Source: Streptomyces sp. RPA4-2
Lineage (GTDB): Bacteria > Actinomycetota > Actinomycetes > Streptomycetales > Streptomycetaceae
Reading direction: 5' to 3'
NCBI RefSeq assembly: GCF_012273515.2
Contig: NZ_CP050975.2
Location: 1,302,001-1,366,000 of the forward strand
Length of the DNA: 64,000 nucleotides
Shown here: one piece after another, positions 1 through 64,000 of the stretch
Layout of the letters: each line of letters opens with the position of its first letter
Position numbering within the stretch: position 1 is the first letter of the stretch
Program-made: the position numbers and the translations under genes
Notes under the pieces: model-generated
What the model was told of the DNA's origin: nothing
What the model saw: the letters and a program-made list of their open reading frames with translations, nothing else
The model's database searches: none

Positions 1-531
1 CAGCCCTTCCAGCCCATGTTTCGCGGCCACATACGCCGACTTGAAGGCGGACGCGCGCAACCCATGGACCGAGGACACATTGACAATGCGACCCCAGCGC
101 TGCCCGTACATGTGTGGCAGTGCGCCCCGGATCAGCCGGAACGGGGCCTCCAGCATCACCGTGAGCATGGTGTGGAAGACCTCCGGCGGAAACTCCTCGA
201 TGGGCCGCACCGTCTGCAGTCCGGCGTTGTTGACGAGAACGTCGGTGCCCGCGGCGGCGAGCTCCGCGGCGTCGAGGTCGGTGAGGTCGAGTGGGTGCGG
301 CTCGACGGTGCCCGGCAGGCCTCGCGCCAGCTCGGTGAGTGCTTCCAGTCCCGCGGTGTCCAGGTCGACCGCCCGTACCTTGGCCCCGTGCGCGGCCAGC
401 CGCAGCACGCACGCTCGGCCGATGCCGCCGGCGGCGCCGGTGACCAGGGCGGTACGGCCGTCGAGGCCGGACGAGTGGGTATGGGGACCCGGGAGGGCGT
501 GGGGGCCCGGAAGGGCGCTGGGGGCGGTCAT
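1..531 (-). CDS. SDR-family dehydrogenase, 3-hydroxybutyrate dehydrogenase type (partial, C-terminus beyond window)
   Basis: A cytosolic NAD(P)-dependent short-chain dehydrogenase is likely. It starts at the ATG whose complement is at 529-531 and runs off the window edge, so 177 N-terminal residues are visible. After a Pro/Gly/His-rich lead of about 25 residues come the Rossmann motif TGAAGGIG, the NNAG motif, the catalytic Ser in VNVSSVHG and the YVAAK Tyr/Lys pair. The stretch around SSVHGLRASAFKSAYVAAKH is characteristic of D-3-hydroxybutyrate dehydrogenases, which interconvert 3-hydroxybutyrate and acetoacetate; substrate specificity is inferred. It is on the same strand as the Nudix gene, about 60 bases away. 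Confidence 0.8.
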   Translation of the reverse strand, partial: MTAPSALPGPHALPGPHTHSSGLDGRTALVTGAAGGIGRACVLRLAAHGAKVRAVDLDTAGLEALTELARGLPGTVEPHPLDLTDLDAAELAAAGTDVLVNNAGLQTVRPIEEFPPEVFHTMLTVMLEAPFRLIRGALPHMYGQRWGRIVNVSSVHGLRASAFKSAYVAAKHGLEGL

Positions 532-592
532 GGCTCGACCCTAGGCAGCCCTACCCGCCCCCATACATGTGGTCACCTCACACACTTCCACT

Positions 593-1066
593 TCAAGTCG
601 TGGTGTCGAACCATGCGGGTGCGTGGGACAGAGCCTGCTTGATCCGGAACATCGCGAACTCGTGCAGCTCCGGGAGGGCGTCGACCGAGAACCAGCCGAC
701 CTCCAGCGACTCGTCGTCATTGACCCGCGCCTCGCCGCCGACGGCCCGGCAGCGGAACGTGACGTCCATGAACTGGCAGGTGTCGTTGTTCGCGTAGGTG
801 ACCGGGTCCAGCGCCTGGACGAGTACGACGCGCTCGACGACGCAATGCACCGCCGTCTCCTCGAAGACCTCCCGCACGGCGCAGGCCGCGGGCTGCTCGC
901 CCGGGTCCGGGATGCCACCGATGACCGACCACTTGCCGGTGTCCGCACGACGGCCCAGCAGCACTCTGCCCTCGTCGTCGAAGACGATGGCGGTGACTCC
1001 GGGGAGCCAGAGCAGCTGATGCCCCGCGGAGGCCCGGATCGTACGGATGAAGTCAGGAGTAGCCAT
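593..1066 (-). CDS. Nudix hydrolase
   Basis: A 157-residue single-domain Nudix protein, cleaving a nucleoside diphosphate linked to some other moiety with the help of a divalent metal. The Nudix box lies at about residues 51-73: GGIPDPGE, seven residues, then REVFEET. This fits the GX5EX7REUXEE core, with Thr-Ala where Xaa-Gly is usual at the end. The N-terminal strands include GVTAIVFDDEGRVLL and the helix before the box ends in GKWSVIGG, as in many actinobacterial family members of unknown substrate. The start is an ATG at 1066. Family assignment is firm, substrate unknown. Confidence 0.9.
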   Translation of the reverse strand: MATPDFIRTIRASAGHQLLWLPGVTAIVFDDEGRVLLGRRADTGKWSVIGGIPDPGEQPAACAVREVFEETAVHCVVERVVLVQALDPVTYANNDTCQFMDVTFRCRAVGGEARVNDDESLEVGWFSVDALPELHEFAMFRIKQALSHAPAWFDTTT

Positions 1067-1217
1067 GGCCCGACCCTAACGGTCCGCTTCCGCCCTCCGC
1101 TCGCGGCCGCGCACCCCGCTCCAATGCCGCGGGACCAGGGCGTGTTGCGTGAGTCCCGCCTGCCTCGCGACGCCTGGCCCGCCCTCCGGGCGGACGACGG
1201 GACTCCCGCAACCTGAC

Positions 1218-2831
1218 CTAGTCGGTGCCGCCCCGGCGCCCACGGACCGCACTGGCTCCGGCCCATCCGAGGCCGCCCGCGGCGACCAGCACCAGGAGCA
1301 TCTCGGGGAGGATCCCCAGCCGCGTGGCGGGGGTCTCGGAGGAACGCAGCGGCACCTTCTGGACCAGCGAGTCCGCCACGAACATCCCGGTCCGCTGGGT
1401 GATCCTGCCGTCCGGCATGATGACGGCGCTGACGCCGCTGGTCACCGGCACCGTGACGGTACGGCTGTGCTCCACGGCACGGACCCGGGACATGGCCAGC
1501 TGCTGGTACGTCATCTCGCTGCGGTCGAAGGTCGCGTTGTTGCTCGGCACCGAGATGATCTGCGCCCCGTCCGTCACGGTGCTGCGCACGGCCCAGTCGA
1601 AGGCGGCCTCGTAGCAGGTGACGAGTCCGACCCCGGTGCCGTTCATCGCGAAGACGCCCGGCTTGTGACCCCGGCTGAAGTCCTGGCGCACCATCGACGT
1701 CCAGTTCTCGTTGATCGCGCCGAGCAGCGAGCGCAGCGGAAGGTACTCGCCGAACGGCTGGACCTGCCGCTTGTCGTACGTGTCCAGGGGCCCCTTCACC
1801 GGGTCCCACAGGATCTGCTCGTTGTAGAGCTTGCCGTCGCGCTCCACGACACCGCCGACCGAGATGGGCGCGCCGATGGCCTTGGCCGCGGTGTCGATGA
1901 CGGCGCGGGCGTCGGCGTTGGTGAACGGGTCGACGTCGGAGGAGTTCTCCGGCCACAGCACGAAGTCGGGCCGGGCGACCTTGCCCGCCTTCACCTCGGC
2001 GGCCAGCCGCTCGGTCTCCCGCGCGTGGTAGTCGAGGACCGCGCGCCGCTGGGCGTTGAACTCGAGACCCGCGCGCGGAACGTTGCCCTGGATCACCGCG
2101 ACGGTCGCCGTGCCGTCCTCGGCCTTGTCGCTCACCAGCGCACGCGCCGCGAGCGCCCCCGCCACGGGGACCGCGACGGCGAGCAGCGCCACGGCCGCGG
2201 CACCCCGTCGTACAACACCGGCGCGACGGCCCTCGACGACCTGGCGCACGATCTCGTACAGCCCGAAACCGCAGAGCACCACCCCGAATCCGAGGACCGG
2301 AGTCCCGCCCAGCGCGGCCAGCGGCAGGAAGACGCCGTCCGCCTGCCCGAAGGCGATCTTCCCCCAGGGGAAGCCGCCGAACGGCGCACGCGCGCGTGCC
2401 GCCTCTCCCGCGATCCACACGGCGGCGGCCCACAGGGGCCAGCCGGGCAGCCGGGACACCAGGGTGATGCCCGCGCCGACGAGCGCGAGGTACACCGCTT
2501 CCACGGCGACGAGGGCCAGCCACGGCCCGGGTCCGACCTCGACGCCGGTCCACACGAGCAGCGGCAGCAGGAAGCCGAGGCCGAACAGGTAGCCGAGGCC
2601 GAGCCCCGCCTTCCAGGAGCGACCGCGCAGGACCCAGGCGAAGACCGCGAAGGCGGGCAGGGCCAGCCACGACACCGTGCGGGGCGGGAAACTGACGTAG
2701 AGCAGTACGCCGGAGAGCGCCGCGACGGCGGCCGGAGCGTATCGCCGTGCCAGTCTGGCCCCGCGCGATGCGGACGCGGCCTGGGGTTCGAGCTGTTCCG
2801 GCTCGTCTACGGAGGTTGCGGTGGCGGTCAC
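1218..2831 (-). CDS. lnt: Apolipoprotein N-acyltransferase (Lnt)
   Basis: A polytopic membrane protein with a C-terminal nitrilase-like domain; Lnt N-acylates the modified N-terminal Cys of lipoproteins. About six hydrophobic segments fill the N-terminal half, beginning near YAPAAVAALSGVLLYVSF. The CN-hydrolase triad is visible: Glu295 (in LWPENSS), Lys354 (in YDKRQ) and Cys406 (in TCYEAAF). I chose the GTG at 2831, giving 537 residues beginning VTATATSVDEPEQ. The frame stays open further upstream, but that extension lacks the expected composition and homology. A final hydrophobic segment (about 505-525) precedes an Arg-rich tail. Actinobacteria often carry more than one Lnt, so which lipoproteins it serves is unknown. 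Confidence 0.9.
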   Translation of the reverse strand: MTATATSVDEPEQLEPQAASASRGARLARRYAPAAVAALSGVLLYVSFPPRTVSWLALPAFAVFAWVLRGRSWKAGLGLGYLFGLGFLLPLLVWTGVEVGPGPWLALVAVEAVYLALVGAGITLVSRLPGWPLWAAAVWIAGEAARARAPFGGFPWGKIAFGQADGVFLPLAALGGTPVLGFGVVLCGFGLYEIVRQVVEGRRAGVVRRGAAAVALLAVAVPVAGALAARALVSDKAEDGTATVAVIQGNVPRAGLEFNAQRRAVLDYHARETERLAAEVKAGKVARPDFVLWPENSSDVDPFTNADARAVIDTAAKAIGAPISVGGVVERDGKLYNEQILWDPVKGPLDTYDKRQVQPFGEYLPLRSLLGAINENWTSMVRQDFSRGHKPGVFAMNGTGVGLVTCYEAAFDWAVRSTVTDGAQIISVPSNNATFDRSEMTYQQLAMSRVRAVEHSRTVTVPVTSGVSAVIMPDGRITQRTGMFVADSLVQKVPLRSSETPATRLGILPEMLLVLVAAGGLGWAGASAVRGRRGGTD

Positions 2832-3127
2832 CCGGGGAGTGTACGGCGCGTGACCTGGGCTCCGACAAGCACGGTCCGTCGGCGGGCTCCTGAAGCTCCC
2901 GTTGTTCCCGGTCGGCCCCGGCCCTGGGTTCCGCGCCGCCCCGGAGACGGCCCACTCGTCCCGGGCGCCGCTCGCCGCCCGTCCGATGCGTCGTTTTTCT
3001 GCGCAAGTCATCCACAAACCGGCGCATCAGCCGTTACGGTGTGCCCGAACCTCCGACGTGGCCGGATGTGGCCGCGATGGTCGGGGTCCGTCACAGGTCG
3101 GGGGGCGACGGGGTGGGTTCCACAGGG

Positions 3128-4201
3128 ATGACGTCCACGGCCGGTGCGACGTCCGCGAACGAGAGACGAAACGTTTCGGACGCGGCGGGCGTGATCGTGC
3201 TCGGTGCCTGCGCGGTCTGGTCACTGATCACTGCGGCCGTGCACGACGGACGCCCCGAGGGCGTCCTGCTTGCGGTGCTCGCGATGGCCGCCGGCTACGC
3301 CTCGGGCCGGATCCTGGGCGCGGTCGCGCCGGTCGCCGCCCCCTGCGCCGGGGCTCTCGTCGGACTCGGCCTCGCCCTCACCGAGCGGTACACCACCCCG
3401 GGCCCGCAGATGACGGCGCCGCTCGGGCACACCGGTGCCCTGGCCGCACTGCTGACCCTGTCGATCGCTGCGGCGTGCTGCGCGGCCCGGGCGGCGCGCC
3501 CGCCGGCGCTGCGGCTCGCGCTGCGCCTGCTGGCCGTCGGGATCACGGTGACTGCCGCGGTCCTCGGCTCGGCCGCGGGATGCGCCCTCGGCGCCGGGGT
3601 GCTGCTGTGCTCGCTCGCCGCCGACCGCGTGCGGCTCCGCGGCCTCGGCCTCGGAGCCTTCGCGCTCACCGCGGCCCTGGTCACGTCGACGACCTGGGCC
3701 GTCGCCGAGGACGCCCTCCCGGACGGGCTGACCGCCTCCCTCGAAGGTCAGCTCACCGAGCACCGGGTGCTGCTCTGGCAGGACGCGCTCCATCTGGTCG
3801 GCAGGAATCCGGCACTGGGAGTGGGTCCGGGCCGCTATGGAGAGCTCAGCCCGACGATCGCGCTGGCGCCGCTGCCCGACGGCAAGCCCCACTCCGCCGT
3901 ACTGCAGCAGGTGGCCGAGCAGGGCGTGGTCGGCGCTCTGCTGCTCGCCTTGCTCTTCTGCTGGGTCCTCTACTCACTCTGGCGGTCTCCGCAGTCCACG
4001 GCGATCGTGCTGACGGCGGGGGCGGGCCTGACCGCTCTGGCCGTGATCGCGTCGGTGGGCAACACGCTGAGTTTCACCACGGTGACGGCCGGCGCGGGGC
4101 TGCTCGCGGGGCTCGCGACGGCACGGCCGTTGGCGGACGGGTGTCCGGAGCAGGTCCTGCGGGAGGACGACCATCTCTGGGAGCACCGGCTCGAACCGTG
4201 A
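3128..4201 (+). CDS. Polytopic membrane protein, O-antigen ligase/polymerase-like
   Basis: About 357 residues with eight to ten hydrophobic segments. The segment HRVLLWQDALHLV...NPALGVGPGRYG, followed by a His-containing stretch and a Gln-Gln-Val-Ala-Glu-Gln-Gly turn, resembles the Wzy_C/O-antigen-ligase periplasmic loop, in which glycan polymerases and ligases handle lipid-linked sugars. Streptomycetes have no O-antigen, so the substrate would be another envelope glycan or a secondary-metabolite sugar; this is inference. The ATG at 3128 is preferred because a G-rich stretch lies about ten bases upstream; in-frame starts at 3077 and 3041 are possible. It is divergent from lnt, with about 296 bases between the two genes. 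Confidence 0.7.
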   Translation: MTSTAGATSANERRNVSDAAGVIVLGACAVWSLITAAVHDGRPEGVLLAVLAMAAGYASGRILGAVAPVAAPCAGALVGLGLALTERYTTPGPQMTAPLGHTGALAALLTLSIAAACCAARAARPPALRLALRLLAVGITVTAAVLGSAAGCALGAGVLLCSLAADRVRLRGLGLGAFALTAALVTSTTWAVAEDALPDGLTASLEGQLTEHRVLLWQDALHLVGRNPALGVGPGRYGELSPTIALAPLPDGKPHSAVLQQVAEQGVVGALLLALLFCWVLYSLWRSPQSTAIVLTAGAGLTALAVIASVGNTLSFTTVTAGAGLLAGLATARPLADGCPEQVLREDDHLWEHRLEP

Positions 4202-4222
4202 ACCCGCAAGGCACACCCCGAT

Positions 4223-4246
4223 CCCGTGCCCGTACGGGCGCACGGG
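4223..4246. terminator. Hairpin between convergent genes
   Basis: A 7-bp stem (CCCGTGC / GCACGGG) encloses a loop that can itself pair (CCG/CGG). It sits 21 bases past one stop codon and 18 before the convergent gene's stop. There is no clear T tract, so a bidirectional factor-assisted terminator is the likely role. Confidence 0.5.
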
Positions 4247-4264
4247 CCTGACAGGCGTGCCGGA

Positions 4265-4810
4265 TCAGATCACGGCGCCGGGGGTCGCCGGCCGCAGCCT
4301 GTCCCGGATCACCCGTACGGCCGCCTCCGCGTTGTCCACCGTGATGGTGAACGTATGGCCGTCGCCGAGTCTGAGCACCATGCCCTCGCCGCGCCGGACG
4401 ATGACAGCGGTGCCTTTCTCGGGACGCCAGCGGTAGCCCCAGCCGCCCCACTGCCACGGAGTGACGCTGGGCGCGAAGTCGGCGCCGACCACCTCCGAGA
4501 GCGGGATGCGGCGCCGGGGCAGACCGACGTGACCGCAGCGCACTTCGAGGCAGTCCTTGTCGACCTTCACGGCGACGTGCACGAAGGCGAGCGTGCCGAA
4601 CAGGACGAGCAGTCCCGCGGCGATGCAGCCGACGACGGACATGGCGAGCGCGGCGACGCCCGAGGTCCATGTGGACTCGACGGCCAGCTCGATGCCGAGA
4701 GCGATACAGGCGGCGCCGGCGAGCGCCGGAAGCCACTGGACGCGATTGGTCGCCCGCCCGGTCCAGACATCGGAGTGCGGGATGTATTCGCCGTGGGGGT
4801 GGTCCCTCAT
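4265..4810 (-). CDS. Two-TM membrane protein with PH-like cytoplasmic domain (DUF3093-like)
   Basis: 181 residues. Two adjacent hydrophobic helices (about residues 24-45 and 50-72) are followed by a soluble domain with the pattern of bacterial PH-like domains: VKVDKDCLEVRCG, then RRRIPLSEVVGA, a Trp-rich WQWGGWGYRW segment, and IVRRGEGMVLRLGDGHTFTITV. The order short strand, Trp-rich turn, strand pair is what I recall for DUF3093-type proteins of actinobacteria. An upstream ATG at 4828 would add six residues; neither start has a strong ribosome-binding site. Function unknown. Confidence 0.65.
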   Translation of the reverse strand: MRDHPHGEYIPHSDVWTGRATNRVQWLPALAGAACIALGIELAVESTWTSGVAALAMSVVGCIAAGLLVLFGTLAFVHVAVKVDKDCLEVRCGHVGLPRRRIPLSEVVGADFAPSVTPWQWGGWGYRWRPEKGTAVIVRRGEGMVLRLGDGHTFTITVDNAEAAVRVIRDRLRPATPGAVI

Positions 4811-4916
4811 GTCTAAGAGACTACTCATGTTCCGCAGCGCGGGCACCGGCTCGCAGAGCGTCACCGCTCCGGCCGGACGGTCCGCGGACGGAGGGCGCCC
4901 GAGCGGTGACAGGCGG

Positions 4917-5702
4917 TCAGCGGGCGGGGCTGACCGCCTGCAGGAGGCGGCCCTCCCCGTACTCCAGCGCGGGCTCGGGCAGAACCCCCACCCGGCCGCT
5001 GAGAAGTACGGTGACGGTGCCGTCGGCGGCCGCTCCCGGGTCCGGGAACGCGCCGATCCTGCGCAGCGCCTGCGCGGCGACCGCACCGGCGGAGGCGTGC
5101 AGGACGAGCGGCGGGAGGCCGGGCCGCTGCACGGCCGCGCGGATCCGTTCGGCGACCAGCTCGTAATGGGTGCACCCCAGGACGACGGCCCTTACATCGT
5201 CGGGGGTCCGGGCGGCGGCCGCGGCGATCGCGGCGTCGATGCCCGCCTGGTCCCCGTGCTCCACGGCGTCGGCGAGCCCGGGGCACGGCACCTCGGTGAC
5301 GGCCACCCCCTCGGCGAACTCACGGATGAGTCCCCGCTGGTACGGGCTGCCGGTGGTGGCGGGAGTGGCCCAGATCGCGACGGGACCGCCTCCGGCCGCG
5401 GCCGGCTTGATCGCCGGGACCGTGCCGATCACGGGCACAGCCGGCTCCAGGCGGGCACGCAGGGCGGGCAGCGCGTGCACGGAGGCGGTGTTGCAGGCGA
5501 CGATCAGCGCGTCGGGGTGGTGTCCGGCCGCCGCCTCGGCGACCGCGAGCGCGCGCTCGGTCACGTCCTGGGGCGCAAGGGGTCCCCAGGGCATGGTGTC
5601 GGGCGCCGAGGACAGGACGAGATCGGCGTCGGGCCGCAGTCGACGTACCGCGGTGGCAGCGGCGAGCAGTCCGATTCCGGAGTCCATGAGCGCGATCTTC
5701 AC
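4917..5702 (-). CDS. Aspartate/glutamate racemase family protein (MurI homologue)
   Basis: 261 residues with a GTG start. The fold shows the N-terminal DSGIGLL motif and both catalytic cysteines of the cofactor-independent racemases: Cys70 in VACNTAS and Cys177 in GCTHYE. Glutamate racemase makes D-glutamate for peptidoglycan in the cytosol. The alignment around DTMPWG departs from the usual MurI pattern (normally a D..R.PYG motif), so this may be a second, non-housekeeping racemase. It lies alone on the minus strand, divergent from the glycosyltransferase gene 58 bases away. Catalytic competence looks intact; exact substrate is uncertain. Confidence 0.75.
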   Translation of the reverse strand: MKIALMDSGIGLLAAATAVRRLRPDADLVLSSAPDTMPWGPLAPQDVTERALAVAEAAAGHHPDALIVACNTASVHALPALRARLEPAVPVIGTVPAIKPAAAGGGPVAIWATPATTGSPYQRGLIREFAEGVAVTEVPCPGLADAVEHGDQAGIDAAIAAAAARTPDDVRAVVLGCTHYELVAERIRAAVQRPGLPPLVLHASAGAVAAQALRRIGAFPDPGAAADGTVTVLLSGRVGVLPEPALEYGEGRLLQAVSPAR

Positions 5703-5760
5703 CCGGTCACCATAGACGATCCGCCCCGACGGGCCCCCGGGGTGGGGCAGACTGCCGCGC

Positions 5761-6936
5761 GTGAGTGCCGTCGCGTGGACCGCCGTGGGATCACTGGCCG
5801 CCTGGCTGTGGCTGCTGCTCGGCCAGGGCTTCTTCTGGCGTACGGATCTGCGGTTGCCACCGCGCCGGGAGCCGGACGACTGGCCGTCCGTCTGTGTCGT
5901 CGTCCCCGCACGCGACGAGGCGGGTGTCCTGCCCGCGAGCCTGCCGACCCTCCTCGCGCAGGACTATCCGGGACGGGCCGAGGTCTTCCTCGTCGACGAC
6001 GGCAGCTCGGACGGCACCGGGGAGCTGGCCCGTGAACTGGCTCGCGCGCACGGCGGGCTCCCGCTGACCGTCGACTCGCCCGGGGAGCCGCCCGCGGGCT
6101 GGACCGGCAAGCTCTGGGCCGTACGGCACGGCATCGTCCTGGCCCGCACGCGCGAGCCCGTGTACCTGCTGCTGACGGACGCGGACATCGCCCATGCGCC
6201 CGACAGTCTGCGGACGCTGGTGGCCGCGGCGCACACCGGCGGTTTCGACCTCGTCTCCCAGATGGCGCGGCTGAGAGTGGCGAGCGTGTGGGAGCGGCTC
6301 GTCGTGCCCGCGTTCGTCTACTTCTTCGCCCAGCTGTATCCCTTCCGGTGGATCGCGACGCGGGGTTCACGCACGGCGGCCGCGGCCGGTGGCTGTGTGC
6401 TGCTGCGCGCCGACGCCGCCGAGCGGGCGCGGATTCCGGACGCCATCCGGCACGCCGTCATCGACGACGTGGCGCTCGCTCGGGCGGTCAAGGGCGTCGG
6501 CGGTCACATCTGGCTGGGGCTCGCCGAGCGGGTGGACAGTGTGCGCCCCTACCCGCGGCTGCACGACCTGTGGCGCATGGTCTCGCGCAGCGCGTACGCC
6601 CAGCTGCGGCACAACCCGTCGCTGCTCCTGGGGACGGTCATCGGCCTCGCCGTCGTCTACCTGGTGCCGCCGCTCGCGCTCGTCACCGGCCTGGTGGTGG
6701 GGAGCACGGTTGTCACGGCGGCCGGAGGGCTCGCGTGGCTGCTGATGACGGCGACGTATCTGCCGATGCTGCGCTACTACCGGCAGCCCTGGTGGCTCGC
6801 TCCGCTGCTGCCGGTCACCGCGTTCCTGTACCTCCTCATGACGGTCGATTCCGCGGTGCAGCACTACAGGGGGCGCGGCGCGGCCTGGAAGGGCCGCACC
6901 TACGCCCGGCCCGACACCGCGCTCGACGAGCGCTGA
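5761..6936 (+). CDS. Glycosyltransferase family 2, HpnB-like, membrane-anchored
   Basis: 391 residues from a GTG. There is an N-terminal hydrophobic helix, then a GT-A domain: CVVVPARDEAGVLPASL, VFLVDDGSSDGTGE (nucleotide-sugar binding), a LLTDADIAHAP DxD-type metal site, and RHAVIDDVALARAVK as the acceptor-side acidic motif. Three hydrophobic helices close the protein. The architecture, including the WTGKLWAVRHG segment, resembles the hopene-associated glycosyltransferase HpnB. No hopanoid genes are nearby, so the lipid acceptor is open. Its stop lies only four bases from the end of the convergent TerD-type locus. Confidence 0.75.
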   Translation: MSAVAWTAVGSLAAWLWLLLGQGFFWRTDLRLPPRREPDDWPSVCVVVPARDEAGVLPASLPTLLAQDYPGRAEVFLVDDGSSDGTGELARELARAHGGLPLTVDSPGEPPAGWTGKLWAVRHGIVLARTREPVYLLLTDADIAHAPDSLRTLVAAAHTGGFDLVSQMARLRVASVWERLVVPAFVYFFAQLYPFRWIATRGSRTAAAAGGCVLLRADAAERARIPDAIRHAVIDDVALARAVKGVGGHIWLGLAERVDSVRPYPRLHDLWRMVSRSAYAQLRHNPSLLLGTVIGLAVVYLVPPLALVTGLVVGSTVVTAAGGLAWLLMTATYLPMLRYYRQPWWLAPLLPVTAFLYLLMTVDSAVQHYRGRGAAWKGRTYARPDTALDER

Positions 6937-6940
6937 CCGC

Positions 6941-7537
6941 TCACTTCCTGCCGGGCGTCCAGTTCATGCCCCACCCGTAGACGTGGTCGACGGTGCGCTG
7001 CGGGCTCACGCCGCGTTCGGGCACGAGGTAGCGGGCCTCGCGCTGGACGATCAGGTCGCCGCCGCTGTTGGTGATCAGAGCGAGGGCGCAGACGGTCGAG
7101 GGCACGGTGCACTCGTCGAGCGAGAAGTCGACCGGTGCGCCGTTCGTCGGCTGGAGGGTGACCGTGGCGTGCAGGTCGGCGAAGGAGCGTGCCCCTTCGT
7201 AGATGGTCACGAAGATGAGGATGCGCCGGAAACTCTGGCGCTTGTCGAGGTTGATGGTGAGGTTCTCGCCGCTCTCGACGGCACCGGTGCGGTCGTCGCC
7301 GTCGAGGTGGATGTACGGCGGCTGGTGGAGCGCTCCGAAGGCGTTGCCGAGCGCCTGGACGACTCCCTTGCGGCCGTCGGACAGTTCGTAGAGGGCGCAC
7401 AGGTCGAGGTCGAGGTCCGCGTGCATCGCGACGGCCCGGCCCCGTTTGCTGCCCCACCCCGAGAACTGTTTGCGTACCTGCCAGTTGAGGTTCACCCGCA
7501 TGGAACCGGAGGTTCCGCCCTGTTTGGCCAGCGACAC
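6941..7537 (-). CDS. TerD/TerA-type domain protein, C-terminal half of a probably frameshifted gene
   Basis: 198 residues from a GTG at 7537, overlapping the end of the next gene by 46 bases in another frame. The sequence has TerD-family features: [21 protein letters not shown] (Ca-binding-type acidic loop) and GENLTINLD. As I remember the family, this domain is normally the second half of a ~450-residue protein whose first half is the upstream gene. Adding one base in the G run 7541-7544 fuses the two in frame. An AGAGG sits seven bases before the GTG, so independent, coupled translation remains possible. Ter proteins are linked to tellurite and stress responses. Confidence 0.75.
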
Positions 7538-8298
7538 CGAGGGGCCTCTTTGGTGAGGGTGACCTTGGACAGACGCACCGGGGCCTGGGGCGGGGCGGGC
7601 GGCGGAGGCTGCGTGGGGGGCGTCATCGTGGCGGGCAAAGCGACCGGCGGGGGCGGACCGGCCACACGCGTGCCGGGCTCGGGCGGCCGGGAGGCGGCGG
7701 GTACTGGAGCAGCCGGCCGAGAGGGAGAGGGCAGCGGAGTGGGAGGCACCGCGGCGGGCGGCGCCGTGTGCTGCGGCTCGTCCACCGTGATCCCGTAGTC
7801 CGTGGCCAGGCCCTCCAGGCCGCTGCCGTACCCCTGCCCGACCGCGCGGAACTTCCAGGCGCCCTGACGCCGGTAGAACTCCCCCAGCACGAAGGCCGTT
7901 TCGACCGTCGCGTCCCTGCTGTCGAAGCGGGCGATCTCCGTGCCCCGGCCCGCGTCGAGCACCCGGACGTGCAGGCCGGGCACCTGCCCGAAGGTGCCGC
8001 CGTCGGCGGAGGCGGCCAGCACCACGGTCTCGATGGCGGGCTCCACGCGCGCGAGGTCGACGAGCAGCGTGTCGGTCACCTGGCCGCCCGCGTCACGCTT
8101 GCCTTCGTGCCGCACGGCGCCGGAGGAGTGCGCCGGCTGGTTGTAGAACACGAAGTCTCTGTCGGAACGCACCTTCCCGGAGACGAGCAGCAGCGCCGAC
8201 GCGTCCGCGTCGGGCACCCCGGGGCCCGAACTCCAGCCCATTTCGACGCGCAGCGCACTCGTCGGCACCGGAACATTTGATCCTTTAGACATTGTCAT
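7492..8298 (-). CDS. TerD-domain protein, N-terminal half of a probably frameshifted gene
   Basis: The start is the ATG at 8298 (MTMSKGSN), with GGGGGCGG about five bases upstream; ATGs at 8292 and 8313 are alternatives. About 150 residues form a TerD domain ([53 protein letters not shown]). A Pro-rich linker follows, then KVTLTKEAP. There the frame turns into an atypical Arg/Pro/Cys-rich tail and stops at 7492. The other frame continues [12 protein letters not shown], which is what the family has at this point. With one extra base the gene would span 6941-8298 and encode 452 residues. Either a real frameshift or a homopolymer sequencing error. Confidence 0.8.
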
Positions 8299-8591
8299 GT
8301 CCGCCCCCATCACGTGTCACCGCGCCAGGCCGTGCCCCCGGGCCGCCTCTCCGACCCGTTGCCGACCAACCTATTCCCCCGGGGCCGGGAAGCGCCCGGA
8401 CTGCCTCGGAAGACCCATGGTCAACCCCCGGTAACCCCTTGGGAACTCGGCCTTTACACGATCTGAACCCGGTTTGGCGCCCTTTTTTGCCGAGTTCGCT
8501 CGCATTGGGGATCCCGAGGTGTCGCCGACACGGAAAACAACCCTCTTATCGGTCTCCCCAACCAGCACATCGTGGGCTTAACTTATGTCCC

Positions 8592-8942
8592 ATGACCTCC
8601 CCCCGCTCCACCTATGGCGGCGGTTACTACTCCGCGCCGTCCTTCCCGGACACCCCGATCTACGACTCGCTCGTCGCCGAGCGGGGCACCCCCCAGATCG
8701 CCCCGATCCGGGTTCCCGCCGCCTACGACACGAGCAGCAGCTACCTGCCCGCGCTCCCGTCGGCACTCCCGGCCCTGCCGGCCGGACCTTCCCACCAGGT
8801 CCCCGCCTACGGCGGCTACCCGCAGGCCCAGCAGCCGTCCCCGCTGCAGCAGGCCCCCGCTCCGTACATCCCGCAGCAGGCCGGCGCCCCGCGCGGCTAC
8901 CCGGGCCCCCAGCAGCAGCCCCAGCGCCCGATGGCGGCTTAA
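8592..8942 (+). CDS. Small Pro/Gln/Tyr-rich conserved protein (DUF6643-like), apparently frameshifted near its end
   Basis: 116 residues beginning MTSPRSTYGGGYYSAPSF, a start typical of a small streptomycete protein family I recall as DUF6643. The first ~60 residues are ordered-looking; the rest is low-complexity Pro/Gln/Ala. The frame stops at 8942 after PMAA. One frame over, translation continues TGYEAMRPASPRPAPAPYQD... to a stop at 9037, which has the family's usual Tyr-rich ending. One added base in the GGCGG run near 8934-8938 gives a 148-residue protein. No clear ribosome-binding site precedes the ATG. Function unknown. Confidence 0.7.
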   Translation: MTSPRSTYGGGYYSAPSFPDTPIYDSLVAERGTPQIAPIRVPAAYDTSSSYLPALPSALPALPAGPSHQVPAYGGYPQAQQPSPLQQAPAPYIPQQAGAPRGYPGPQQQPQRPMAA

Positions 8943-9081
8943 GCACCGGCTACGAGGCGATGCGCCCCGCCTCTCCCCGCCCCGCCCCGGCTCCGTACCA
9001 GGACCCGTACAACAACCAGCAGTACCGCGGCTACTGAGGCCTTAGGGCGGGATGGTCGGCGCCTACTGGCACGATGGCGTC

Positions 9082-9909
9082 ATGGGGAACGCGGAGCTGC
9101 ACTCGATCCACGTCCATCCGGTCAAGGCGTTCCGTGGCCAGGCGCCACGGGACGCCGTGGTGGAGCCCTGGGGACTGGCCGGGGACCGGCGCTGGGCGCT
9201 GATCGACGACGGGGGAAAGGTCGTCACCCAGCGCCAGCAGCCACGCCTGGCGCAGGCCGCCGCCGAGCTGGTGCCCGGCGGCGTTCGGCTGTCCGCTCCC
9301 GGCCGTGCGTCACTCAGCGTCCCGGTGCCGGATCCGACCACCGCGGACAGGGCCACACTGGACCTCTTCGGCGACAAGGTCGAGGCGGTCCTCGCCGGCG
9401 CCGCCGCGCATGTCTGGTGCAGCGAGTACCTGGGGTCCGAGACGCGCCTCGTCCACATGGACGACCCCGCCACCCGCAGGCCCGTGGACCCGGAGCACGG
9501 ACGTCCGGGCGAGACCGTCAGCTTCGCGGACGGCTATCCGCTGCTGCTCACCACCCTCGCCTCGCTGGACGCGCTCAACTCCTTGATCGCCCAAGGTGAC
9601 CGCGCCCACGAGGGCCCGCTCCCGATGAACCGATTCCGGCCGAACGTGGTGGTGGCGGGTACCACGGCCTGGGCCGAGGACGACTGGACCCGCGTCACCA
9701 TCGGTGAGGTCGCCTTCCGGGTAGCCAAGATGTGCGGCCGCTGCGTCGTGACCACCACCGACCAGGACACCGCCGAGCGCGGCCGGGAACCCCTGCGCAC
9801 GCTCGGGCGTCATCGCCGCTTCGGGTCCCAGCTGATCTTCGGACAGAACCTGGTGCCGGAGTCCACCGGCATCGTGCGCGTCGGCGATCCGGTCACGGTC
9901 GTCTCCTGA
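9082..9909 (+). CDS. MOSC domain-containing protein
   Basis: 275 residues from ATG 9082; an upstream in-frame ATG at 9052 adds ten residues not expected from the family. The N-terminal MOSC beta-barrel (residues about 3-100; HSIHVHPVKAFRG, WGLAGDRRWALID) precedes the MOSC domain, which includes NRFRPNVVV and MCGRCVVTTTDQDT, where the conserved cysteine sits. MOSC proteins bind molybdenum cofactor or its sulfurated form and catalyse N-reductive or sulfur-transfer reactions. The partner reductase is not in this window. A soluble cytosolic protein is expected. Confidence 0.85.
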   Translation: MGNAELHSIHVHPVKAFRGQAPRDAVVEPWGLAGDRRWALIDDGGKVVTQRQQPRLAQAAAELVPGGVRLSAPGRASLSVPVPDPTTADRATLDLFGDKVEAVLAGAAAHVWCSEYLGSETRLVHMDDPATRRPVDPEHGRPGETVSFADGYPLLLTTLASLDALNSLIAQGDRAHEGPLPMNRFRPNVVVAGTTAWAEDDWTRVTIGEVAFRVAKMCGRCVVTTTDQDTAERGREPLRTLGRHRRFGSQLIFGQNLVPESTGIVRVGDPVTVVS

Positions 9910-10124
9910 CCGGCGCGATCGGTTTCCGGTCACCCTTCCGATCCTGTCGCGCCCGAGCCCCGCACGCGGGAACCCGAGCCCCGGGCACGGTCGTTGAGGC
10001 TGTGTGAGAAGTTCATGAGAGGACCGCGGGAGGGGTGATGTCACTCTCTCCTTCCCCGGTCCACGGGTGAACGGCTCCGCCGGGGGTCATCACGGACGCG
10101 GAGGGCGGAAGGGGGTGCGCGGTC

Positions 10125-10730
10125 ATGCGCACAATCGGCGGGCTCTGGCGCTGGCGGCGCAATCCGCTGCGCCGCAGGACCGATCTGGCCGAGGCCTGGC
10201 TGGCGCTGCTGGCCCTCCTGCTGATCGCCGTCGTCGCTCCCCTGACCGGCGTGGCCGCCGGAGCCGCCGCCGAGCACGCCCTCCAGCAGTCCGTCCGGGA
10301 CCAGCACAGGGCCCGGCACGAGGTGGTGGCCACCGTGGTCAGGAAGCTGACGCGCGCCCCGCTTGAGCCCGACCCCGAGGCCTCGTCGGCGCAGGACCCG
10401 CGCAGCCGCGTCCTCGCCGGCTGGAGGGCCCCGGACGGCTCCGCGCACCAAGGCAAGGTGATCACGGTGCTCAGGTCCCCGCACCGGGGCGACCATTTCC
10501 CGATCTGGACCGACCGGCACGGCCGACTGGTCGGCCGCCCCCTGGACACTGTCACCGCGACGACGCACGCGGTGCTGGCGGGGGTCGCCGCGGCCCTCAT
10601 GACCGTGGTGCTGCTGGAGGCCGCACGGCGTCTGATCGTCTGGCGCATGGTCCTTGGCCGGTACGCCCGTTGGGATCAGGCATGGGACCGGGCGGGCCCG
10701 GACTGGGGCAGGACGGGCACCGGCAGCTGA
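10125..10730 (+). CDS. Two-TM membrane protein, Rv1733c-like
   Basis: 201 residues from ATG 10125, with AAGGGGG upstream. An Arg/Trp-rich N-terminus (LWRWRRNPLRRRTD) leads into a hydrophobic helix at about 23-48. An extracytoplasmic domain with HPF-like strands follows, then a second helix at about 150-170 and a charged C-terminus. The RNPLRRxxD start and the two-helix layout match the actinobacterial Rv1733c family of unknown function. It stands alone between the MOSC gene and the beta-helix/AAA+ gene. Confidence 0.75.
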   Translation: MRTIGGLWRWRRNPLRRRTDLAEAWLALLALLLIAVVAPLTGVAAGAAAEHALQQSVRDQHRARHEVVATVVRKLTRAPLEPDPEASSAQDPRSRVLAGWRAPDGSAHQGKVITVLRSPHRGDHFPIWTDRHGRLVGRPLDTVTATTHAVLAGVAAALMTVVLLEAARRLIVWRMVLGRYARWDQAWDRAGPDWGRTGTGS

Positions 10731-10888
10731 CCGCCTTCCCGCTCCGGTCAACCCACTGTCCCCGCGCACGCTACGGTGGGACGGCCGGACTGTTCGGCAT
10801 CGTCGTGAGAAGCTGTTCTTGATCGCGACGGCGTTTCAGCACGGCCTCGCAGGACCCGCGTACGACGAGGTGGGGGCAGAACAGCGCC

Positions 10889-13318
10889 ATGGCACAGGGC
10901 ACGGTCCAGGTGACGCACACCGGCACCTCGCGGTGGCGGCGCCGCACGGGAGAGTACGCATCACTGGCCGCGGCCCTGGAAGCGGCCGCCGACGGCGACG
11001 TACTCACCGTCGCCCCCGGTACGTACCGGGAGAACCTCGTCGTCCAGCGCGCGGTGACACTGCGCGGCCCCGAGGGCTCGCCCGGCTCCGTGCGCATCGC
11101 GCCCGTGGACGGCGTGCCGTTGACCGTCCGTGCCTCCGCCGTCGTCCAGGACCTGCACGTGGAGGGCCAGGACTCGGCCGCGCCCGCGCTGCTCGTCGAG
11201 GAGGGCACCCCGGAGCTGCTGGACATGCGGATCGTCACCCGGTCCTCGGCCGGCATCGAGGTACGCGGTGGCGCACGTCCGACCGTGCGCCGCTGCACGG
11301 TCGACAATCCGGCCGGCGTCGGCATCGCCGTACTCGACGGCGGCGGCGGGGTGTTCGAGGAGTGCGAGATCGTCGCGGCCGGGCAGTCGGGCATCGCGGT
11401 ACGCGGCGGCGGCCGCCCCCGCCTGGAGCGCTGCCGGGTGCACCACACCTCCGGCGCGGGCCTGTCGGCGACCGGTGAGAACTCCTCGCTGGAGGCGGTC
11501 GGTTGCGAGGTCTACGAGGTCAAGGGCTCCGGCGTGCAGATCACCGGGCGGGCCGCCGCCCACCTCACCGACTGCGATGTGCACCGTACGACCTCGGACG
11601 GCGTCACGCTGGACACGGACGCGGTGCTCACGCTCGCCGACTGCCGCATCCACGACATCCCGGAGAACGCGGTCGATCTGCGCTCCCGCTCGGTCCTCAC
11701 CCTCACCCGCACCACCGTCCGCAAGTTCGGGCGCAACGGCCTGTCGGTGTGGGACCCGGGCACCCGTGTGGACGCCAACCAGTGCGAGATCTTCGACAGT
11801 ACGGGCGACTACCCCGCGGTCTGGGTCAGCGACGGCGCCACCGCCGTACTGGAGTCGTGCCGGGTGCACGACGTGCCGGACGCCCTGTTCGTCCTCGACC
11901 GCGGTTCACGCGTGGACGTCGTCGACAGCGACCTCTCCCAAGTACGCAACACGGCCGTCTCGGTGAGCGACGGCGCCACCGCGCAGCTCGACGACTGCCG
12001 CATCCGCGACGCCGCGACGGGCGCCTGGTTCCGTGACCACGGAAGCGGCGGAACGCTGTCCGGCTGCACCGTCGACGGCACCCAGACCGGTGTCATCGTC
12101 ACCAAGGGCGCCGACCCCACCATCGAGCGCTGCACGGTCGACTCCCCCGCGGAAGCGGGCTTCTACGTGTCGGCGGGCGGGCGCGGCAGCTTCCACCACT
12201 GCCGCGTGACGGGCAGCGGGGGCTACGGCTTCCATGTCATCGACGGCTGCCGCGCGACGCTGAAGAAGTGCCGTACGGAGCGGTGCGCGCGCGGCGGCTA
12301 CGAGTTCGCCGACGGCGGCAACACCGCGGGCGGCGGCCCGGTCGTCGAGGACTGCACGAGCGACGAAAGCGCCGGAGCGCGGTCCCCGGCCCCCGAGACG
12401 GCCGTACAGACGTCCGGTCCGTCCGCCGGTCTGCTGGGCGCGATCCCGGGCCAGCGCACCACCGAGCAGGAGTCGCCCACCGGTTCCCCCCAGCCCGAGG
12501 AGCCCGCCCGCTCCTCCAAGGCCGTCCTCGGCGAACTCGACACGCTGGTGGGCCTGGAGAGCGTCAAGCGCGAGGTGCGGGCCCTCACCGACATGATCGA
12601 GGTGGGCCGCCGGCGTCAGGAGGCGGGTCTCAAGGCGGCCTCGGCGCGGCGCCATCTGGTCTTCACGGGCTCCCCCGGCACCGGCAAGACGACGGTCGCC
12701 CGGCTGTACGGCGAGATCCTCGCCTCGCTCGGTGTCCTGGAGAAGGGACATCTGGTCGAGGTGTCCCGCGTGGACCTGGTCGGCGAGCACATCGGCTCCA
12801 CGGCGATCCGCACCCAGGAAGCCTTCGACCGCGCGCGTGGCGGTGTGCTCTTCATCGACGAGGCGTACGCGCTGTCGCCGGAGGACTCAGGACGCGACTT
12901 CGGCCGCGAGGCCATCGACACCCTCGTCAAGCTGATGGAGGACCACCGGGACGCGGTCGTCGTGATCGTCGCGGGCTACACGGCCGAGATGGAGCGCTTC
13001 CTCACGGTCAACCCCGGTGTGGCGTCCCGCTTCTCGCGGACCATCACCTTCAGCGACTACCTCCCCGAGGAACTCCTGCGGATCGTGGAGCAGCAGGCCG
13101 AGGAGCACGAGTACAGCCTCGGGCCCGGCGCGTCCGAGGCACTGCTCAAGTACTTCACGGCCATCCCCAAGGGACCCGCTTTCGGCAACGGCCGCACCGC
13201 GCGGCAGACCTTCGAGGCGATGGTCGAGCGGCACGCGGGCCGGGTCGCCCAGCTCGACGAACCGAACACGGACGATCTGACCCTGCTCTACGCGGACGAT
13301 CTTCCGGAGCTGCCCTGA
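10889..13318 (+). CDS. Right-handed beta-helix protein fused to a CbbX/SpoVK-type AAA+ ATPase
   Basis: 809 residues. Residues about 20-470 are tandem beta-helix turns of about 22-24 residues, recognisable by repeats such as DCRIHD, CRVHD, CTVD and GVxV. After a disordered linker (about 480-535), an AAA+ module begins with LDTLVGLESVKREV. It has Walker A GSPGTGKTT (Lys600), Walker B LFIDEA (Asp657, Glu658) and sensor regions like those of CbbX, SpoVK and EccA. The ATPase probably remodels a protein partner and the beta-helix probably binds a polymer or partner; neither is proven. No ESX/type VII genes are adjacent. Its 3' end overlaps the convergent gene by 31 bases. Confidence 0.85.
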   Translation: MAQGTVQVTHTGTSRWRRRTGEYASLAAALEAAADGDVLTVAPGTYRENLVVQRAVTLRGPEGSPGSVRIAPVDGVPLTVRASAVVQDLHVEGQDSAAPALLVEEGTPELLDMRIVTRSSAGIEVRGGARPTVRRCTVDNPAGVGIAVLDGGGGVFEECEIVAAGQSGIAVRGGGRPRLERCRVHHTSGAGLSATGENSSLEAVGCEVYEVKGSGVQITGRAAAHLTDCDVHRTTSDGVTLDTDAVLTLADCRIHDIPENAVDLRSRSVLTLTRTTVRKFGRNGLSVWDPGTRVDANQCEIFDSTGDYPAVWVSDGATAVLESCRVHDVPDALFVLDRGSRVDVVDSDLSQVRNTAVSVSDGATAQLDDCRIRDAATGAWFRDHGSGGTLSGCTVDGTQTGVIVTKGADPTIERCTVDSPAEAGFYVSAGGRGSFHHCRVTGSGGYGFHVIDGCRATLKKCRTERCARGGYEFADGGNTAGGGPVVEDCTSDESAGARSPAPETAVQTSGPSAGLLGAIPGQRTTEQESPTGSPQPEEPARSSKAVLGELDTLVGLESVKREVRALTDMIEVGRRRQEAGLKAASARRHLVFTGSPGTGKTTVARLYGEILASLGVLEKGHLVEVSRVDLVGEHIGSTAIRTQEAFDRARGGVLFIDEAYALSPEDSGRDFGREAIDTLVKLMEDHRDAVVVIVAGYTAEMERFLTVNPGVASRFSRTITFSDYLPEELLRIVEQQAEEHEYSLGPGASEALLKYFTAIPKGPAFGNGRTARQTFEAMVERHAGRVAQLDEPNTDDLTLLYADDLPELP

Positions 13319-15687
13319 GCGTCGCCGTCGGGACGCGGGCCCGGCACCTCGTGCCGCAACCGCGCCAGCAGGCGTTCCCGCTCCTCCGCGAAGGCCGGAT
13401 CCGACTGGTAGTCGGAGTGTCCGAGGATCGGAGCCGGCAGAGGGTGCTCCAGGGTGCGTCCGTAGACGAGCGGGTCCTCCAGGGGCGCGCGGTCGACCTG
13501 GGGACCGCAGTCCCCGGGCAGGCGTACGGGGCCGCCGATGGGGTCGGTGAGCCGGTACAGATTGCGCCAGCAGTCGACCTCGCGGTGCAGCGAGGCGAGG
13601 GCCGCCGGCCCGAAGTGGGCGGGGAACCAGCGCCCGTAGAGCCGTTCCAGCGGTGAGCCGTAGGTGAGCAGGGCGACCCGTCCGCGGACCGAGGGCTTCA
13701 GCTGCCAGGCCGCGGCGGCCGCCAGAACGCTGCCCTGGGAGTGCCCGGACAGCACGAGGCGTCCGCCGGTGGCGCGGGTCCAGGTGACCATGCGCCAGGT
13801 CAGGTCCGGCACGGCGCGCTCGGCGTAGCAGGGCGGCGCGAAGGGGTGGGCGGCGCGCGGCCAGAAGGTGCCGACGTCCCAGAGGATGCCGATGGTACGG
13901 CGGGCCGCGGGGTCCTTGTAGGCGCGCCGGCCGGAGGTGACGAGCAGTATGAAGCCGAGGCCGATCAGCCAGGATCCGAGGGACTGCGCGGTTTCGGCGG
14001 CGCCGTGTACGAAGGCGTACGACCCTCGCGCCGCCCGGGTCGGCGTGTCGCCGGTCGTCAGCGCGCCCACCAGGGCTCCGGAGGCCAGGAGCAACGTCAC
14101 GAGCGAGGTGACCCCGACGACAAGGGGTGCCTGGTCGGTGAGGGCGGCCACGGCGCGGGTGCCGGCGATGCGGCGGGTGCGGGCGCCGTCCTTGGGCTCT
14201 CCCCGGTAGTCGCGATCCACCGCGCGCATCTCGCGGGCGCGCAGACGCCAGGTCCGCAGGGCGAGTCGGCCGCAGAGCCCGAGGAGCACGAGCAGCGCCG
14301 GCGGGATCACGGAAGCCTGCCAGGTCAGCAGGACGGGCGGACCCGGCAGCGAACCCTGGGTGCCGTCCAGCCAGTCGGCGACGCGTTGGGCGACTCCGCC
14401 GGACATCACACCGCCCAGCGCGCAGGCCAGCATCGCGACGGCGGGTCCGGCCAGACCGCGCATGGCCGTGCGCGTGCCGTCGGGGGTGTCCCCTGTTCGC
14501 GCGGCACCGACGCCCCGCGGGAGGGCGCGGTACAGGACGCGGGCCACCACACCGAGCGCGATGACGAGCAGGCCCTGCGCGAGGGCGAGGCCGCCGAAGA
14601 CCACGTCGCCGGGAAGCCGGCCCGTCGACTGCCAGCCGGGCCGTGACCACCCGGCGTACAGCAGCGTGAGGACGAGCAGGACGATCGCGCCCAAGGGCAG
14701 CGCCCGCACGAGTGTCGCGTCCAGTTCCCGGTCGAGCCGGTGCTCGCTGCGGCCGCGGCGGCAGACCACCCACAGCACGACGAACGCGCCGACGGCGAGG
14801 GCCGTGTACAGCAACTGGCCCAGGAAACCGAGCAGGACGGGCCCTCCGGCCTCGCTGTCGAAGCGGGCCGCGGGGCCGCCGACCGCCGCGCCGACCGTCA
14901 GCAGACCCGCGGCGGTGTGCGCGGCACGCAGCCGGGCCACCAGGCGGCGCCCGTACCAGAAGCCGGGGCGGGCGAGCGCGGTGGGGTCGGTCTCCTCCTC
15001 GGGTTCGGCCGCGCGGGACACCGGCTGCTGGGACTCGTACGCGCTCCAGGTGCGGTGGGACAGGTACCACAGCAGGCAGGTCAGGGCCGTGGGCACCAGG
15101 CAGGCCAGGGCGAGGCGGCGGCCGGGCCGGCTCCACCAGCCGTCGTGGGACAGGTCCGGGGAGAGGAAGGCCAGCCAGGAGTGTTCCTCGGCGCACGCGC
15201 GCGTGCCCGCGCACTGCCAGGCGGCCAGGTCGAGGGCGACCTCGCACGCCGCGGCGACCAGCAGCACGGTCAGGGTGAGCCCGGTCAGCCGGACGAGCAG
15301 ACCGTACAGCCGGACCGCGCCGCGGCGGCCACGGCCGGCGGGGCGCATCCAGTGCGCGAGGTTGACGACCATGAAGGGCAGCAGCAACAGCCACAGGGCA
15401 CGGGTGCCGTTGCCGGAGGTGAGGTTGCACCACACATAGGCCTCGGGGACCGGTCTGCCGCGGTAGTCGTCGGGACGCCGCTCCGCGTCGGCGTCTTCGC
15501 GGCGACGGTGGACGGCCGCGACCTCGTCGCCGCTGATCCGCACCGTGCGCGGGTCGTCCAGCATCTCCTCGGGTGTGGTGCCGCCGACTCCGTGGACCAG
15601 GAGTTCGAGGGCGGTGTCGGCCGCTTCGGGCCGTTGTGCGGGGCCGGTGAGCTCTCCCGCCGAGGTCTGTTCCCGTGCGTGCTCCAC
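13288..15687 (-). CDS. Large polytopic membrane protein with alpha/beta-hydrolase-like C-terminal domain
   Basis: 799 residues from a GTG at 15687 with GGGGGAAG upstream. The N-terminus reads ALELLVHGVGGTTPEEML, a lipase-like His-Gly strand. At least eight hydrophobic helices follow between residues about 95 and 600. The C-terminal region contains a nucleophile-elbow motif, LSGHSQGS, then TYGSPLERLYGRWFPAHF and NLYRLTDPIGG. The hydrolase fold is thus split by membrane helices, or the N-terminal strand pairs with the C-terminal part. The catalytic Ser looks intact. Substrate unknown; a membrane-associated esterase or lipase is the simplest reading. Confidence 0.75.
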   Translation of the reverse strand: MEHAREQTSAGELTGPAQRPEAADTALELLVHGVGGTTPEEMLDDPRTVRISGDEVAAVHRRREDADAERRPDDYRGRPVPEAYVWCNLTSGNGTRALWLLLLPFMVVNLAHWMRPAGRGRRGAVRLYGLLVRLTGLTLTVLLVAAACEVALDLAAWQCAGTRACAEEHSWLAFLSPDLSHDGWWSRPGRRLALACLVPTALTCLLWYLSHRTWSAYESQQPVSRAAEPEEETDPTALARPGFWYGRRLVARLRAAHTAAGLLTVGAAVGGPAARFDSEAGGPVLLGFLGQLLYTALAVGAFVVLWVVCRRGRSEHRLDRELDATLVRALPLGAIVLLVLTLLYAGWSRPGWQSTGRLPGDVVFGGLALAQGLLVIALGVVARVLYRALPRGVGAARTGDTPDGTRTAMRGLAGPAVAMLACALGGVMSGGVAQRVADWLDGTQGSLPGPPVLLTWQASVIPPALLVLLGLCGRLALRTWRLRAREMRAVDRDYRGEPKDGARTRRIAGTRAVAALTDQAPLVVGVTSLVTLLLASGALVGALTTGDTPTRAARGSYAFVHGAAETAQSLGSWLIGLGFILLVTSGRRAYKDPAARRTIGILWDVGTFWPRAAHPFAPPCYAERAVPDLTWRMVTWTRATGGRLVLSGHSQGSVLAAAAAWQLKPSVRGRVALLTYGSPLERLYGRWFPAHFGPAALASLHREVDCWRNLYRLTDPIGGPVRLPGDCGPQVDRAPLEDPLVYGRTLEHPLPAPILGHSDYQSDPAFAEERERLLARLRHEVPGPRPDGDAQGSSGRSSA

Positions 15688-15968
15688 AGTCTCTGTTCTT
15701 CCCCCGTGCCGCGTCCGTCACCTGTGTCATGGGCAGGCACAAGGATCTCGACCGGGGACCGCGCCCGCACCGATGGTCACGGAATCTCCCCGATATGTGT
15801 GACAGCACCGCGCAGGGAGAGGAACGGAGACCTCACAGGGAGTGGCGCGACTGTCGGTGCCCCGTGCGAGGATGGGTCGTCCTGCAGGCCTCGGAGAGGG
15901 AGAATGGCCACGTGGGAGTGGGTTCGGACGGAGTGTCGGGCAGGTCGGACGAAAGGACCGGAGCGGAC

Positions 15969-16799
15969 GTGAGTGAGAATCAGAACCTCCTCGCGGAGCA
16001 GCGTCGAGCCCTGATCCTCGACGAGGTGAGGCGCCGGGGCGGCGTCAGGGTGAACGAACTGACGCGCAAGCTCGGGGTCTCCGACATGACGGTCCGCCGC
16101 GATCTCGACGCTCTCGCGCGCCAGGGCGTGGTGGAGAAGGTGCACGGCGGTGCGGTGCCGGTGGCCGAGGCGAGTACGCACGAGCCGGGTTTCGAGGCCA
16201 AGTCGGGCCTGGAGCTGACCGCCAAGGAGGACATCGCGCGGGCCGCCGCCGAGTTGGTCGCGCCGGGCACCGCGATCGCGCTCTCGGGCGGTACGACGAC
16301 GTACGCGCTGGCCCATCGGCTCCTGGACGTGCCGGATCTGACCGTGGTCACCAACTCGGTGCGGGTGGCCGACGTGTTCCATGCCGCGCAGCGCGTCTCC
16401 GGTCAGCGGCAGGGCGCGGCCACGGTCGTCCTGACCGGCGGGGTGCGTACACCGTCCGACTCGCTCGTCGGTCCGGTGGCCGACCAGGCCATCGCCGCGC
16501 TCCACTTCGACGTGCTGTTCCTGGGGGTGCACGGGATATCCGTGGAGGCGGGCCTGTCCACACCGAACCTGGCGGAGGCGGAGACCAACCGGCGGCTGGT
16601 GCAGTCCGCACGGCGTGTCGTGGTGGTCGCCGACCACACCAAGTGGGGCACGGTGGGGCTGAGTTCGTTCGCCGCGCTGGAGCAGGTCGACACGCTGGTG
16701 ACGGACGCCGGGCTGTCGGCCGAGGCACGCGCGGAGATCGCCGAACACCCGACACACCTCGTGGTGGCCGGTGAGCCGGCGGACGGTACAGACATCTGA
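15969..16799 (+). CDS. DeoR/GlpR-family transcriptional regulator
   Basis: 276 residues from a GTG at 15969, with GGAG five bases and AAAGGA eleven bases upstream. The N-terminal winged helix shows the DeoR signature: RRALILDEVRRRGGVRVNEL, SDMTVRRDLDAL, VEKVHGGAV. The C-terminal DeoRC sensor has the sugar-phosphate pocket motifs LSGGTTTYAL, VTNSVRVADV, LTGGVRTPSDSLVGP and VADHTKWG. Such proteins repress carbohydrate genes until a phosphorylated sugar binds. No sugar-utilisation operon is adjacent, so the regulon is unclear. It is divergent from the large membrane-protein gene. Confidence 0.85.
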   Translation: MSENQNLLAEQRRALILDEVRRRGGVRVNELTRKLGVSDMTVRRDLDALARQGVVEKVHGGAVPVAEASTHEPGFEAKSGLELTAKEDIARAAAELVAPGTAIALSGGTTTYALAHRLLDVPDLTVVTNSVRVADVFHAAQRVSGQRQGAATVVLTGGVRTPSDSLVGPVADQAIAALHFDVLFLGVHGISVEAGLSTPNLAEAETNRRLVQSARRVVVVADHTKWGTVGLSSFAALEQVDTLVTDAGLSAEARAEIAEHPTHLVVAGEPADGTDI

Positions 16800-16910
16800 C
16801 GGGCCGCCAGCTAAGGTGGCGCTGCTCGTGCGGCGGTCGGCGGTACGGGTGCGCTCCGGTCCCTGGCCGCCCGCGCCCGGGACTCCGTTCCCATCAGGGG
16901 GGTTTCGTCC

Positions 16911-17390
16911 ATGGCACGCCGTCTGCGCCCGGTGGGTCCCGAATTCGCCGGGACCGCTCCCCTGCGTCTGGTCTTCGCCCGCGAGATGACCGCTCCCCCC
17001 GGGGCCGTCTTCCGGGCTCTGGCCGAGGACGTGTCCGGCTGGAGCGAGTGGTTCTCGGCCGTGACGCTCGCCCGGCCGAGCGGGGACGGCACCGGGCGTG
17101 AGGTCCGGCTCCGTGGCGGCACCCGCTTCCAGGAGACCGTGCTCGTGTCCAGGGCCCCCGAGGTGTACGCGTACCGGGTGGACGTCACGAACGCGCCCGG
17201 CGCCCGTGCCCTGGTCGAGGAGTGGCGGCTGACGCCGGCCGGGAGGGGCACGCGGGTCCAGTGGACCTTCGCCGCCGACGGGACGGCTCCCTTCCGGGTG
17301 GCTCTGAAGGTGGGCCGGGCGGGCCTCGGCCGGGCCTTCCGGGACGCGGTCACGGCGCTGGACCGGCGGCTGGCGCCGGCACCCCCGTAA
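16911..17390 (+). CDS. SRPBCC (START-like) family protein
   Basis: 159 residues from ATG 16911 with a GGGGGG stretch upstream. The order of elements matches polyketide-cyclase/dehydrase-like SRPBCC domains: REMTAPPGAVFRALAEDVSGWSEWF, then the antiparallel sheet GREVRLRGGTRFQETV and VEEWRLTPAGRGTRVQWTF, then a long C-terminal helix. These small domains bind hydrophobic ligands. The ligand cannot be deduced here. The heptamer repeat array begins 20 bases past its stop. Confidence 0.8.
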   Translation: MARRLRPVGPEFAGTAPLRLVFAREMTAPPGAVFRALAEDVSGWSEWFSAVTLARPSGDGTGREVRLRGGTRFQETVLVSRAPEVYAYRVDVTNAPGARALVEEWRLTPAGRGTRVQWTFAADGTAPFRVALKVGRAGLGRAFRDAVTALDRRLAPAPP

Positions 17391-17410
17391 ATCCGGCGTG
17401 TACGTCGCCT

Positions 17411-17499
17411 GTTGCGCGTTGCCCGTTGCGCGTTGCCCGTTGCCCGTTGCCCGTTGCCCGTTGCCCGTTGCCCGTTGCCCGTTGCCCGTTGCCCGTTGC
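17411..17499. repeat. Tandem 7-bp repeat, about 13 units
   Basis: The unit is GTTGCCC; units 1 and 3 read GTTGCGC and the last is cut to GTTGC plus GA. The array lies between the convergent SRPBCC and cysteine-synthase-like genes, so slippage there changes no protein. It has no spacers and is not a CRISPR. Confidence 0.95.
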
Positions 17500-17533
17500 G
17501 ACGGTACGCCCGGCCCGCGTACGCGACGCGGGT

Positions 17534-18658
17534 TCAGTCGGGCCAGACGCCCGTCTTCAGGAGTGACGCGATGGCGGCCGTGTAGGGCGTGATGTCCAGG
17601 CCCTGGTCGGCCAGCCACGTGTCCGAGTAGTACTTGTCCAGATACCGGTCCCCCGGGTCGCACAGCAGGGTCACGACGCTGCCGTTGCGTCCCTCGGTCA
17701 CCATCTCGGCGACGATCTTCAGCGCACTCCACAGGCCGGTGCCGGTCGAACCGCCCGCCTTGCGTCCGATGGCCTGTTCCAATGCCCGTACGGCCGCCAC
17801 GGTCGCGGCGTCGGGTACCTTCATCATCCGGTCGATGGCGCCGGGTACGAAACTCGGTTCCATCCGGGGTCTGCCGATGCCCTCGATCCGCGAGCCGCAG
17901 TCGCAGGTGACGTCCGGATCGCCGGTGGTCCAGCCCTCGAAGAAGCACGAGTTCTCCGGGTCGGCGACGCAGATGCGGGTGTCGTACTGCATGTAGTGGA
18001 CGTAGCGCGCGAGGGTCGCCGAGGTGCCGCCGGTGCCGGCCGTGGCGACGATCCACGCGGGCTCCGGGAAACGTTCCAACTCCAGCTGCCGGAAGATGGA
18101 TTCGGCGATGTTGTTGTTCCCGCGCCAGTCCGTGGCACGTTCCGCGTAGGTGAACTGGTCCATGTAGTGGCCGCCGGTCTCGATCGCGAGGGCGGCGGAC
18201 TCCTCGTACATCCTGCGGGAGTCGTCCACGAAGTGGCACTGGCCGCCGTGGAACTCGATCAGGCGGCACTTCTCGGCGCTCGTCGTGCGCGGCATCACCG
18301 CGATGAAGGGCACTCCGACGAGCTTCGCGAAGTACGCCTCGGAGACGGCCGTCGAGCCGCTGGACGCCTCGATCACGGGACGGCCCGGACGGATCCAGCC
18401 GTTGCACAGGCCGTAGAGGAAGAGCGAACGGGCGAGCCGGTGCTTGAGGCTCCCGGTGGGGTGGGTCGACTCGTCCTTCAGATACAGGTCGATGCCCCAC
18501 GCCTCGGGCAGCGGGAAGCGCAGCAGGTGCGTGTCGGCCGAGCGGTTCGCGTCGGCGTGCACCTTGCGGACGGCCTCTTTGAGCCAGGTCCGGTACCGCG
18601 CGTCGCTGTGGTCGACGTCGAGGGTTTCGCCGGTCCGGATCTGCTGAGGGCTGCTCAC
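17534..18658 (-). CDS. PLP-dependent cysteine-synthase/cystathionine-beta-synthase-like enzyme
   Basis: 374 residues from a GTG at 18658, with AAGGAG seven bases upstream. It is a fold-type II PLP enzyme: Lys72 in [10 protein letters not shown] is the predicted Schiff-base lysine, [11 protein letters not shown] is the substrate loop and [15 protein letters not shown] the phosphate-binding loop. The C-terminal [11 protein letters not shown] and [15 protein letters not shown] segments are typical of a streptomycete branch annotated as cysteine synthase-like. The Cys-rich insertion may bind metal or be structural. Reaction specificity (O-acetylserine sulfhydrylase or cystathionine beta-synthase) cannot be decided. 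Confidence 0.85.
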
Positions 18659-19021
18659 GGCGGGGCTCCTTACGCATCGCGCCGACGCCGGTTCAGATGG
18701 TCGGACGCCCCGATCATAGACACCTTGCACACGCTTCTCACCTGCATAAACACGTCTTTGAGCGGCTCAAAGGCACCCCTGGGGCAGGATGTCCGAAGCG
18801 ATGGGGGCGCACCCGGGCGAGTGCTCCCGTCCCCGCTGTCACCTCGTCGTGCGCACTGGTGCTCGCCGCTGCCTGCGGGCAGACTGCACCGCACGGGACG
18901 CTGCCCGCGTCCGACCGCACCGCACGGGACGACACTCCCGCACCGGGTGCGCACACCGGACCGCCGCCCGCGCGGGATCCGGGACAGGGCACAGCCGAGG
19001 CGCACAAGGGGGCGGGGCATC
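18659..19021. other. Intergenic region, divergent promoters expected
   Basis: 363 bases between two divergent genes with no convincing gene. One plus-strand frame contains LVLAAACG, which looks like a lipobox, followed by a Pro/Gly/His-rich stretch, but I find no start codon that gives a proper signal peptide. I see nothing else definite. Confidence 0.5.
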
Positions 19022-19345
19022 ATGGCGGAGCCGGAGTTCACGGCCACGGGCGTGCGGATCGGGAAGAGGCTGCGCTCGCTCACCCGGGCCGGACAGGTCA
19101 GGATCAGCGACGGCAGGCTGGAGCTGCTCACCAGCTACGGCAGCGAGATCGACAGTGCCCCGGTGCAGGCGGTGCGGGCCTCACGGCCCTGGTTCGCGCC
19201 CGAGGACCGGGCGTTGGCGGACGTCAACGGCACGCGCTACTCGCTCACGCTCGGCGAGCACGATCCCGCGCCAGGAAAACCGGGTCCGCCTTCGGCTCGC
19301 CGGTTCATCGAGGCGGTACGCAGGGCGGCGGGGAGCAGCGGCTGA
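19022..19345 (+). CDS. Small conserved protein of unknown function
   Basis: 107 residues from ATG 19022, preceded by GGGGGCGGGG. The sequence (TATGVRIGKRLRSL, GRLELLTSYGSEIDSAPV, FIEAVRRAAGSSG) suggests a compact alpha/beta protein with several predicted strands. It resembles short conserved streptomycete proteins but I cannot name a family. There is no signal peptide or membrane segment. Confidence 0.65.
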   Translation: MAEPEFTATGVRIGKRLRSLTRAGQVRISDGRLELLTSYGSEIDSAPVQAVRASRPWFAPEDRALADVNGTRYSLTLGEHDPAPGKPGPPSARRFIEAVRRAAGSSG

Positions 19346-19598
19346 CGTGGTGGCCGTGACGGGAGCCCCTTCGCTCCGGCCACGCGACGGCCCGGCGCGC
19401 GGGCCGTGTCCGCCGAACGTGCCGCGAGTTGCGGGACGGCACCCTCTGAGTCACGCTGTTCTCACATCACTCTGGGTTTACCGGCGATAACGCTGCGAAC
19501 CAGCCGCCGGTCACCACAGCAGGCGGCTGCCCCACTCAGCCACTCTGCTGGATTCGATCTCCGCCTTCTTCCGGACCTCAATTCGGGGAGTCGCAGCC

Positions 19599-20123
19599 GT
19601 GATCAGCCAGCCGAACAGGCATTGCACGGTGGAGCTCCAAGCCCTGCCGTCGCGGATCGGCCAGGTCCGCAGAATCGTTTCTGCGCAATTGCGCTACTGG
19701 CATCTGGACCCCTTGATCGACCGGGCCGCGCTCGGCGTGACCGAACTGCTGACCAACGTTCACCTGCACGCCCAGCCGGACAAGGTGTGCACCGTGGAGA
19801 TCGAGCTGCTGCTCGACCGGCTCACGGTCTCGGTGCACGACCACGACCCCCGCCTGCCCGAACTGCGGGACGCCGGCCCCACCGCCACCGGCGGGCGGGG
19901 CCTGGCGATGGTCGCCGCCGTCAGCGAGAGCTGGGGCGTGCGACCGGACGGGGAGTCGGGCAAGGTCGTGTGGTTCAGCCTTCCGGCGCCCTCGCCCGCG
20001 GTGGCGGCGCCCGTCCTCGCGCCGTACGACACGCTCCGCGAGCCCACCCTCCGGCACGCCGTCGACCCGTTGGACGGGCGCAGGACCGAACACGCTCCCG
20101 CCCGGTCGGCCGTTGTCGGCTGA
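19599..20123 (+). CDS. Anti-sigma-factor-type ATP-binding protein (HATPase, RsbW-like)
   Basis: 174 residues from a GTG at 19599 with GGGGAG eight bases upstream. Only the GHKL ATPase domain is present: N-box VTELLTNVHLHA, G1-type DHDPRLPEL, and G2 TGGRGLAMV. This is the architecture of the many RsbW/SpoIIAB-like kinases of Streptomyces, which sequester sigma factors or phosphorylate anti-anti-sigma factors. Neither a sigma factor nor an anti-anti-sigma gene adjoins it, so it is an orphan. The C-terminal 40 residues are a disordered extension. Confidence 0.85.
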   Translation: MISQPNRHCTVELQALPSRIGQVRRIVSAQLRYWHLDPLIDRAALGVTELLTNVHLHAQPDKVCTVEIELLLDRLTVSVHDHDPRLPELRDAGPTATGGRGLAMVAAVSESWGVRPDGESGKVVWFSLPAPSPAVAAPVLAPYDTLREPTLRHAVDPLDGRRTEHAPARSAVVG

Positions 20124-20188
20124 CCGGGCGGTGACCCTCTCCCCGCACGCCGCGGACTGGAGCGGGGGGCAGCACGGCCCCCGGCGGC

Positions 20189-22750
20189 TCACTCCGTGCC
20201 GATGGCCCGCAGCACGTCCAGGCGTGCCGCCCGTCGGGCCGGACGCAGGCCCGCGAGGGCTCCGGCCGCGAGGCCCACCAGCGCCACCACGACGAGTCGG
20301 GCGGGCGGGATCGCGAAGGCGAAGGCGCTGTCCGACGCGCCGTCGGAGGCCTTCACCAGGACCCAGCCGAGGAAGGCACCGAGGGCGAGGCCGCCCGCCG
20401 TGCCGAAGGCGGCGACGAGGACCGACTCCCAGCGGACCATGGCGCGCAGTTGCGCGCGGGTCTGACCGACCGCCCGCAACAGACCGAGTTCCCGGGTGCG
20501 TTCGTGGATCGCGAGGGTCAGGGTGTTGGCGATGCCGAGCAGGGCGATGAGCACCGCGAGCGCGAGCAGCGCGTAGACCAGGGTCAGCATCATGTCGATG
20601 CCGCCGGCCGAGGACCGTGCGTACTCGTCGCGGGTCTGCACCTCGGGGTCGCCGTACCGGGCGGCCACCCGCTTCACCGCGGCCTTGCCGTCGGCGGCGC
20701 CCACCCCGTCCCGGAAGGTGACGGCGACGAGCGTGTCGGCGTCCTGGGTGCGGTGCGGAGCCCATGCGGCGCGGGTGATGACGTAGTCGCCCGCGAGTTC
20801 CGAACGCCCGTACACCGCGCGGACGGTGAAATTCACCTGCTTGCCGTCGGTGAAGGCGAGCCGGGCGGTGTCACCGGTCCTGAGATGCTGCCTGACGGCC
20901 TCGCTCCTGGTGACGGCGATCCCGTCGGCACCGAGGTGGTCGAGCGAGCCGCGTACCGCGCCGAGATCGAAGACCCTGCCGAGCACCGCCGGATCGGTGA
21001 CGGTCAGGGCGCGGCCCTTCCCGTCGACCTCGGCGACGCCACGGCCCAGCCCGACGGCGTACTTCACGGCGGGCTGCCGCGCGATCGCGGGGGCCAGCCC
21101 CGGGCTCAGCCCGCTGCCGCCCGCGCCGAACGACGGGGTGCTCACGGCCACGTCCCCGGCGAAGGACCGGGAGACCGTGCGGTCCATGGTGGCCTTCAAC
21201 GAGGCGCCGAAGACCGTGAAGAGCGAGACGACGGCGACGCCGACCATCAGGGCGCTCGCGGTGGCCGCGGTCCGTCTGGGGCTGCGCAGCGCGTTGCGCC
21301 GGGCGAGTGAACCCGTGACGCCCCGCAACCGGTCGAGGGGGACGCCGATGACACGTACGGCCGTCGAGGACGCGACCGGGCCGAGGACCACGAAGGCGGC
21401 GAGCGCCAGTACGGCGCCGAGGCCCGCGAGCCACAGGGAGGGGCCGGCCAGTACGCCGGTCAGGGTGGCCCCCGCCGCGAGCACGGCAAGCGCCGCACCC
21501 ACGGCGGCCCGTGCCCGTGAGGCCCCGGACCGGTCGACGGCCGTCTCGCGCAGCGCCGCCAGGGGCGCGGTGCGTCCGGCGCGTACGGCGGGCAGCAGCG
21601 CGGAGCCGAGACAGACCACCACGCCGACCGCGAGGGGCAGCAGCAGGGACAGCCCGCTGATCACCAGATCACCGGACGGGAAGGGGAAACCGATGGCCGG
21701 GAAGAGCGCCTGGAGTCCGGCCGCGATGCCGATACCGCCCCCGAGGCCGACGGCCGACGCGGTCACGGCGACGACGCTCGCCTCCGCCAGGGTCGAGACG
21801 GTCACCTGGCGGCGGGAGGCGCCGAGAGCACGCAACAGGGCGTTCTCGCGGGTGCGTTGGGCGACGACGATCGCGAAGGTGTTGTGGATGGAGAAGGTCG
21901 CGACGAGCAGGGCGACGCCGGAGAAGACGAGCAGGAAGGTGGTGAAGACGGTCAGGAACCGGCTGGAGATCATGTCGGTGTTCTCCCGCGCCGACGCCTG
22001 ACCGGTGATCGCCTCGACACCCGCGGGCAGCTGCCGCGTCAGACCGGCCACGAGCTTCTCCTGGCCGACTCCGGGGGCCGCCCGTACCCGGATGCCCGCG
22101 GCCTCGCCGGGCTTCGCGGTGAGGTACTTCTCGGCGTCGGCCTGTGTCATGCCGGTGAAGGTCACCTGCGCCATGCCGTCCTCACCACCGAAGGTCGCGA
22201 GGCCCACGATCGTCACCCTCACGGGGTCGGGGGTGCGCAGCGTCGTGGTGTCGCCGATCCTCAGGCCGCCCTTCTTCGCGGCGCCTCGGTTGACCACCAC
22301 CTCGCCGGACTTCGCGGGGGCGCGGCCTTCGGCGATCCGGTACGCGTTGAGCCCCGGGTCCTCGATCCAGTTGCCCGCGAGGGTGGGCGGGCCCTGGCCG
22401 CCGATGGGCTTGCCGTGCGCGTCGACGAGCTGGCCCGCGCCCTCGATGTCGGGCACGGCGGCGGCCACTCCGGGTGCCTTCTCGATCGTCCTCACCAGGG
22501 CGATGTCCACCGGCCGCCGGACGCCCTGGCTCTCGCCGGGCGTGGTGATGGTGTCGGCGCCGCGGACGACCGCGTCGGTGCCCTTGGCCGCGTTGCCGAA
22601 CATGGTGTCGAAACTGGCCCGCAGGGTGTCGCCCATGACCAGCGTTCCGGTCAGGAAGGCGACGCCGAGGAACACCGCCACGAACGTACCGGCGAAGCGT
22701 CGTCCGTGGGCGCGCAGGGAGGCGACGCTGACGCGGAGCGAGGCGTTCAC
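20189..22750 (-). CDS. ABC transporter permease, FtsX/MacB type (two FtsX modules)
   Basis: 853 residues from a GTG at 22750, overlapping the ATPase stop by four bases. An N-terminal helix (LRAHGRRFAGTFVAVFLGVAFLTGT) is followed by a large extracytoplasmic domain. Two FtsX modules each carry three helices, the second after about residue 700 (MLTLVYALLALAVLIALLGIANTL). There are eight helices in all, with two extracytoplasmic loops. Such permeases act with LolD/MacB-like ATPases in export, lipoprotein handling or mechanotransmission. The three-gene operon (SHOCT protein, ATPase, permease) is tightly coupled and probably shares the promoter near 23.8-24.0 kb. Confidence 0.9.
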   Translation of the reverse strand: MNASLRVSVASLRAHGRRFAGTFVAVFLGVAFLTGTLVMGDTLRASFDTMFGNAAKGTDAVVRGADTITTPGESQGVRRPVDIALVRTIEKAPGVAAAVPDIEGAGQLVDAHGKPIGGQGPPTLAGNWIEDPGLNAYRIAEGRAPAKSGEVVVNRGAAKKGGLRIGDTTTLRTPDPVRVTIVGLATFGGEDGMAQVTFTGMTQADAEKYLTAKPGEAAGIRVRAAPGVGQEKLVAGLTRQLPAGVEAITGQASARENTDMISSRFLTVFTTFLLVFSGVALLVATFSIHNTFAIVVAQRTRENALLRALGASRRQVTVSTLAEASVVAVTASAVGLGGGIGIAAGLQALFPAIGFPFPSGDLVISGLSLLLPLAVGVVVCLGSALLPAVRAGRTAPLAALRETAVDRSGASRARAAVGAALAVLAAGATLTGVLAGPSLWLAGLGAVLALAAFVVLGPVASSTAVRVIGVPLDRLRGVTGSLARRNALRSPRRTAATASALMVGVAVVSLFTVFGASLKATMDRTVSRSFAGDVAVSTPSFGAGGSGLSPGLAPAIARQPAVKYAVGLGRGVAEVDGKGRALTVTDPAVLGRVFDLGAVRGSLDHLGADGIAVTRSEAVRQHLRTGDTARLAFTDGKQVNFTVRAVYGRSELAGDYVITRAAWAPHRTQDADTLVAVTFRDGVGAADGKAAVKRVAARYGDPEVQTRDEYARSSAGGIDMMLTLVYALLALAVLIALLGIANTLTLAIHERTRELGLLRAVGQTRAQLRAMVRWESVLVAAFGTAGGLALGAFLGWVLVKASDGASDSAFAFAIPPARLVVVALVGLAAGALAGLRPARRAARLDVLRAIGTE

Positions 22751-23505
22751 GCGGGCCCCCCCTTGGTGTCGAGGGCCTTCATGCGGTCCAGCACCTTGTC
22801 GGCGGTCGGGGACGCCAGCCGGTCCACGAGGCGGCCGTCCGCGAGGAAGACGACCTCGTCGGCGTGGGCCGCGGCCACCGGGTCGTGGGTGACCATGACG
22901 ACCGTGCGGTTCATCCGGCGGACCGCGGTGCCCAGCAGGTCGAGGACCTCACCGCCGGCCCGCGAGTCGAGGTTCCCGGTGGGTTCGTCGGCGAAGACGA
23001 CGTCGGGCCGACCGGCGAACGCCCGTGCCACGGCTACGCGTTGCTGCTGCCCGCCGGAGAGCTCGGAGGGGCGGTGGTGGAGCCGGTCGCGCAGGCCCAC
23101 CACGTCGATGAGTCCGTCGATCCAATCGGGGGACCCCTTGGCCCCGGCGAGGTCCAGGGGCAGCGTGATGTTCTCCGCGACGGTGAGCGTCGGGACCAGG
23201 TTGAACGCCTGGAAGACGAAGCCCACGTGATCGCGGCGCAGCAGGGTGAGGCGCCGGTCGTCGAGCGTGCTCAACTCGGTGTCCCCGATGAAGGCGGTGC
23301 CGGCGGAGAGCGTGTCCAGGCCCGCCGCGCAGTGCATCAGGGTGGACTTGCCGGAGCCCGAGGGCCCCATGATCGCGGTGAAGCGGCCGGCCGGAAAGCC
23401 GACGCTCACCCCGTCGAGGGCCCGTACGGCGGTGTCGCCGCTGCCGTACACCTTCACGGCGTCGGTGACGCCCGCGGCCGGACGTGTCGCGGTCACCGTG
23501 CTCAT
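22747..23505 (-). CDS. ABC transporter ATP-binding protein (LolD/MacB type)
   Basis: 252 residues from ATG 23505, with ATGA overlap to the gene before it and GTGA overlap to the permease. All NBD motifs are present: Walker A GPSGSGKST, Q-loop FQAFNL, signature LSGGQQQRVAVARAF, Walker B VVFADEPTGNLD, and the switch His in VTHDPVAAAHAD. It belongs to the MacB/LolD class that pairs with FtsX-type permeases, consistent with its neighbour. The cargo is unknown. Confidence 0.95.
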   Translation of the reverse strand: MSTVTATRPAAGVTDAVKVYGSGDTAVRALDGVSVGFPAGRFTAIMGPSGSGKSTLMHCAAGLDTLSAGTAFIGDTELSTLDDRRLTLLRRDHVGFVFQAFNLVPTLTVAENITLPLDLAGAKGSPDWIDGLIDVVGLRDRLHHRPSELSGGQQQRVAVARAFAGRPDVVFADEPTGNLDSRAGGEVLDLLGTAVRRMNRTVVMVTHDPVAAAHADEVVFLADGRLVDRLASPTADKVLDRMKALDTKGGPA

Positions 23506-23810
23506 GCCGCTCCGCCCTTGCCCGTGAGCCCGAACTGCTCGTCGAGCACGGAGAGCCGGCGCCAGTACTCGTCCTCATCGATCTCGCCGGACGCGAAGCG
23601 GCGGCCGAGCACGGCGACCGGCGAGTCGCCGGTCACCCGGGGGGCCGCGGCCGGACCGAGGTCGCCCCGCGCGCGCCACGGTCCGCGGTCACCGCGCCAG
23701 GCCGTACGGCGAAGGACGGTCACCACACCGATGACGGCGGCCGCCCACACCAGGGGAAGGAAGAGGATCCACGGCCCGGGGCCGCCGTCCCAGTTCGCCA
23801 GGGTCTGCAT
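23502..23810 (-). CDS. Small membrane protein with C-terminal SHOCT domain
   Basis: 102 residues from ATG 23810. One hydrophobic helix (about residues 13-33, PWILFLPLVWAAAVIGVVTV) precedes a charged linker. A SHOCT motif closes the protein (LGRRFASGEIDEDEYWRRLSVL), a short helical element found at the ends of many membrane proteins. It is the first gene of the exporter operon, coupled to the ATPase by an ATGA overlap, and may act as an accessory subunit. Confidence 0.85.
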   Translation of the reverse strand: MQTLANWDGGPGPWILFLPLVWAAAVIGVVTVLRRTAWRGDRGPWRARGDLGPAAAPRVTGDSPVAVLGRRFASGEIDEDEYWRRLSVLDEQFGLTGKGGAA

Positions 23811-23985
23811 CTCGGGTCATCTCCTCGTCGGGGTCCGATGTGTCGCCTCGAGAGTCGCTCCTAAAGGGCCCCCGGGTCGTCGTACGGCCAGCGGCAGTTC
23901 GCGTACCTCCGCGGGAGTACGCGGGGCGGCCTCGGCTGCTTCCGCCGGTCCGGCCCGGGGCTTCCTCCTCGCCCGTCCAGGGTCT

Positions 23986-24025
23986 GTACCTACTGGTATG
24001 TACTTCTGTACTTACTGGTATGTAC
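23986..24025 (+). promoter_or_regulatory. Two tandem palindromic operators upstream of the TetR gene
   Basis: Two 18-bp sites, GTACCTACTGGTATGTAC (23986-24003) and GTACTTACTGGTATGTAC (24008-24025), differ at one base. Both fit the palindrome GTACnTACnnGTAnGTAC. Their centres are 22 bp apart, about two helical turns, so two dimers could bind one face of the DNA. The second ends nine bases before the TetR start, which suggests autorepression and perhaps control of the divergent exporter operon. Confidence 0.75.
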
Positions 24026-24034
24026 AGTGACGTC

Positions 24035-24604
24035 ATGAGCACTCAGGAGCGGCTGATCGAGGCGACGCGCGAGCTGTTGTGGGACCGGGGTTACGTGGGC
24101 ACCAGCCCGAAGGCGATCCAGCAGCACGCGGGCGCCGGACAGGGCAGCATGTACCACCACTTCACGGGCAAGCCCGACCTCGCCCTGGCCGCCATCCGCC
24201 GCACCGCCGAGGAGTTGTGGGCCGGCGCCGAGGAGGTACTGAGCGCACCCGGCTCACCGTACGAGCGCATCGAGGCGTATCTGCGGCGCGAACGCGACGT
24301 CCTGCGCGGCTGTCCGGTCGGACGGCTGACGATGGACCCGGACGTGATCGCCAGCGACGAGCTGCGCGCTCCTGTCGACGAGACTCTCGACCGGCTGCGC
24401 GAATGTCTGGCCGGCATCGTCGAAGAGGGCAAGGAGCAGGGGCAGTTCGCACCCTCGCTGGACGGCGAGGAGATCGCCGCGACGATCCTCGCGACCGTCC
24501 AGGGCGGCTATGTGCTGGCGCGCGCCTCCGGTTCACCCGCCGCCTTCGACTCGGGCGTCCGCGGTCTGCTCGCCCTGCTGACGCCGGGCTCCTCCGGCCG
24601 GTGA
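24035..24604 (+). CDS. TetR/AcrR-family transcriptional regulator
   Basis: 189 residues from ATG 24035 (MSTQERLIEATRELLWDRGY); an ATG at 24020 is possible. The helix-turn-helix covers SPKAIQQHAGAGQGSMYHHFTGKPDLALA, residues about 25-54. The ligand domain includes RGCPVGRLTMDPDVI and a C-terminal GGYVLARASG helix, as in the TetR_C_16-like set that senses small molecules. Two perfect operator-like palindromes lie just upstream. It is probably a repressor of the following DUF4865 gene and itself. Confidence 0.9.
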   Translation: MSTQERLIEATRELLWDRGYVGTSPKAIQQHAGAGQGSMYHHFTGKPDLALAAIRRTAEELWAGAEEVLSAPGSPYERIEAYLRRERDVLRGCPVGRLTMDPDVIASDELRAPVDETLDRLRECLAGIVEEGKEQGQFAPSLDGEEIAATILATVQGGYVLARASGSPAAFDSGVRGLLALLTPGSSGR

Positions 24605-24629
24605 GACACCCGGCCAGGACCGACACCTC

Positions 24630-24676
24630 ACGCACGGCGAAGGCCTGCGGAGACCCCACGCACGGCGAAGGCCTGC
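24630..24676. repeat. 19-bp direct repeat, two copies at a 28-bp period
   Basis: ACGCACGGCGAAGGCCTGC occurs at 24630-24648 and again at 24658-24676; a degenerate third copy follows near 24682-24704. It fills the gap between the TetR gene and the DUF4865 gene. No function is evident. Confidence 0.85.
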
Positions 24677-24788
24677 ACAGGCCTCACACACGGCACCGCC
24701 TGCGCGGACCAGCGGACACATGACCCACGCGGAGCCCGCAATGCCCACTGAGCCCGATGAGCCCGCAGAGCCCTTCCGGAGGCGCCCG

Positions 24789-25373
24789 ATGCACGCCCTG
24801 CAGTACGAGCTCACCTTCCCCGCCGACTACGACATGGGGATCATCCGTGCCCGCGTCTCCCGGATCGGGCACCTGCTCGACGGCTGGGAGGGGCTCGGCT
24901 TCAAGACGTATCTGATGCGCGAGCGCGGGGTGCACGGGTCGCCGGTCAACCAGTACGCGCCGTTCTACCTGTGGAACACCGTCGAGGGCATGAACTCCTT
25001 CCTCTGGGGCGGCGCCTTCCAGGGGCTCGTCGACGACTTCGGGAGGCCGGAGGTACAGCACTGGACGGGCCTCGCGTACGAGGAGGGCGCCGCCGCCGGT
25101 GCCCCGGCGCGGGTCGCGGTGCGGCGCCGGCGGCCCGTGCCGGAGGGAGCGGAGCTGTCCGAGGTGATGGCGGACGCGGCGGCCGAGGCCGGGCGGCTGG
25201 CCGGTCTCGACGGCGCGGTGTGCGCGGCCGCCGCCGTCGACCCACGTCATTGGGAGGTGGTGCACTTCTCGCTCTGGGACCACGACTCGCCCGAGGCATC
25301 GGGCGAGGTGTTCCAGGTGCTGCACGTGTCGGCGCCCGAGCGCGACCTGCTGCCCCGGGGCCACCAGTGGTGA
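24789..25373 (+). CDS. DUF4865 family protein
   Basis: 194 residues from ATG 24789 (MHALQYELTFPADYDMGIIRAR), chosen over ATG 24720 because GGAGG lies seven bases upstream and the family begins this way. The LLDGWEGLGFKTYLMRERG and SFLWGGAFQGLVDDFGRP segments are typical of DUF4865, a stress-response-like family often encoded beside TetR regulators, as here. The fold suggests a dimeric alpha+beta barrel of the monooxygenase type; the reaction is unknown. Its stop overlaps the following gene start (GTGA). Confidence 0.8.
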   Translation: MHALQYELTFPADYDMGIIRARVSRIGHLLDGWEGLGFKTYLMRERGVHGSPVNQYAPFYLWNTVEGMNSFLWGGAFQGLVDDFGRPEVQHWTGLAYEEGAAAGAPARVAVRRRRPVPEGAELSEVMADAAAEAGRLAGLDGAVCAAAAVDPRHWEVVHFSLWDHDSPEASGEVFQVLHVSAPERDLLPRGHQW

Positions 25374-26300
25374 ACACGGTCCGTACGGTCCTCGGTGACG
25401 TGCCGCCCGGGGAACTCGGTGTGTGCGACGCGCACGACCACCTCTTCTTCGGCAGCCCCCTGCTTCCCGGCCAGGAACTGCGCGACGCGTCCGCCGCACG
25501 GGCCGAGTTGGAGGCGTTCCGCGAGTGGGGCGGCCGCAGCGTGGTGCAGTGGACGCCGTACGGGCTGGGCCGGCGCGCCGCCGACCTGCCGCTGCTCTCC
25601 CGTGCCACCGGTGTCCACGTGGTCGCCGCGACGGGACTGCACCAAGCGGCCCACTACGCGCCGGAGCTGCCGGCCGAACTCCGCGGCAGACCGGCCGAGG
25701 TGTTCGTGACCGAGCTGACGGAGGGCATCGGCGCCTCCGGGGTCCGGGCCGGGATCATCAAGGTCGCGGGCGGCTTCCACGGCCTGGACGCGCACGCCCG
25801 CTGGACGATGACCGCCGCGGCCGAGGCCCACCGGGCCACGGGGGCACCGGGCCACGGGGGCACCGATCGCCGTACACCTGGAACTGGGCACGGCCGGCCT
25901 CGACGTACTCGACCTGCTGTGCGGTGAGTTGGACGTTCCCCCGCACCGGGTGATCCTGGGCCACCTGAACCGTTCGCCGGACTTCGTGGTGCACCGTCAG
26001 GCCGCCGAGTCCGGCGCGTACCTGGCCTTCGACGGCCCTTCCCGGGCCAACCACGCCACCGACTGGCGCATGCCCGACGCCCTCCGGGCGCTCGCCGACG
26101 CGGGATTCGGGGACCGCCTGCTGCTGGGGGGCGACACGACCACCGCTGGGGCGCGCTCGGTCAACGGCGGTCCGGGGCTGCCGTATCTGCTGCGCCGCGT
26201 CCGGCCGAGACTCGAACTCGCCCTGGGCAGCGAGCTGGTGGAACGCATCCTCATCGAGAACCCCGGGCGCGCCTTCGCCGTGGAGTGGCGTCGGGGGTGA
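25370..26300 (+). pseudogene. Phosphotriesterase-family metallohydrolase, disrupted by a 16-bp tandem duplication
   Basis: The GTG start at 25370 overlaps the DUF4865 stop. The first part has the metal-binding CDAHDHLFF motif and IIKVAGG, where the bridging Lys of the amidohydrolase-type PTE family sits. After residue about 158 the frame is wrong and stops at 25927. In the other frame the protein resumes PIAVHLELGTAG, ILGHLNRSPDF and LLLGGDTT, supplying the remaining His and Asp ligands, and ends at 26300. Removing one copy of the duplicated 16 bp gives an intact 304-residue enzyme, a normal family length. Relatives hydrolyse lactones or phosphotriesters. Confidence 0.85.
25829..25860. repeat. 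Perfect 16-bp tandem duplication inside the phosphotriesterase gene
   Basis: CACCGGGCCACGGGGG occurs at 25829-25844 and 25845-25860, and CACCG follows as the start of the original continuation. Sixteen is not a multiple of three, so the second copy shifts the reading frame. Confidence 0.98.
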
Positions 26301-26354
26301 ACCGGCGGCGCGGCAGGGCTGCGCAGGCGTGGACCGGTACCGCCTCGGGTCGTC

Positions 26355-27596
26355 TCAGGCGGGAGCCAGCGCCGAGGGCGGATCGTCCAGCACCGGCTGC
26401 CACGCCAACTCGGCGGCTCCCACCAGGCTGTTGTGGTCCAGTGTGCAGGCGAGGATCGGGACGCCGCCGCTCTGCCCCCACAGGCTGCGGTCGGCGACGA
26501 CGGCGCGCAGTCGGTCCGGGTCGGCGTCGAGGAGGGTGCGGTGCAGCCCGCCGAGGATGATCCGGTCGGGATTGAGGATGTTGACCAGCCCCGCGAGTCC
26601 GAGGCCCAGCCGGTCGATCAGCGCCTCGGTGGCCGTGCGTACGGAGAGGTCGGTGTAGTGGTTGCGGATGAGGTCGTTGGACTCCTCGAGCAGTGACACC
26701 TCGGGGCCCGGGTCGCGGCCCGCCGCCGTGAGGAACGCCAGCGGGTCGGCCTCGACGTCCAGACAGCCGCGGCTGCCGCAGTGGCAGGGGCGGCCCTCGG
26801 GGTTGACGGTGAGATGTCCGACTTCGAGGGCGAGGCCCGAACTGCCGGTGTGCAGGCGGCCGTCGAGCACCAGCGCGCCACCGACGCCCCGGTGCCCGGT
26901 GGCGACGCAGAGCAGGTCGCGGGAGCCGCGGCCTGATCCGTGCCGGTGCTCGGCGAGGGCGGCGAGGTTGACGTCGTTGGCCGCGAAGGCCGGCCCCTGG
27001 ATGCCCGCCGCGCGCACCCGCTCGGCGAAGATCTGACGTACCGGGGCGCCCGCGGGCCAGGCCAGGTGCAGCGGGTTGAGGGCGAGTCCGCCCGGTTCGG
27101 CGACCGCCGACGGCACGGCCAGTCCGGCGCCCACGCAGCGCCGTCCGGTCGCGCGCAGCAGTTCGGCGCCCGCCTCGACGACGGAGCCGAGCACCTTCGC
27201 CGGATCGGCGTCGACGGTCTCGCAGCCCGGCGCGGTGGCGACGATCCGGCCGCCGAGACCGACCAGCGCGGCCCGGAAGCCGTCGGCGTGCACCTGCGCG
27301 GCGAGCGCGACCGGCCCGTCCTCGGCGACTTCGAGACGGTGCGAGGGCCGCCCCTGCGAACCGGCCGCCGCCCCGGGACGCGCGTCGACCCGGATCAGCC
27401 CCAGCGCCTCCAGCTCCGCGGCCACCGCGCCCGCGGTCGCCCGGGTCACCCCCAGCTCGGCGGTGAGCACGGCACGCGTCGGCGCACGTCCGGTGTGCAC
27501 GAGCTCGAGCGCCGGCCCGAGCGCGCCACGCCCCCGGTCCAGCCGCGTCCGCGTGTTCCCTTCCCCCGCCACCCGGGGGCCCGCCTTGCCGTTCAT
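26355..27596 (-). CDS. ROK-family transcriptional regulator
   Basis: 413 residues from ATG 27596. An N-terminal winged helix (APTRAVLTAELGVTRATAGAVAAELEALGLI) is followed by a sugar-kinase-like ROK domain. The zinc site is present as EVGHLTVNPEGRPCHCGSRG with a following Cys, and the catalytic-type Asp region as FAANDVNLAALAEH. NagC/XylR-like repressors of this type respond to sugars or sugar phosphates. It is on its own transcription unit, convergent with the broken phosphotriesterase gene. Whether the kinase site is active is not clear. Confidence 0.9.
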   Translation of the reverse strand: MNGKAGPRVAGEGNTRTRLDRGRGALGPALELVHTGRAPTRAVLTAELGVTRATAGAVAAELEALGLIRVDARPGAAAGSQGRPSHRLEVAEDGPVALAAQVHADGFRAALVGLGGRIVATAPGCETVDADPAKVLGSVVEAGAELLRATGRRCVGAGLAVPSAVAEPGGLALNPLHLAWPAGAPVRQIFAERVRAAGIQGPAFAANDVNLAALAEHRHGSGRGSRDLLCVATGHRGVGGALVLDGRLHTGSSGLALEVGHLTVNPEGRPCHCGSRGCLDVEADPLAFLTAAGRDPGPEVSLLEESNDLIRNHYTDLSVRTATEALIDRLGLGLAGLVNILNPDRIILGGLHRTLLDADPDRLRAVVADRSLWGQSGGVPILACTLDHNSLVGAAELAWQPVLDDPPSALAPA

Positions 27597-27684
27597 GAGG
27601 GCGAGTCTCCCATGATCCGCTCGAACGGTGACCCGCCCGGCCGTCCGGAAACCCTCACCGCCGGCGTGACGTTCCGCTCACCGG

Positions 27685-28359
27685 TCAGTCACCCGCGGTA
27701 CCCGGGCCGGCCGGGAACCCGCTCACCCGGAGGGTGATGTTCAGGCGCCCGCCCAGCCCGAGTTCGGGCGGCGCCGTGCCCGCGTACACGCGGGGCACCC
27801 CGTGGTAGGCCAGCCGGGACGCCCCGCCGAACACGAAGAGGTCCCCGCTGCGCAGTTCCACGTCCGTGTAGGGCTTCGTCCGCGACTCGGCGTTCCCGAA
27901 CCGGAAGACGCAGGTGTCGCCGAGGCTCAGCGAGACGACCGGCGCGTCCGACCGCTCGTCGCCGTCGCGGTGCATGCCCATACGGGCATCCGCGCCGTAG
28001 AAGTTGATCAGCGCGATGTCGTACGCCGCCGTCACCGCGCCGGCGCCGAGCGCGTCCGTCACCGCGCGCCGCCCCAGTTCGCCCAGCCACGCCGGGAAGG
28101 GCTTCACGGGGGTGCCGTCGCCGTCGACGGCCGTACGCGCGTACCGGTACGGATACCAGTGCCAGCCGAGGCACACCTGGCGTGAGGTCATCGTGCCGCC
28201 GCCGGGGGTGCGGACCGTGCGCAGTCCGGCCGGTGGACGGGCCCAGGACCGGCAGGCCTCCAGCAGCTCCCGCCGGAGGCCGGCGTCGAGCCAGTCGGGC
28301 AGGTGCACCGCGCCCGGCGCGACCTCCGTCCGGGTACGGGGAAACAGCTCGCCGTCCAT
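27685..28359 (-). CDS. alkB: AlkB-type 2-oxoglutarate/Fe(II)-dependent dioxygenase
   Basis: 224 residues from ATG 28359 (MDGELFPRTRTEV); ATGs at 28368 and 28371 are alternatives. AlkB demethylates alkylated bases in DNA and RNA. The double-stranded beta-helix motifs are present: substrate loop GWHWYPYRYART, INFYGADARMGMHRDGDE (HxD), a distal His in LAYHGVPR, and LNITLRV, with the Arg that holds 2-oxoglutarate. The start region is preceded by a 9-bp repeat that would encode Thr-Gly-Glu repeats if translation began further upstream, which I consider unlikely. Confidence 0.9.
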   Translation of the reverse strand: MDGELFPRTRTEVAPGAVHLPDWLDAGLRRELLEACRSWARPPAGLRTVRTPGGGTMTSRQVCLGWHWYPYRYARTAVDGDGTPVKPFPAWLGELGRRAVTDALGAGAVTAAYDIALINFYGADARMGMHRDGDERSDAPVVSLSLGDTCVFRFGNAESRTKPYTDVELRSGDLFVFGGASRLAYHGVPRVYAGTAPPELGLGGRLNITLRVSGFPAGPGTAGD

Positions 28360-28393
28360 GGACCCCATCATCACGCATCGTCCGGGCCTCCCC

Positions 28394-28445
28394 CTCTCCC
28401 CCGTCTCCCCCGTCTCCCCCGTCTCCCCCGTCCCGCCCGTCTCCC
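28394..28445. repeat. Tandem 9-bp repeat between alkB and the methyltransferase gene
   Basis: Three perfect GTCTCCCCC units (28403-28429) are flanked by degenerate units on both sides. The array sits in the short divergent intergenic region and may affect promoter spacing. Confidence 0.9.
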
Positions 28446-28517
28446 GGAATGGTCTCCGTCGGCCCGTGACGCTCCCCGGGCGGGGGCGGGGCCGTGCTCC
28501 GATAGCCTGGACCCACG

Positions 28518-29666
28518 ATGAACGACCGGATGACGACACCCTGGGCCGAGTACGCGCTGACCCGCTTCCCCGAGGACCCCCGCGACCAGCTGCGTGCCTG
28601 GGACGCGGCCGACACGTATCTGCTGCGGCACCTCGCGGAGAGCGGCACCGAGCTGTCCGGGACGGTCGTGGTGGCCGGTGACCGCTGGGGCGCGCTCACC
28701 ACGGCGCTGTCGGAGCACCGGACTACGCAGATCACCGACTCGTTCCTCACCCAGGAGGCGACCCGCGCGAACCTGGCCCGCAACGGCGCCACCGCGGACG
28801 CGGTACGCCTCCTCACCACCCAGGACGCGCCGCCGGACCGCATCGACGTGCTCATCGTCCGGGTACCGAGGAGCCTCGCCCTGCTGGAGGACCAGCTGCA
28901 CCGGCTGGCACCGGGCGTGCACGAGGGAACCGTCGTCGTCGGCACGGGCATGGTCAAGGAGATCCACACCTCGACGCTGCGCCTCTTCGAGCGCGTCCTC
29001 GGCCCGACCCGCACCTCGCTGGCCGAGAAGAAGGCCCGGCTGATCTTCTGCACCCCGTTCCGGGGACTGGCGCGGGAAGCCAACCCGTGGCCGTACCGCT
29101 ACCAGCTGCCCGAGGGCGTCGGCACCGTCTCCGGCCGCACCGTGACCAACCACGCGGGTGTGTTCTGCGCCGACCGTCTCGACATCGGCACCCGGTTCCT
29201 CCTCCAGCACCTGCCGCGCAGCCGCGGTGCCGAGCGTGTCGTGGATCTGGGCTGCGGCAACGGGGTCGTCGGTACGGCGATCGCGCTGGCCAATCCGGCG
29301 GCCGAGGTGCTGTTCGTGGACGAGTCGTACCAGGCCGTCGCCTCGGCGCGGGAGACGTACCGGGCGAACGCCGGGGACGGCGACGGCGCGGAGTTCCGGG
29401 TCGGTGACGGACTGACCGGGATCCCGGCGGAGAGCGTGGACCTCGTCGTGAACAACCCGCCGTTCCACTCGCACCAGGCGACGACGGACGCCACGGCCTG
29501 GCGGATGTTCGCGGAGGCGCGCCGCGCGCTGCGGCCCGGGGGCGAGCTGTGGGTGATCGGGAATCGTCACCTCGGCTATCACCTGAAGCTGCGCCGCCTG
29601 TTCGGCAACAGTGAACTCGTGGCCAGTGACGCGAAGTTCGTGGTGCTGCGGGCCGTCAGGAAGTAA
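28518..29666 (+). CDS. Class I SAM-dependent rRNA methyltransferase, RlmG/RsmC-like
   Basis: 382 residues from ATG 28518. The protein has two tandem Rossmann-like halves, as in RlmG and RsmC. The N-terminal half is degenerate (GTVVVAGDRWGALTTAL). The C-terminal half is catalytic, with RVVDLGCGNGVVGTAIA (SAM motif I), VLFVDESYQAVASA and VVNNPPFHSHQ, whose NPPF motif marks N2-guanine methylation. RlmG modifies G1835 of 23S rRNA and RsmC G1207 of 16S rRNA; length and overall pattern favour an RlmG-like role. It is divergent from alkB. Confidence 0.85.
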   Translation: MNDRMTTPWAEYALTRFPEDPRDQLRAWDAADTYLLRHLAESGTELSGTVVVAGDRWGALTTALSEHRTTQITDSFLTQEATRANLARNGATADAVRLLTTQDAPPDRIDVLIVRVPRSLALLEDQLHRLAPGVHEGTVVVGTGMVKEIHTSTLRLFERVLGPTRTSLAEKKARLIFCTPFRGLAREANPWPYRYQLPEGVGTVSGRTVTNHAGVFCADRLDIGTRFLLQHLPRSRGAERVVDLGCGNGVVGTAIALANPAAEVLFVDESYQAVASARETYRANAGDGDGAEFRVGDGLTGIPAESVDLVVNNPPFHSHQATTDATAWRMFAEARRALRPGGELWVIGNRHLGYHLKLRRLFGNSELVASDAKFVVLRAVRK

Positions 29667-29691
29667 CGCCGCGCCACGTTCGGCCGCGCCG

Positions 29692-30561
29692 TCATCCGTT
29701 GCGTGGTGGAGGTGCGCCGACGACGCCGATGAGACGCGTCACCGCCCGTGCCATCGACTCCCGCCCCACACTGAGATAGCTGCGGGAGTCGACCGCCTCG
29801 GGGCGGCCCGCGAGGTACTCCCGGATGGCGCCGGTCATGGCGATGTTCAGGGCCGTTCCGATGTTGACCTTGGCGATGCCGCCCGCGACGGCGGCCGTGA
29901 GTTCGTCGTCCGGCACTCCGGAGGAGCCGTGCAGGACGAGCGGAACGTCGAGCGCCGCGGTCAGCCGTTCGAGCCGGTCGTGGTCGAGGGCAGCGGTGCG
30001 CGTGGTCATCGCGTGCGAGCTGCCGATCGCGACGGCCAGCGCGTCCACGCCTGAGTCGGTGACGAAGGCGCGGGCCTCGGCGGGGTCGGTGCGCGCGCCG
30101 GGCGCGTGGGCGTCGAGCGGTGGCTCGCCGTTCTTTCCGCCCACCTGTCCCAACTCGGCCTCGATCCATATCCCTCGGGCGTGCGCCCAGTCGGCCGCGG
30201 CCCGGGTCGCGACCAGGTTCTCCTCGTACGGGAGCCGCGCCGCGTCGTACATGACGGAACTGAACCCGGCGCCGGGTGCCTGCCGGAGCAGGTCGTCGCT
30301 CTGGACGTGGTCCAGGTGCAACGCCACCGGCACCACGGCCCGTTCGGCCGCGGCGGCGGCGGCGCGGGCCAGCGGCAGCAGCCGTCCGTAGCGGAACTTC
30401 ACCGCGTTCTCGCTTACTTGGAGGACGACCGGGGCGTGCGCGGACTCGGCGCCCGCGATGACGGCCTCGACGTGCTCCAGGGTGATGACGTTGAAGGCGG
30501 CGACGGCGGTCCGCGCCCCGGCCGCGGCGGCGACCAGGTCACCAGTGGCTGCGAGTGGCAC
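29692..30561 (-). CDS. Class II fructose/tagatose-bisphosphate aldolase (GatY/KbaY type)
   Basis: 289 residues. The TIM-barrel zinc aldolase motifs are present: AFNVITLEHVEAVI, LHLDHVQSDD (zinc His and catalytic Asp), IEAELGQVGGKNGE, LAVAIGSSHA, LVLHGSSGVPDDE and KVNIGTALN. Such enzymes split fructose-1,6- or tagatose-1,6-bisphosphate into glyceraldehyde-3-phosphate and DHAP. It follows the SIS-domain gene by 33 bases on the same strand. The pairing resembles the agaS-agaY/kbaY arrangement of amino-sugar catabolism, so the tagatose form is favoured. Confidence 0.85.
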   Translation of the reverse strand: MPLAATGDLVAAAAGARTAVAAFNVITLEHVEAVIAGAESAHAPVVLQVSENAVKFRYGRLLPLARAAAAAAERAVVPVALHLDHVQSDDLLRQAPGAGFSSVMYDAARLPYEENLVATRAAADWAHARGIWIEAELGQVGGKNGEPPLDAHAPGARTDPAEARAFVTDSGVDALAVAIGSSHAMTTRTAALDHDRLERLTAALDVPLVLHGSSGVPDDELTAAVAGGIAKVNIGTALNIAMTGAIREYLAGRPEAVDSRSYLSVGRESMARAVTRLIGVVGAPPPRNG

Positions 30562-30594
30562 AACTCCTCCTTCTCAAGAAGCGGTGGGGCGGGC

Positions 30595-31485
30595 TCAGCG
30601 GGCCGGGGCGTCGAGGACGACCGAACGGGTGAGGTGGCGCGGCCGGTCGGGGTCGAGTCCGCGGGCCGCGGCCACGGCGACCGCCAGCCGCTGGGCGCGG
30701 ACGAGTTCGGCGAGCGGGTCGAGTCCGCCGGCCACCCACCGTCCGCCGGTGGCCCGCACCTGTTCGGCCAGCCCTTCGGGCGCCTCGCCGAGCATCCAGG
30801 TGGCGGTGCCGTGGGTGGTGATGCTGATGGGGCCGTGCCGGTACTCCATCGCCGGGTAGGCCTCGGTCCAGGCGAGCGAGGCCTCGCGCATCTTCAGACC
30901 GGCCTCGTTGGCCAGCCCGACCGTCCAGCCGCGGCCCAGGAAGGTGAACTGCCCGCAGTCGACGAGGCCTTCGGGCAGCGGGGTCTCCAGCGCGGTGCGC
31001 GCGTCGGCGACGGCGGCGTCGGTGTGCAGTCCGAGGTGGGCGCGGAGCAGGGTGAGAGCGCTGGTCGCGAACCGGGTCTGCACGACGGAGCGCTCGTCCG
31101 CGAAGTCGAGCACGGCCACGTCGTCCGCCGCGGCCATCACGGGGGTCCGGGGGTCGGCGGTGACGGCGGTCGTACGGGTACGACCGCGCAGCCGCCCGAG
31201 GAGTTCGAGCACCTCGGTCGTGGTGCCGGACCGGGTCAGGGCGACCACCCGGTCGTACGCGCGGGTGTGCGGGAACTCCGACGCGGCGAAGGCGTCCGTC
31301 TCCCCCTGCCCGGAGTCCTCGCGCAGCGCGGCGGCGGACTGCGCCATGAAGAAGGAGGTCCCGCACCCCACGATCGCGACCCGCTCCCCCGCCACGGGCA
31401 GCGCGTCCCCGTGCGTCGCGGCCAGCTCGGCGGCACGTATCCAGCACTCGGGCTGACTGGTCAGTTCGTTCTCGACATGGGTCAT
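30595..31485 (-). CDS. SIS-domain sugar-phosphate isomerase/deaminase (AgaS-like)
   Basis: 296 residues from ATG 31485 (MTHVENELTSQPECW), with GGGAGGGA about seven bases upstream. Two SIS domains bind phosphosugars: the first contains AIVGCGTSFFMAQSAA and LTRSGTTTEVLELL, the second FTFLGRGWTVGLANEAGLKMREASLAW with the E-Y-R-H-G-P motif (MEYRHGPIS). This is the pattern of AgaS and GlmS isomerase domains, without the glutaminase part. A role in hexosamine-6-phosphate deamination or isomerisation upstream of the adjacent aldolase is inferred. Confidence 0.85.
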   Translation of the reverse strand: MTHVENELTSQPECWIRAAELAATHGDALPVAGERVAIVGCGTSFFMAQSAAALREDSGQGETDAFAASEFPHTRAYDRVVALTRSGTTTEVLELLGRLRGRTRTTAVTADPRTPVMAAADDVAVLDFADERSVVQTRFATSALTLLRAHLGLHTDAAVADARTALETPLPEGLVDCGQFTFLGRGWTVGLANEAGLKMREASLAWTEAYPAMEYRHGPISITTHGTATWMLGEAPEGLAEQVRATGGRWVAGGLDPLAELVRAQRLAVAVAAARGLDPDRPRHLTRSVVLDAPAR

Positions 31486-31528
31486 GCCTGTCCCTCCCCC
31501 AAGGCCCGCTCCGGGCACCGATGCTCGT

Positions 31529-31567
31529 TTGTGCAAGATATAGCTGCCTTTCAAGCACAATCAAGCA
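31529..31567 (+). promoter_or_regulatory. Candidate operator region of the SIS/aldolase operon and its DeoR regulator
   Basis: The 141-base divergent intergenic region is AT-rich for this genome. It contains TTGTGC (31529-31534), its inverted partner GCACAA (31555-31560), and a TCAAGCA direct repeat (31551-31557, 31561-31567). Inverted or repeated sites of this sort are usual for DeoR-family repressors; binding is inferred. Confidence 0.45.
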
Positions 31568-31626
31568 TTCGATGTCAGAAATGTGGTGCGCTAGGGTCGC
31601 TGAGGATCGAGGAACGGAGAGTGCGG

Positions 31627-32406
31627 ATGTCGCGCGACGCCCGCTGGAAGGCGCTGCTGGAACTGCTCGTGGAGCGGGGCCGGCTGGAGGTCGAGCAGGC
31701 GGCGGGGGAGCTGGACGTGTCGGCGGCGACGATCCGCCGCGACTTCGACCAGCTCGCCGAGCAGCAGATGCTCGTCCGCACCCGGGGCGGCGCGATCGTG
31801 CACGGGGTGTCGTACGAACTGCCGCTGCGCTACAAGACCGCCCGCCGGGCCTCGGAGAAGCAGCGCATCGCGAAGGCGGTGGCCGGCCTCGTCGCCCCCG
31901 GTGAGGCGGTGGGCCTGACCGGGGGCACGACCACCACCGAGGTGGCCCGCGCGCTGGCCGTACGTCCCGACCTCGCCGCCGGGTCGCCCGCTCTGACCGT
32001 GGTGACGAACGCGCTCAACATCGCCAACGAGCTGGCCGTGCGCCCTCAGTTCAAGATCGTGGCGACGGGCGGGGTGGCCCGCCCGCAGTCGTACGAGCTG
32101 GTCGGCCCCCTCGCGAACGGCGTGCTCGGTCAGATCACCATGGACGTCGCCGTCCTCGGCGTGGTCGCCTTCGACGTGGTCCACGGCACGGCCGCCCATG
32201 ACGAGGCCGAGGCCGCCGTCAACCGGCTGCTGTGCGAGCGCGCCGGGCGGGTGATCGTCGCGGCGGACTCCAGCAAGCTGGGGAAGCGCGCCTTCGCCCG
32301 GATCTGTCCGACCGACGCGGTGGACACGCTGGTCACGGACACGTCGGCCGATCAGGAGACGGTGCGCGGGTTCGAGGAGGCGGGGGTGCGGGTCCTCACC
32401 GTCTGA
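31627..32406 (+). CDS. DeoR/GlpR-family repressor, divergent from the SIS/aldolase operon
   Basis: 259 residues from ATG 31627, with GGAG seven bases upstream; the GTG at 31621 is too close to that site. The N-terminal winged helix has RLEVEQAAGELDVSAATIRRDFDQL and RTRGGAI. The sensor domain has LTGGTTTTEVARAL, VVTNALNIANELAV, VATGGVARPQSYELVGP and VAADSSKLG. Its position suggests that it represses the SIS/aldolase operon until a phosphosugar is present. Confidence 0.9.
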   Translation: MSRDARWKALLELLVERGRLEVEQAAGELDVSAATIRRDFDQLAEQQMLVRTRGGAIVHGVSYELPLRYKTARRASEKQRIAKAVAGLVAPGEAVGLTGGTTTTEVARALAVRPDLAAGSPALTVVTNALNIANELAVRPQFKIVATGGVARPQSYELVGPLANGVLGQITMDVAVLGVVAFDVVHGTAAHDEAEAAVNRLLCERAGRVIVAADSSKLGKRAFARICPTDAVDTLVTDTSADQETVRGFEEAGVRVLTV

Positions 32407-32537
32407 GGATCCAGTACCGCGGCGGACAACGTCTGCCCGTCAGGGAGCGGCGTCCGGTGCGTGCTCTCGGTGTGCCGGCCGGAAGTCCTCGTGGCGGGGC
32501 GGACGTTGCCCGGCGCGGCAGTGGGCCGCCTCGTCCG

Positions 32538-34631
32538 TCACAGGCCCTTGCGCGTGTCCGCCGTGCGGGTGAGCGTGCTCAGGTCGAGGGTGGTGGCCGA
32601 AGCCTCGGGCGCCTTGATCGCGATCTTGGGGCTGCCCGGTCGGTGCAGGGTGATGGTGGGGAAGAGGGGCTCCGCCAGGGCCAGTTGTCCGGTGCCGGGC
32701 GTCTGCGGGTACATGCCCAGGGCGGCCCAGACCGCCCAGGAGGACATCGCGCCGAGGTCGTCGTTGCCGACGAGCCCGTCCGGGCGGTCGGCGAACAGGC
32801 CGGCCAGGGCGCGGCGGACGGTGTCACGGGCACGGTCGGGGCGGCCCGCGTAGTCGTACGCCCAAGGGGTGTCGAAGGAGGGCTCGTTGCCCAGGTAGGC
32901 GTACGGCTCGGCGCCGCCCGCGTTGAGCCGGGTGAAGAAGGTGTCGAGGCGGCCGGTGACCGCGGCGCTGCCGCCCATCAGACGGAAGAGGCCGGGCAGG
33001 TCGTGCGGGACCATCCAGGTGTACTGGGCGGCGTTGCCCTCCACGTAGTCGGTGGTCTGCGCGGGGTGGAAGGCGGGCCAGCTGCCGTCGGCGGCACGTG
33101 GCTGGAGGTAGCCGGTGGCCGGGTTGAAGAGGTTGCGCCAGTTCCCGGAGGCCTTCGACAGGGTGCGGTACGCGGCGGCGTCGCCGAGCCGGTCGGCGAG
33201 CTGGGCCAACGCATAGTCGCAGACGGCGTATTCGAGCGTGGTGGCCGCCGGACCCCACACGCCCTTGGCGCCCGCGGGAACGTAGCCGAGGGTGTCGTAC
33301 TGCTGGTGTCCGGGCCGCTGGCGCTCGTCCTCGCGGCCCGCCATGGCGGCGCGCAGCAGGCCACGGGCGTCGAAGTCGGTCGCGCCGAAGGCGTGCACGG
33401 CGGAGGCGATCACCGGCAGCGGATCGCCGACCATGACGCCGGTGCCGCCGTTCGCGACCGTCCAGCGGTCGAAGTAGCCCGCCTGGAGGCCTTGGTTGAG
33501 GACGGACTGCGCGATGTCGGAGGCCTCGCCCGGGGCCAGCAGGGCGAGCAGCTGGACTTGGGAGCGGTAGACGTCCCAGCCGGAGAAGTCGGCGTACTGG
33601 ACATGTCCCGTGCGGGTGCGGTGCACGGCACCGTCCGTGCCGGGGTACCGGCCGTCGGTGTCGCTGAACGCGCTGGGGTGCAGGAGCGCGTGGTAGAGGG
33701 CGGTGTAGAAGACGCGGCGCTGGACCTCGGTGCCGCCGCCGACGGCGATACGGCCGAGCCAGTCGTTCCAGCGGGCGCGGGCGGCCCGCCGGACCTCGTC
33801 GTACGGGCGCCCCTGCTGCTCGGCCGTGACGTTGCGCAGCGCGCCCTCGGTGTCGACGAACGAGACGCCGACCCGCACGGTCACTGTGCGGACCTGAGGG
33901 CCGAAGGAGACCAGGGCCGCGCCGGGCCTGCCGTCCGGGTGGACGGCGTGGGCGAAGGGGTGGTCGAACGTGGCCTGGAAGTGGAGCCGGTAGCGGTTGT
34001 GCGACTTGCAGAAGCCTCCGCTGTCCGTGTACCCGGACAGGGTGTTGGTGCCGATCTCGACCGTTCCGGTGGCCGCGTTGAACGCCTTGCCCGCGTCGAC
34101 GCTCAGCGCCGCGGGCCGGCCGGCGGTGGCCGGGTAGGTGAAGCGGGCGACACCGGAGCGCTGGGTGGCGGCGAGTTCGGTGCGGATGCCGTTGTCGAAC
34201 GTGACCCGGTAACTGCCGGGCGACGCCTGCTCATGGGTGTGGGAGAAGGTGGCCTGCCCGGTCGTGTCGCCGTCGAGCAGGGGCATGAAGGGCACGTTGC
34301 CGTAGTCCTTGCACCCGGCTCCGGAGAGGTGCGTGAGGCTGAACCCTCTGATCCGGTTGTCCCCGTACGCGTAGCCGCCGTGCTGGTAGGTCACCGTGTC
34401 CGGGCTCCACTGCACTCCGCCGAGCGGCGCCGTCGCTCCGGGGAAGGTGTTCCCGGCACCCCCGCCGTGGCCGAAATCGGCTCCTCCGGGCGCGGTGCCG
34501 ACGAAGGGGTTCACATACCGCGCCGGGTCGGCGACCGTGTCGTCCGCGACGGCGGGCGCGGTCGGAGCGGTCGTCGACACGACGAGGACGGCGGCGCCGG
34601 CCAGCGCGGCCCGGTGAAAGGGGATTCGCAC
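32538..34631 (-). CDS. Secreted GH92 alpha-1,2-mannosidase family protein
   Basis: 697 residues from a GTG at 34631, with GGAGAG six to seven bases upstream. A signal peptide (RIPFHRAALAGAAVLVVSTTAPTAPAVA) is followed by YVNPFVGTAPGG and the GH92 N-terminal sandwich (GAGNTFPGATAPLGGVQWSPDT). The catalytic (alpha/alpha)6 barrel includes YADFSGWDVYRSQ, NGGTGVMVGDPLP, YVEGNAAQYTWMVPHD, GNEPSFDTPWAYD and GNDDLGAMSSWAVW, with the expected acidic residues. These Ca-dependent exo-mannosidases release mannose from glycans. The C-terminus ends soon after the barrel (about 35 residues past GTGQLALAEP), shorter than I expect for the family. It is convergent with the DeoR gene. Confidence 0.9.
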   Translation of the reverse strand: MRIPFHRAALAGAAVLVVSTTAPTAPAVADDTVADPARYVNPFVGTAPGGADFGHGGGAGNTFPGATAPLGGVQWSPDTVTYQHGGYAYGDNRIRGFSLTHLSGAGCKDYGNVPFMPLLDGDTTGQATFSHTHEQASPGSYRVTFDNGIRTELAATQRSGVARFTYPATAGRPAALSVDAGKAFNAATGTVEIGTNTLSGYTDSGGFCKSHNRYRLHFQATFDHPFAHAVHPDGRPGAALVSFGPQVRTVTVRVGVSFVDTEGALRNVTAEQQGRPYDEVRRAARARWNDWLGRIAVGGGTEVQRRVFYTALYHALLHPSAFSDTDGRYPGTDGAVHRTRTGHVQYADFSGWDVYRSQVQLLALLAPGEASDIAQSVLNQGLQAGYFDRWTVANGGTGVMVGDPLPVIASAVHAFGATDFDARGLLRAAMAGREDERQRPGHQQYDTLGYVPAGAKGVWGPAATTLEYAVCDYALAQLADRLGDAAAYRTLSKASGNWRNLFNPATGYLQPRAADGSWPAFHPAQTTDYVEGNAAQYTWMVPHDLPGLFRLMGGSAAVTGRLDTFFTRLNAGGAEPYAYLGNEPSFDTPWAYDYAGRPDRARDTVRRALAGLFADRPDGLVGNDDLGAMSSWAVWAALGMYPQTPGTGQLALAEPLFPTITLHRPGSPKIAIKAPEASATTLDLSTLTRTADTRKGL

Positions 34632-34923
34632 GAGGTCTCTCCGGGCTGTGGCAGGGACTGCGTCCCCGGGCGGCGGGCGTGAGGGCGACAGTCTCACCGG
34701 GCACCCACGACCGCACGGCGCCGCCACGCCCGGAGGTCACCCGCCCGGTGGAGAGCGCGCCGGCCGCGGCCGCTCCCGTCGCGCGCTGCACTCCACCTGG
34801 GCATCACGCGACGGGGAACCCCCTGGGGTGACCGACCGTACGGGCCAACTGGCTAGACTACGCACCCTCGTGCACGTGATCCGGTCACGTCCGATCACAG
34901 CCGTTCCCGAAGGGTTTCGACGC

Positions 34924-36063
34924 TTGATAGCCATCGAAGATGTCAGCAAGCGATATGCCGACGGCACGGTGGCCGTCGATCGCCTGTCCCTAGAAATACC
35001 GAACCACTCCATCACCGTGCTCGTCGGACCGTCGGGGTGCGGCAAGACCACCACGCTGCGCATGATCAACCGCATGGTCGAGCCCAGCAGCGGCACGATC
35101 CGGGTCGACGGCGAAGACATCACGCGCCGGCCGGTCAACGCCCTGCGTCAGTCCATGGGTTACGTCATCCAGAACGCCGGGCTCTTCCAGCACCGTACGA
35201 TCCTCGACAACATCGCCACGGTGCCGCGGCTGCTCGGCTGGTCCAAGGAGCGTGCCCGCGCCCGTGCGGCGGAGCTGATGGAACGGGTCGGGCTCGACCC
35301 GGGCATGGCCCGCCGCTACCCGTACCAGCTCTCCGGCGGCCAGCAGCAGCGCGTCGGCGTCGCCCGCGCGCTGGCGGCGGACCCGCCGATCCTGCTGATG
35401 GACGAACCCTTCTCCGCAGTCGACCCGGTCGTCCGCCGGGGGCTGCAGGAGGAGTTGCTGCGCATCCAGGGCGAACTGGGCAAGGCCATCGTGTTCGTCA
35501 CCCACGACATGGACGAGGCCATCACCGTCGGCGACCGAGTGGCCGTGCTGCGCACCGGCGGCAAACTCGCCCAGTTCGCCGCCCCCGACGAACTGTTGTC
35601 GGCGCCCGCCGACGCGTTCGTGGAGGAGTTCCTCGGCGGCGACCGCGGCATCCGCGGTCTGTCGTTCCTGTCCACGCGCGACCTCGCGCTCGACCGCTCC
35701 CAGGTCTTCCCGGTCGGCACCGACTGGGAGCAGCTCGCCGGGCAGAAGACCGCTCAGGCACCGGTCCTGGTCACCGACGCCGACGGAAAGCCCCTGGGCT
35801 GGGCCGACTTGACGGTGTGGACGGGTGAGGTGCAGACCCTGGAGCCGTACGGGCAGGGCTTCGAGGTGGGACGCGACTCGCTGCGGGTCGCGCTGGACCG
35901 GGCGGTGCTGTCCCCCACGGGTCAGGCGGTCGGCGTGGACGCGTCCGGACGGGTGCTGGGGCTCGCCGGACAGGAGACGGTCGCCACGGCGATCCGCGCG
36001 GCCAGGCAGCGGCGCGCCGCCGACACCCCGCAGGAGTCCGCTCCCGCGAAGGCCGTTCGATGA
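34924..36063 (+). CDS. Osmoprotectant (betaine/carnitine/choline-type) ABC transporter ATPase
   Basis: 379 residues from a TTG at 34924 (reads M/LIAIEDVSKRYADGT), where the family begins and with AAGGG about nine bases upstream. NBD motifs are intact: Walker A GPSGCGKTT, Q-loop VIQNAGLFQH, signature LSGGQQQRVGVARAL, Walker B LLMDEPFSAVD, switch His in VTHDMDEAITV. The C-terminal ~130 residues form a regulatory, CBS-like region as in OpuCA/ProV. It is the first gene of a tightly coupled ATPase-permease-permease operon. The likely receptor gene lies at 42196, beyond the conservon. Confidence 0.9.
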   Translation: MIAIEDVSKRYADGTVAVDRLSLEIPNHSITVLVGPSGCGKTTTLRMINRMVEPSSGTIRVDGEDITRRPVNALRQSMGYVIQNAGLFQHRTILDNIATVPRLLGWSKERARARAAELMERVGLDPGMARRYPYQLSGGQQQRVGVARALAADPPILLMDEPFSAVDPVVRRGLQEELLRIQGELGKAIVFVTHDMDEAITVGDRVAVLRTGGKLAQFAAPDELLSAPADAFVEEFLGGDRGIRGLSFLSTRDLALDRSQVFPVGTDWEQLAGQKTAQAPVLVTDADGKPLGWADLTVWTGEVQTLEPYGQGFEVGRDSLRVALDRAVLSPTGQAVGVDASGRVLGLAGQETVATAIRAARQRRAADTPQESAPAKAVR

Positions 36064-36767
36064 ACGGCTTCTTCGACATCCCGAGCGACCTCCAGAGCAG
36101 CTACGCCGGCCTGATCGGCGGGCACATGCTGGAGGCGCTGGTCCCCGTGCTCGTCGGTCTCCTGCTGGCGCTGCCGGTCGGACTGGCCTGCGTCCGTTTC
36201 GGCTGGATCTATCCGCCGGTGCTGTGGATCACCACGGTGCTGTACGCGATCCCGTCGATCGCCTTCTTCGTGGTGCTCATCGACTACACGGGGCTGAGCC
36301 GGACCACCGTCATGATCCCGCTGTGTCTGTACAGCCTCGTGGTGATCGTCCCGGCGGTCGTCGACGGCGTCCGCTCGGTCCCCGAGGAGACGAACGCGGC
36401 CGCGGCCGCGATGGGCATCGGCACCGTGCGCCGCTACCTCCAGGTCCAACTGCCCATCGCCGTACCGGCGATCATGGCCGGTCTGCGGGTGGCGACCGCC
36501 TCCAGCATCAGCCTGGTCAGCGTCGGGTCGCTGATCGGCAACCAGGGGGCGCTCGGCAATCTGCTGACCACCGCGATGCTCTACCACCGCCCGCTGCTCG
36601 CCGTGAACTCGGTGGTCACCACCGCCGTGCTCGCGGTGCTGGTCGACGCCCTGCTCGTGCTGCTCCAGCGGGTGCTCACCCCCTGGCAGCCGCCCTCGTC
36701 CCGCAGGGCCGGGCGCGGTACGTCCACGATCCCGGGCCCCACCCGCACACCGGAGAACGCCTCGTGA
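36060..36767 (+). CDS. Osmoprotectant-type ABC transporter permease (first)
   Basis: 235 residues, with an ATGA overlap to the ATPase gene. Five to six hydrophobic helices and the binding-protein-dependent transport motif NAAAAAMGIGTVRRYLQVQLPIAVPAIMAG (the EAA loop contacting the ATPase) identify a betaine/choline-family permease, as in OpuCB or OpuCD. The short Arg-rich C-terminus is unremarkable. It probably forms a heterodimer with the next permease. Confidence 0.9.
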   Translation: MNGFFDIPSDLQSSYAGLIGGHMLEALVPVLVGLLLALPVGLACVRFGWIYPPVLWITTVLYAIPSIAFFVVLIDYTGLSRTTVMIPLCLYSLVVIVPAVVDGVRSVPEETNAAAAAMGIGTVRRYLQVQLPIAVPAIMAGLRVATASSISLVSVGSLIGNQGALGNLLTTAMLYHRPLLAVNSVVTTAVLAVLVDALLVLLQRVLTPWQPPSSRRAGRGTSTIPGPTRTPENAS

Positions 36768-37438
36768 ACGTACTGAACTTCATGCAGTCCTTCTTCACCG
36801 ACGGGTCCCACTGGCACGGCTACGACGGGATCCCGCAGCGCGTGTGGGAGCACGTCCAGTACACGGCCGGGGCGCTCGCCATCGCCGCGGCCATCGGTCT
36901 GCCGATCGGCCTGGCCACCGGTCACACCGGCCGGGGTGGCAACGCGCTCGCCTTCGTGTCGGCGGGCGCCCGCGCGCTGCCCACCTTCGGACTGCTGGTG
37001 CTGATGTTCGTCTGGCTGGGCCTCGGCATCGTGCCGGTGATGATCCCGCTCGTGGTGCTGGCGATCCCCCCGATCCTCATCACCACCTACGAGGCGATCC
37101 GCACCGTGGACCCGTCACCCGTCGACGCCGCCCGGGGCATGGGCATGGCGGAGCGGAAGATCCTGTTCCAGGTCGAGGTGCCCGCGGCGCTGCCACTGAT
37201 CCTCAGCGGCCTGCGTTCGGCCGCGATCCAGATCGTGTCGACGGCGACGATCGCGGCCTATGTGAGTCTGGGCGGGGTCGGCCGCTACATCCTGGACGGC
37301 CTGTACCAGCGCAACTACGAGAAGGTGGCGGGCGGTGCCGCGCTCACCGCGGTGCTGGCGCTGCTCGTGCTCGTCCTGTTCTGGGCCATCACCCGGGTGG
37401 CGGTGTCCCCCGGGGTGCGCAGGCGCCGAACGGCCTGA
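36764..37438 (+). CDS. Osmoprotectant-type ABC transporter permease (second)
   Basis: 224 residues from a GTG at 36764, with a GTGA overlap to the first permease. The EAA-type loop reads SPVDAARGMGMAERKILFQVEVPAALPLILSG, and helices carry motifs of the OpuCB/OpuCD family (ILITTYEAIRTVDP). A strong terminator follows 22 bases after the stop, so the transporter operon ends here. Confidence 0.9.
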   Translation: MNVLNFMQSFFTDGSHWHGYDGIPQRVWEHVQYTAGALAIAAAIGLPIGLATGHTGRGGNALAFVSAGARALPTFGLLVLMFVWLGLGIVPVMIPLVVLAIPPILITTYEAIRTVDPSPVDAARGMGMAERKILFQVEVPAALPLILSGLRSAAIQIVSTATIAAYVSLGGVGRYILDGLYQRNYEKVAGGAALTAVLALLVLVLFWAITRVAVSPGVRRRRTA

Positions 37439-37459
37439 CACGAAGCGGGAAGGACAGCG

Positions 37460-37492
37460 GGAAGGGGGACGGGCCGGGCCCGTCCCCCTTCC
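37460..37492 (+). terminator. Intrinsic terminator of the ABC transporter operon
   Basis: A perfect 15-bp stem (37460-37474 with 37478-37492, GGAAGGGGGACGGGC on the left arm) with a 3-base loop is followed by TTTCTTCC. It lies between convergent genes and could also serve cvnD on the other strand. Confidence 0.9.
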
Positions 37493-37522
37493 TTTCTTCC
37501 TCGTGCCGTCGGTCCCGGGCCG

Positions 37523-38134
37523 TCACTTCTCCGCGGTGGCCAGGGCGTGTTCGAGGACGACGAGGAGCGCGTCCCGCACCGATCCGCGCTCACGTGCGTC
37601 GAAGACGGTGAGCGGCACGTGCTCGCCGACGTCGAGCGCCCACCGTACGTCGTTCAGGTCGTGCTCGACCTTGCCGTCGAAGGCGTTGACCGCCACCGCG
37701 AAGGGGATCTCGCGGTGCTCGAAGTAGTCGACGGCCGCGTAGCAGTCGTCGAGCCGGCGGGTGTCGACGATGACGAGACCGCCGAGGGCACCCTCCACCA
37801 GGTCGTCCCACATGAACCCGAAGCGTTCCTGGCCGGGTGTGCCGAACAGGTAGAGCTTCAGGGTCGGGTCCAGCGTGACGCACCCGAAGTCCATGGCGAC
37901 GGTGGTCGTCATCTTCTCGGGGGTGTGGGAGAGGTCGTCGATGCCCGCGGCGACCGAGGTGATGGACGCCTCGGTGGTGAGCGGCTCTATTTCGGAGATG
38001 GCGCCCACCGTGGTGGTCTTGCCGACGCCGAAGCCGCCCGCGATGACCATCTTGACCGGCATCGGCGGCCGGGACGCCTCGTTGTCAGCGCTCACGGATC
38101 GCGCCCCGGGAGTCGGGGATAGCTCGGAGACCAT
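37523..38134 (-). CDS. cvnD: Conservon GTPase CvnD
   Basis: 203 residues from ATG 38134, with AAGGG six bases upstream, overlapping the end of cvnC by 50 bases; a GTG at 38095 is the alternative. It is a small MglA/Ras-like GTP-binding protein with P-loop GGFGVGKTT and the FGTPGQERFGFMWDD switch region, matching the actinobacterial conservon GTPases. In Streptomyces, CvnA-D form a membrane-associated complex resembling eukaryotic GPCR signalling; cvn9 (rar) influences aerial growth. It is the last gene of the conservon, and no P450 follows it as in cvn9. Confidence 0.9.
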   Translation of the reverse strand: MVSELSPTPGARSVSADNEASRPPMPVKMVIAGGFGVGKTTTVGAISEIEPLTTEASITSVAAGIDDLSHTPEKMTTTVAMDFGCVTLDPTLKLYLFGTPGQERFGFMWDDLVEGALGGLVIVDTRRLDDCYAAVDYFEHREIPFAVAVNAFDGKVEHDLNDVRWALDVGEHVPLTVFDARERGSVRDALLVVLEHALATAEK

Positions 38135-38516
38135 CGATAACCCTTCGCAATACGGTGGCGTCGCGGGCGGATTCGGCCTGCGGTGCGTACAAGGCCAGTT
38201 GACCGTCGGCGCGCAGATCGTCGGCGAGCACCCTGATCACATTCAAATGCATCCGCAGCTTCGCCGCGATCTCCGCCAGTGACTGAGGCTGGCGGCAGAT
38301 CGTGATGATGTCGCGGTGCTGGTCGAAGACGAAGGCCTCCAGCGTGGCCAGACCGAGTTCGGTCGCGACGACCTGCGTCTCGATCGGGATCGGCGGCACC
38401 AGGCTGTCACCTCCGGCGATCCGTCCCGCGGTCAGCAGGAATGGCCGGACGACCGACGCGGGGGGTTCCACACCCCACGCGCCGTCGTCGGCGGCTGATG
38501 GCTCGCCGGCCGTCAT
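38085..38516 (-). CDS. cvnC: Conservon protein CvnC (DUF742)
   Basis: 143 residues from ATG 38516, with a GTG directly before it and GGTGAGG upstream. The DUF742 features are SVVRPFLLTAGRIAGG and a helix-turn-helix-like stretch (SLAEIAAKLRMHLNVIRVLADDLRADGQLAL). CvnC proteins link the roadblock protein and GTPase to the sensor. The final 50 bases overlap cvnD in another frame, implying coupled translation. Confidence 0.9.
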   Translation of the reverse strand: MTAGEPSAADDGAWGVEPPASVVRPFLLTAGRIAGGDSLVPPIPIETQVVATELGLATLEAFVFDQHRDIITICRQPQSLAEIAAKLRMHLNVIRVLADDLRADGQLALYAPQAESARDATVLRRVIDGLRAIPDSRGAIRER

Positions 38517-38575
38517 CACGTCCTCACCCTTCACCTCGTGGGTCGTCGCGGCCTTCGCGACGCCCCCGCCGACCG

Positions 38576-39055
38576 TCAACGGGTCGGCGCGATCCCCACG
38601 GTGTTCTTGAGCTCCATGACCAGCTGCGGACTCAGGGCGGCGCCGGCGCGGTTGGCGAAGAGGGTCATCTCGTACGCGATGTTCCCGAGCTTCGCCTCCT
38701 TCGAGGCGACCACGCCGAGCACCGCGCCCGCGCCCAGTGCGGACACCAGGACGTGGCCTTCCTCCAGGTCGATGATGACCTTGTTGAGGCCGCCGAGACC
38801 GTAGTTGCCCGACGCGCCCATGGCGAGGCTGGTGATCCCCGAGACGATGGCCGCGAGCCGCTCCGAGTCCGCTTTGCCGCGCAGTTGGGACACCGCGATC
38901 AGCAGACCGTCGGAGGACACGCCGATCACGTCGACGACGCCGGCCGTCTCGGTGGCGAAACGATTGAGCAGCCAATTGAAGTCGGCAGCGGCGGTCTTGA
39001 CGTCCGTCGCCGGTTCCACGGCCGCGGACTCGGGTCCACCTGTCCACATGGTCAC
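38576..39055 (-). CDS. cvnB: Conservon roadblock/LC7 protein CvnB
   Basis: 159 residues from a GTG at 39055; an ATG at 39049 is nearly as good. The roadblock fold is clear: FNWLLNRFATETAGVVDVIGVSSDGLLIAVS, then SGITSLAMGASGNYGLGGLNKVIIDLEEGHVLVS and GAVLGVVASKEAKLGNIAYEM. Proteins of this type act as regulators of the CvnD GTPase. The gene lies 59 bases upstream of cvnC and 66 bases downstream of cvnA. Confidence 0.9.
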   Translation of the reverse strand: MTMWTGGPESAAVEPATDVKTAAADFNWLLNRFATETAGVVDVIGVSSDGLLIAVSQLRGKADSERLAAIVSGITSLAMGASGNYGLGGLNKVIIDLEEGHVLVSALGAGAVLGVVASKEAKLGNIAYEMTLFANRAGAALSPQLVMELKNTVGIAPTR

Positions 39056-39121
39056 TTGCTCATGCCTTCCGGGAATGAGGATCTGTTGTTCTCTGTGCTG
39101 TGTTCGGTCGAGGTGCCGGGC

Positions 39122-41866
39122 TTACCCCCCTGAACGAGCCGGCCCGCCGCCGCTCCCCCGGTACCCGGCAGCGCTCTCACGCTCGGCCCGCAGGACGGCT
39201 TCCTCGAACTCGTCGATCTCGGAGCGCGCCGCTTCCGCGTCGGCGGTCTGCCAAGCGGGGGGACGCGGGTTGGGGTTGGTGACGGCTTCCCTGGGCAGCC
39301 GGGTCGAGGCGGTGGTGGCCTGCAGGGTCGCGCCGCGAACGCGGCGTCGCAGCGGACTGGCACCGCCCTCGGCCGGTCGCGCCGGGCCACTGTCGGACGC
39401 CGCCGGGACCGGGCCCGAGCCGCGTCCCGGACTCCCGCCACGGGGTGGCTGTCCGAGGCCGTCCTGCGTGGCGCGGGGCGCCTGCCCGAGGCCGCCGCCC
39501 GCGCTACGGGGTGGCAGTCCGAGCCCGCCGACGGCGCCGGTGCCGCGCTGCCGTACCGGACCGGCGGCACCGCTCCCCGGTGCGCCGTGTCCCGCTGCCT
39601 CGCGGACTCCGGGTCCCGGGCGGGCCGGCGCTTCGGCTGCCGTGGCGCGGCCCGGCCTGGGCCGCGCCGCGCCGGGACCGCCGTAGCCCACGCCGCCCTC
39701 GGAGGCCGGTTCCTGACGGCCCGCGTGGCCCGGGGACTCCGTGCCACCGCCGCGGGCGGGAATCCTGCGGGGCAGGGCCGACGGCCCCGGCTCCGGGTCG
39801 ACGGCGGCGGGGCGCGGTTCGGCGAGGCCCGAACGACGGGGCGGAGGCAGGATGTGCGGCGCCCTGGCCGCGGCTCCGGTGGGGTCGGCGAGCAGCAGGT
39901 GGGCCCCGGGAACAGCGACCGTGGCCGTGACACCGCCGCCCGGGGTGCGGGTCAGGACGACCTCGATGCCCCAGCGCCGGGAGAGACCACCGACCACGAA
40001 CAGGCCGAGGACCTCGGTCGGGGCCAGGTCCAGCCGTTCACGGCGGATCAGGCGGGCGTTCTCCTCCTCCAGCCGCTCGGCGCTCATCCCCAGCCCGTGG
40101 TCGATGATCTCGATCAGGGCGCCGCCGCCGGCGCCGTGCCGGGGTCTCAGGACCACCTCGACGCTGCTGGACGCCGGGGAGAACGTCACGGCGTTCTCCA
40201 GGAGTTCGGCGAGCATCAGCGTCAGGTCGCCGACGATGTCGGGGGCGATGGTGACATCGCCCTCGGCGTGCGGCGTGACACGCTGATAGCCCTCGATCTG
40301 GCCGAGCGCGGCGCGGACGATGTTACTGAGCCGCATGGGACCGGAGTTGAGGCCCGTCTCACGGATGCCGGCGAGCAGCATCAGGCTGTCGGCGTTGCGC
40401 TGGAGACGTACGGCGATGTGGTCGATGCGGTAGAGCCGGTCCAGTACCTCGGGGTCGGTCTCACCGCGTTCCACGGAGTCGATCAGCGCGAGTTGCCGTG
40501 CGGTCAGGTTGCTGACGCGGTGGCCGACGTTGCCGAACATCTCGGCGATGTTGCGGCGGCTGACGACCTGGCGCTCCAGCAGGGCACTCGCGGTGACCTG
40601 CACCTGATTGAAGGCTTCGGCGAGTTCGCCGATCTCGTCGCGGACCGGCACGGGAACGGCTTCGAGCCGCGGCGGGCCCGTGTCCTCGGCGTCGTCGTCC
40701 GCGACCCTGGCTAGTTCCGTCTCTGCGGCGGCCGCCACGTGCTGGGCCGCCTGGGTGAGACTGCGCACGGTCCGCACCACGGAGCGGCGCACCAGCACCG
40801 AGAACAGGATCCACGCCGCGAAGGCGGCGAGGTTCGCGGCCACCAGCCAGAGCACCTGCCACCAGGCGTCGTCGGACGCCGACTGGGTGTCGGCGGCGAT
40901 CTCGTTGATGAGCGACTCGGTGATCTTCAGCCGGTTCTGGGCCTGGCGCTCGTACGTCGGGTCGGCGGTCAGCGCGCCCTGGAGCGCGGTGCGCAACTGC
41001 GCCGGGCTCTCGGCGACCAGACCGCCGGGGTCGACCTGGAGCGCCGCGTAGTGCTGGGCGATGACGCTCTGGTAGGCGCTGTGCTCGATCGAGGCGAGTG
41101 CGGAGCCCTGCTCCTGGCTCGCCAACCGGGTGAAGCGATCGGCCTGGTAGGTGTACTGCTCGTAGTCGCCGACGGCTCCGGTGTACTCGATGAGCGCGTT
41201 GGCGTCGCGGGTGCGGGCCGCGAAGACGCTGGTCTCGAAGGACGCGTGGGCGGTGTCGGCACGCAACAGCGCGTCGAGCAGATTGCCCGCGGACTCCGAG
41301 GACTCACCGCCCGACTGGCCCAGTCCGAGGCCGTTGATGAGGCCTTCGATCACTGATCCGTACGCCGGGTCGATGTTGTCGGCGGGGATGGGGCCCTGCT
41401 CGATGGTCTTCCGGAGGCTGTCGAGGCCCTCCAGCTCCTTGAGCGCCTGGGCCTCGGCCTCGGGCAGCCGGTCGCCGTAGGTGGCCCGCACGGCCTCCGC
41501 CTGGGCGGTGACCTTCTGCTGCGCCTGGAGGAACGCGGAGGTGTCGGACGCCTTGTCACCGGGGCGGGCGGCCTCGTGGCGCAGGGAGACCAGGAGCGCC
41601 TGCCGGTGCTCGGTCTGCACTCCGTCGATGAGTTGGGTGACCTGCGCGCTGTCCCGTACGAGACGGGCGGTCGCGGCCGCGGAACGGGCCGAGTCCATCT
41701 CGGAGTAGACGATGTACGCGATCATCGCGGAAACGACGGCCAACGGAACAATGACCAGGACGTTGAGTTTCCGTCGGAAAGGCCAACGGTCGAGGAGGGA
41801 AGGCGTCCGGCTTATTCGGGGAGCCGTGGTCTGCGGCCCCCGGGCGGCTTTCCTGTGCGCGGGCAC
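39122..41866 (-). CDS. cvnA: Conservon sensor histidine kinase-like protein CvnA
   Basis: 914 residues from the GTG at 41866, four bases after AAGGAGG; the TTG at 41869 is too close to that site. Two transmembrane helices (about 34-54 and 343-363) flank a long extracytoplasmic nitrate/sensor-type helical domain. A HAMP-like linker and a GHKL ATPase follow: N-box MLAELLENAVTFSP, G1 IIDHGLGMS, and GLFVVGGLSRRWGIEV. A catalytic phospho-acceptor His is not evident (FGNVGHRVSNL is the nearest), as is usual in this group. The last 230 residues are disordered Pro/Gly/Arg-rich sequence. Confidence 0.9.
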   Translation of the reverse strand: MPAHRKAARGPQTTAPRISRTPSLLDRWPFRRKLNVLVIVPLAVVSAMIAYIVYSEMDSARSAAATARLVRDSAQVTQLIDGVQTEHRQALLVSLRHEAARPGDKASDTSAFLQAQQKVTAQAEAVRATYGDRLPEAEAQALKELEGLDSLRKTIEQGPIPADNIDPAYGSVIEGLINGLGLGQSGGESSESAGNLLDALLRADTAHASFETSVFAARTRDANALIEYTGAVGDYEQYTYQADRFTRLASQEQGSALASIEHSAYQSVIAQHYAALQVDPGGLVAESPAQLRTALQGALTADPTYERQAQNRLKITESLINEIAADTQSASDDAWWQVLWLVAANLAAFAAWILFSVLVRRSVVRTVRSLTQAAQHVAAAAETELARVADDDAEDTGPPRLEAVPVPVRDEIGELAEAFNQVQVTASALLERQVVSRRNIAEMFGNVGHRVSNLTARQLALIDSVERGETDPEVLDRLYRIDHIAVRLQRNADSLMLLAGIRETGLNSGPMRLSNIVRAALGQIEGYQRVTPHAEGDVTIAPDIVGDLTLMLAELLENAVTFSPASSSVEVVLRPRHGAGGGALIEIIDHGLGMSAERLEEENARLIRRERLDLAPTEVLGLFVVGGLSRRWGIEVVLTRTPGGGVTATVAVPGAHLLLADPTGAAARAPHILPPPRRSGLAEPRPAAVDPEPGPSALPRRIPARGGGTESPGHAGRQEPASEGGVGYGGPGAARPRPGRATAAEAPARPGPGVREAAGHGAPGSGAAGPVRQRGTGAVGGLGLPPRSAGGGLGQAPRATQDGLGQPPRGGSPGRGSGPVPAASDSGPARPAEGGASPLRRRVRGATLQATTASTRLPREAVTNPNPRPPAWQTADAEAARSEIDEFEEAVLRAERESAAGYRGSGGGPARSGG

Positions 41867-42195
41867 CAAACCTCCTTGACTTCATTCCCAATTGGAAGCC
41901 CGCGGCCCGGGCTGCGTGAACGGGTCGTGTCAGCACGCTCGGGCCGAGCAAGTGGAACCATGTCCCCCGACTCGGCCAACATTAGCGGTTGCCGCAAGAG
42001 TACGGCCATGATCAACCAAAAAGTGACACGGCGAAACGTCTGTTTCGCCGCCCTTTCGATCGAGTTGCGCACACGCGGTGAAGCCGCCTGGTCTCCATCG
42101 GTGATCTATTCGTGTCTTGACGGTGCGTTACTGCGCTCGATTGGATCGACTACACGCCACGCCTACCGACCGTCGACCCCCATGCACAAGTCTGG
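41867..42195. other. Divergent intergenic region between cvnA and the receptor lipoprotein gene
   Basis: 329 bases, relatively AT-rich, expected to hold promoters in both directions. A TTGACG at 42117-42122 could be a -35 element for the lipoprotein gene but no convincing -10 follows at the right distance. I see no coding potential. Confidence 0.45.
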
Positions 42196-43158
42196 ATGAC
42201 CAACGTGACCCACGCCAGAAGCCCCCGAACGACCGCAACGTATGCTGTGTCCCTGCTGGTTGTGGCCGCGGCCGCCCTCACGGGCTGCGGTTCCTCCGAC
42301 AACAACTCCGACGGCAAGGACCCGCTGAAGGGTGACACCGCCAAGGGCGGCACGGTCGTGGTCGGTTCCAACAACTTCCCCGAGAGCATCCTGATCGCCG
42401 ACATCTACGGCGAAGCCCTGAAGGCCAAGGGCATCAAGGTCAGTTACAAGCTCAACATCGGAAGCCGTGAGACGACCTATGGTCTGATCAAGAACGGCAC
42501 GATCACCGTTCTGCCCGAGTACAACGGCGCTCTGCTGGCCTATCTGGACGCCAAGGCGGCCCCGACGACGGTCGAGGACACCTCCAAGGCCATCACCGCC
42601 GGTCTCGACGCGAAGCTGACCCTGCTGGAGCCCTCCGAGGCCCAGGACAAGGACGCGGTCGCGGTGAACGAGGCCACCGCCAAGAAGTACAGTCTCACCG
42701 AGAAGTCGACCATCGCCGACCTCGCCGACGCGGCGAAGGACATGGTCATCGGCGGTTCCCCGGAGTTCCAGACCCGCAAGCAGGGACTGGTCGGCCTGAA
42801 GTCCGAATACGGCCTGAATTTCAAGTCGTTCAAGGCCCTGGACGCGGGTGGCCCGCTGACCGTCGCGGCTCTGAAGGGCAACAACATCCAGGCCGCGGAT
42901 ATCTTCTCGACCGACCCCGGAATCACCAAGAACAAGTTCGTCGTTCTCCAGGACTCGAAGAATCTCTTCGGTTTCGAGAACGTCACTCCGCTCGCCTACA
43001 AGAGCGGTCTCACCTCCGAGGGGGTCTCCGCCCTCAACGCCGTGTCGGCGAAGCTCGACACGGACGCCCTGGTGGACCTCAACGCCCAGGTGCAGAACGA
43101 CAACAAGGACCCGCTGGACGTGGCCAAGAAGTGGCTGTCGTCCGCCGGACTGTCCTGA
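42196..43158 (+). CDS. Osmoprotectant-type ABC transporter substrate-binding lipoprotein
   Basis: 320 residues from ATG 42196. A lipoprotein signal ends in LTGCG (Cys31), followed by a short Ser/Asp/Asn linker. The OpuAC-type domain begins GTVVVGSNNFPESILIADIYGEAL and contains NIGSRETTYGLIKNGTITVLPEYNGALLAYL. Receptors of this set bind glycine betaine, carnitine, choline or proline betaine outside the membrane. It most likely serves the transporter encoded at 34924-37438, from which the conservon separates it. A terminator follows immediately. Confidence 0.9.
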   Translation: MTNVTHARSPRTTATYAVSLLVVAAAALTGCGSSDNNSDGKDPLKGDTAKGGTVVVGSNNFPESILIADIYGEALKAKGIKVSYKLNIGSRETTYGLIKNGTITVLPEYNGALLAYLDAKAAPTTVEDTSKAITAGLDAKLTLLEPSEAQDKDAVAVNEATAKKYSLTEKSTIADLADAAKDMVIGGSPEFQTRKQGLVGLKSEYGLNFKSFKALDAGGPLTVAALKGNNIQAADIFSTDPGITKNKFVVLQDSKNLFGFENVTPLAYKSGLTSEGVSALNAVSAKLDTDALVDLNAQVQNDNKDPLDVAKKWLSSAGLS

Positions 43159-43170
43159 CGGACGCGCGCC

Positions 43171-43196
43171 GGCCGGAGCGGGGATCCGCTCCGGCC
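43171..43196 (+). terminator. Hairpin after the receptor lipoprotein gene
   Basis: A perfect 11-bp stem, GGCCGGAGCGG (43171-43181) with CCGCTCCGGCC (43186-43196), and a 4-base loop lie 12 bases past the stop. There is no T tract, as is common in this genus. Confidence 0.8.
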
Positions 43197-43258
43197 CGCT
43201 GTCCGGCACCTCGGGGGTGGGGACGCCCGGGGCCGTGTGGGTGAGGAGACCGTCCGTC

Positions 43259-44878
43259 ATGCTCGAGCGCACCGCCGAAACGCCCCCTGACGATCCGCGC
43301 ACCGCTGGTGCGCGCGTGGCCGCCGTGCCCGCCGGGGTGGCGCTGACGGGCCACGGTCTGGACGCGCGCGCGGTCGCCCGGATCGCCGGCGGAGCCCCGC
43401 TCGCCACCGTGCGTCCGGCGGCACTGGAGGGGATGGAGCGTTCGCACCGGGCCGCCCAGGCGCTGGCGGCGGAGGGCACCCGGGCCTACGGGCGCACCAC
43501 CGGTGTCGGAGCCCACCGCGGCGTCGCCGTCGAGGAACGCGACAGTGACGGCCATGACCTGCGCCTGCTGCTCAGCCACGCGGGCGGCATCGGGGAGCGG
43601 CTGCCGGTGCGCCAGGTCCGCGCGATGATGGCGGTCCGGGCCAACCAACTGCTCGCCGGAGGCTCGGGGTTGCGCCCCGCGATCGCCACGGCCGTGCTGG
43701 ACGCCCTGCGGGCGGGTGTGCATCCACCGGTCAGCGAGTACGGGTCGGTGGGCACGGGGGATCTGACGGCGCTGGCCGAACTCGGACTCGCGTTGTTCGG
43801 ACACGGGCCTTGGGAGCACGACCGGGCGGACGACGGTGAGCCGCTCCCCGAGCCGCTACGGATCGAACGCGGCGACGCCCTCTCCCTGTTGAGCAGCAAC
43901 GCCCTCACCCTGGGGCAGTCCGCGCTCGCCTGTCACGACCTCGGCGCGTTGCTGCGCGCCGCGCACGTGGTGGCGGCCCTGTCCCTGTGCGCGATCGACG
44001 CGTCCCTGGAGGCGTACGCGCCCGAGGTCCACCACGCGCACCCGCATCCGCCCACACAGCGCGCCGCCGCGCGCGTACGACGGCTGCTCGGTGCGTCGCG
44101 GACGCCGTGGCCGCCGTCCCCGCGCGTCCAGGATCCCTTCGGCTTCCGCTGCTTCCCGCAGGCACACGGCCCGGCGACGGAGGCGTGGAGCACCCTGGAC
44201 GCGGTGCTCGCCATCGACCTCAACTCCGCGGTGGAGAACCCCCTGATCGGCTGGGACGGGGCCGGTGGCGCCCCGAGCGCCCATCATCACGGCGGCTTCT
44301 TCGCCGCCCCGCTCACGCTGGCGCTCGACGGGGTGTGCCTCGCCGTCCTGGGCACGGCCAGGCTCTCCGCCGCCCGGCTCTCCGGACTCGGCCGCTCCGA
44401 ACTGACCGGACTGCGTTCCTACTTGGCCGACGAGGCGTCCGCGGGGTCGGGGATGATGATCCTCGAGTACAGCGCGGCGGCCGCGGTCGCCGAGGTCCAG
44501 ACGTGTGCCGCGCCGGCCGCTCTCGGGCACGTGGTGCTGTCGCAGGGGACGGAGGAGGCGGCGAGCTTCGCCACCCAGGCGGCCCGCAAGACGCTCCGGC
44601 TCGCAGACGCGTACCGGCTGGTCCTGGGCTGTGAACTGGTGGCCGCCGTACGGGCCTTGCGGCAACGCGGTACGGTTCCCGACCCGCTGACCGCCGCGGG
44701 GCGGGCCTACGCGCGGGCCGCGGCGGTGCTGAATCCGGCGATGGAGGACCGCTCCCTGACCAGCGACGTGGCGAGGGCCGCGGCGCTGCTTGCGGAGTTC
44801 GCGGAGTTCGCGGAGTTCGCGGAGTTCGCGGCGGCGGAGGGACACACCGCCGACACGCCGACCTCCGCATCGCTGTAG
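43259..44878 (+). CDS. Histidine/aromatic ammonia-lyase-like protein with altered MIO triad
   Basis: 539 residues from ATG 43259; an ATG at 43217 is possible. The overall pattern is HAL/PAL: YGRTTGVG with Tyr77, GSVGTGDLTALAELG, SSNALTLGQSAL, QDPFGFRCFPQAHG, and an AVENPLI turn. However, the Ala-Ser-Gly that cyclises to the MIO electrophile is Gly165-Thr166-Gly167, and the Tyr of QDPYS is Phe294. The usual SENKALAHP-like stretch is also replaced. It may be an inactive or repurposed paralogue. The C-terminus has a Glu-Phe-Ala repeat encoded by a 9-bp tandem repeat. It does not clearly belong to a pathway here. Confidence 0.8.
   Translation: MLERTAETPPDDPRTAGARVAAVPAGVALTGHGLDARAVARIAGGAPLATVRPAALEGMERSHRAAQALAAEGTRAYGRTTGVGAHRGVAVEERDSDGHDLRLLLSHAGGIGERLPVRQVRAMMAVRANQLLAGGSGLRPAIATAVLDALRAGVHPPVSEYGSVGTGDLTALAELGLALFGHGPWEHDRADDGEPLPEPLRIERGDALSLLSSNALTLGQSALACHDLGALLRAAHVVAALSLCAIDASLEAYAPEVHHAHPHPPTQRAAARVRRLLGASRTPWPPSPRVQDPFGFRCFPQAHGPATEAWSTLDAVLAIDLNSAVENPLIGWDGAGGAPSAHHHGGFFAAPLTLALDGVCLAVLGTARLSAARLSGLGRSELTGLRSYLADEASAGSGMMILEYSAAAAVAEVQTCAAPAALGHVVLSQGTEEAASFATQAARKTLRLADAYRLVLGCELVAAVRALRQRGTVPDPLTAAGRAYARAAAVLNPAMEDRSLTSDVARAAALLAEFAEFAEFAEFAAAEGHTADTPTSASL
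44792..44827 (+). repeat. Tandem 9-bp repeat in coding sequence, four units
   Basis: GCGGAGTTC is repeated four times exactly and encodes Ala-Glu-Phe repeats near the C-terminus of the ammonia-lyase-like protein. The unit length keeps the frame. Confidence 0.95.
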
Positions 44879-45060
44879 CGGTTTCCGGAGTGTGATCGCC
44901 CGACCTGCCCGGCGCCCCCCGGCGGCCGGGAGACGCTCGGCGCCCCGGGCCCGTTCGCTGCCTGCCGATACCGACCGGTACTGAAGCTCGCGCGGCGGCG
45001 ACGGCCCCGACTGCCCATCCGGACGGCGTGGACGTCGTACCGTCGACCGGTCGCCCCACC

Positions 45061-45105
45061 GCAGTCACCGCAGTCACCGCAGTCACCGCAGTCACCGCAG
45101 TCACC
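45061..45105 (+). repeat. Tandem 9-bp repeat, five units, next to a ribosome-binding site
   Basis: GCAGTCACC is repeated five times without change. The last unit abuts the GAGGAG ribosome-binding site of the gene at 45120, so the array lies in that gene's 5' leader or promoter. Confidence 0.95.
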
Positions 45106-45119
45106 GAGGAGAACGTTCC

Positions 45120-45608
45120 ATGAACGTGTTGCCCGCCGTCGTCGGCCGGGACGAATTCGATGCGCTGGTCGTCAGGACGGACTATCACGACGACGTGTCC
45201 TGGCGGGCCGTGACGGCTGCCCTCGCGGAGCCCGGGGGCGACGACGGGGGCGACGGGCAGTACGCGGCGGGCCTCCATGTCGTGGACGACCCGGCCTGGG
45301 CGGAGGCCGGTGCCGACGACGTGGTCGCCGCGGTCCGCGCCGACGAGAACCTGTCGGTCGTCTTCCTGGCCGACGGGACCACCATGCGGGCCGCGCACCA
45401 CGCGCTGCTGGCGGTCACCACGCTGAGGCGGGAGGAGTACGAGGACGACGAGGACCACCGGCGGCTCACCGAGTTCGGGCACTCCTTCCGCACCGTCCCC
45501 GCGGGGATCCGCGACATCCACGCGAACCTGAGCATCGGCAACCTCGGGTTCGAGGAGTACGCCGCCATGGCGCACGACGGACCCGAGGGGATCTACCGGA
45601 TCTCCTGA
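45120..45608 (+). CDS. Small acidic protein (DUF6924-like)
   Basis: 162 residues from ATG 45120 with GAGGAG eight to nine bases upstream. The protein is acidic, with DALVVRTDYHDDVSWRAVTAAL, FLADGTTMRAAHHALLAVTT and a DIHANLSIGNLGFEEYA ending, the pattern I associate with DUF6924. No catalytic motif, signal peptide or membrane segment is visible. The function is unknown. Confidence 0.7.
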   Translation: MNVLPAVVGRDEFDALVVRTDYHDDVSWRAVTAALAEPGGDDGGDGQYAAGLHVVDDPAWAEAGADDVVAAVRADENLSVVFLADGTTMRAAHHALLAVTTLRREEYEDDEDHRRLTEFGHSFRTVPAGIRDIHANLSIGNLGFEEYAAMAHDGPEGIYRIS

Positions 45609-45611
45609 ACG

Positions 45612-45644
45612 GCCGCCGACCCACCTGGTCCTGGGGTCCGGCGG
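45612..45644. terminator. Bidirectional hairpin between convergent genes
   Basis: GCCGCCGACCC (45612-45622) can pair with GGGTCCGGCGGC (45633-45644) with one bulged base. It fills the 37-base gap between the two stops. Confidence 0.65.
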
Positions 45645-45645
45645 C

Positions 45646-46425
45646 TCACGGCCGGTCGGTCACGAACCCCTCGACGGCGGCGGTGAGTTCCGCCGGCTTC
45701 TCCACGGGCAGTTCGTGGCCGGCGTCCAGGATCCGCACCACCGCGTCCGGGTAGGCCTTCGCCATCCGGAGCATCTGCGCGACGGGCAGCTGGATGTCGT
45801 AGTAGCCGTGGACCAGGAGGGTCGGGGTGCGGATCTCGCCGAGCCGGTCGAGGACGTCGAAGGACCGCATGGCGCCGTACAGCGTCATGACCACCTCGCG
45901 CGGGGTGTCCGCCGAGGTGCGGACGTACTCCCGGATCTCCTCGCGCGGATAGCCCGGGGCGAAGGCGCGCTGGATGTTGGTGGCCACGAACAGCTTGAAC
46001 GGGACCAGCGTCGACGCCGCCATGAGCAGGCCCCGTCCCCGGCTGTAGGTCATCCTGCTGATCGAGCTGACCAGGACCATGCGTTCGACCCGCTCGGGGT
46101 GGGCGAGGGCGATGGTCTGGGAGATCATCCCGCCCATGGAGTGACCGACCAGGACGAAGCGCTCGATCTTCAGGTGGTCGAGGACCGCGAGGACGTCCGT
46201 CGCCAGCTCCGCGATCGTACGCACCCCCGCCCCGCCGCTCTCGCCGTGCCCGCGCAGGTCCAGCCGGACCACTCGCCGGTTCTCGGCGAAGTGCGCCACC
46301 TGGTGGTCCCAGCGGCGCCGGTTGGCCGTCCAGCCGTGCAGGAACACCAGGGGGACGCCGCCGCCGTCACGGGGGCCCTCGTCGTCGTACGTCAGCGCGG
46401 CGCCGTCGACATCGAGCTGCGGCAT
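45646..46425 (-). CDS. Alpha/beta-fold hydrolase
   Basis: 259 residues from ATG 46425, with AGGAGG four bases upstream. Catalytic motifs are intact: LVFLHGWTANRRRW (oxyanion), Ser in LVGHSMGGM, Asp in LLVHGYYDIQLP, His in LDAGHELPVEKP. It belongs to the broad epoxide-hydrolase/lactonase-like branch with a helical cap. It lies 61 bases downstream of the Cys-type hydrolase on the same strand and may be the last gene of the PKS operon, perhaps for product hydrolysis or lactone opening; the role is inferred. Confidence 0.85.
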   Translation of the reverse strand: MPQLDVDGAALTYDDEGPRDGGGVPLVFLHGWTANRRRWDHQVAHFAENRRVVRLDLRGHGESGGAGVRTIAELATDVLAVLDHLKIERFVLVGHSMGGMISQTIALAHPERVERMVLVSSISRMTYSRGRGLLMAASTLVPFKLFVATNIQRAFAPGYPREEIREYVRTSADTPREVVMTLYGAMRSFDVLDRLGEIRTPTLLVHGYYDIQLPVAQMLRMAKAYPDAVVRILDAGHELPVEKPAELTAAVEGFVTDRP

Positions 46426-46486
46426 GGGGCCTCCTGGGTGCGGTCCGGTTACTGACCGGTACGGTATCCGGCCGCACGGGCCGCCG

Positions 46487-47635
46487 TCACCGTCGTTCGC
46501 CGAGGAATTCGAGGATGTGCCCGAACACGTCGAGGGCTGCGCCCCGGCCCAGGAACGTGTCCAGGTGGCCGTAACCGGGGATCTCGGCGTACGAGACGTC
46601 CAGCTGGGGCTGCCGGTGTGCCAGTACCTCGTGGCACAGCCGCTGCGAGTCCAGCCACAGTCCGTTCTCGCTGCCCGCGAGCAGCAGTACCGGGGTGTCG
46701 ATGCGGGCCGCCGCGTCCAGCGCGTTGGGCGGCAGCGCCCGGTAACGGTGGTCGGTGTCGTGCCAGCGCACGACGGTACGGGCCAGTTCGATGCGGCGCA
46801 GGTGCGGCAGGATCCACAGGGGCGCGGGCCCGAGGAGTTCGGCGAGCCGGTCGTGGGTGGCGTCGGACAGGTTCTCGTGCACGAAGAGCGAGGCACCCGA
46901 GCCCCAGGCCGAGTTGTGGAGGATCTGGCAGGTCGGGTCCGGGCAGGCCGCCCCGCGCGAAGCGAGGGCGAACAGCGGCGTGTACCTCGACCGCAGGCCC
47001 ACCTTGCGGAAGTCGACCGGGATGTGGTCGATCCGGTTGCGCAGCAGTTCGCCCGCCACCGTCATGCGCAGCGAGGTGCGCCCCGCGAGCTTCGGCGTCA
47101 GGAACACGCCTTGGGAGACGACGCCCGCGAGCCCGGGCACCAGTCCCGCCGCCATGCTCAGCGACAGGGTGAGGGAGCCGACGCAGTGGGCGACCACGAA
47201 CAGCGGCCGGTCGCCGACGCGTTCACGGACGCGGGTGACGGCTTCGGGGATGTCGTACAGGGCGACGTCGTCGTAGGTGTACCTCCGGCCGGTCTCGTTG
47301 TACGGGAAGCGGCGGCTGCCCCGCCAGTCGAGCAGCCAGGGCTCGTAGCCGTCGTCGAGCAGGACGTCGACGAGGTTGCGGGTCTCGGGGAGCAGGAACA
47401 TGTCGGCGGACGCGGTGTGCCCGTGCAGGAGCAGCACGGCGGGCAGATCCCGCTCGCCGCTGTCGACACGGGTGAGCGCGAGACGTACGCCGTCCCGGGT
47501 ACTGAAGGGGATCTCCTCGACCCGGGCCGGGTCGAGGCGGTGGCGGAGGGGGTGCGGGGCCGCGGTCGTGGTCGTGGCCGTCCGGACCTTGCGGACCGGC
47601 TGGCGGGTGCGGGAGGCGGCGGTTCTGAGGATCAT
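46487..47635 (-). CDS. Alpha/beta-fold hydrolase or acyltransferase with Cys nucleophile
   Basis: 382 residues from ATG 47635, with an ATGA overlap to the reductase gene. The N-terminal 40 residues are basic. The core reads LLLHGHTASADMF, WLLDWRGSRRFPYN, then VAHCVGSLTL, which places Cys instead of Ser in the nucleophile elbow, as in PhaC-type polyester synthases. Asp is in LLAGSENGLW (or nearby) and His in PGYGHLDTFLG. A Cys nucleophile favours acyl transfer or polymerisation over simple hydrolysis. Translational coupling to the carrier-reductase gene implies a role in handling the released polyketide. Confidence 0.85.
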   Translation of the reverse strand: MILRTAASRTRQPVRKVRTATTTTAAPHPLRHRLDPARVEEIPFSTRDGVRLALTRVDSGERDLPAVLLLHGHTASADMFLLPETRNLVDVLLDDGYEPWLLDWRGSRRFPYNETGRRYTYDDVALYDIPEAVTRVRERVGDRPLFVVAHCVGSLTLSLSMAAGLVPGLAGVVSQGVFLTPKLAGRTSLRMTVAGELLRNRIDHIPVDFRKVGLRSRYTPLFALASRGAACPDPTCQILHNSAWGSGASLFVHENLSDATHDRLAELLGPAPLWILPHLRRIELARTVVRWHDTDHRYRALPPNALDAAARIDTPVLLLAGSENGLWLDSQRLCHEVLAHRQPQLDVSYAEIPGYGHLDTFLGRGAALDVFGHILEFLGERR

Positions 47636-50214
47636 AGGTGGCGCTCCGGGGAGGTCGGGGTGCGGCGCAGGTCGAGGAGGTCCGCGGCGGCACGGGCGAA
47701 GGGGCCGAGCAGCCCGCGGCCCATCTCCAGGCCGAACCAGGCGAGCCAGGTCAGCTTGGCGGCCCGCTGTTCCCGCGCGGTCAGGCGCGGATCGACCTTG
47801 ATGCCGTCGATCTGGTCGCGTACATAGCTGTCCGCGGGCACGACCAACTCGCCGGTGAGTGCGGCAGGTTCGCCCTCCCGGCCGATGTCGACGCGCAGTG
47901 CGCGGGTCTGCCGCCACACGTCACGGCGGGCGCGGGCGTGCTTGTGCCCCTCCAGCCACCAGCGGCCGCCGTCGGCGTCACGCAACAGCAGCCGGTAGCG
48001 CAGGAGTCGATGGTGCTGTCCGTGCTCCCGCGGAATGCCCTCCTCGGGGCGGACCCAGACGTCCCCGTGTGCCACGACCAGCGGTTCGGGATGCACGGCG
48101 GAGCACACCAGCTCGCCACCGGCGTCCACCCGCCGCTCCCCCACCAGTTGGTACATGCTCGCGATGGAGAGGGTCAGCGCCATCGAGCAGGGGGTGTCGG
48201 CGGCGGTGCCGACGGGCCCCACGGAGCCTTCGGTCGTCTCGGGGAACCACAGATACGGCTGGTCGTCCTTGTGCGGGAGCCTGGCCAGGCCGTCCTCGGC
48301 GAGACGCTCGAACGTCCGCAGCTGCGCCCGTGAGTCGTAGCGGGCCGGGGGCCGAAGGCCGAGTGCCTCGACGAGCGCGGCGGTGCGTTCACCGGTGGCC
48401 GCGGGTCCCTTCAGGGTGGCCTCGCACAGTCTGAGGGCGGTGGGGCTGCGCAACACCCGGGTCAGGAAGTCCAGTTCGGGTACCGGGTCGGCCTCGAGGC
48501 GGGCCAGAGCGTCGGCGCGCCACTCGTCCCAGTCCTGTACGCGCACGTGCATGCCGCCGAACGCCATGTCCCGTACGACGTCGTCGAGGGTGTTGGGCAC
48601 GCCGGTCAGGTTGTAGTCGTGGCCCCAGGCGTCCGGTTCGCAGACGACGGCGGCCGCGACCCGGCTCACCCAGTCCACCGGGGCCGAGTTCAGGTACTGG
48701 AAGGCGGGTACGGTGCGGAAGCGGGCGAAGGCCGAGATGAGTCCGCTGCTGAGGTCCTGTGGGTTGTAGGCACCGGTTCTCGTGTGACCTCCGATGCCTC
48801 CGGGACGCATCGCGGTGACGACCAGACCGTGGTCGCGCGCCCTGCGCAGCGCGACCTCGGCGGCCCACTTCGTCTGGTCGTAGCCCGCCACGAGACGGTC
48901 GGCATGGGCGAGTTGGTCGTCCTCCCCCATGGAGGCGATGCCGACCTCGTTGAAGACCGCGATGGAGGAGATGTGGTGCAGCGGCTTCGGCGGGCCGGTC
49001 GCCGCGAGTTCGGCCAGGGTCAGCGCGCCGATGACGTTGCTCTGCCGCAGCGACTGGTAACCGCGCAGGAAGTCCACGGCCGCCGCCACCCCGACCACGC
49101 TGTCCAGCTCGTGGGCGAGCGTGTTCCAGAGGTCGTCCGACAGGCCGAGGCGCGGCCGGCGGATGTCGCCGGGGAGGACCGTCACCCGGCGGCGGATCTC
49201 CGAGGACCAGGGCAGCCGGTGGGTCTTCAGCGCCGCGCCGAGGCGGGCCGAGGCCGCCTCCTCATCGGTGGCGCGGACGAGACAGTACACGTGGGCGTCG
49301 CTGTGTCTGAGCAGGTCGAGGAGCAGATGGCCGCCGAGGAAGCCGGTGGCGCCGGTGAGCAGGATCCGGCGGGGCGGCAGCGGCTCGGGCGAGCCGGTCC
49401 AGGGCAGACGGTCGGCGAGCGAGAGGTCGGCCAGGATCCGCTCCAGGTCTTCGGGCCGGGCCGAAGGGTCCGAGGAAGGCCGGGAGTACGCGGACGGCGG
49501 GGACGACGGGGAGAGGGGGGTGTCACCCACGGCCGTCCAAGAGGCGCCCGTCGTACTGGGCAGCGGCGTACGGGGAACCGTCCCGGGCGGAGCCGTGCGC
49601 GGTGCCGGAACCGGCGGGGCCGAACTCCACGCGGGTGCGGGCGTTTCCGACGTGCCAGGAGCGGCCGGGGCCGCGGCGGTACCGGCGGTCGCCAGCCAGC
49701 GGCGGGCGAGGCTGCGCGGCCGGGCGTCGGCGAACACCTCGTCGAGGTCCAACTCGACGCCCAGTGAGTCCTCCAGGGCCGCGACGAGTTCCACGGCACC
49801 GACGGAGGTTCCCCCGGCGTCGAAGAAGTCGCTGTCGGGTGACAGCCGTCCTTCGGGTACGAAGGGACCGGCCGCCTCGGCGATCGCGGAGGCCAGGCCG
49901 TCCACGTCGGGTGAGGTGGGGGGCGGAGCGGAGCCGTGCGAGGCGCCCGCGTCGTGCTCACCTTCGGTACCGGGACCGGAGGGGGCGACACCCGCGCCCT
50001 CACCCTCACCCTCACCCTCACCCGTGACGCTCGTGGTCGGATCCACCTCGCCCGCGCCCGGTCCCGTGCCGCTCACGACCGGCTCGGGTCCGGCGGCGAG
50101 ACCTGCCCTGGACAGCAGGGCCGCCACGCTCAGCCCCCCGCCACCGCGCTCGATCGCCTCGCCGGCCGCCCGCTGTCCGGCGTACGACGACGTGTCCTCG
50201 TTCACTTCACGCAT
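47632..50214 (-). CDS. Carrier protein-thioester reductase-C-terminal domain protein
   Basis: 860 residues from ATG 50214, with GGGGAAGGG upstream, 75 bases after the PKS stop. A short docking-like N-terminus and a Gly-Glu repeat linker precede a carrier domain (FFDAGGTSVGAVELV, phosphopantetheine Ser137) at about 105-180. A Pro-rich linker follows, then a thioester-reductase domain (about 265-650): ILLTGATGFLGGHLLLDLL, ISSIAVFNEVG, and catalytic YDQTKWAAE (Tyr near 444, Lys four on). Residues about 675-860 form an extra domain (SIASMYQL, YRLLLRDADGGRWWLEGHK). Reductive NAD(P)H-dependent release of a carrier-bound chain to aldehyde or alcohol is expected. Confidence 0.9.
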   Translation of the reverse strand: MREVNEDTSSYAGQRAAGEAIERGGGGLSVAALLSRAGLAAGPEPVVSGTGPGAGEVDPTTSVTGEGEGEGEGAGVAPSGPGTEGEHDAGASHGSAPPPTSPDVDGLASAIAEAAGPFVPEGRLSPDSDFFDAGGTSVGAVELVAALEDSLGVELDLDEVFADARPRSLARRWLATAGTAAAPAAPGTSETPAPAWSSAPPVPAPRTAPPGTVPRTPLPSTTGASWTAVGDTPLSPSSPPSAYSRPSSDPSARPEDLERILADLSLADRLPWTGSPEPLPPRRILLTGATGFLGGHLLLDLLRHSDAHVYCLVRATDEEAASARLGAALKTHRLPWSSEIRRRVTVLPGDIRRPRLGLSDDLWNTLAHELDSVVGVAAAVDFLRGYQSLRQSNVIGALTLAELAATGPPKPLHHISSIAVFNEVGIASMGEDDQLAHADRLVAGYDQTKWAAEVALRRARDHGLVVTAMRPGGIGGHTRTGAYNPQDLSSGLISAFARFRTVPAFQYLNSAPVDWVSRVAAAVVCEPDAWGHDYNLTGVPNTLDDVVRDMAFGGMHVRVQDWDEWRADALARLEADPVPELDFLTRVLRSPTALRLCEATLKGPAATGERTAALVEALGLRPPARYDSRAQLRTFERLAEDGLARLPHKDDQPYLWFPETTEGSVGPVGTAADTPCSMALTLSIASMYQLVGERRVDAGGELVCSAVHPEPLVVAHGDVWVRPEEGIPREHGQHHRLLRYRLLLRDADGGRWWLEGHKHARARRDVWRQTRALRVDIGREGEPAALTGELVVPADSYVRDQIDGIKVDPRLTAREQRAAKLTWLAWFGLEMGRGLLGPFARAAADLLDLRRTPTSPERHL

Positions 50215-50289
50215 GAGAGCCCTTCCCCCTGTGCCCTGTCTCTTCCGCACCGCTGTCACGGACCGGGCCACCTGCCGTGGCCGTCCCGC

Positions 50290-53200
50290 TCACCGTCGCC
50301 GCCAGGAGCGGAAGGCCCGCAGCTGATCCGGCGTGACCACGCTCTCCAGGCGCTCGTCGTCCTGGTCGGCGCCGCCGAGCGCGGCCAGCAGACGCCGGGC
50401 CGGCAGGTTGCGCGCGGTGCGCTCCGCCGTCAGGCGGACCTTCGCGCAGCCCAGCCGGTCGGCGCGGTCGGCCAGCCACCGCAGCATCCGCTCCTCGACG
50501 CCCCGGCCGAGCGCCCGGCAGCTCATCGCCCAGGCGAGGACGTCGAGTCGGCCGCCTTCCGCGCGCAGGGCGAGCAGGCCGATCTGCCCGTAGTCGCCGA
50601 ACCGGTCGCGCGCCGCGGCCGTCCACACCTCGCCGTGTTCCCGCCACCGCGCCAGATCGCCGCCGTCGGCCGACCGGGGGTGGAGGACGAACTGATTGGT
50701 GCGGCGGACCAGTTGCCCGGCCCGCTCGACGTCGTCCCCGGACAGGGCCCTGATGTCGACCTGAAGCTCCAGTTGGGCGAGGAACTCCTCGAATCCGGCC
50801 TGCTCGCGGGCCGCGTCCCGCTCCCGTTCCTGCGCGTAGAACCGTGCCCGCAGCCCGTCCTCGGCCGTCGCCGCCGCCGGGACGAGCGGCCACAACCGGC
50901 CGAGGAAGTCGTCGAGTTCGGCCGCCGGTGGGCAGGTCAGTGACAGAACCTGCGGCAGCGCCGACCGCATCGCCGCGATCTCGACCGGGTTGTCGTCGAG
51001 GTAGAGGAAGCTGTCGAGTCCCAGGCCGAGCGTGCGCGCCGCCCGGGAGAGCCGGTCCGGCTTCGGCCCCCAGGTGACGGAGAGCGCGCTGAAGTGCTCT
51101 GCCTTCAACAGGCTGTCCGGACGGTCCAGGACGGCTCGTACCGTGTCCTCGTCGTTGTTGCTGACCAGTGCCAGCAGTACGCCGGCCGCCCGCCATTCGA
51201 GCAGCCTGCGCGCGAGGTGGGCGCGCGGACCGGCCAGGTCCACCGCGTCCGGGCCGATCTCCCCGGCCACCCCGCCCCACAGGGTCTGGTCACCGTCCAC
51301 CGCGATCACCTTCGGTGTGGGGCGCCGCACCGCTCGTACGACCTCGGCCACCCGCAGGGCCACCGCCGCCTGGAAGGGCGGTGTGAAGGGAAGATGGGCC
51401 AGCCGTTCGGTTCGTTCGTCGAAGCGTTCCGCGACGCTGTGGTGGCGTGTCCAGTCGTCCGGGCGGAGCACCGCGATGCCGGGGGAGCCGGTGAGTTCGG
51501 CGGCGAGGTCGTCCTCCCACCGCGTGAAGCGGTCCTCCTGACGCGCGGTGGGCAGGAAGCCCACGATCAGCGGCTTGCGGGTCCGCTCGGACAGGGCCTT
51601 CAGCGCGGCCGAGTACGCGGCGCGCAGTTCGTCGAGCACCGCGTCGGTGACCGGGCCGAACCGTTCCAGGTCCGCCGCCCGCAGCAGCACCACGCCCACC
51701 GCCGACGCGGGGTCGGCGAAGACGCCCGACGGGTCGCGCAGGGCGGCGAGCACCTGGTGGTACGGGGCTTCGGCGACCGTCGGGCCCGCGTCCCGCACCC
51801 GGTCGGGTGCCGCGTCGCGTACCCCGTCCGGTGTCCGCTCCCCCGCCGTCTCCTCCTCGGCCGCCGCCGCGCACAGCGACGGCAGATGGCCGAGCGCGAA
51901 GGTGGCGGCGAGAGCGAGCGAGCGGCGCGGGCGTGCGGCGGGCTCACCGGCGATCGGGACGCCCGTCGACGCCCCGCCGTTCCCTGTCGTCGCACTGGTC
52001 GTCTCCGCCTGCGCACGGACCGCCGCCGTCGGGTCGTCGGCCGCGTCCGCGAGCAGCCGCAGGAACTGTCGCGCCAGGTCTGCCGAGGTCTCCGCGTCCA
52101 GGATGTCGAGGTTGTGGTCGAGGCGGACACGGCCCGCGTCCGGGGTCATGGTGATCATGAGGTCGAGGTCGGAGTAGCCCGTACCGGCGGGGAGCACCTC
52201 CAGCCGTTCGAGGCGGCCGGCGGAGGAACGTACGTAGTTGAAGTACACCTCCACCAGGGGCGCGTTCGCCCGGTGCAGCCCCTGTCCGGCGAGGGTCGGC
52301 AACACGTCCGAGAACATGGCGCCCTTGGCGAGGATCCGGTCCAGGCGCGCGTCCGTGCGGCGCAGCACGTCCTCGATCCGCTCCCCCGCCCCGGCCTGTG
52401 CCGGGAAGGGGACGGGCACCCCGAAGAAGCCCACCGCGTCGTACGCGTCGGCGTGGATCCGGGTGTCGACGGGCACGGCGAGTACGAAGCGCTCGCGTTC
52501 CCGCGCCCTGGCCAGCAGCACGGTCAGAGTGCCGAGGCAGAAGGCCGCGGGTGTGACGGCGAGCCGGCTCGCGGCCGCCGTCACCCGTTCCATGAGACCG
52601 TCGGGTATCTCCACGGTGACGCTCCCGGCCCGGTACGAACGGGTCGCCGGGCGGGGCCGGGCGAGGGTCAGGTCGAGGCGCGCGGCGCCGTGGAAGGCCT
52701 CGCGCCACTCGGCCGTGTCCTCACCGGGGGTGCCTCCGGTGCGCTGGGCCTCGATCAGCAGGTCGAGGTCGCGATTGCTGACCGTGTCGCCGAGTGGAGT
52801 GCCTGACAGTTCGGCGTCGATCTCCCCCGCGACGAGCAGCAGCGACCGCAGATCGCTCACGGCGTGGTGGGCGCCGAACACGAGGAGCTGGCCGCCCTCG
52901 CCCGCGTCCAGCAACTCGAAGCGCCACAGCGGCGCGTCCGCCAGGTCGAACGGTGGCTCCAGCAGTCGGCGCAGCTGGTCGGCGGCGTCGAGTCCGGCGT
53001 CGCCGCTCACGGCCGTCCAGTGCAGGAGCGGCGCGGCCAACTCCCTTTCCACGCGTATCTGCCGGCCCTGTCCGCCGCCGCCGGGCATCGCCGTGCGCAG
53101 CGCGGCATGCCGTCCGGCGAGCCGGGTGAGGATGCCGGCCAGGGCCTCACGGGTGGTCGGCGCGGTGAGCCGTGCGGCCAGGCCGATGGCGTGCGCCGCG

Positions 53201-56200
53201 TCCGGCATGTCCGGCCGGGCGCTGCGCAACAGCCGTACCATGTCGCGGGTCGCGGGCCGCAGTTCGTTTTCGGGTACCTCCGGTGCGCGCTCGGGCCGCC
53301 GTTCCTCCTCCCGTGCCCCGGTGCCGTGTGCGGGCAGCATCTCGCCCAGCGTTCGTGCCAGGCCCCGGATGTCGGACGCCGAGAACACGTCGGTGGTGGG
53401 GAGTTCGGCGCCGAGTTCGCGTGCGAAGGCGTTGCGCAGCCGGACGAGCATCAGGGAGTCCAGGCCCAGTTCCTTGAGGGGCGTGGTCGCGGACGCGTCG
53501 ACCGCACCGCCGGAGACCTGGGCGACCTTGGCCCGTACGTACGCTTCGAGCCGTGCGGCGCGGTCCTGGTCCGTGGTCGCCGCGAACACCCCTGTGACGA
53601 GGCCGTCCGTGTCCGCCGAGGCCGCCGTGGTGGTGATCAGGTCGCCCAGGATCGGGCGGGTGCGGGCCGCGTCCAGGTCGAGCGCCAGGGCCTCCAAGTC
53701 TAGGGCGACAGGGGCGAGTTGGCGGCGGGAGGTGGGGAGCAGCCGCTCGAACAGGTCGCCGCCCTCCTGCGGGGAGAAGGCGATCAGACCCGACCGGCCG
53801 GTCTCGGCGGCCCGGGTCCCGGACCCGGCGACCATGCCCACCCCCGCCCAGGCGCCCCAGTCCAGGCTCAGCGCCCGGCGGTCGGTGCGGGACAGATGGT
53901 GCGCCCAGGCGTCGAGGAAGGCGTTCGCCGCCGCGTACGGGCCCTGCCCGGCCGAGCCGAGCAGACCGGCCGCCGAGGCGAAGAGCACGAACTGCCCCGC
54001 CTCCGGCACGAGTTCGGTGAGCAGGGCGGTGCCCAGGACCTTGGGTGCGAGGACGCTCAGGACGCGGTCGTCGGTCAGGGTGGCCACCGTGGCGTCGTCG
54101 AGGACACCTGCCGCGTGGACGACCCCGGCGATCGGTCCGGCCGCCTGCCGTACGGCGTCCAGCGCGGCCGTCAGGGCATCACGGTCGGCGACGTCCGCGC
54201 GGGCGGGACACACGGTGACACCGCGCGCTTCGAGCCCGGCGATCCAGCTCGCCGTGTCCGCGTCGGGTCCGCCGCGGCTCAGCAGGGCCAGCCTGCGGGC
54301 GCCCAGGCGCACCAGCCGCTCGGCGACCACCCGGCCGAGTCCGCCGAGACCGCCCGTGATCAGGTACACGCCGTCCGCGGTGATCCCGTCGTGCCCGCCG
54401 TCGTCGGGGCGGGTGCGGGTCAGCCTCGGTACCAGCCGGCCCGACTCCCGCAGTGCGACGAGCCGTTCGTCGTCCGCGTGCCGCAGTTGCGTCCACAGGG
54501 CGTCGCCGCCGTCCGTGGCCGGCAGGTCGATCAGCGTGGTCGACAGTTCCGGGTGCTCCTGGGCCACCGTGAGGCCGAAGCCCCACGCGAGCGCCTGCTG
54601 AGGGTGCGTCACCTGTGAGCTGCCACCGGCGGCCTGGGTGCCGCGTACGACCACGAACAGACGCGGGGCGCGGCCCCGCGGGTGGTCGGCGAGTGCCCGC
54701 ACCAGGTGCAGGGTGCTGAGGCAGCACCGGCGTGCGGCCTCCTCCGCCGTGGCGGTGTTCTCGATCGAGGGCGCGCCGAGCGCGGACAACTGCACCACCC
54801 GTTCGGGCGGTCCGTCGGCGAAGGCCTCGTCGAGCAGCCGGGCCACCTGCCCCGGGTCGGCCGGATCGAGGACGTAGCGGCCGGGTCCCTCGGCGCCGAA
54901 CGCCTCGCCGGTGCGGGCGATCACATGCGGTGTCGAGGCGGCGGCCAGCCGCTCCGCGAGCGCGGCAGCCACTCCGGTCCCGTCGGCGAGGAGCAGCCAG
55001 CCGCCCCGGCCGGCCGGCTCCTGTGCGTCGGAGCGTGGCTGCCAGCGGGTCTCGAAGAGCGCGGCGTCCGCCCGCGTGAGCGCGGTCAGTGCGAACTCCG
55101 TCGCCTCCAGGACCAGTTGGCCGTCCTCGTCCCAGAGCCTGAGATCCAGCAGCGCGGTGTCGCCCTCCACGGAACGCAGTCGGCAGGTCACCCACGCGGG
55201 AGTGCCACCGAGGTCGGTGAAGCGCAGCCGTCCGACACCGGCGGGCACGAACGCCCGGCCCTCGGGGGCGTTCGCCGGCAGTGCCGCCGTGTGGAAGGCG
55301 GCGTCGAGCACGGCGGGGTGCACGAGATGACCGGCGGCAGGACGCCGGGCGAGCCGGCCCACCGCTTCGGAATCCGTGCGGTGGCCCTGTTCCAGGCCCC
55401 GGAAGGCGGGGCCGTAGTCGATGCCGAGGGCGGTCAGCCCCGCGTAGACGGCCGACAGGCCGACCTCCTCCCCGCACCTCTCGCGCAGCGCCGCGAGCTC
55501 CTCACCCGCGTCCGGCGCCGGTTCGGCGGCGCCGGTCAGGACGCGTCCGGTGACATGCCGCTCCCACCGGGCCGGCCGCTCACCGGCGGGGGCCGAGGAG
55601 ATGGTGAAGTCCCGTGAGCCGTCCTCGGCGGGCCGCAGGACCAGTTGCACCCGTACGGGCCGCTCGGCGTCGAGCGCCAGGGGCCGTACGAACCTCACGT
55701 CGGCGAGCCGCACCTCACCGCCGTTCCGCGCCTCGTCACCGTCCCGCACCGCCGAGGCGGCCTCCATCGCGAGGTCGAGGAACGCGGCGCCGGGCAGCCA
55801 GACCTCGCCGCCGACCCGGTGGTCGCCGAGGTAGGCGAAGCGGCTGTCGCGCAGGTCGATCTCGTTCTGGAAGAGGTGCCGGCCGGGTGTGTCGCTGGCC
55901 TCGACGTGCGTACCGAGGAGCGGTGAGCCTCCGGCCGTCGCGGCGGCCGGGGCGGGTGCGAGCCAGTGGCGTTCGCGGGCGAAGGCGTACGTGGGCAGAT
56001 CGACGCGGCGGCCCCGGGGGAACAGCACCGGCCAGTCGGGCGTGTACCCGGCCTCGTACAACTCACCCAGTCCGCGCAGCAGTACGTCCTGTCCGTCCCG
56101 CTGCCGGCTCAGCGAGCCGACGGCCACCGCGTCGATCCCCGCCTCGGCCGCCACCGCCTCGACCGACGCCGTGAGCGACGGGTGAGGGCTGAGCTCGACG

Positions 56201-59200
56201 AAGTAGCGGTAGCCGTCGTCGAGCATCCGCCGGATCGTGTCCGCGAATCGGACCGGGCGGCCGAGGTTGGCGTACCAGTGGTCGGCGTCCAGCCGGTCAC
56301 CGGGCACTGGCGCGGCCAGCACCGTCGAGTAGAGCGGGGTCGGGGTGCGGGTGCCCCTGATGCCGTCGAGCCGGTCGAGCAGGTCCTCGCGGACCGGGTC
56401 CATCAGGGGGGTGTGGGAGGCGAACGGGGTCGACAGCCGTCGTACGGGAACGCCCTGCGCGTCGAGTCGCCGGCGCAGCCCGTCCAGCGCCTCGGCGTCG
56501 CCGGACACGGCGGTGGAGGACGCGCTGTTGACGGCCGCGACGAACAGCCGGCCCCGGTGGGGCGCGAGCAGTTCCTCAGCCTCCGCGAGCGGGAGTTCCA
56601 GGGACAGCATGCCGCCCTGCCCGACCAGCGGGGCGACCGCGCCGGCACGTGCGGTCACCACGGCCGCGGCGTCGTCCAGGGTGAGGGCGCCCGCGGTGTA
56701 CGCGGCGGCGATCTCGCCGAGGCTGTGCCCGACCACGGCGTCCGGGCGGACGCCGAGCGCTCGCCAGGCGGCGGCCAGGGACGCGTTCAGCGCGAACAGC
56801 ACCGGCTGGAGGAACTCCGTCCGGTCGAGCGGGGTGAACTCCTCGGGGGCTCGCAGTACGTTGAGGACCGACCAGCCGACGCGGCGGTGCACCGCTTCGT
56901 CGATCCGGGACAGCTCCTCGTGGAAGGCCACCGACTCGGTGACCAACTCCGCGCCCATTCCAGGCCATTGGCCGCCGTGCCCGGCGAGGACGAAGGCCAC
57001 CCCGCCCGTCCGTCCCTCGTGCGGCCGGCCCGGCGGTGTCCGTCCGCTCGCCAGCGCGTCGAGCCGGGCGCGCAGTTCGTCGCGGTCGCCCGCCACGATC
57101 CCCGCCCGCCGCTCGAAGTGGCCGCGGTGTCGCGCCAGGGTGTGGGCGACGTCCGGCAGAGCGACGTCCCGCGTGAGGTGACGGGACAGCCGCTCCGCCT
57201 GCCCGCGTACGGCGGACTCACTGCGCCCGGACAGCACGAACAGCCTTTTGCCGGTGCCGGTGCCTGCACCGCTGCCTGCGCCGGCTTCGGCCGTCGGCCG
57301 CGCCTCGGCCCGCGGGGCCTCCTCCACGACCAGGTGCGCGTTGGTCCCGCTGATCCCGAAGGCGCTCACGCCGGCCCGACGTACGCGCTCACCCGTGAAC
57401 GGCCAGGGAGCCGTCTCCCGCAGCAGCCGCAACCCACTGCGGTCCCAGTCGACATGGCGACTGGGCGTGCCGGCGTGCAGGGTGCGGGGCAGCGAGTGGT
57501 GACGCAGGGACTGGACGACCTTGATCAGCCCGAGCACGCCCGAAGCGGCCTGCGCGTGACCGATGTTGGACTTGAGTGAGCCGAGATACAGGGGCCGGCC
57601 CTGCGGACGCGAGGCGCCGAAGACCTCCGCCAGGGCGTTCGCCTCGATCGGGTCGCCGAGCGTCGTCCCGGTCCCGTGCGCCTCGACGTGGTCGATGTCG
57701 GCGGGTGCCAGCCCGGACAGCTCCAGCGCACGCCGGACCACCTGCTCCTGGGCCGGGCCGTTGGGCGCGGACAGACCCTGACTGCGGCCGTCCTGGTTGA
57801 CCGCGGTACCGCGCAGTACGGCGAGCACCTCGTCGCCGTCGCGGCGCGCGTCGCCGAGCCGCTTCAGTACGACCATGCCCGCCCCCTCGGCCCAGACGGC
57901 TCCGTCGGCGTCGTCGGAGAAGGAGCGGCAGCGGCCGGTCGGAGACAGCCCCCGCAGACGGCTGAACTCGACGAAGGTCCCCGGTGTCACCATCAGGGTC
58001 ACGCCGCCGGCGAGCGCGAGGTCGCACTCCCCCGACCGGAGCGCCTGCGCCGCCAGGTGCAGCGCCACCAGCGACGAGGAGCAGGCCGTGTCCACGGTGA
58101 GCGCGGGTCCGTTCAGACCCAGCGTGTACGCGAGCCGTCCCGAGGCCACGCTCAGGGCCGACCCGGTGCCGACGTACCCGTCCAGCTGGTCGAGCCGGGA
58201 GCCCGCGAGGTAGTCGCTGCCGAACATGCCGACGTACACGCCGGTGGGGCTGCCCGCCAGGTCGGCGGGGACGATCCCGGCGCGCTCCAGCGCCTCCCAC
58301 GCCGTCTCCAGCAGCACGCGCTGCTGCGGGTCCATGGCTGCCGCCTCCTTCGGCGTGATGCCGAAGAAGCCCGCGTCGAAGGAGTCCAGCTCGTCGAGGA
58401 ATCCGCCCTCCCGGGCGTACGACTTGCCCAGGGCCTCCGGGTCGGGGTCGTACAGCGACCGCACGTCCCAGCGTGCCTCGGGGAACGGGCCGACCGCGTC
58501 GCGGCCCTCGGCCACCAGGTGCCACAGGCCCTCGGGGTCGTGCACGCCGCCGGGCAGCCGGCACGCCATGCCCACCAGCGCCAGTGGCTCGTCCGCGGCG
58601 GGCGTGGTGTCGCGGGCGTGCCGCGGACCGGGCGCGCTCCGCGGGGCCCTGGGGCCGCCGGCGCCGAGCGTGGTGGCCAGCAGATGCGCGGTGAGCCGGG
58701 CCGCGGTGGGGTGGTCGAAGAGCAGGGTGGCGGGCAGCCTGGCTCCGATCCGGGTGCCTATGCGGTTGCGCAGCTCCACCGCCGTCACCGAGTCCATGCC
58801 GAGGTCACGCAACGGCCGGTCGGGCCGCACGGATTCGGCCGAGCGCAGGCCGAGTGCTCGGGCGGCCTCCTCGCGGACCAGGCCCAGGACGCGGGCGGCG
58901 CGTTCGGTCTCCGGCAGCCGGGCCAGCCGGTCCGCCAGGGCTTCGCCCGCGTCCCGGTTGCCGCGCGGCGCGGGCAGCAACGCGCGCCACAGTGCCGTCG
59001 AGCGTTGGTCCGCGGCCGCCGTGTTCTCGCGCAGCCGGGGCAGGTCCAGGGACCAGGCGACCAGGTGTGGTGCGCCGTGGAGCAGGGCGAGTTCGACGAG
59101 TTCACGGCCCTGGTCCGGGGTGAGGGCCCGGTGGCCGGCACGGGCCATCCGGTCCAGGTCGGCGTGTTCGGCGGCGAAGCCCTCGCCCGCCCAGGCACCG

Positions 59201-62200
59201 AAGGAGACGGAGACGCCGGGCAGGCCCAGGGCGGTTCGGTGGTGGGCGAGTTGGTCGAGATAGACGTTGGCCGCCGCGTAGTTGGCCTGGCCCGCGGTGC
59301 CGACGACACCGGCCGCCGAGGAGATCAGCAGGAACAGGTCGAGGGGCAGATCGGCGGTGAGCCGGTGCAGATGGGCGGCGCCGTCGACCTTGGGACGCAG
59401 CACCCGCGCGAGGCGTTCGGGCGTCAGGTCGGCGATCACGCCGTCGGCCAGGACTCCGGCGCAGTGGACGACACCGCGCAGCGGCAACTCCGTTGTCACA
59501 CGGGCGAGTACGCCGGCCAGGGCTTCGGCGTCCGCGACGTCGCACGCGGCGATCTCGACCTCGGCGCCGAGCGCGGTCAGTTCGGCAATGGCCTCGCCGG
59601 CGTGCGGGTCGTCCGGCCCCCGACGAGACATCAGAAGAAGACGGGGGACGCCCTGTTCCGCCAGAAGCCGGGCGATGTGGCGGCCGACCGCGCCGAGACC
59701 GCCGGTGATCAGCACCGTGCCGTCCGTGGGTACCGGGCCGGGACGCCCGGCCGGTGCCGGGGCAGGCACCGTTCCACTGGGCGTACTCGGGCTGTCGGCC
59801 GGCGCGGCGAAAGGGCGTGCCGGGCGTCGCGACGGGGCGAACGTTGCCTGCCTCGGCACCAGGTCGAGGACGACGGGCTCGCCGGACGCGGTCAGGCGCC
59901 GCAGTGCCTCGCGTGCGCCGGTGACGGGCAGGGCCCGGGGGCGGGCCGCACGTGTCGCACCGGTGAGGGCGGCGTGCAACGCCTCGGCCGGTTCTCCCGC
60001 GGCGCCCGCGCCACCGGCCGCGAGGGCCAGGGCTGCCGCCGTGGTGAACGGCACGTCGTCCGGGAGCACCGCGAGCCGCCGTGCGTCCGCGACCGCCTCG
60101 GAGCCGGGTGGCGTCTCGGCGAGGGCGCAGACCCGCAGACCGGGAGCCAGGTCCCCGGTATCGGCGCCGGCCTCGGTCAGCACACCGGCGCACGCGGTAC
60201 GGGGCAGCGCGCCGCCGGGGCCGGGGACCGCGACGGCGTGCACCTGGATCCTGACCTGGCCGGCGGCCAGGACGTGGGAGGCGACCGCGCGCAGGGCGGG
60301 ATCCGCCGGGAGCCCGGTCAGTTCGTACTGGTCCCCGGCCGGAATCCGCAAGGTGTCCGTCACGCGGGCGCGCACCAGCCGCGGTACGAGCAAAGTGCCT
60401 GCCCGGAGGGCGAGTTCGGGCTCGTCGGCGTGCGCGGCGGCAGCCGCGAGGACATCGCCGGAGGGGAGGCCGGAGGGTCCGGGGCCGTCGAGGTCCAGCA
60501 GGGTCAGTCCGAGGTGCGGGTGTTCGGTCCGGGCGCTGCGGGCCATGCCCCACAGCACGGACTGGGCCAGCCCGGGCACGGAGTCTCCGGCACCGGTCGC
60601 GATCGCGCCACGGGTCACCCACACGGTCCGGGCGGGCAGCCGGTCCTGCGCGAGCGCCGAGAGGTCACGCAGTCCGGCCAGCGCGTCGGCGGCCAATTCC
60701 TGTGCGGCGGCGGCCGGTTCCGCGCCAGGCGCCGGACGCGGCCAGAACCGTACGAGGATGTCGGCGTCCGTCTCCCGCACCTGGAGGCCCGCCGCCTCCA
60801 GGCCGCGTACGGCGGCGGCGACGTCCGGGTCCGAGCGGTCGCCGTGGACGGCCCACACGGCGCCCGGCGCTCCGGTCGGTTCTTCGGGCGCGGCCGTCCA
60901 CGCCACTTCGTACAGGTGACGGCCGTTCTCCGAGGCGCCGTTCAGGTCCGCCGGGTCGGCAGCCCGCAGCCGTACGTCCTCCAGCCGGCCCGCCGGAAAG
61001 CCGTCCGCGTCCCACAGCGTCACGTCGAGGGTGAGGTCCGTCCCGGAGCCTCCCGACCTCCGGACCAGCGCCGTGAGGTCGCCGGTGCCGCCGGGCGGCA
61101 GGACGCATCGGCCCACCGCGACGGGCAGCAGCACCCGGCCGTCGGACGCGCCGCCCGTGTCCAGGGCGGCGGCCACGTGCAGCGCCGCGTCCAGCAGTGC
61201 CGGGTGGACCGGGTAGGCGTCGGTCGTCGCCCGGGCCACGGCGGGCAGGGAGAGCCGGGCCAGCAGTTCGCCGTCGACGGTGGTCGTGACCGCCGACCGG
61301 ACGCCCTGGAAGGCCGGGCCGTAGCCGAGGCCCAGGTCGCTCAGCCGCTCGTACGTCCGCGTGTTCCAGACGGACTCGGCGGCCTCCGGCCACACCGGCG
61401 GCCGGCCGGGCGGCGCCGGGAGGGGCACGGCCGCCGAAGCGGTCGTGTGCAGGGTCCAGTCGGGGTTCGGCCGACCGCGCGGGCGACTGTGCACGGTGAT
61501 CTCCGGGGCGGAGCCCGTGGTGACCACCTCGACGGACACCTCGACCGTGCCGGACTCCGGCAGGACGAGGGGCGCGAGCAGGAGCAGGTCGCTCACGTCG
61601 CCGGGAACGTCCGGGCGGGCCACGGCGAGGGCGGCCCGGCACAGCTCCATCAGGGTGGTGCCCGACACCACGGTTCGTCCGAACACGGTGTGGTCGGACA
61701 GCCAGTCGGCGGTGGCCGGGGACCACTCGTGGCGGAAGGTCCAGCGTGTCTCGTCCGCGGACTGCAGCTGAATGCCGAGCAGCGGGTGCGCGGCGCGGTC
61801 GAGGAGTCCGGGGGCTCCGGCCGCGGGCTCGGGTTCGATCCAGTAGGACTGCGTGTCCCAGGCGTACGTGGGAAGTTCGACGCTCTCCGTGTCGGGTACC
61901 AGCCGGTGCCAGTCGATCGGCCTTCCGTGGACGTGGAGTTCGGCGGCGGCCCGGTCCAGACACGCCGGTCCGTCCTCGTCACGACGCAGCGATCCGACGG
62001 CGACCAGGTCTTCGTGGCCGGAGTCCTCGGCGACCGTGCGCAGGGCGGTGACGAGGGAGGGGTGGGGGCTGAGTTCGACGAAGCAGCGGTAGCCGTCGGC
62101 CACCATGCGTTCCACGGTGGGCGCGAAGCGGACGGGTTCGCGCAGGTTCGTGTACCAGTAGTCGGCCTCGAGTTCCTCCGTGACCGGCTCGCCGGTGACC

Positions 62201-64000
62201 GTGGAGTACCAGGCGACGGGCGCCGGGCAGGTGGTGACGCCGTCGAGTTCGCCGAGGATCGTCGTGCGCAGCGGCTCGACCCGGGCGCTGTGGGAGGCGT
62301 AGTCGACGTCGAGGCGGCGGACGAACACCTGCTGCCGGTCGAGGTCGGCGAGCAGGGCTTCGAGCGGTTCCGTGTCACCGGCGATCACCGTCGAACGGCC
62401 GCTGTTCACGGCGGCGACGCAGACCCGTCCGCCCAGCCCGGCGAGGTGTGCCTCGACCTCGGCGTGCGGCAGGGCGACGACGGCCATGGTGCCGGTGCCG
62501 GACAGCGCGGTCAGGGCCTGGCTGCGCAGGGCGACCACCGCCGCCGCGTCGTTGAGGCTGAGCGCGCCGGCCACACAGGCCGCGGCGACCTCGCCCTGGC
62601 TGTGCCCGATCACCGCGTCCGGTCGTACGCCACGGGCCCGCCACAGCGCGGCCAGGGAGACCATCACGGCGAACAGGACCGGCTGGACGACATCCACGCG
62701 CTCCAGGGACGGGGCATCCTCGTCGCCGCGCAGGACGGCCGCCACCGACCAGACGGTGAACGGGCGCAGGGCCGCGTCGCACCGGTCGAGTTCGTCGGCG
62801 AACACCGGGGAGGTGTCCAGGAGTTCGCGGGCCATGCCGGACCACTGGGCACCCTGGCCGGGGAGGACGAACGCCAGCTTTCCCGGCGGACATGCCGGTA
62901 GGGGACCCACGAGGAGCTCGGTGTCGGGCCGTCCCGCGGCGAGTGCGCGCAGGGCCGCGAGCAGTTCGTCGCGGTCGGCCGCCCGGACGACGGCGCGGTG
63001 TTCGAAGTGCGTGCGGTGGTGGGCCAGGGTCGCGGCCACGGCGGGCAGCGCCACACCAGGGCGTGCGGTGAGCGCGTCGAGCAGGCGGGCGGCCTGTCCT
63101 CTGAGCGCCGGGAGGGTGCGGGCGGACAGCGGGAAGAGCGCTGCGGCGCGTCCCGTGCGGGGTTCCTCGGCGCGGGGTTCCTCGGTGCCGGGCTCCTCCA
63201 TGCCCGGCTCCTCCATGCCCGGCTCCTCCATGCCCGGCTCCTCCATGCCCGGCTCCTCCATGCCCGGCTCGTCCGTGCCCGGCCGCCGGGCGGGCGTGGC
63301 AGTCACGGGCGCGGCCGGTCGTGCCACGTCCTGCGGTGCCTCCTCCAGGACCACGTGCGCGTTGGTTCCGCTGATTCCGAACGCGCTGACTCCGGCCCGC
63401 CGTACCCGGTCGCCGCGCCGCGGCCAGGCTCCGGCGTCGCTGTGCACCCGCAGGCCGCCGCCGGCCCAGTCGACGTGCTCGGTCGGGGTCTTCGCGTGCA
63501 AGGACGCGGGGAGCAGTTCGTGACCGAGGGACAGGACGGTCTTGATGACGCCGCCGATGCCCGCCGCGGCCTGAGTGTGACCGATGTTGGACTTCAGGGA
63601 GCCGACCGCGAGGGGCCGGTCCGCCGGACGTCCCGGTCCGAACACCGAAGCGAGCGCACGGCCTTCGATGGGGTCGCCGAGCCGCGTACCGGTGCCGTGC
63701 GCCTCGACGAAGTCCAGGTCTTCCGGCCGGAGTCCGGCGTCGGCGAGCGCGGCGCGCAACACCCGTTCCTGCGCCGGGCCGTTGGGGGCGCTCAGGCCCT
63801 GGCTTCGGCCGTCCTGGTTGACCGCCGAGCCCTTGACGACCGCGAGGACCCGGTCGCCGTCCCGGCGCGCGTCCGCGAGCCGCTTGAGCAGCACCAGACC
63901 ACAGCCCTCTCCCCACACCACCCCGTCGGCTTCGGTGGAGAACGGGCTGCACCGCCCGGTCGGCGACAGTCCGCGCAGCCTGCTGAACTCGACGTGCCCG
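50290..64000 (-). CDS. Modular type I polyketide synthase with C-terminal condensation and FkbH domains (5' end beyond window)
   Basis: At least 4,569 residues are visible; the N-terminus lies past base 64000. Order: partial KS, AT, DH, degenerate ER, KR, ACP; then KS, AT, DH, KR, ACP; then condensation domain and FkbH, ending in RSWRRR at 50293. Both modules should extend and dehydrate the chain; AT-A (GHSQGE, YASH) looks methylmalonyl-specific, AT-B (GHSLGE, FASH) is ambiguous. No thioesterase is present: termination must use the C-FkbH end and the carrier-reductase protein encoded next. The five-copy MEEPG linker after the first KS is encoded by a 15-bp repeat. This is a cytosolic megasynthase, and earlier modules must lie in this gene or upstream of it. 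Confidence 0.95.
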   Translation of the reverse strand, partial: GHVEFSRLRGLSPTGRCSPFSTEADGVVWGEGCGLVLLKRLADARRDGDRVLAVVKGSAVNQDGRSQGLSAPNGPAQERVLRAALADAGLRPEDLDFVEAHGTGTRLGDPIEGRALASVFGPGRPADRPLAVGSLKSNIGHTQAAAGIGGVIKTVLSLGHELLPASLHAKTPTEHVDWAGGGLRVHSDAGAWPRRGDRVRRAGVSAFGISGTNAHVVLEEAPQDVARPAAPVTATPARRPGTDEPGMEEPGMEEPGMEEPGMEEPGMEEPGTEEPRAEEPRTGRAAALFPLSARTLPALRGQAARLLDALTARPGVALPAVAATLAHHRTHFEHRAVVRAADRDELLAALRALAAGRPDTELLVGPLPACPPGKLAFVLPGQGAQWSGMARELLDTSPVFADELDRCDAALRPFTVWSVAAVLRGDEDAPSLERVDVVQPVLFAVMVSLAALWRARGVRPDAVIGHSQGEVAAACVAGALSLNDAAAVVALRSQALTALSGTGTMAVVALPHAEVEAHLAGLGGRVCVAAVNSGRSTVIAGDTEPLEALLADLDRQQVFVRRLDVDYASHSARVEPLRTTILGELDGVTTCPAPVAWYSTVTGEPVTEELEADYWYTNLREPVRFAPTVERMVADGYRCFVELSPHPSLVTALRTVAEDSGHEDLVAVGSLRRDEDGPACLDRAAAELHVHGRPIDWHRLVPDTESVELPTYAWDTQSYWIEPEPAAGAPGLLDRAAHPLLGIQLQSADETRWTFRHEWSPATADWLSDHTVFGRTVVSGTTLMELCRAALAVARPDVPGDVSDLLLLAPLVLPESGTVEVSVEVVTTGSAPEITVHSRPRGRPNPDWTLHTTASAAVPLPAPPGRPPVWPEAAESVWNTRTYERLSDLGLGYGPAFQGVRSAVTTTVDGELLARLSLPAVARATTDAYPVHPALLDAALHVAAALDTGGASDGRVLLPVAVGRCVLPPGGTGDLTALVRRSGGSGTDLTLDVTLWDADGFPAGRLEDVRLRAADPADLNGASENGRHLYEVAWTAAPEEPTGAPGAVWAVHGDRSDPDVAAAVRGLEAAGLQVRETDADILVRFWPRPAPGAEPAAAAQELAADALAGLRDLSALAQDRLPARTVWVTRGAIATGAGDSVPGLAQSVLWGMARSARTEHPHLGLTLLDLDGPGPSGLPSGDVLAAAAAHADEPELALRAGTLLVPRLVRARVTDTLRIPAGDQYELTGLPADPALRAVASHVLAAGQVRIQVHAVAVPGPGGALPRTACAGVLTEAGADTGDLAPGLRVCALAETPPGSEAVADARRLAVLPDDVPFTTAAALALAAGGAGAAGEPAEALHAALTGATRAARPRALPVTGAREALRRLTASGEPVVLDLVPRQATFAPSRRPARPFAAPADSPSTPSGTVPAPAPAGRPGPVPTDGTVLITGGLGAVGRHIARLLAEQGVPRLLLMSRRGPDDPHAGEAIAELTALGAEVEIAACDVADAEALAGVLARVTTELPLRGVVHCAGVLADGVIADLTPERLARVLRPKVDGAAHLHRLTADLPLDLFLLISSAAGVVGTAGQANYAAANVYLDQLAHHRTALGLPGVSVSFGAWAGEGFAAEHADLDRMARAGHRALTPDQGRELVELALLHGAPHLVAWSLDLPRLRENTAAADQRSTALWRALLPAPRGNRDAGEALADRLARLPETERAARVLGLVREEAARALGLRSAESVRPDRPLRDLGMDSVTAVELRNRIGTRIGARLPATLLFDHPTAARLTAHLLATTLGAGGPRAPRSAPGPRHARDTTPAADEPLALVGMACRLPGGVHDPEGLWHLVAEGRDAVGPFPEARWDVRSLYDPDPEALGKSYAREGGFLDELDSFDAGFFGITPKEAAAMDPQQRVLLETAWEALERAGIVPADLAGSPTGVYVGMFGSDYLAGSRLDQLDGYVGTGSALSVASGRLAYTLGLNGPALTVDTACSSSLVALHLAAQALRSGECDLALAGGVTLMVTPGTFVEFSRLRGLSPTGRCRSFSDDADGAVWAEGAGMVVLKRLGDARRDGDEVLAVLRGTAVNQDGRSQGLSAPNGPAQEQVVRRALELSGLAPADIDHVEAHGTGTTLGDPIEANALAEVFGASRPQGRPLYLGSLKSNIGHAQAASGVLGLIKVVQSLRHHSLPRTLHAGTPSRHVDWDRSGLRLLRETAPWPFTGERVRRAGVSAFGISGTNAHLVVEEAPRAEARPTAEAGAGSGAGTGTGKRLFVLSGRSESAVRGQAERLSRHLTRDVALPDVAHTLARHRGHFERRAGIVAGDRDELRARLDALASGRTPPGRPHEGRTGGVAFVLAGHGGQWPGMGAELVTESVAFHEELSRIDEAVHRRVGWSVLNVLRAPEEFTPLDRTEFLQPVLFALNASLAAAWRALGVRPDAVVGHSLGEIAAAYTAGALTLDDAAAVVTARAGAVAPLVGQGGMLSLELPLAEAEELLAPHRGRLFVAAVNSASSTAVSGDAEALDGLRRRLDAQGVPVRRLSTPFASHTPLMDPVREDLLDRLDGIRGTRTPTPLYSTVLAAPVPGDRLDADHWYANLGRPVRFADTIRRMLDDGYRYFVELSPHPSLTASVEAVAAEAGIDAVAVGSLSRQRDGQDVLLRGLGELYEAGYTPDWPVLFPRGRRVDLPTYAFARERHWLAPAPAAATAGGSPLLGTHVEASDTPGRHLFQNEIDLRDSRFAYLGDHRVGGEVWLPGAAFLDLAMEAASAVRDGDEARNGGEVRLADVRFVRPLALDAERPVRVQLVLRPAEDGSRDFTISSAPAGERPARWERHVTGRVLTGAAEPAPDAGEELAALRERCGEEVGLSAVYAGLTALGIDYGPAFRGLEQGHRTDSEAVGRLARRPAAGHLVHPAVLDAAFHTAALPANAPEGRAFVPAGVGRLRFTDLGGTPAWVTCRLRSVEGDTALLDLRLWDEDGQLVLEATEFALTALTRADAALFETRWQPRSDAQEPAGRGGWLLLADGTGVAAALAERLAAASTPHVIARTGEAFGAEGPGRYVLDPADPGQVARLLDEAFADGPPERVVQLSALGAPSIENTATAEEAARRCCLSTLHLVRALADHPRGRAPRLFVVVRGTQAAGGSSQVTHPQQALAWGFGLTVAQEHPELSTTLIDLPATDGGDALWTQLRHADDERLVALRESGRLVPRLTRTRPDDGGHDGITADGVYLITGGLGGLGRVVAERLVRLGARRLALLSRGGPDADTASWIAGLEARGVTVCPARADVADRDALTAALDAVRQAAGPIAGVVHAAGVLDDATVATLTDDRVLSVLAPKVLGTALLTELVPEAGQFVLFASAAGLLGSAGQGPYAAANAFLDAWAHHLSRTDRRALSLDWGAWAGVGMVAGSGTRAAETGRSGLIAFSPQEGGDLFERLLPTSRRQLAPVALDLEALALDLDAARTRPILGDLITTTAASADTDGLVTGVFAATTDQDRAARLEAYVRAKVAQVSGGAVDASATTPLKELGLDSLMLVRLRNAFARELGAELPTTDVFSASDIRGLARTLGEMLPAHGTGAREEERRPERAPEVPENELRPATRDMVRLLRSARPDMPDAAHAIGLAARLTAPTTREALAGILTRLAGRHAALRTAMPGGGGQGRQIRVERELAAPLLHWTAVSGDAGLDAADQLRRLLEPPFDLADAPLWRFELLDAGEGGQLLVFGAHHAVSDLRSLLLVAGEIDAELSGTPLGDTVSNRDLDLLIEAQRTGGTPGEDTAEWREAFHGAARLDLTLARPRPATRSYRAGSVTVEIPDGLMERVTAAASRLAVTPAAFCLGTLTVLLARARERERFVLAVPVDTRIHADAYDAVGFFGVPVPFPAQAGAGERIEDVLRRTDARLDRILAKGAMFSDVLPTLAGQGLHRANAPLVEVYFNYVRSSAGRLERLEVLPAGTGYSDLDLMITMTPDAGRVRLDHNLDILDAETSADLARQFLRLLADAADDPTAAVRAQAETTSATTGNGGASTGVPIAGEPAARPRRSLALAATFALGHLPSLCAAAAEEETAGERTPDGVRDAAPDRVRDAGPTVAEAPYHQVLAALRDPSGVFADPASAVGVVLLRAADLERFGPVTDAVLDELRAAYSAALKALSERTRKPLIVGFLPTARQEDRFTRWEDDLAAELTGSPGIAVLRPDDWTRHHSVAERFDERTERLAHLPFTPPFQAAVALRVAEVVRAVRRPTPKVIAVDGDQTLWGGVAGEIGPDAVDLAGPRAHLARRLLEWRAAGVLLALVSNNDEDTVRAVLDRPDSLLKAEHFSALSVTWGPKPDRLSRAARTLGLGLDSFLYLDDNPVEIAAMRSALPQVLSLTCPPAAELDDFLGRLWPLVPAAATAEDGLRARFYAQERERDAAREQAGFEEFLAQLELQVDIRALSGDDVERAGQLVRRTNQFVLHPRSADGGDLARWREHGEVWTAAARDRFGDYGQIGLLALRAEGGRLDVLAWAMSCRALGRGVEERMLRWLADRADRLGCAKVRLTAERTARNLPARRLLAALGGADQDDERLESVVTPDQLRAFRSWRRR
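50293..51905 (-). other. FkbH-type glyceryl-loading domain at the PKS C-terminus
   Basis: About 535 residues in three parts: an N-terminal region (APYHQVLAALRDPS...), a HAD-like phosphatase (AVDGDQTLWGGVAGE near 51271-51312; LYLDDNPVEIAAM), and a GNAT-like C-terminal part (RRTNQFVLHPR, RFGDYGQIGLLAL, SCRALGRGVEE). FkbH enzymes take 1,3-bisphosphoglycerate, remove phosphate and load the glyceryl unit onto a carrier protein. Confidence 0.9.
52000..53275 (-). other. NRPS-type condensation domain at the end of the PKS
   Basis: About 420 residues. The catalytic HHAVSD (HHxxxD) lies near 52852-52872. Other C-domain elements include PPFDLADAPLWRFEL, LAVPVDTR and a VGFFGVPVPF stretch. The first C motif is divergent (RDMVRLLRSARPD), and no adenylation domain follows. 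It can be expected to form an ester or amide between two carrier-bound partners. Confidence 0.85.
53330..53560 (-). other. PKS module B: acyl carrier protein
   Basis: Phosphopantetheine site LGLDSLMLVRL near 53440-53480. It is the last carrier of this protein; the condensation domain follows after a charged linker. Confidence 0.9.
53800..54385 (-). other. PKS module B: ketoreductase (catalytic part)
   Basis: TGGLGGLG, FASAAG, GPYAAAN and the B-type LDD motif (AGVLDD) are intact. The structural half lies just upstream in the protein (about 54390-55045). Confidence 0.9.
55050..55935 (-). other. PKS module B: dehydratase
   Basis: A canonical HxxxGxxxxP (DHRVGGEVWLPG, near 55790-55828) and HPAVLDAAFH are both present, so the domain should be active. 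Confidence 0.9.
56110..57000 (-). other. PKS module B: acyltransferase of uncertain extender specificity
   Basis: The N-terminal motif is GHGGQW (His in place of Gln). The elbow is GHSLGE, as in malonyl-type ATs, but the specificity motif is FASH (near 56406-56432), neither HAFH nor YASH. The Arg that holds the carboxylate is retained. Malonyl or an unusual extender is possible. Confidence 0.8.
57320..58605 (-). other. PKS module B: ketosynthase
   Basis: Complete KS: VDTACSSS with the active Cys codon at 58081-58083, EAHGTGTTLGD and SNIGHAQAA histidines, ending GTNAHLVVEEA. It should be a normal extending domain. Confidence 0.95.
58680..58900 (-). other. PKS module A: acyl carrier protein
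   Basis: The phosphopantetheine site reads LGMDSVTAVEL, followed by the usual LPATLLFDHPT third helix. It appears fully functional. Confidence 0.9.
59180..59730 (-). other. PKS module A: ketoreductase (catalytic part)
   Basis: TGGLGAVG cofactor loop, catalytic Ser in ISSAAG and Tyr in QANYAAAN are present. LAD stands where B-type KRs have LDD. Its structural half lies at about 60375-60915, before the ER remnant. Confidence 0.85.
59860..60365 (-). other. PKS module A: degenerate enoylreductase remnant
   Basis: About 165 residues. Fragments match ER in order: AAGQVRIQVHAVAV, AGVLTEAGADTGDLAPGLRVCAL, ADARRLAVLPDDVPFTTAAALALA and a final ALPVTGAREALRRL. The nucleotide-binding centre (normally VHAAAGGVG) and most of the Rossmann fold are missing, so no NADPH site remains. 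Confidence 0.75.
60950..61800 (-). other. PKS module A: dehydratase
   Basis: The catalytic His occurs in DHTVFGRTVVSG, where Ser replaces the usual Pro of HxxxGxxxxP. The Asp motif HPALLDAALH is intact. Activity is likely but not certain. Confidence 0.75.
62000..62880 (-). other. PKS module A: acyltransferase, methylmalonyl-type
   Basis: Oxyanion GQGAQW, nucleophile elbow GHSQGE (near 62592-62612) and specificity motif YASH (near 62285-62310) are all present. The Gln after the active Ser and YASH both point to methylmalonyl-CoA. Confidence 0.85.
63191..63265 (-). repeat. In-frame 15-bp tandem repeat in the PKS, five perfect units
   Basis: On the plus strand the unit is GGCTCCTCCATGCCC, five identical copies, with a degenerate copy on each side (63176-63190 and 63266-63280). 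It encodes a repeated Met-Glu-Glu-Pro-Gly linker between KS and AT of module A. Confidence 0.97.
63335..64000 (-). other. PKS module A: ketosynthase (C-terminal part only)
   Basis: The visible part carries both KS active-site histidines (EAHGTGTRLGD and LKSNIGHTQAA) and ends at GTNAHVVLEEA. The active-site Cys lies beyond the window. Confidence 0.9.

What the first reader, a model, noticed from the sequence alone, without database searches (positions are those of the whole stretch)
47632..53275. Polyketide line ending in C domain + FkbH, followed by carrier-thioester reductase: a possible glyceryl-accepting, reductive termination system
The last PKS carries, after its second module, an NRPS condensation domain with an intact HHxxxD and then a complete FkbH domain, with no adenylation domain and no thioesterase. 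The next gene supplies a free-standing carrier fused to a thioester reductase. Known: FkbH loads glyceryl units from 1,3-bisphosphoglycerate onto carriers, usually as separate proteins or in loading modules; C domains can make esters. Inference: FkbH charges the downstream carrier with glyceryl, the C domain esterifies the glyceryl hydroxyl with the polyketide, and the reductase frees an aldehyde or alcohol. I know of no described termination module with this order.
Basis: partly seen in the sequence, partly recalled or inferred. Interest (0 to 1): 0.8.

Follow-up and report, generated by a model that had tools for sequence, protein, structure and literature searches.

The report
Foxicin-type polyketide line, reductive ending
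This is a Streptomyces assembly line of the already published foxicin type, whose last part appears to attach the finished chain to a three-carbon glycerate unit and release it by reduction; the gene order is known, but this reading of its ending is not the published one and can now be tested directly.

Summary
The last PKS ends ACP-C-FkbH, with no A or TE domain found, and the next gene encodes ACP-thioester reductase. It is not undescribed: the window holds the core of a foxicin cluster (Greule 2017, PMC5318452), orthologous to that of the producer Tü6028, whose frames have the published sizes of FoxBI (583 aa), FoxBIII (945) and FoxEII (259). That paper already proposes that FkbH loads the FoxBIII carrier, but calls FoxBIII "PCP-TE" and FoxBI an A domain. 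The Tü6028 proteins themselves match thioester reductase (over cut-off) and FAAL-like ligases. In 60 distinct loci the tested catalytic residues of FkbH, C, reductase and hydrolase EI are the same wherever aligned. A second clade carries C-FkbH | ACP-TR-X | EI on other PKSs: apparently a portable termination cassette. Precedents: BurF (C-NEX-T-Red; ester, then aldehyde, in vitro) and vioprolide/corramycin (C-FkbH-T). New are the reductive, glyceryl reading and the portability, not the gene order.

The parts
50290..64000 (-). FoxBII-type PKS gene, continuing past the window end to about 64959 (likely start): ACP-KS-AT-DH-(ER-like remnant, by eye)-KR-ACP-KS-AT-DH-KR-ACP-C-FkbH
   Evidence: 75-81% identical to the Tue6028 orthologue in the pieces that align in order
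53355..53580 (-). last ACP of the PKS (LGLDSL), donor carrier of the polyketide; limits approximate
51951..53268 (-). condensation (C) domain, HHAVSD intact; proposed ester-forming; limits approximate
   Evidence: PF00668; HHxxxD in 60 of 60 loci
50293..51921 (-). FkbH region: N-terminal extension, then HAD phosphatase and acyltransferase parts (TIGR01686 at 50359-51321)
   Evidence: DxDxT aspartates, K, DD and MSCR Cys in 59 of 59 aligned loci
47632..50214 (-). FoxBIII-type gene: ACP-thioester reductase-X (860 aa from the MREVN start; open frame to 50271)
49699..49896 (-). free-standing carrier (ACP3) proposed to receive the glyceryl unit
   Evidence: PF00550; Ser in 55 of 56 aligned loci, the one exception (L082) an alignment into a fragment at a contig end
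48346..49365 (-). thioester reductase domain, GxxGxxG and YxxxK intact
   Evidence: TIGR01746, MxaA 9e-55; Ser/Tyr/Lys in 50 of 50 aligned loci
47635..48309 (-). X domain, predicted antiparallel beta-barrel, with a remote similarity to the C-terminal part of a GMC oxidoreductase
46487..47635 (-). FoxEI-type alpha/beta hydrolase, acid-lipase-like fold, Cys in the nucleophile position (AHCVGS)
   Evidence: Cys and His in 49 of 49 aligned loci
45646..46425 (-). FoxEII-type alpha/beta hydrolase
   Evidence: 87% identical to the Tue6028 orthologue; present in 41 of 50 loci with at least 6 kb downstream

Best explanation
The feature is the terminal module of a foxicin-type PKS. A FAAL-like ligase loads a short branched acid on the first ACP; two PKS modules make a methyl-branched dienoyl chain on ACP2. 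FkbH (fused to the PKS) takes glycerate from 1,3-bisphosphoglycerate, removes the remaining phosphate and charges ACP3 of the next protein. The C domain joins the polyketide from ACP2 to a hydroxyl of glyceryl-S-ACP3 as an ester. The reductase then reduces the ACP3 thioester with NAD(P)H and releases an acyl-glyceraldehyde, or after a second reduction a monoacylglycerol; the partner X domain and Cys hydrolase (EI) act on that lipid-like product. Shown here: domains, intact residues, conservation, orthology to foxicin, recurrence on other PKSs. Inferred: every catalytic step, substrate identity, and which hydroxyl is acylated.
For: Domain identification. Orthology to the foxicin producer with the same gene order and published sizes of three genes; the producer's own FoxBIII passes the thioester reductase cut-off (242.8 against 213.35 bits). 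Tested catalytic residues unchanged where aligned: FkbH D/D/K/D/C in 59 of 59, C HHxxxD in 60 of 60, ACP3 Ser in 55 of 56, TR S/Y/K in 50 of 50, EI C/H in 49 of 49. TR and X follow C-FkbH in 49 of 50 loci with at least 3.2 kb of downstream sequence. A second clade keeps C-FkbH, ACP-TR-X and EI on different PKSs. Precedents: BurF C-NEX-T-Red (ester then aldehyde) and vioprolide/corramycin FAAL-ACP-C-HAD-T. No methoxymalonyl genes among the scanned neighbours.
Against: Foxicin A (C18H22N2O5) is a benzoquinone carrying the polyketide acid as an amide, with no clear glycerate carbons; foxBII inactivation abolishes it. Among solved chains the profile of the C domain ranks peptide-synthetase C domains first and the SgcC5-type entry 4znm last of 33 hits, although such a ranking does not decide ester against amide. 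One of 50 loci (L107, Streptomyces sp. uw30) has the carrier but no TR, X or EI in 10 kb; 103 gap letters downstream leave the reason open. Nothing biochemical was done.
Confidence: 0.55

Rival explanations
1. Published foxicin model: the chain is joined by the C domain to an amino-acid-like amine on the FoxBIII carrier (amide), FoxBI activates that amino acid, glyceryl gives a C2 part of the quinone, and a thioesterase releases the product.
For: foxBII single-crossover loss of foxicins; the polyketide is an amide in foxicin A.
Against: The producer's FoxBI matches fatty-acyl-AMP ligase models far better than the amino-acid adenylation model (429 against 142 bits; none passes its strict cut-off), and its FoxBIII is a thioester reductase with no thioesterase family. 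In the flanks compared, no family outside the core genes is widely shared. Of the three proposed glyceryl-supply genes, isomerase and aldolase sit here 14 kb away across unrelated genes, and a GAPDH lies within 40 kb of the core in only 2 of 18 fox-core genomes.
Confidence: 0.2
2. Glycerate is a temporary handle: the acyl-glyceryl ester (aldehyde or alcohol) is made as above, then EI (a Cys alpha/beta hydrolase, possibly an acyltransferase) or EII moves the acyl group to another acceptor, such as the aminoquinone of foxicin, so glycerate is lost from the final product.
For: Would reconcile intact glyceryl machinery with a foxicin lacking glycerate; EI has Cys instead of Ser and an acid-lipase fold; in vioprolide a fatty acid is removed from the precursor by hydrolysis (passage).
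Against: No assay; EII is missing in 9 of 50 loci; the direction of acyl transfer is unknown.
Confidence: 0.15
3. FkbH makes a hydroxy- or methoxymalonyl extender rather than a terminal glyceryl unit.
For: A known role of free-standing FkbH in actinomycetes, as described for tetromadurin (passages).
Against: FkbH is fused after C and precedes ACP-TR; no acyl-CoA dehydrogenase, 3-hydroxyacyl-CoA dehydrogenase or other free ACP among 21 neighbouring proteins scanned besides the PKS and TR, and the one methyltransferase there is of the MTS (rRNA) kind, syntenic with the rRNA methyltransferase gene of the paper; both ATs are predicted methylmalonyl-specific in foxicin.
Confidence: 0.03

Closest known systems
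Foxicin (fox) cluster of Streptomyces Tue6028, Greule 2017, PMC5318452
   Same: Same five genes in the same order; domain string ACP-KS-AT-DH-KR-ACP-KS-AT-DH-KR-ACP-C-FkbH, then carrier protein, then two esterases; also the DH1 HxxxGxxxxS motif
   Different: The paper reads FoxBIII as PCP-TE and FoxBI as an A domain; the producer's own sequences say thioester reductase and FAAL-like ligase. Outside the five core genes the flanks compared share little.
BurF terminal module (malleicyprol), Fiedler 2025, PMC12304814
   Same: ACP-C-NEX-T-Red: ester by the C domain, reductive release, NEX being the N-terminal part of FkbH-like proteins
   Different: BurF lacks the HAD and acyltransferase parts and uses another hydroxy acid loaded by separate proteins; its beta-keto chain then closes to a butenolide. 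Fox chains, reduced and dehydrated, should not close that way; fox has X and EI.
Vioprolide and corramycin initiation (FAAL-ACP-C-HAD-T)
   Same: FAAL plus C-FkbH-T making a glycerate ester
   Different: Initiation rather than termination; no reductase in the module. Known to me from passages in PMC8949500, PMC10099666 and PMC12397197; the primary paper was not read.
Tetronate and methoxymalonyl FkbH pathways (tetromadurin, PMC7489565, passages)
   Same: FkbH proposed to charge a free ACP with glyceryl from 1,3-bisphosphoglycerate
   Different: Separate FkbH proteins; FabH-like closure or extender-unit formation instead of reduction

Membership tests
Foxicin-type cluster | foxBI-BII-BIII-EI-EII adjacent with the published domain order | tested here: met
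   (with the BIII release domain read as reductase in both strains)
Foxicin-type cluster | 73-96% identity of the five proteins, as the paper gives | tested here: inconclusive
   FAAL-like 82%, PKS pieces 75-81%, EI 85%, EII 87%, but whole BIII 68% (its TR part 86%)
Foxicin-type cluster | makes foxicin | not testable with these tools
   no metabolite data
FkbH domain (TIGR01686) | score over curated cut-off, complete model | tested here: met
FkbH domain (TIGR01686) | glyceryl transfer from 1,3-bisphosphoglycerate to a carrier | not testable with these tools
   tested residues intact; no assay
Thioester reductase (TIGR01746) | over cut-off, GxxGxxG and YxxxK | tested here: met
   Tue6028 FoxBIII too
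Thioesterase (the published label of FoxBIII) | Pfam thioesterase domain in the BIII protein | tested here: not met
   NAD_binding_4, PP-binding, Epimerase and similar SDR families only, in the window protein and in Tue6028 FoxBIII
Fatty-acyl-AMP ligase (FAAL) | curated FAAL model over cut-off | tested here: inconclusive
   PRK05850 and FadD32 models match over their length at about 420-430 bits, below their strict cut-offs (775, 975)
BurF-type terminal module | order ACP-C-NEX-T-Red | tested here: inconclusive
   order met with a full FkbH instead of NEX alone, and split in two proteins; BurF sequence not compared
Ester-forming (SgcC5-type) C domain | core-motif class of SgcC5 | tested here: inconclusive
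   entry 4znm (recalled as SgcC5) found at 1.4e-8, ranked last of 33; core-motif classifier not available
Methoxymalonyl-ACP pathway | FkbG/I/J/K-like genes alongside | tested here: not met
   none among 21 neighbours scanned; not every frame and nothing farther away was scanned

The most novel reading that the evidence does not exclude
C-FkbH | ACP-TR-X | Cys-hydrolase is a portable 'glyceryl reductive release' cassette that Streptomyces attach to unrelated PKSs. On reduced chains (fox) it gives acyl-glyceraldehydes or chiral monoacylglycerols; on a beta-keto chain, as in the second copy of G067 whose last module is KS-ACP only, the aldehyde would close onto the chain as a 5-hydroxymethyl butenolide. 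It represents the intact form of which the malleicyprol BurF module is a reduced relative, and foxicin A would be a downstream or diverted product.
Probability: 0.35. Interest if true: 0.75.

Novelty: new variant of a known kind. Interest (0 to 1): 0.5.

Why it matters
If true, a cluster type found in about one in seven sampled genomes of the genus (21 of 150, both clades) ends its chains by a chemistry that its published model missed. It would give a new way of putting a C3 glycerol unit on polyketides, link the vioprolide ester module with the malleicyprol butenolide module through one architecture, and make a concrete prediction (acyl-glyceraldehyde or acylglycerol, or a hydroxymethyl butenolide) testable with two proteins. 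It also corrects two annotations in a published cluster and questions which flanking genes belong to it.

Tried and rejected

Printed-literature searches. None of the passages I read describes the fox termination as reductive. Only open-licence PMC papers are held and supplements could not be read, so this is not proof of absence. Recalled, from no call: the meaning of AT motifs, tetronate and C-domain generalities, the SgcC5 identity of 4znm, and that Cys alpha/beta hydrolases can be acyltransferases.
Full report
What is there. The window is G000:C1:1302001-1366000 of a 9.86 Mb single-contig genome; all 48 named loci returned for its C-FkbH stretch are Streptomyces. The PKS gene runs past the window end: open frame 50290-65262, likely start about 64959. 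Its domains are ACP-KS-AT-DH-KR-ACP-KS-AT-DH-KR-ACP-C-FkbH (a degenerate ER-like stretch before KR1 is my reading by eye). The C domain keeps HHAVSD; FkbH matches TIGR01686 over its full length at 408.7 bits. The next gene is carrier, thioester reductase and a further domain X; it is followed, with an ATGA overlap, by an alpha/beta hydrolase (EI) and then a second one (EII). Directly upstream, outside the window, is a FAAL-like AMP ligase.

It is the foxicin core. A text search led to Greule 2017 (PMC5318452; abstract, sections 21-24 and 26, and passages read). It lists foxBI (583 aa), foxBII (4807 aa; ACP-KS-AT-DH-KR-ACP-KS-AT-DH-KR-ACP, C, FkbH), foxBIII (945 aa), foxEI (378) and foxEII (259) in this order, and homologues of these five genes side by side in 21 further Streptomyces strains. 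The genome scan returned the producer itself, Streptomyces sp. Tue6028 (L080), and its region has frames of 583, 945 and 259 aa at the right places, 82%, 68% and 87% identical to ours; the PKS is 75-81% identical in the pieces that align in order and EI 85%. The paper's DH1 motif HxxxGxxxxS is also ours (DH1 reads HTVFGRTVVS).

What the paper and the sequence disagree on. The paper labels FoxBIII PCP-TE and FoxBI an NRPS A domain. The window's BIII protein matches the thioester reductase model above its cut-off and the solved MxaA reductase at 9e-55, with no thioesterase family. I repeated this on the producer's own 945-aa protein: NAD_binding_4 and TIGR01746 (242.8 bits, cut-off 213.35), no thioesterase. 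Many public homologues are named thioester reductase domain-containing protein (best 120 of 598 listed). The producer's FoxBI matches fatty-acyl-AMP ligase models at up to 429 bits and the amino-acid adenylation model at 142, none above its strict cut-off; its best model of all (511 bits) is a long NRPS/PKS model, matched only at its first 565 of 4334 positions. The genes proposed to supply bisphosphoglycerate do not travel with the core: a GAPDH match lies within 40 kb of it in 2 of 18 fox-core genomes, and in our genome the isomerase and aldolase lie 14 kb away.

Conservation. 68 locus rows reduce to 60 distinct loci after removing 8 assemblies that I judged duplicates by equal contig length; the window itself is not counted, and one genome (G067) gives two loci. 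FkbH: both DxDxT aspartates, Lys, the DD aspartate and the MSCR Cys are the same in 59 of 59 aligned, one locus being unaligned at each site; C HHxxxD 60 of 60; ACP3 Ser 55 of 56, the exception being an alignment into a contig-end fragment (L082); TR Ser/Tyr/Lys 50 of 50; EI Cys/His 49 of 49. Of 50 loci with enough downstream sequence, reductase and X follow in 49, EI in 49, EII in 41; L107 lacks all four. In 150 sampled genomes of the genus, the window's own included, 19 hold the fox-type C-FkbH (four of them as split matches) and 3 the second type, 21 genomes in all, G067 having both. In 148 genomes of the class (81 genera) full-length C-FkbH matches occur in 3, all of the same genus, the window's genome included; 20 of 148 have an FkbH-type match at E <= 1e-30. 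A wider order-level search failed.

A portable cassette. The second type (G067 second copy, G014, G081 at a contig end, S. himastatinicus L112) is 51-54% identical in C and 59-60% in FkbH; where the contig continues, TR is 72-73%, X 59-63% and EI 64-65%, with no EII found. The PKSs before it differ. In G014 and S. himastatinicus the last module is KS-AT-DH-KR-ACP (the himastatinicus stretch is partly masked and the join between its two frames was not resolved). In G067 the PKS proteins scanned have no AT domain and several tandem carriers, and the last module reads KS-ACP before the C domain. Trans-acting reduction there is not excluded.

Mechanism. BurF of malleicyprol biosynthesis is the best precedent (PMC12304814; abstract, section 5 part 1 of 2, section 6 and passages read). 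Its terminal module is ACP-C-NEX-T-Red; the C domain forms an ester between two chains, the reductase gives an aldehyde, and NEX is the N-terminal part of FkbH-like proteins; the authors find it conceivable that BurF lost the phosphatase and acyltransferase parts. Vioprolide and corramycin supply the other half: FAAL-ACP-C-HAD-T with glycerate esterification (passages in PMC8949500, PMC10099666, PMC12397197; the primary vioprolide paper was not read). The fox cassette is both at once: intact FkbH, C, carrier, reductase. From this I infer glyceryl-S-ACP3, ester formation and reductive release. Whether two or four electrons are used cannot be told. A fox chain, alpha-methyl and alpha,beta-unsaturated by the foxicin structure, should not close as in BurF; a beta-keto chain could.

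The partner proteins. EI has an acid-lipase-like fold (lysosomal and gastric lipases, E 8e-16 to 2e-14, TM 0.64-0.66 by query length; model pLDDT 75), but Cys where lipases have Ser, as do its relatives L150 and L151 (24 of 24 in alignment A4). Those two relatives sit beside GMC oxidoreductases. The GMC protein of L150 ends in a stretch that the X profile finds (E 1.3e-4; hhalign probability 86 over 73 columns); for L151 the similarity is weak (probability 18). If it holds, X plus Cys hydrolase serves two different redox enzymes that handle alcohols or aldehydes; I read this as processing of a lipid-like alcohol or aldehyde, which is inference from two loci.

Results against. Foxicin A carries the acid as an amide on a benzoquinone, and no carbon is clearly glycerate; foxBII inactivation by single crossover removes it. 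Either glycerate is lost later, or it enters the ring unseen, or the C domain makes an amide. Among solved chains the C domain's first matches are peptide-synthetase C domains. These keep the confidence near one half.

Verdict. Observation confirmed; interpretation partly supported; the cluster known; the reductive, glyceryl reading and the portability of the cassette new as far as my searches go.

Noticed in passing
L005:9728-11692 (own genome, about 249.7-251.7 kb): Second FkbH protein of the genome (654-aa frame) within 10 kb of an AMP-ligase frame that looks FAAL-like by eye; a separate locus, not examined.
   Followed up: no
L045 and L065 (G067): Second copy of the termination cassette at PKS genes without AT domains, with tandem carriers and a KS-ACP last module; predicted beta-keto chain and so possible butenolide formation.
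   Followed up: partly
L107, after 13627 (Streptomyces sp. uw30): C-FkbH and carrier present but no reductase, X, EI or EII in the 10 kb downstream; gap letters in that stretch.
   Followed up: partly
L150:8819-12446 and L151:10080-13826: EI-like Cys hydrolase next to a GMC oxidoreductase in two other actinomycetes (divergent in one, same strand in the other); the L150 GMC protein ends in an X-like stretch, that of L151 only doubtfully.
   Followed up: partly
window 26355-31560: ROK, methyltransferase, class II aldolase and SIS isomerase genes match the 'fox' flank of Tue6028 in order (87-95% identical); they look like sugar catabolism rather than foxicin genes.
   Followed up: yes
window 46487-47635: alpha/beta hydrolase with invariant Cys (AHC-I/V-GS) in the nucleophile elbow.
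   Followed up: partly
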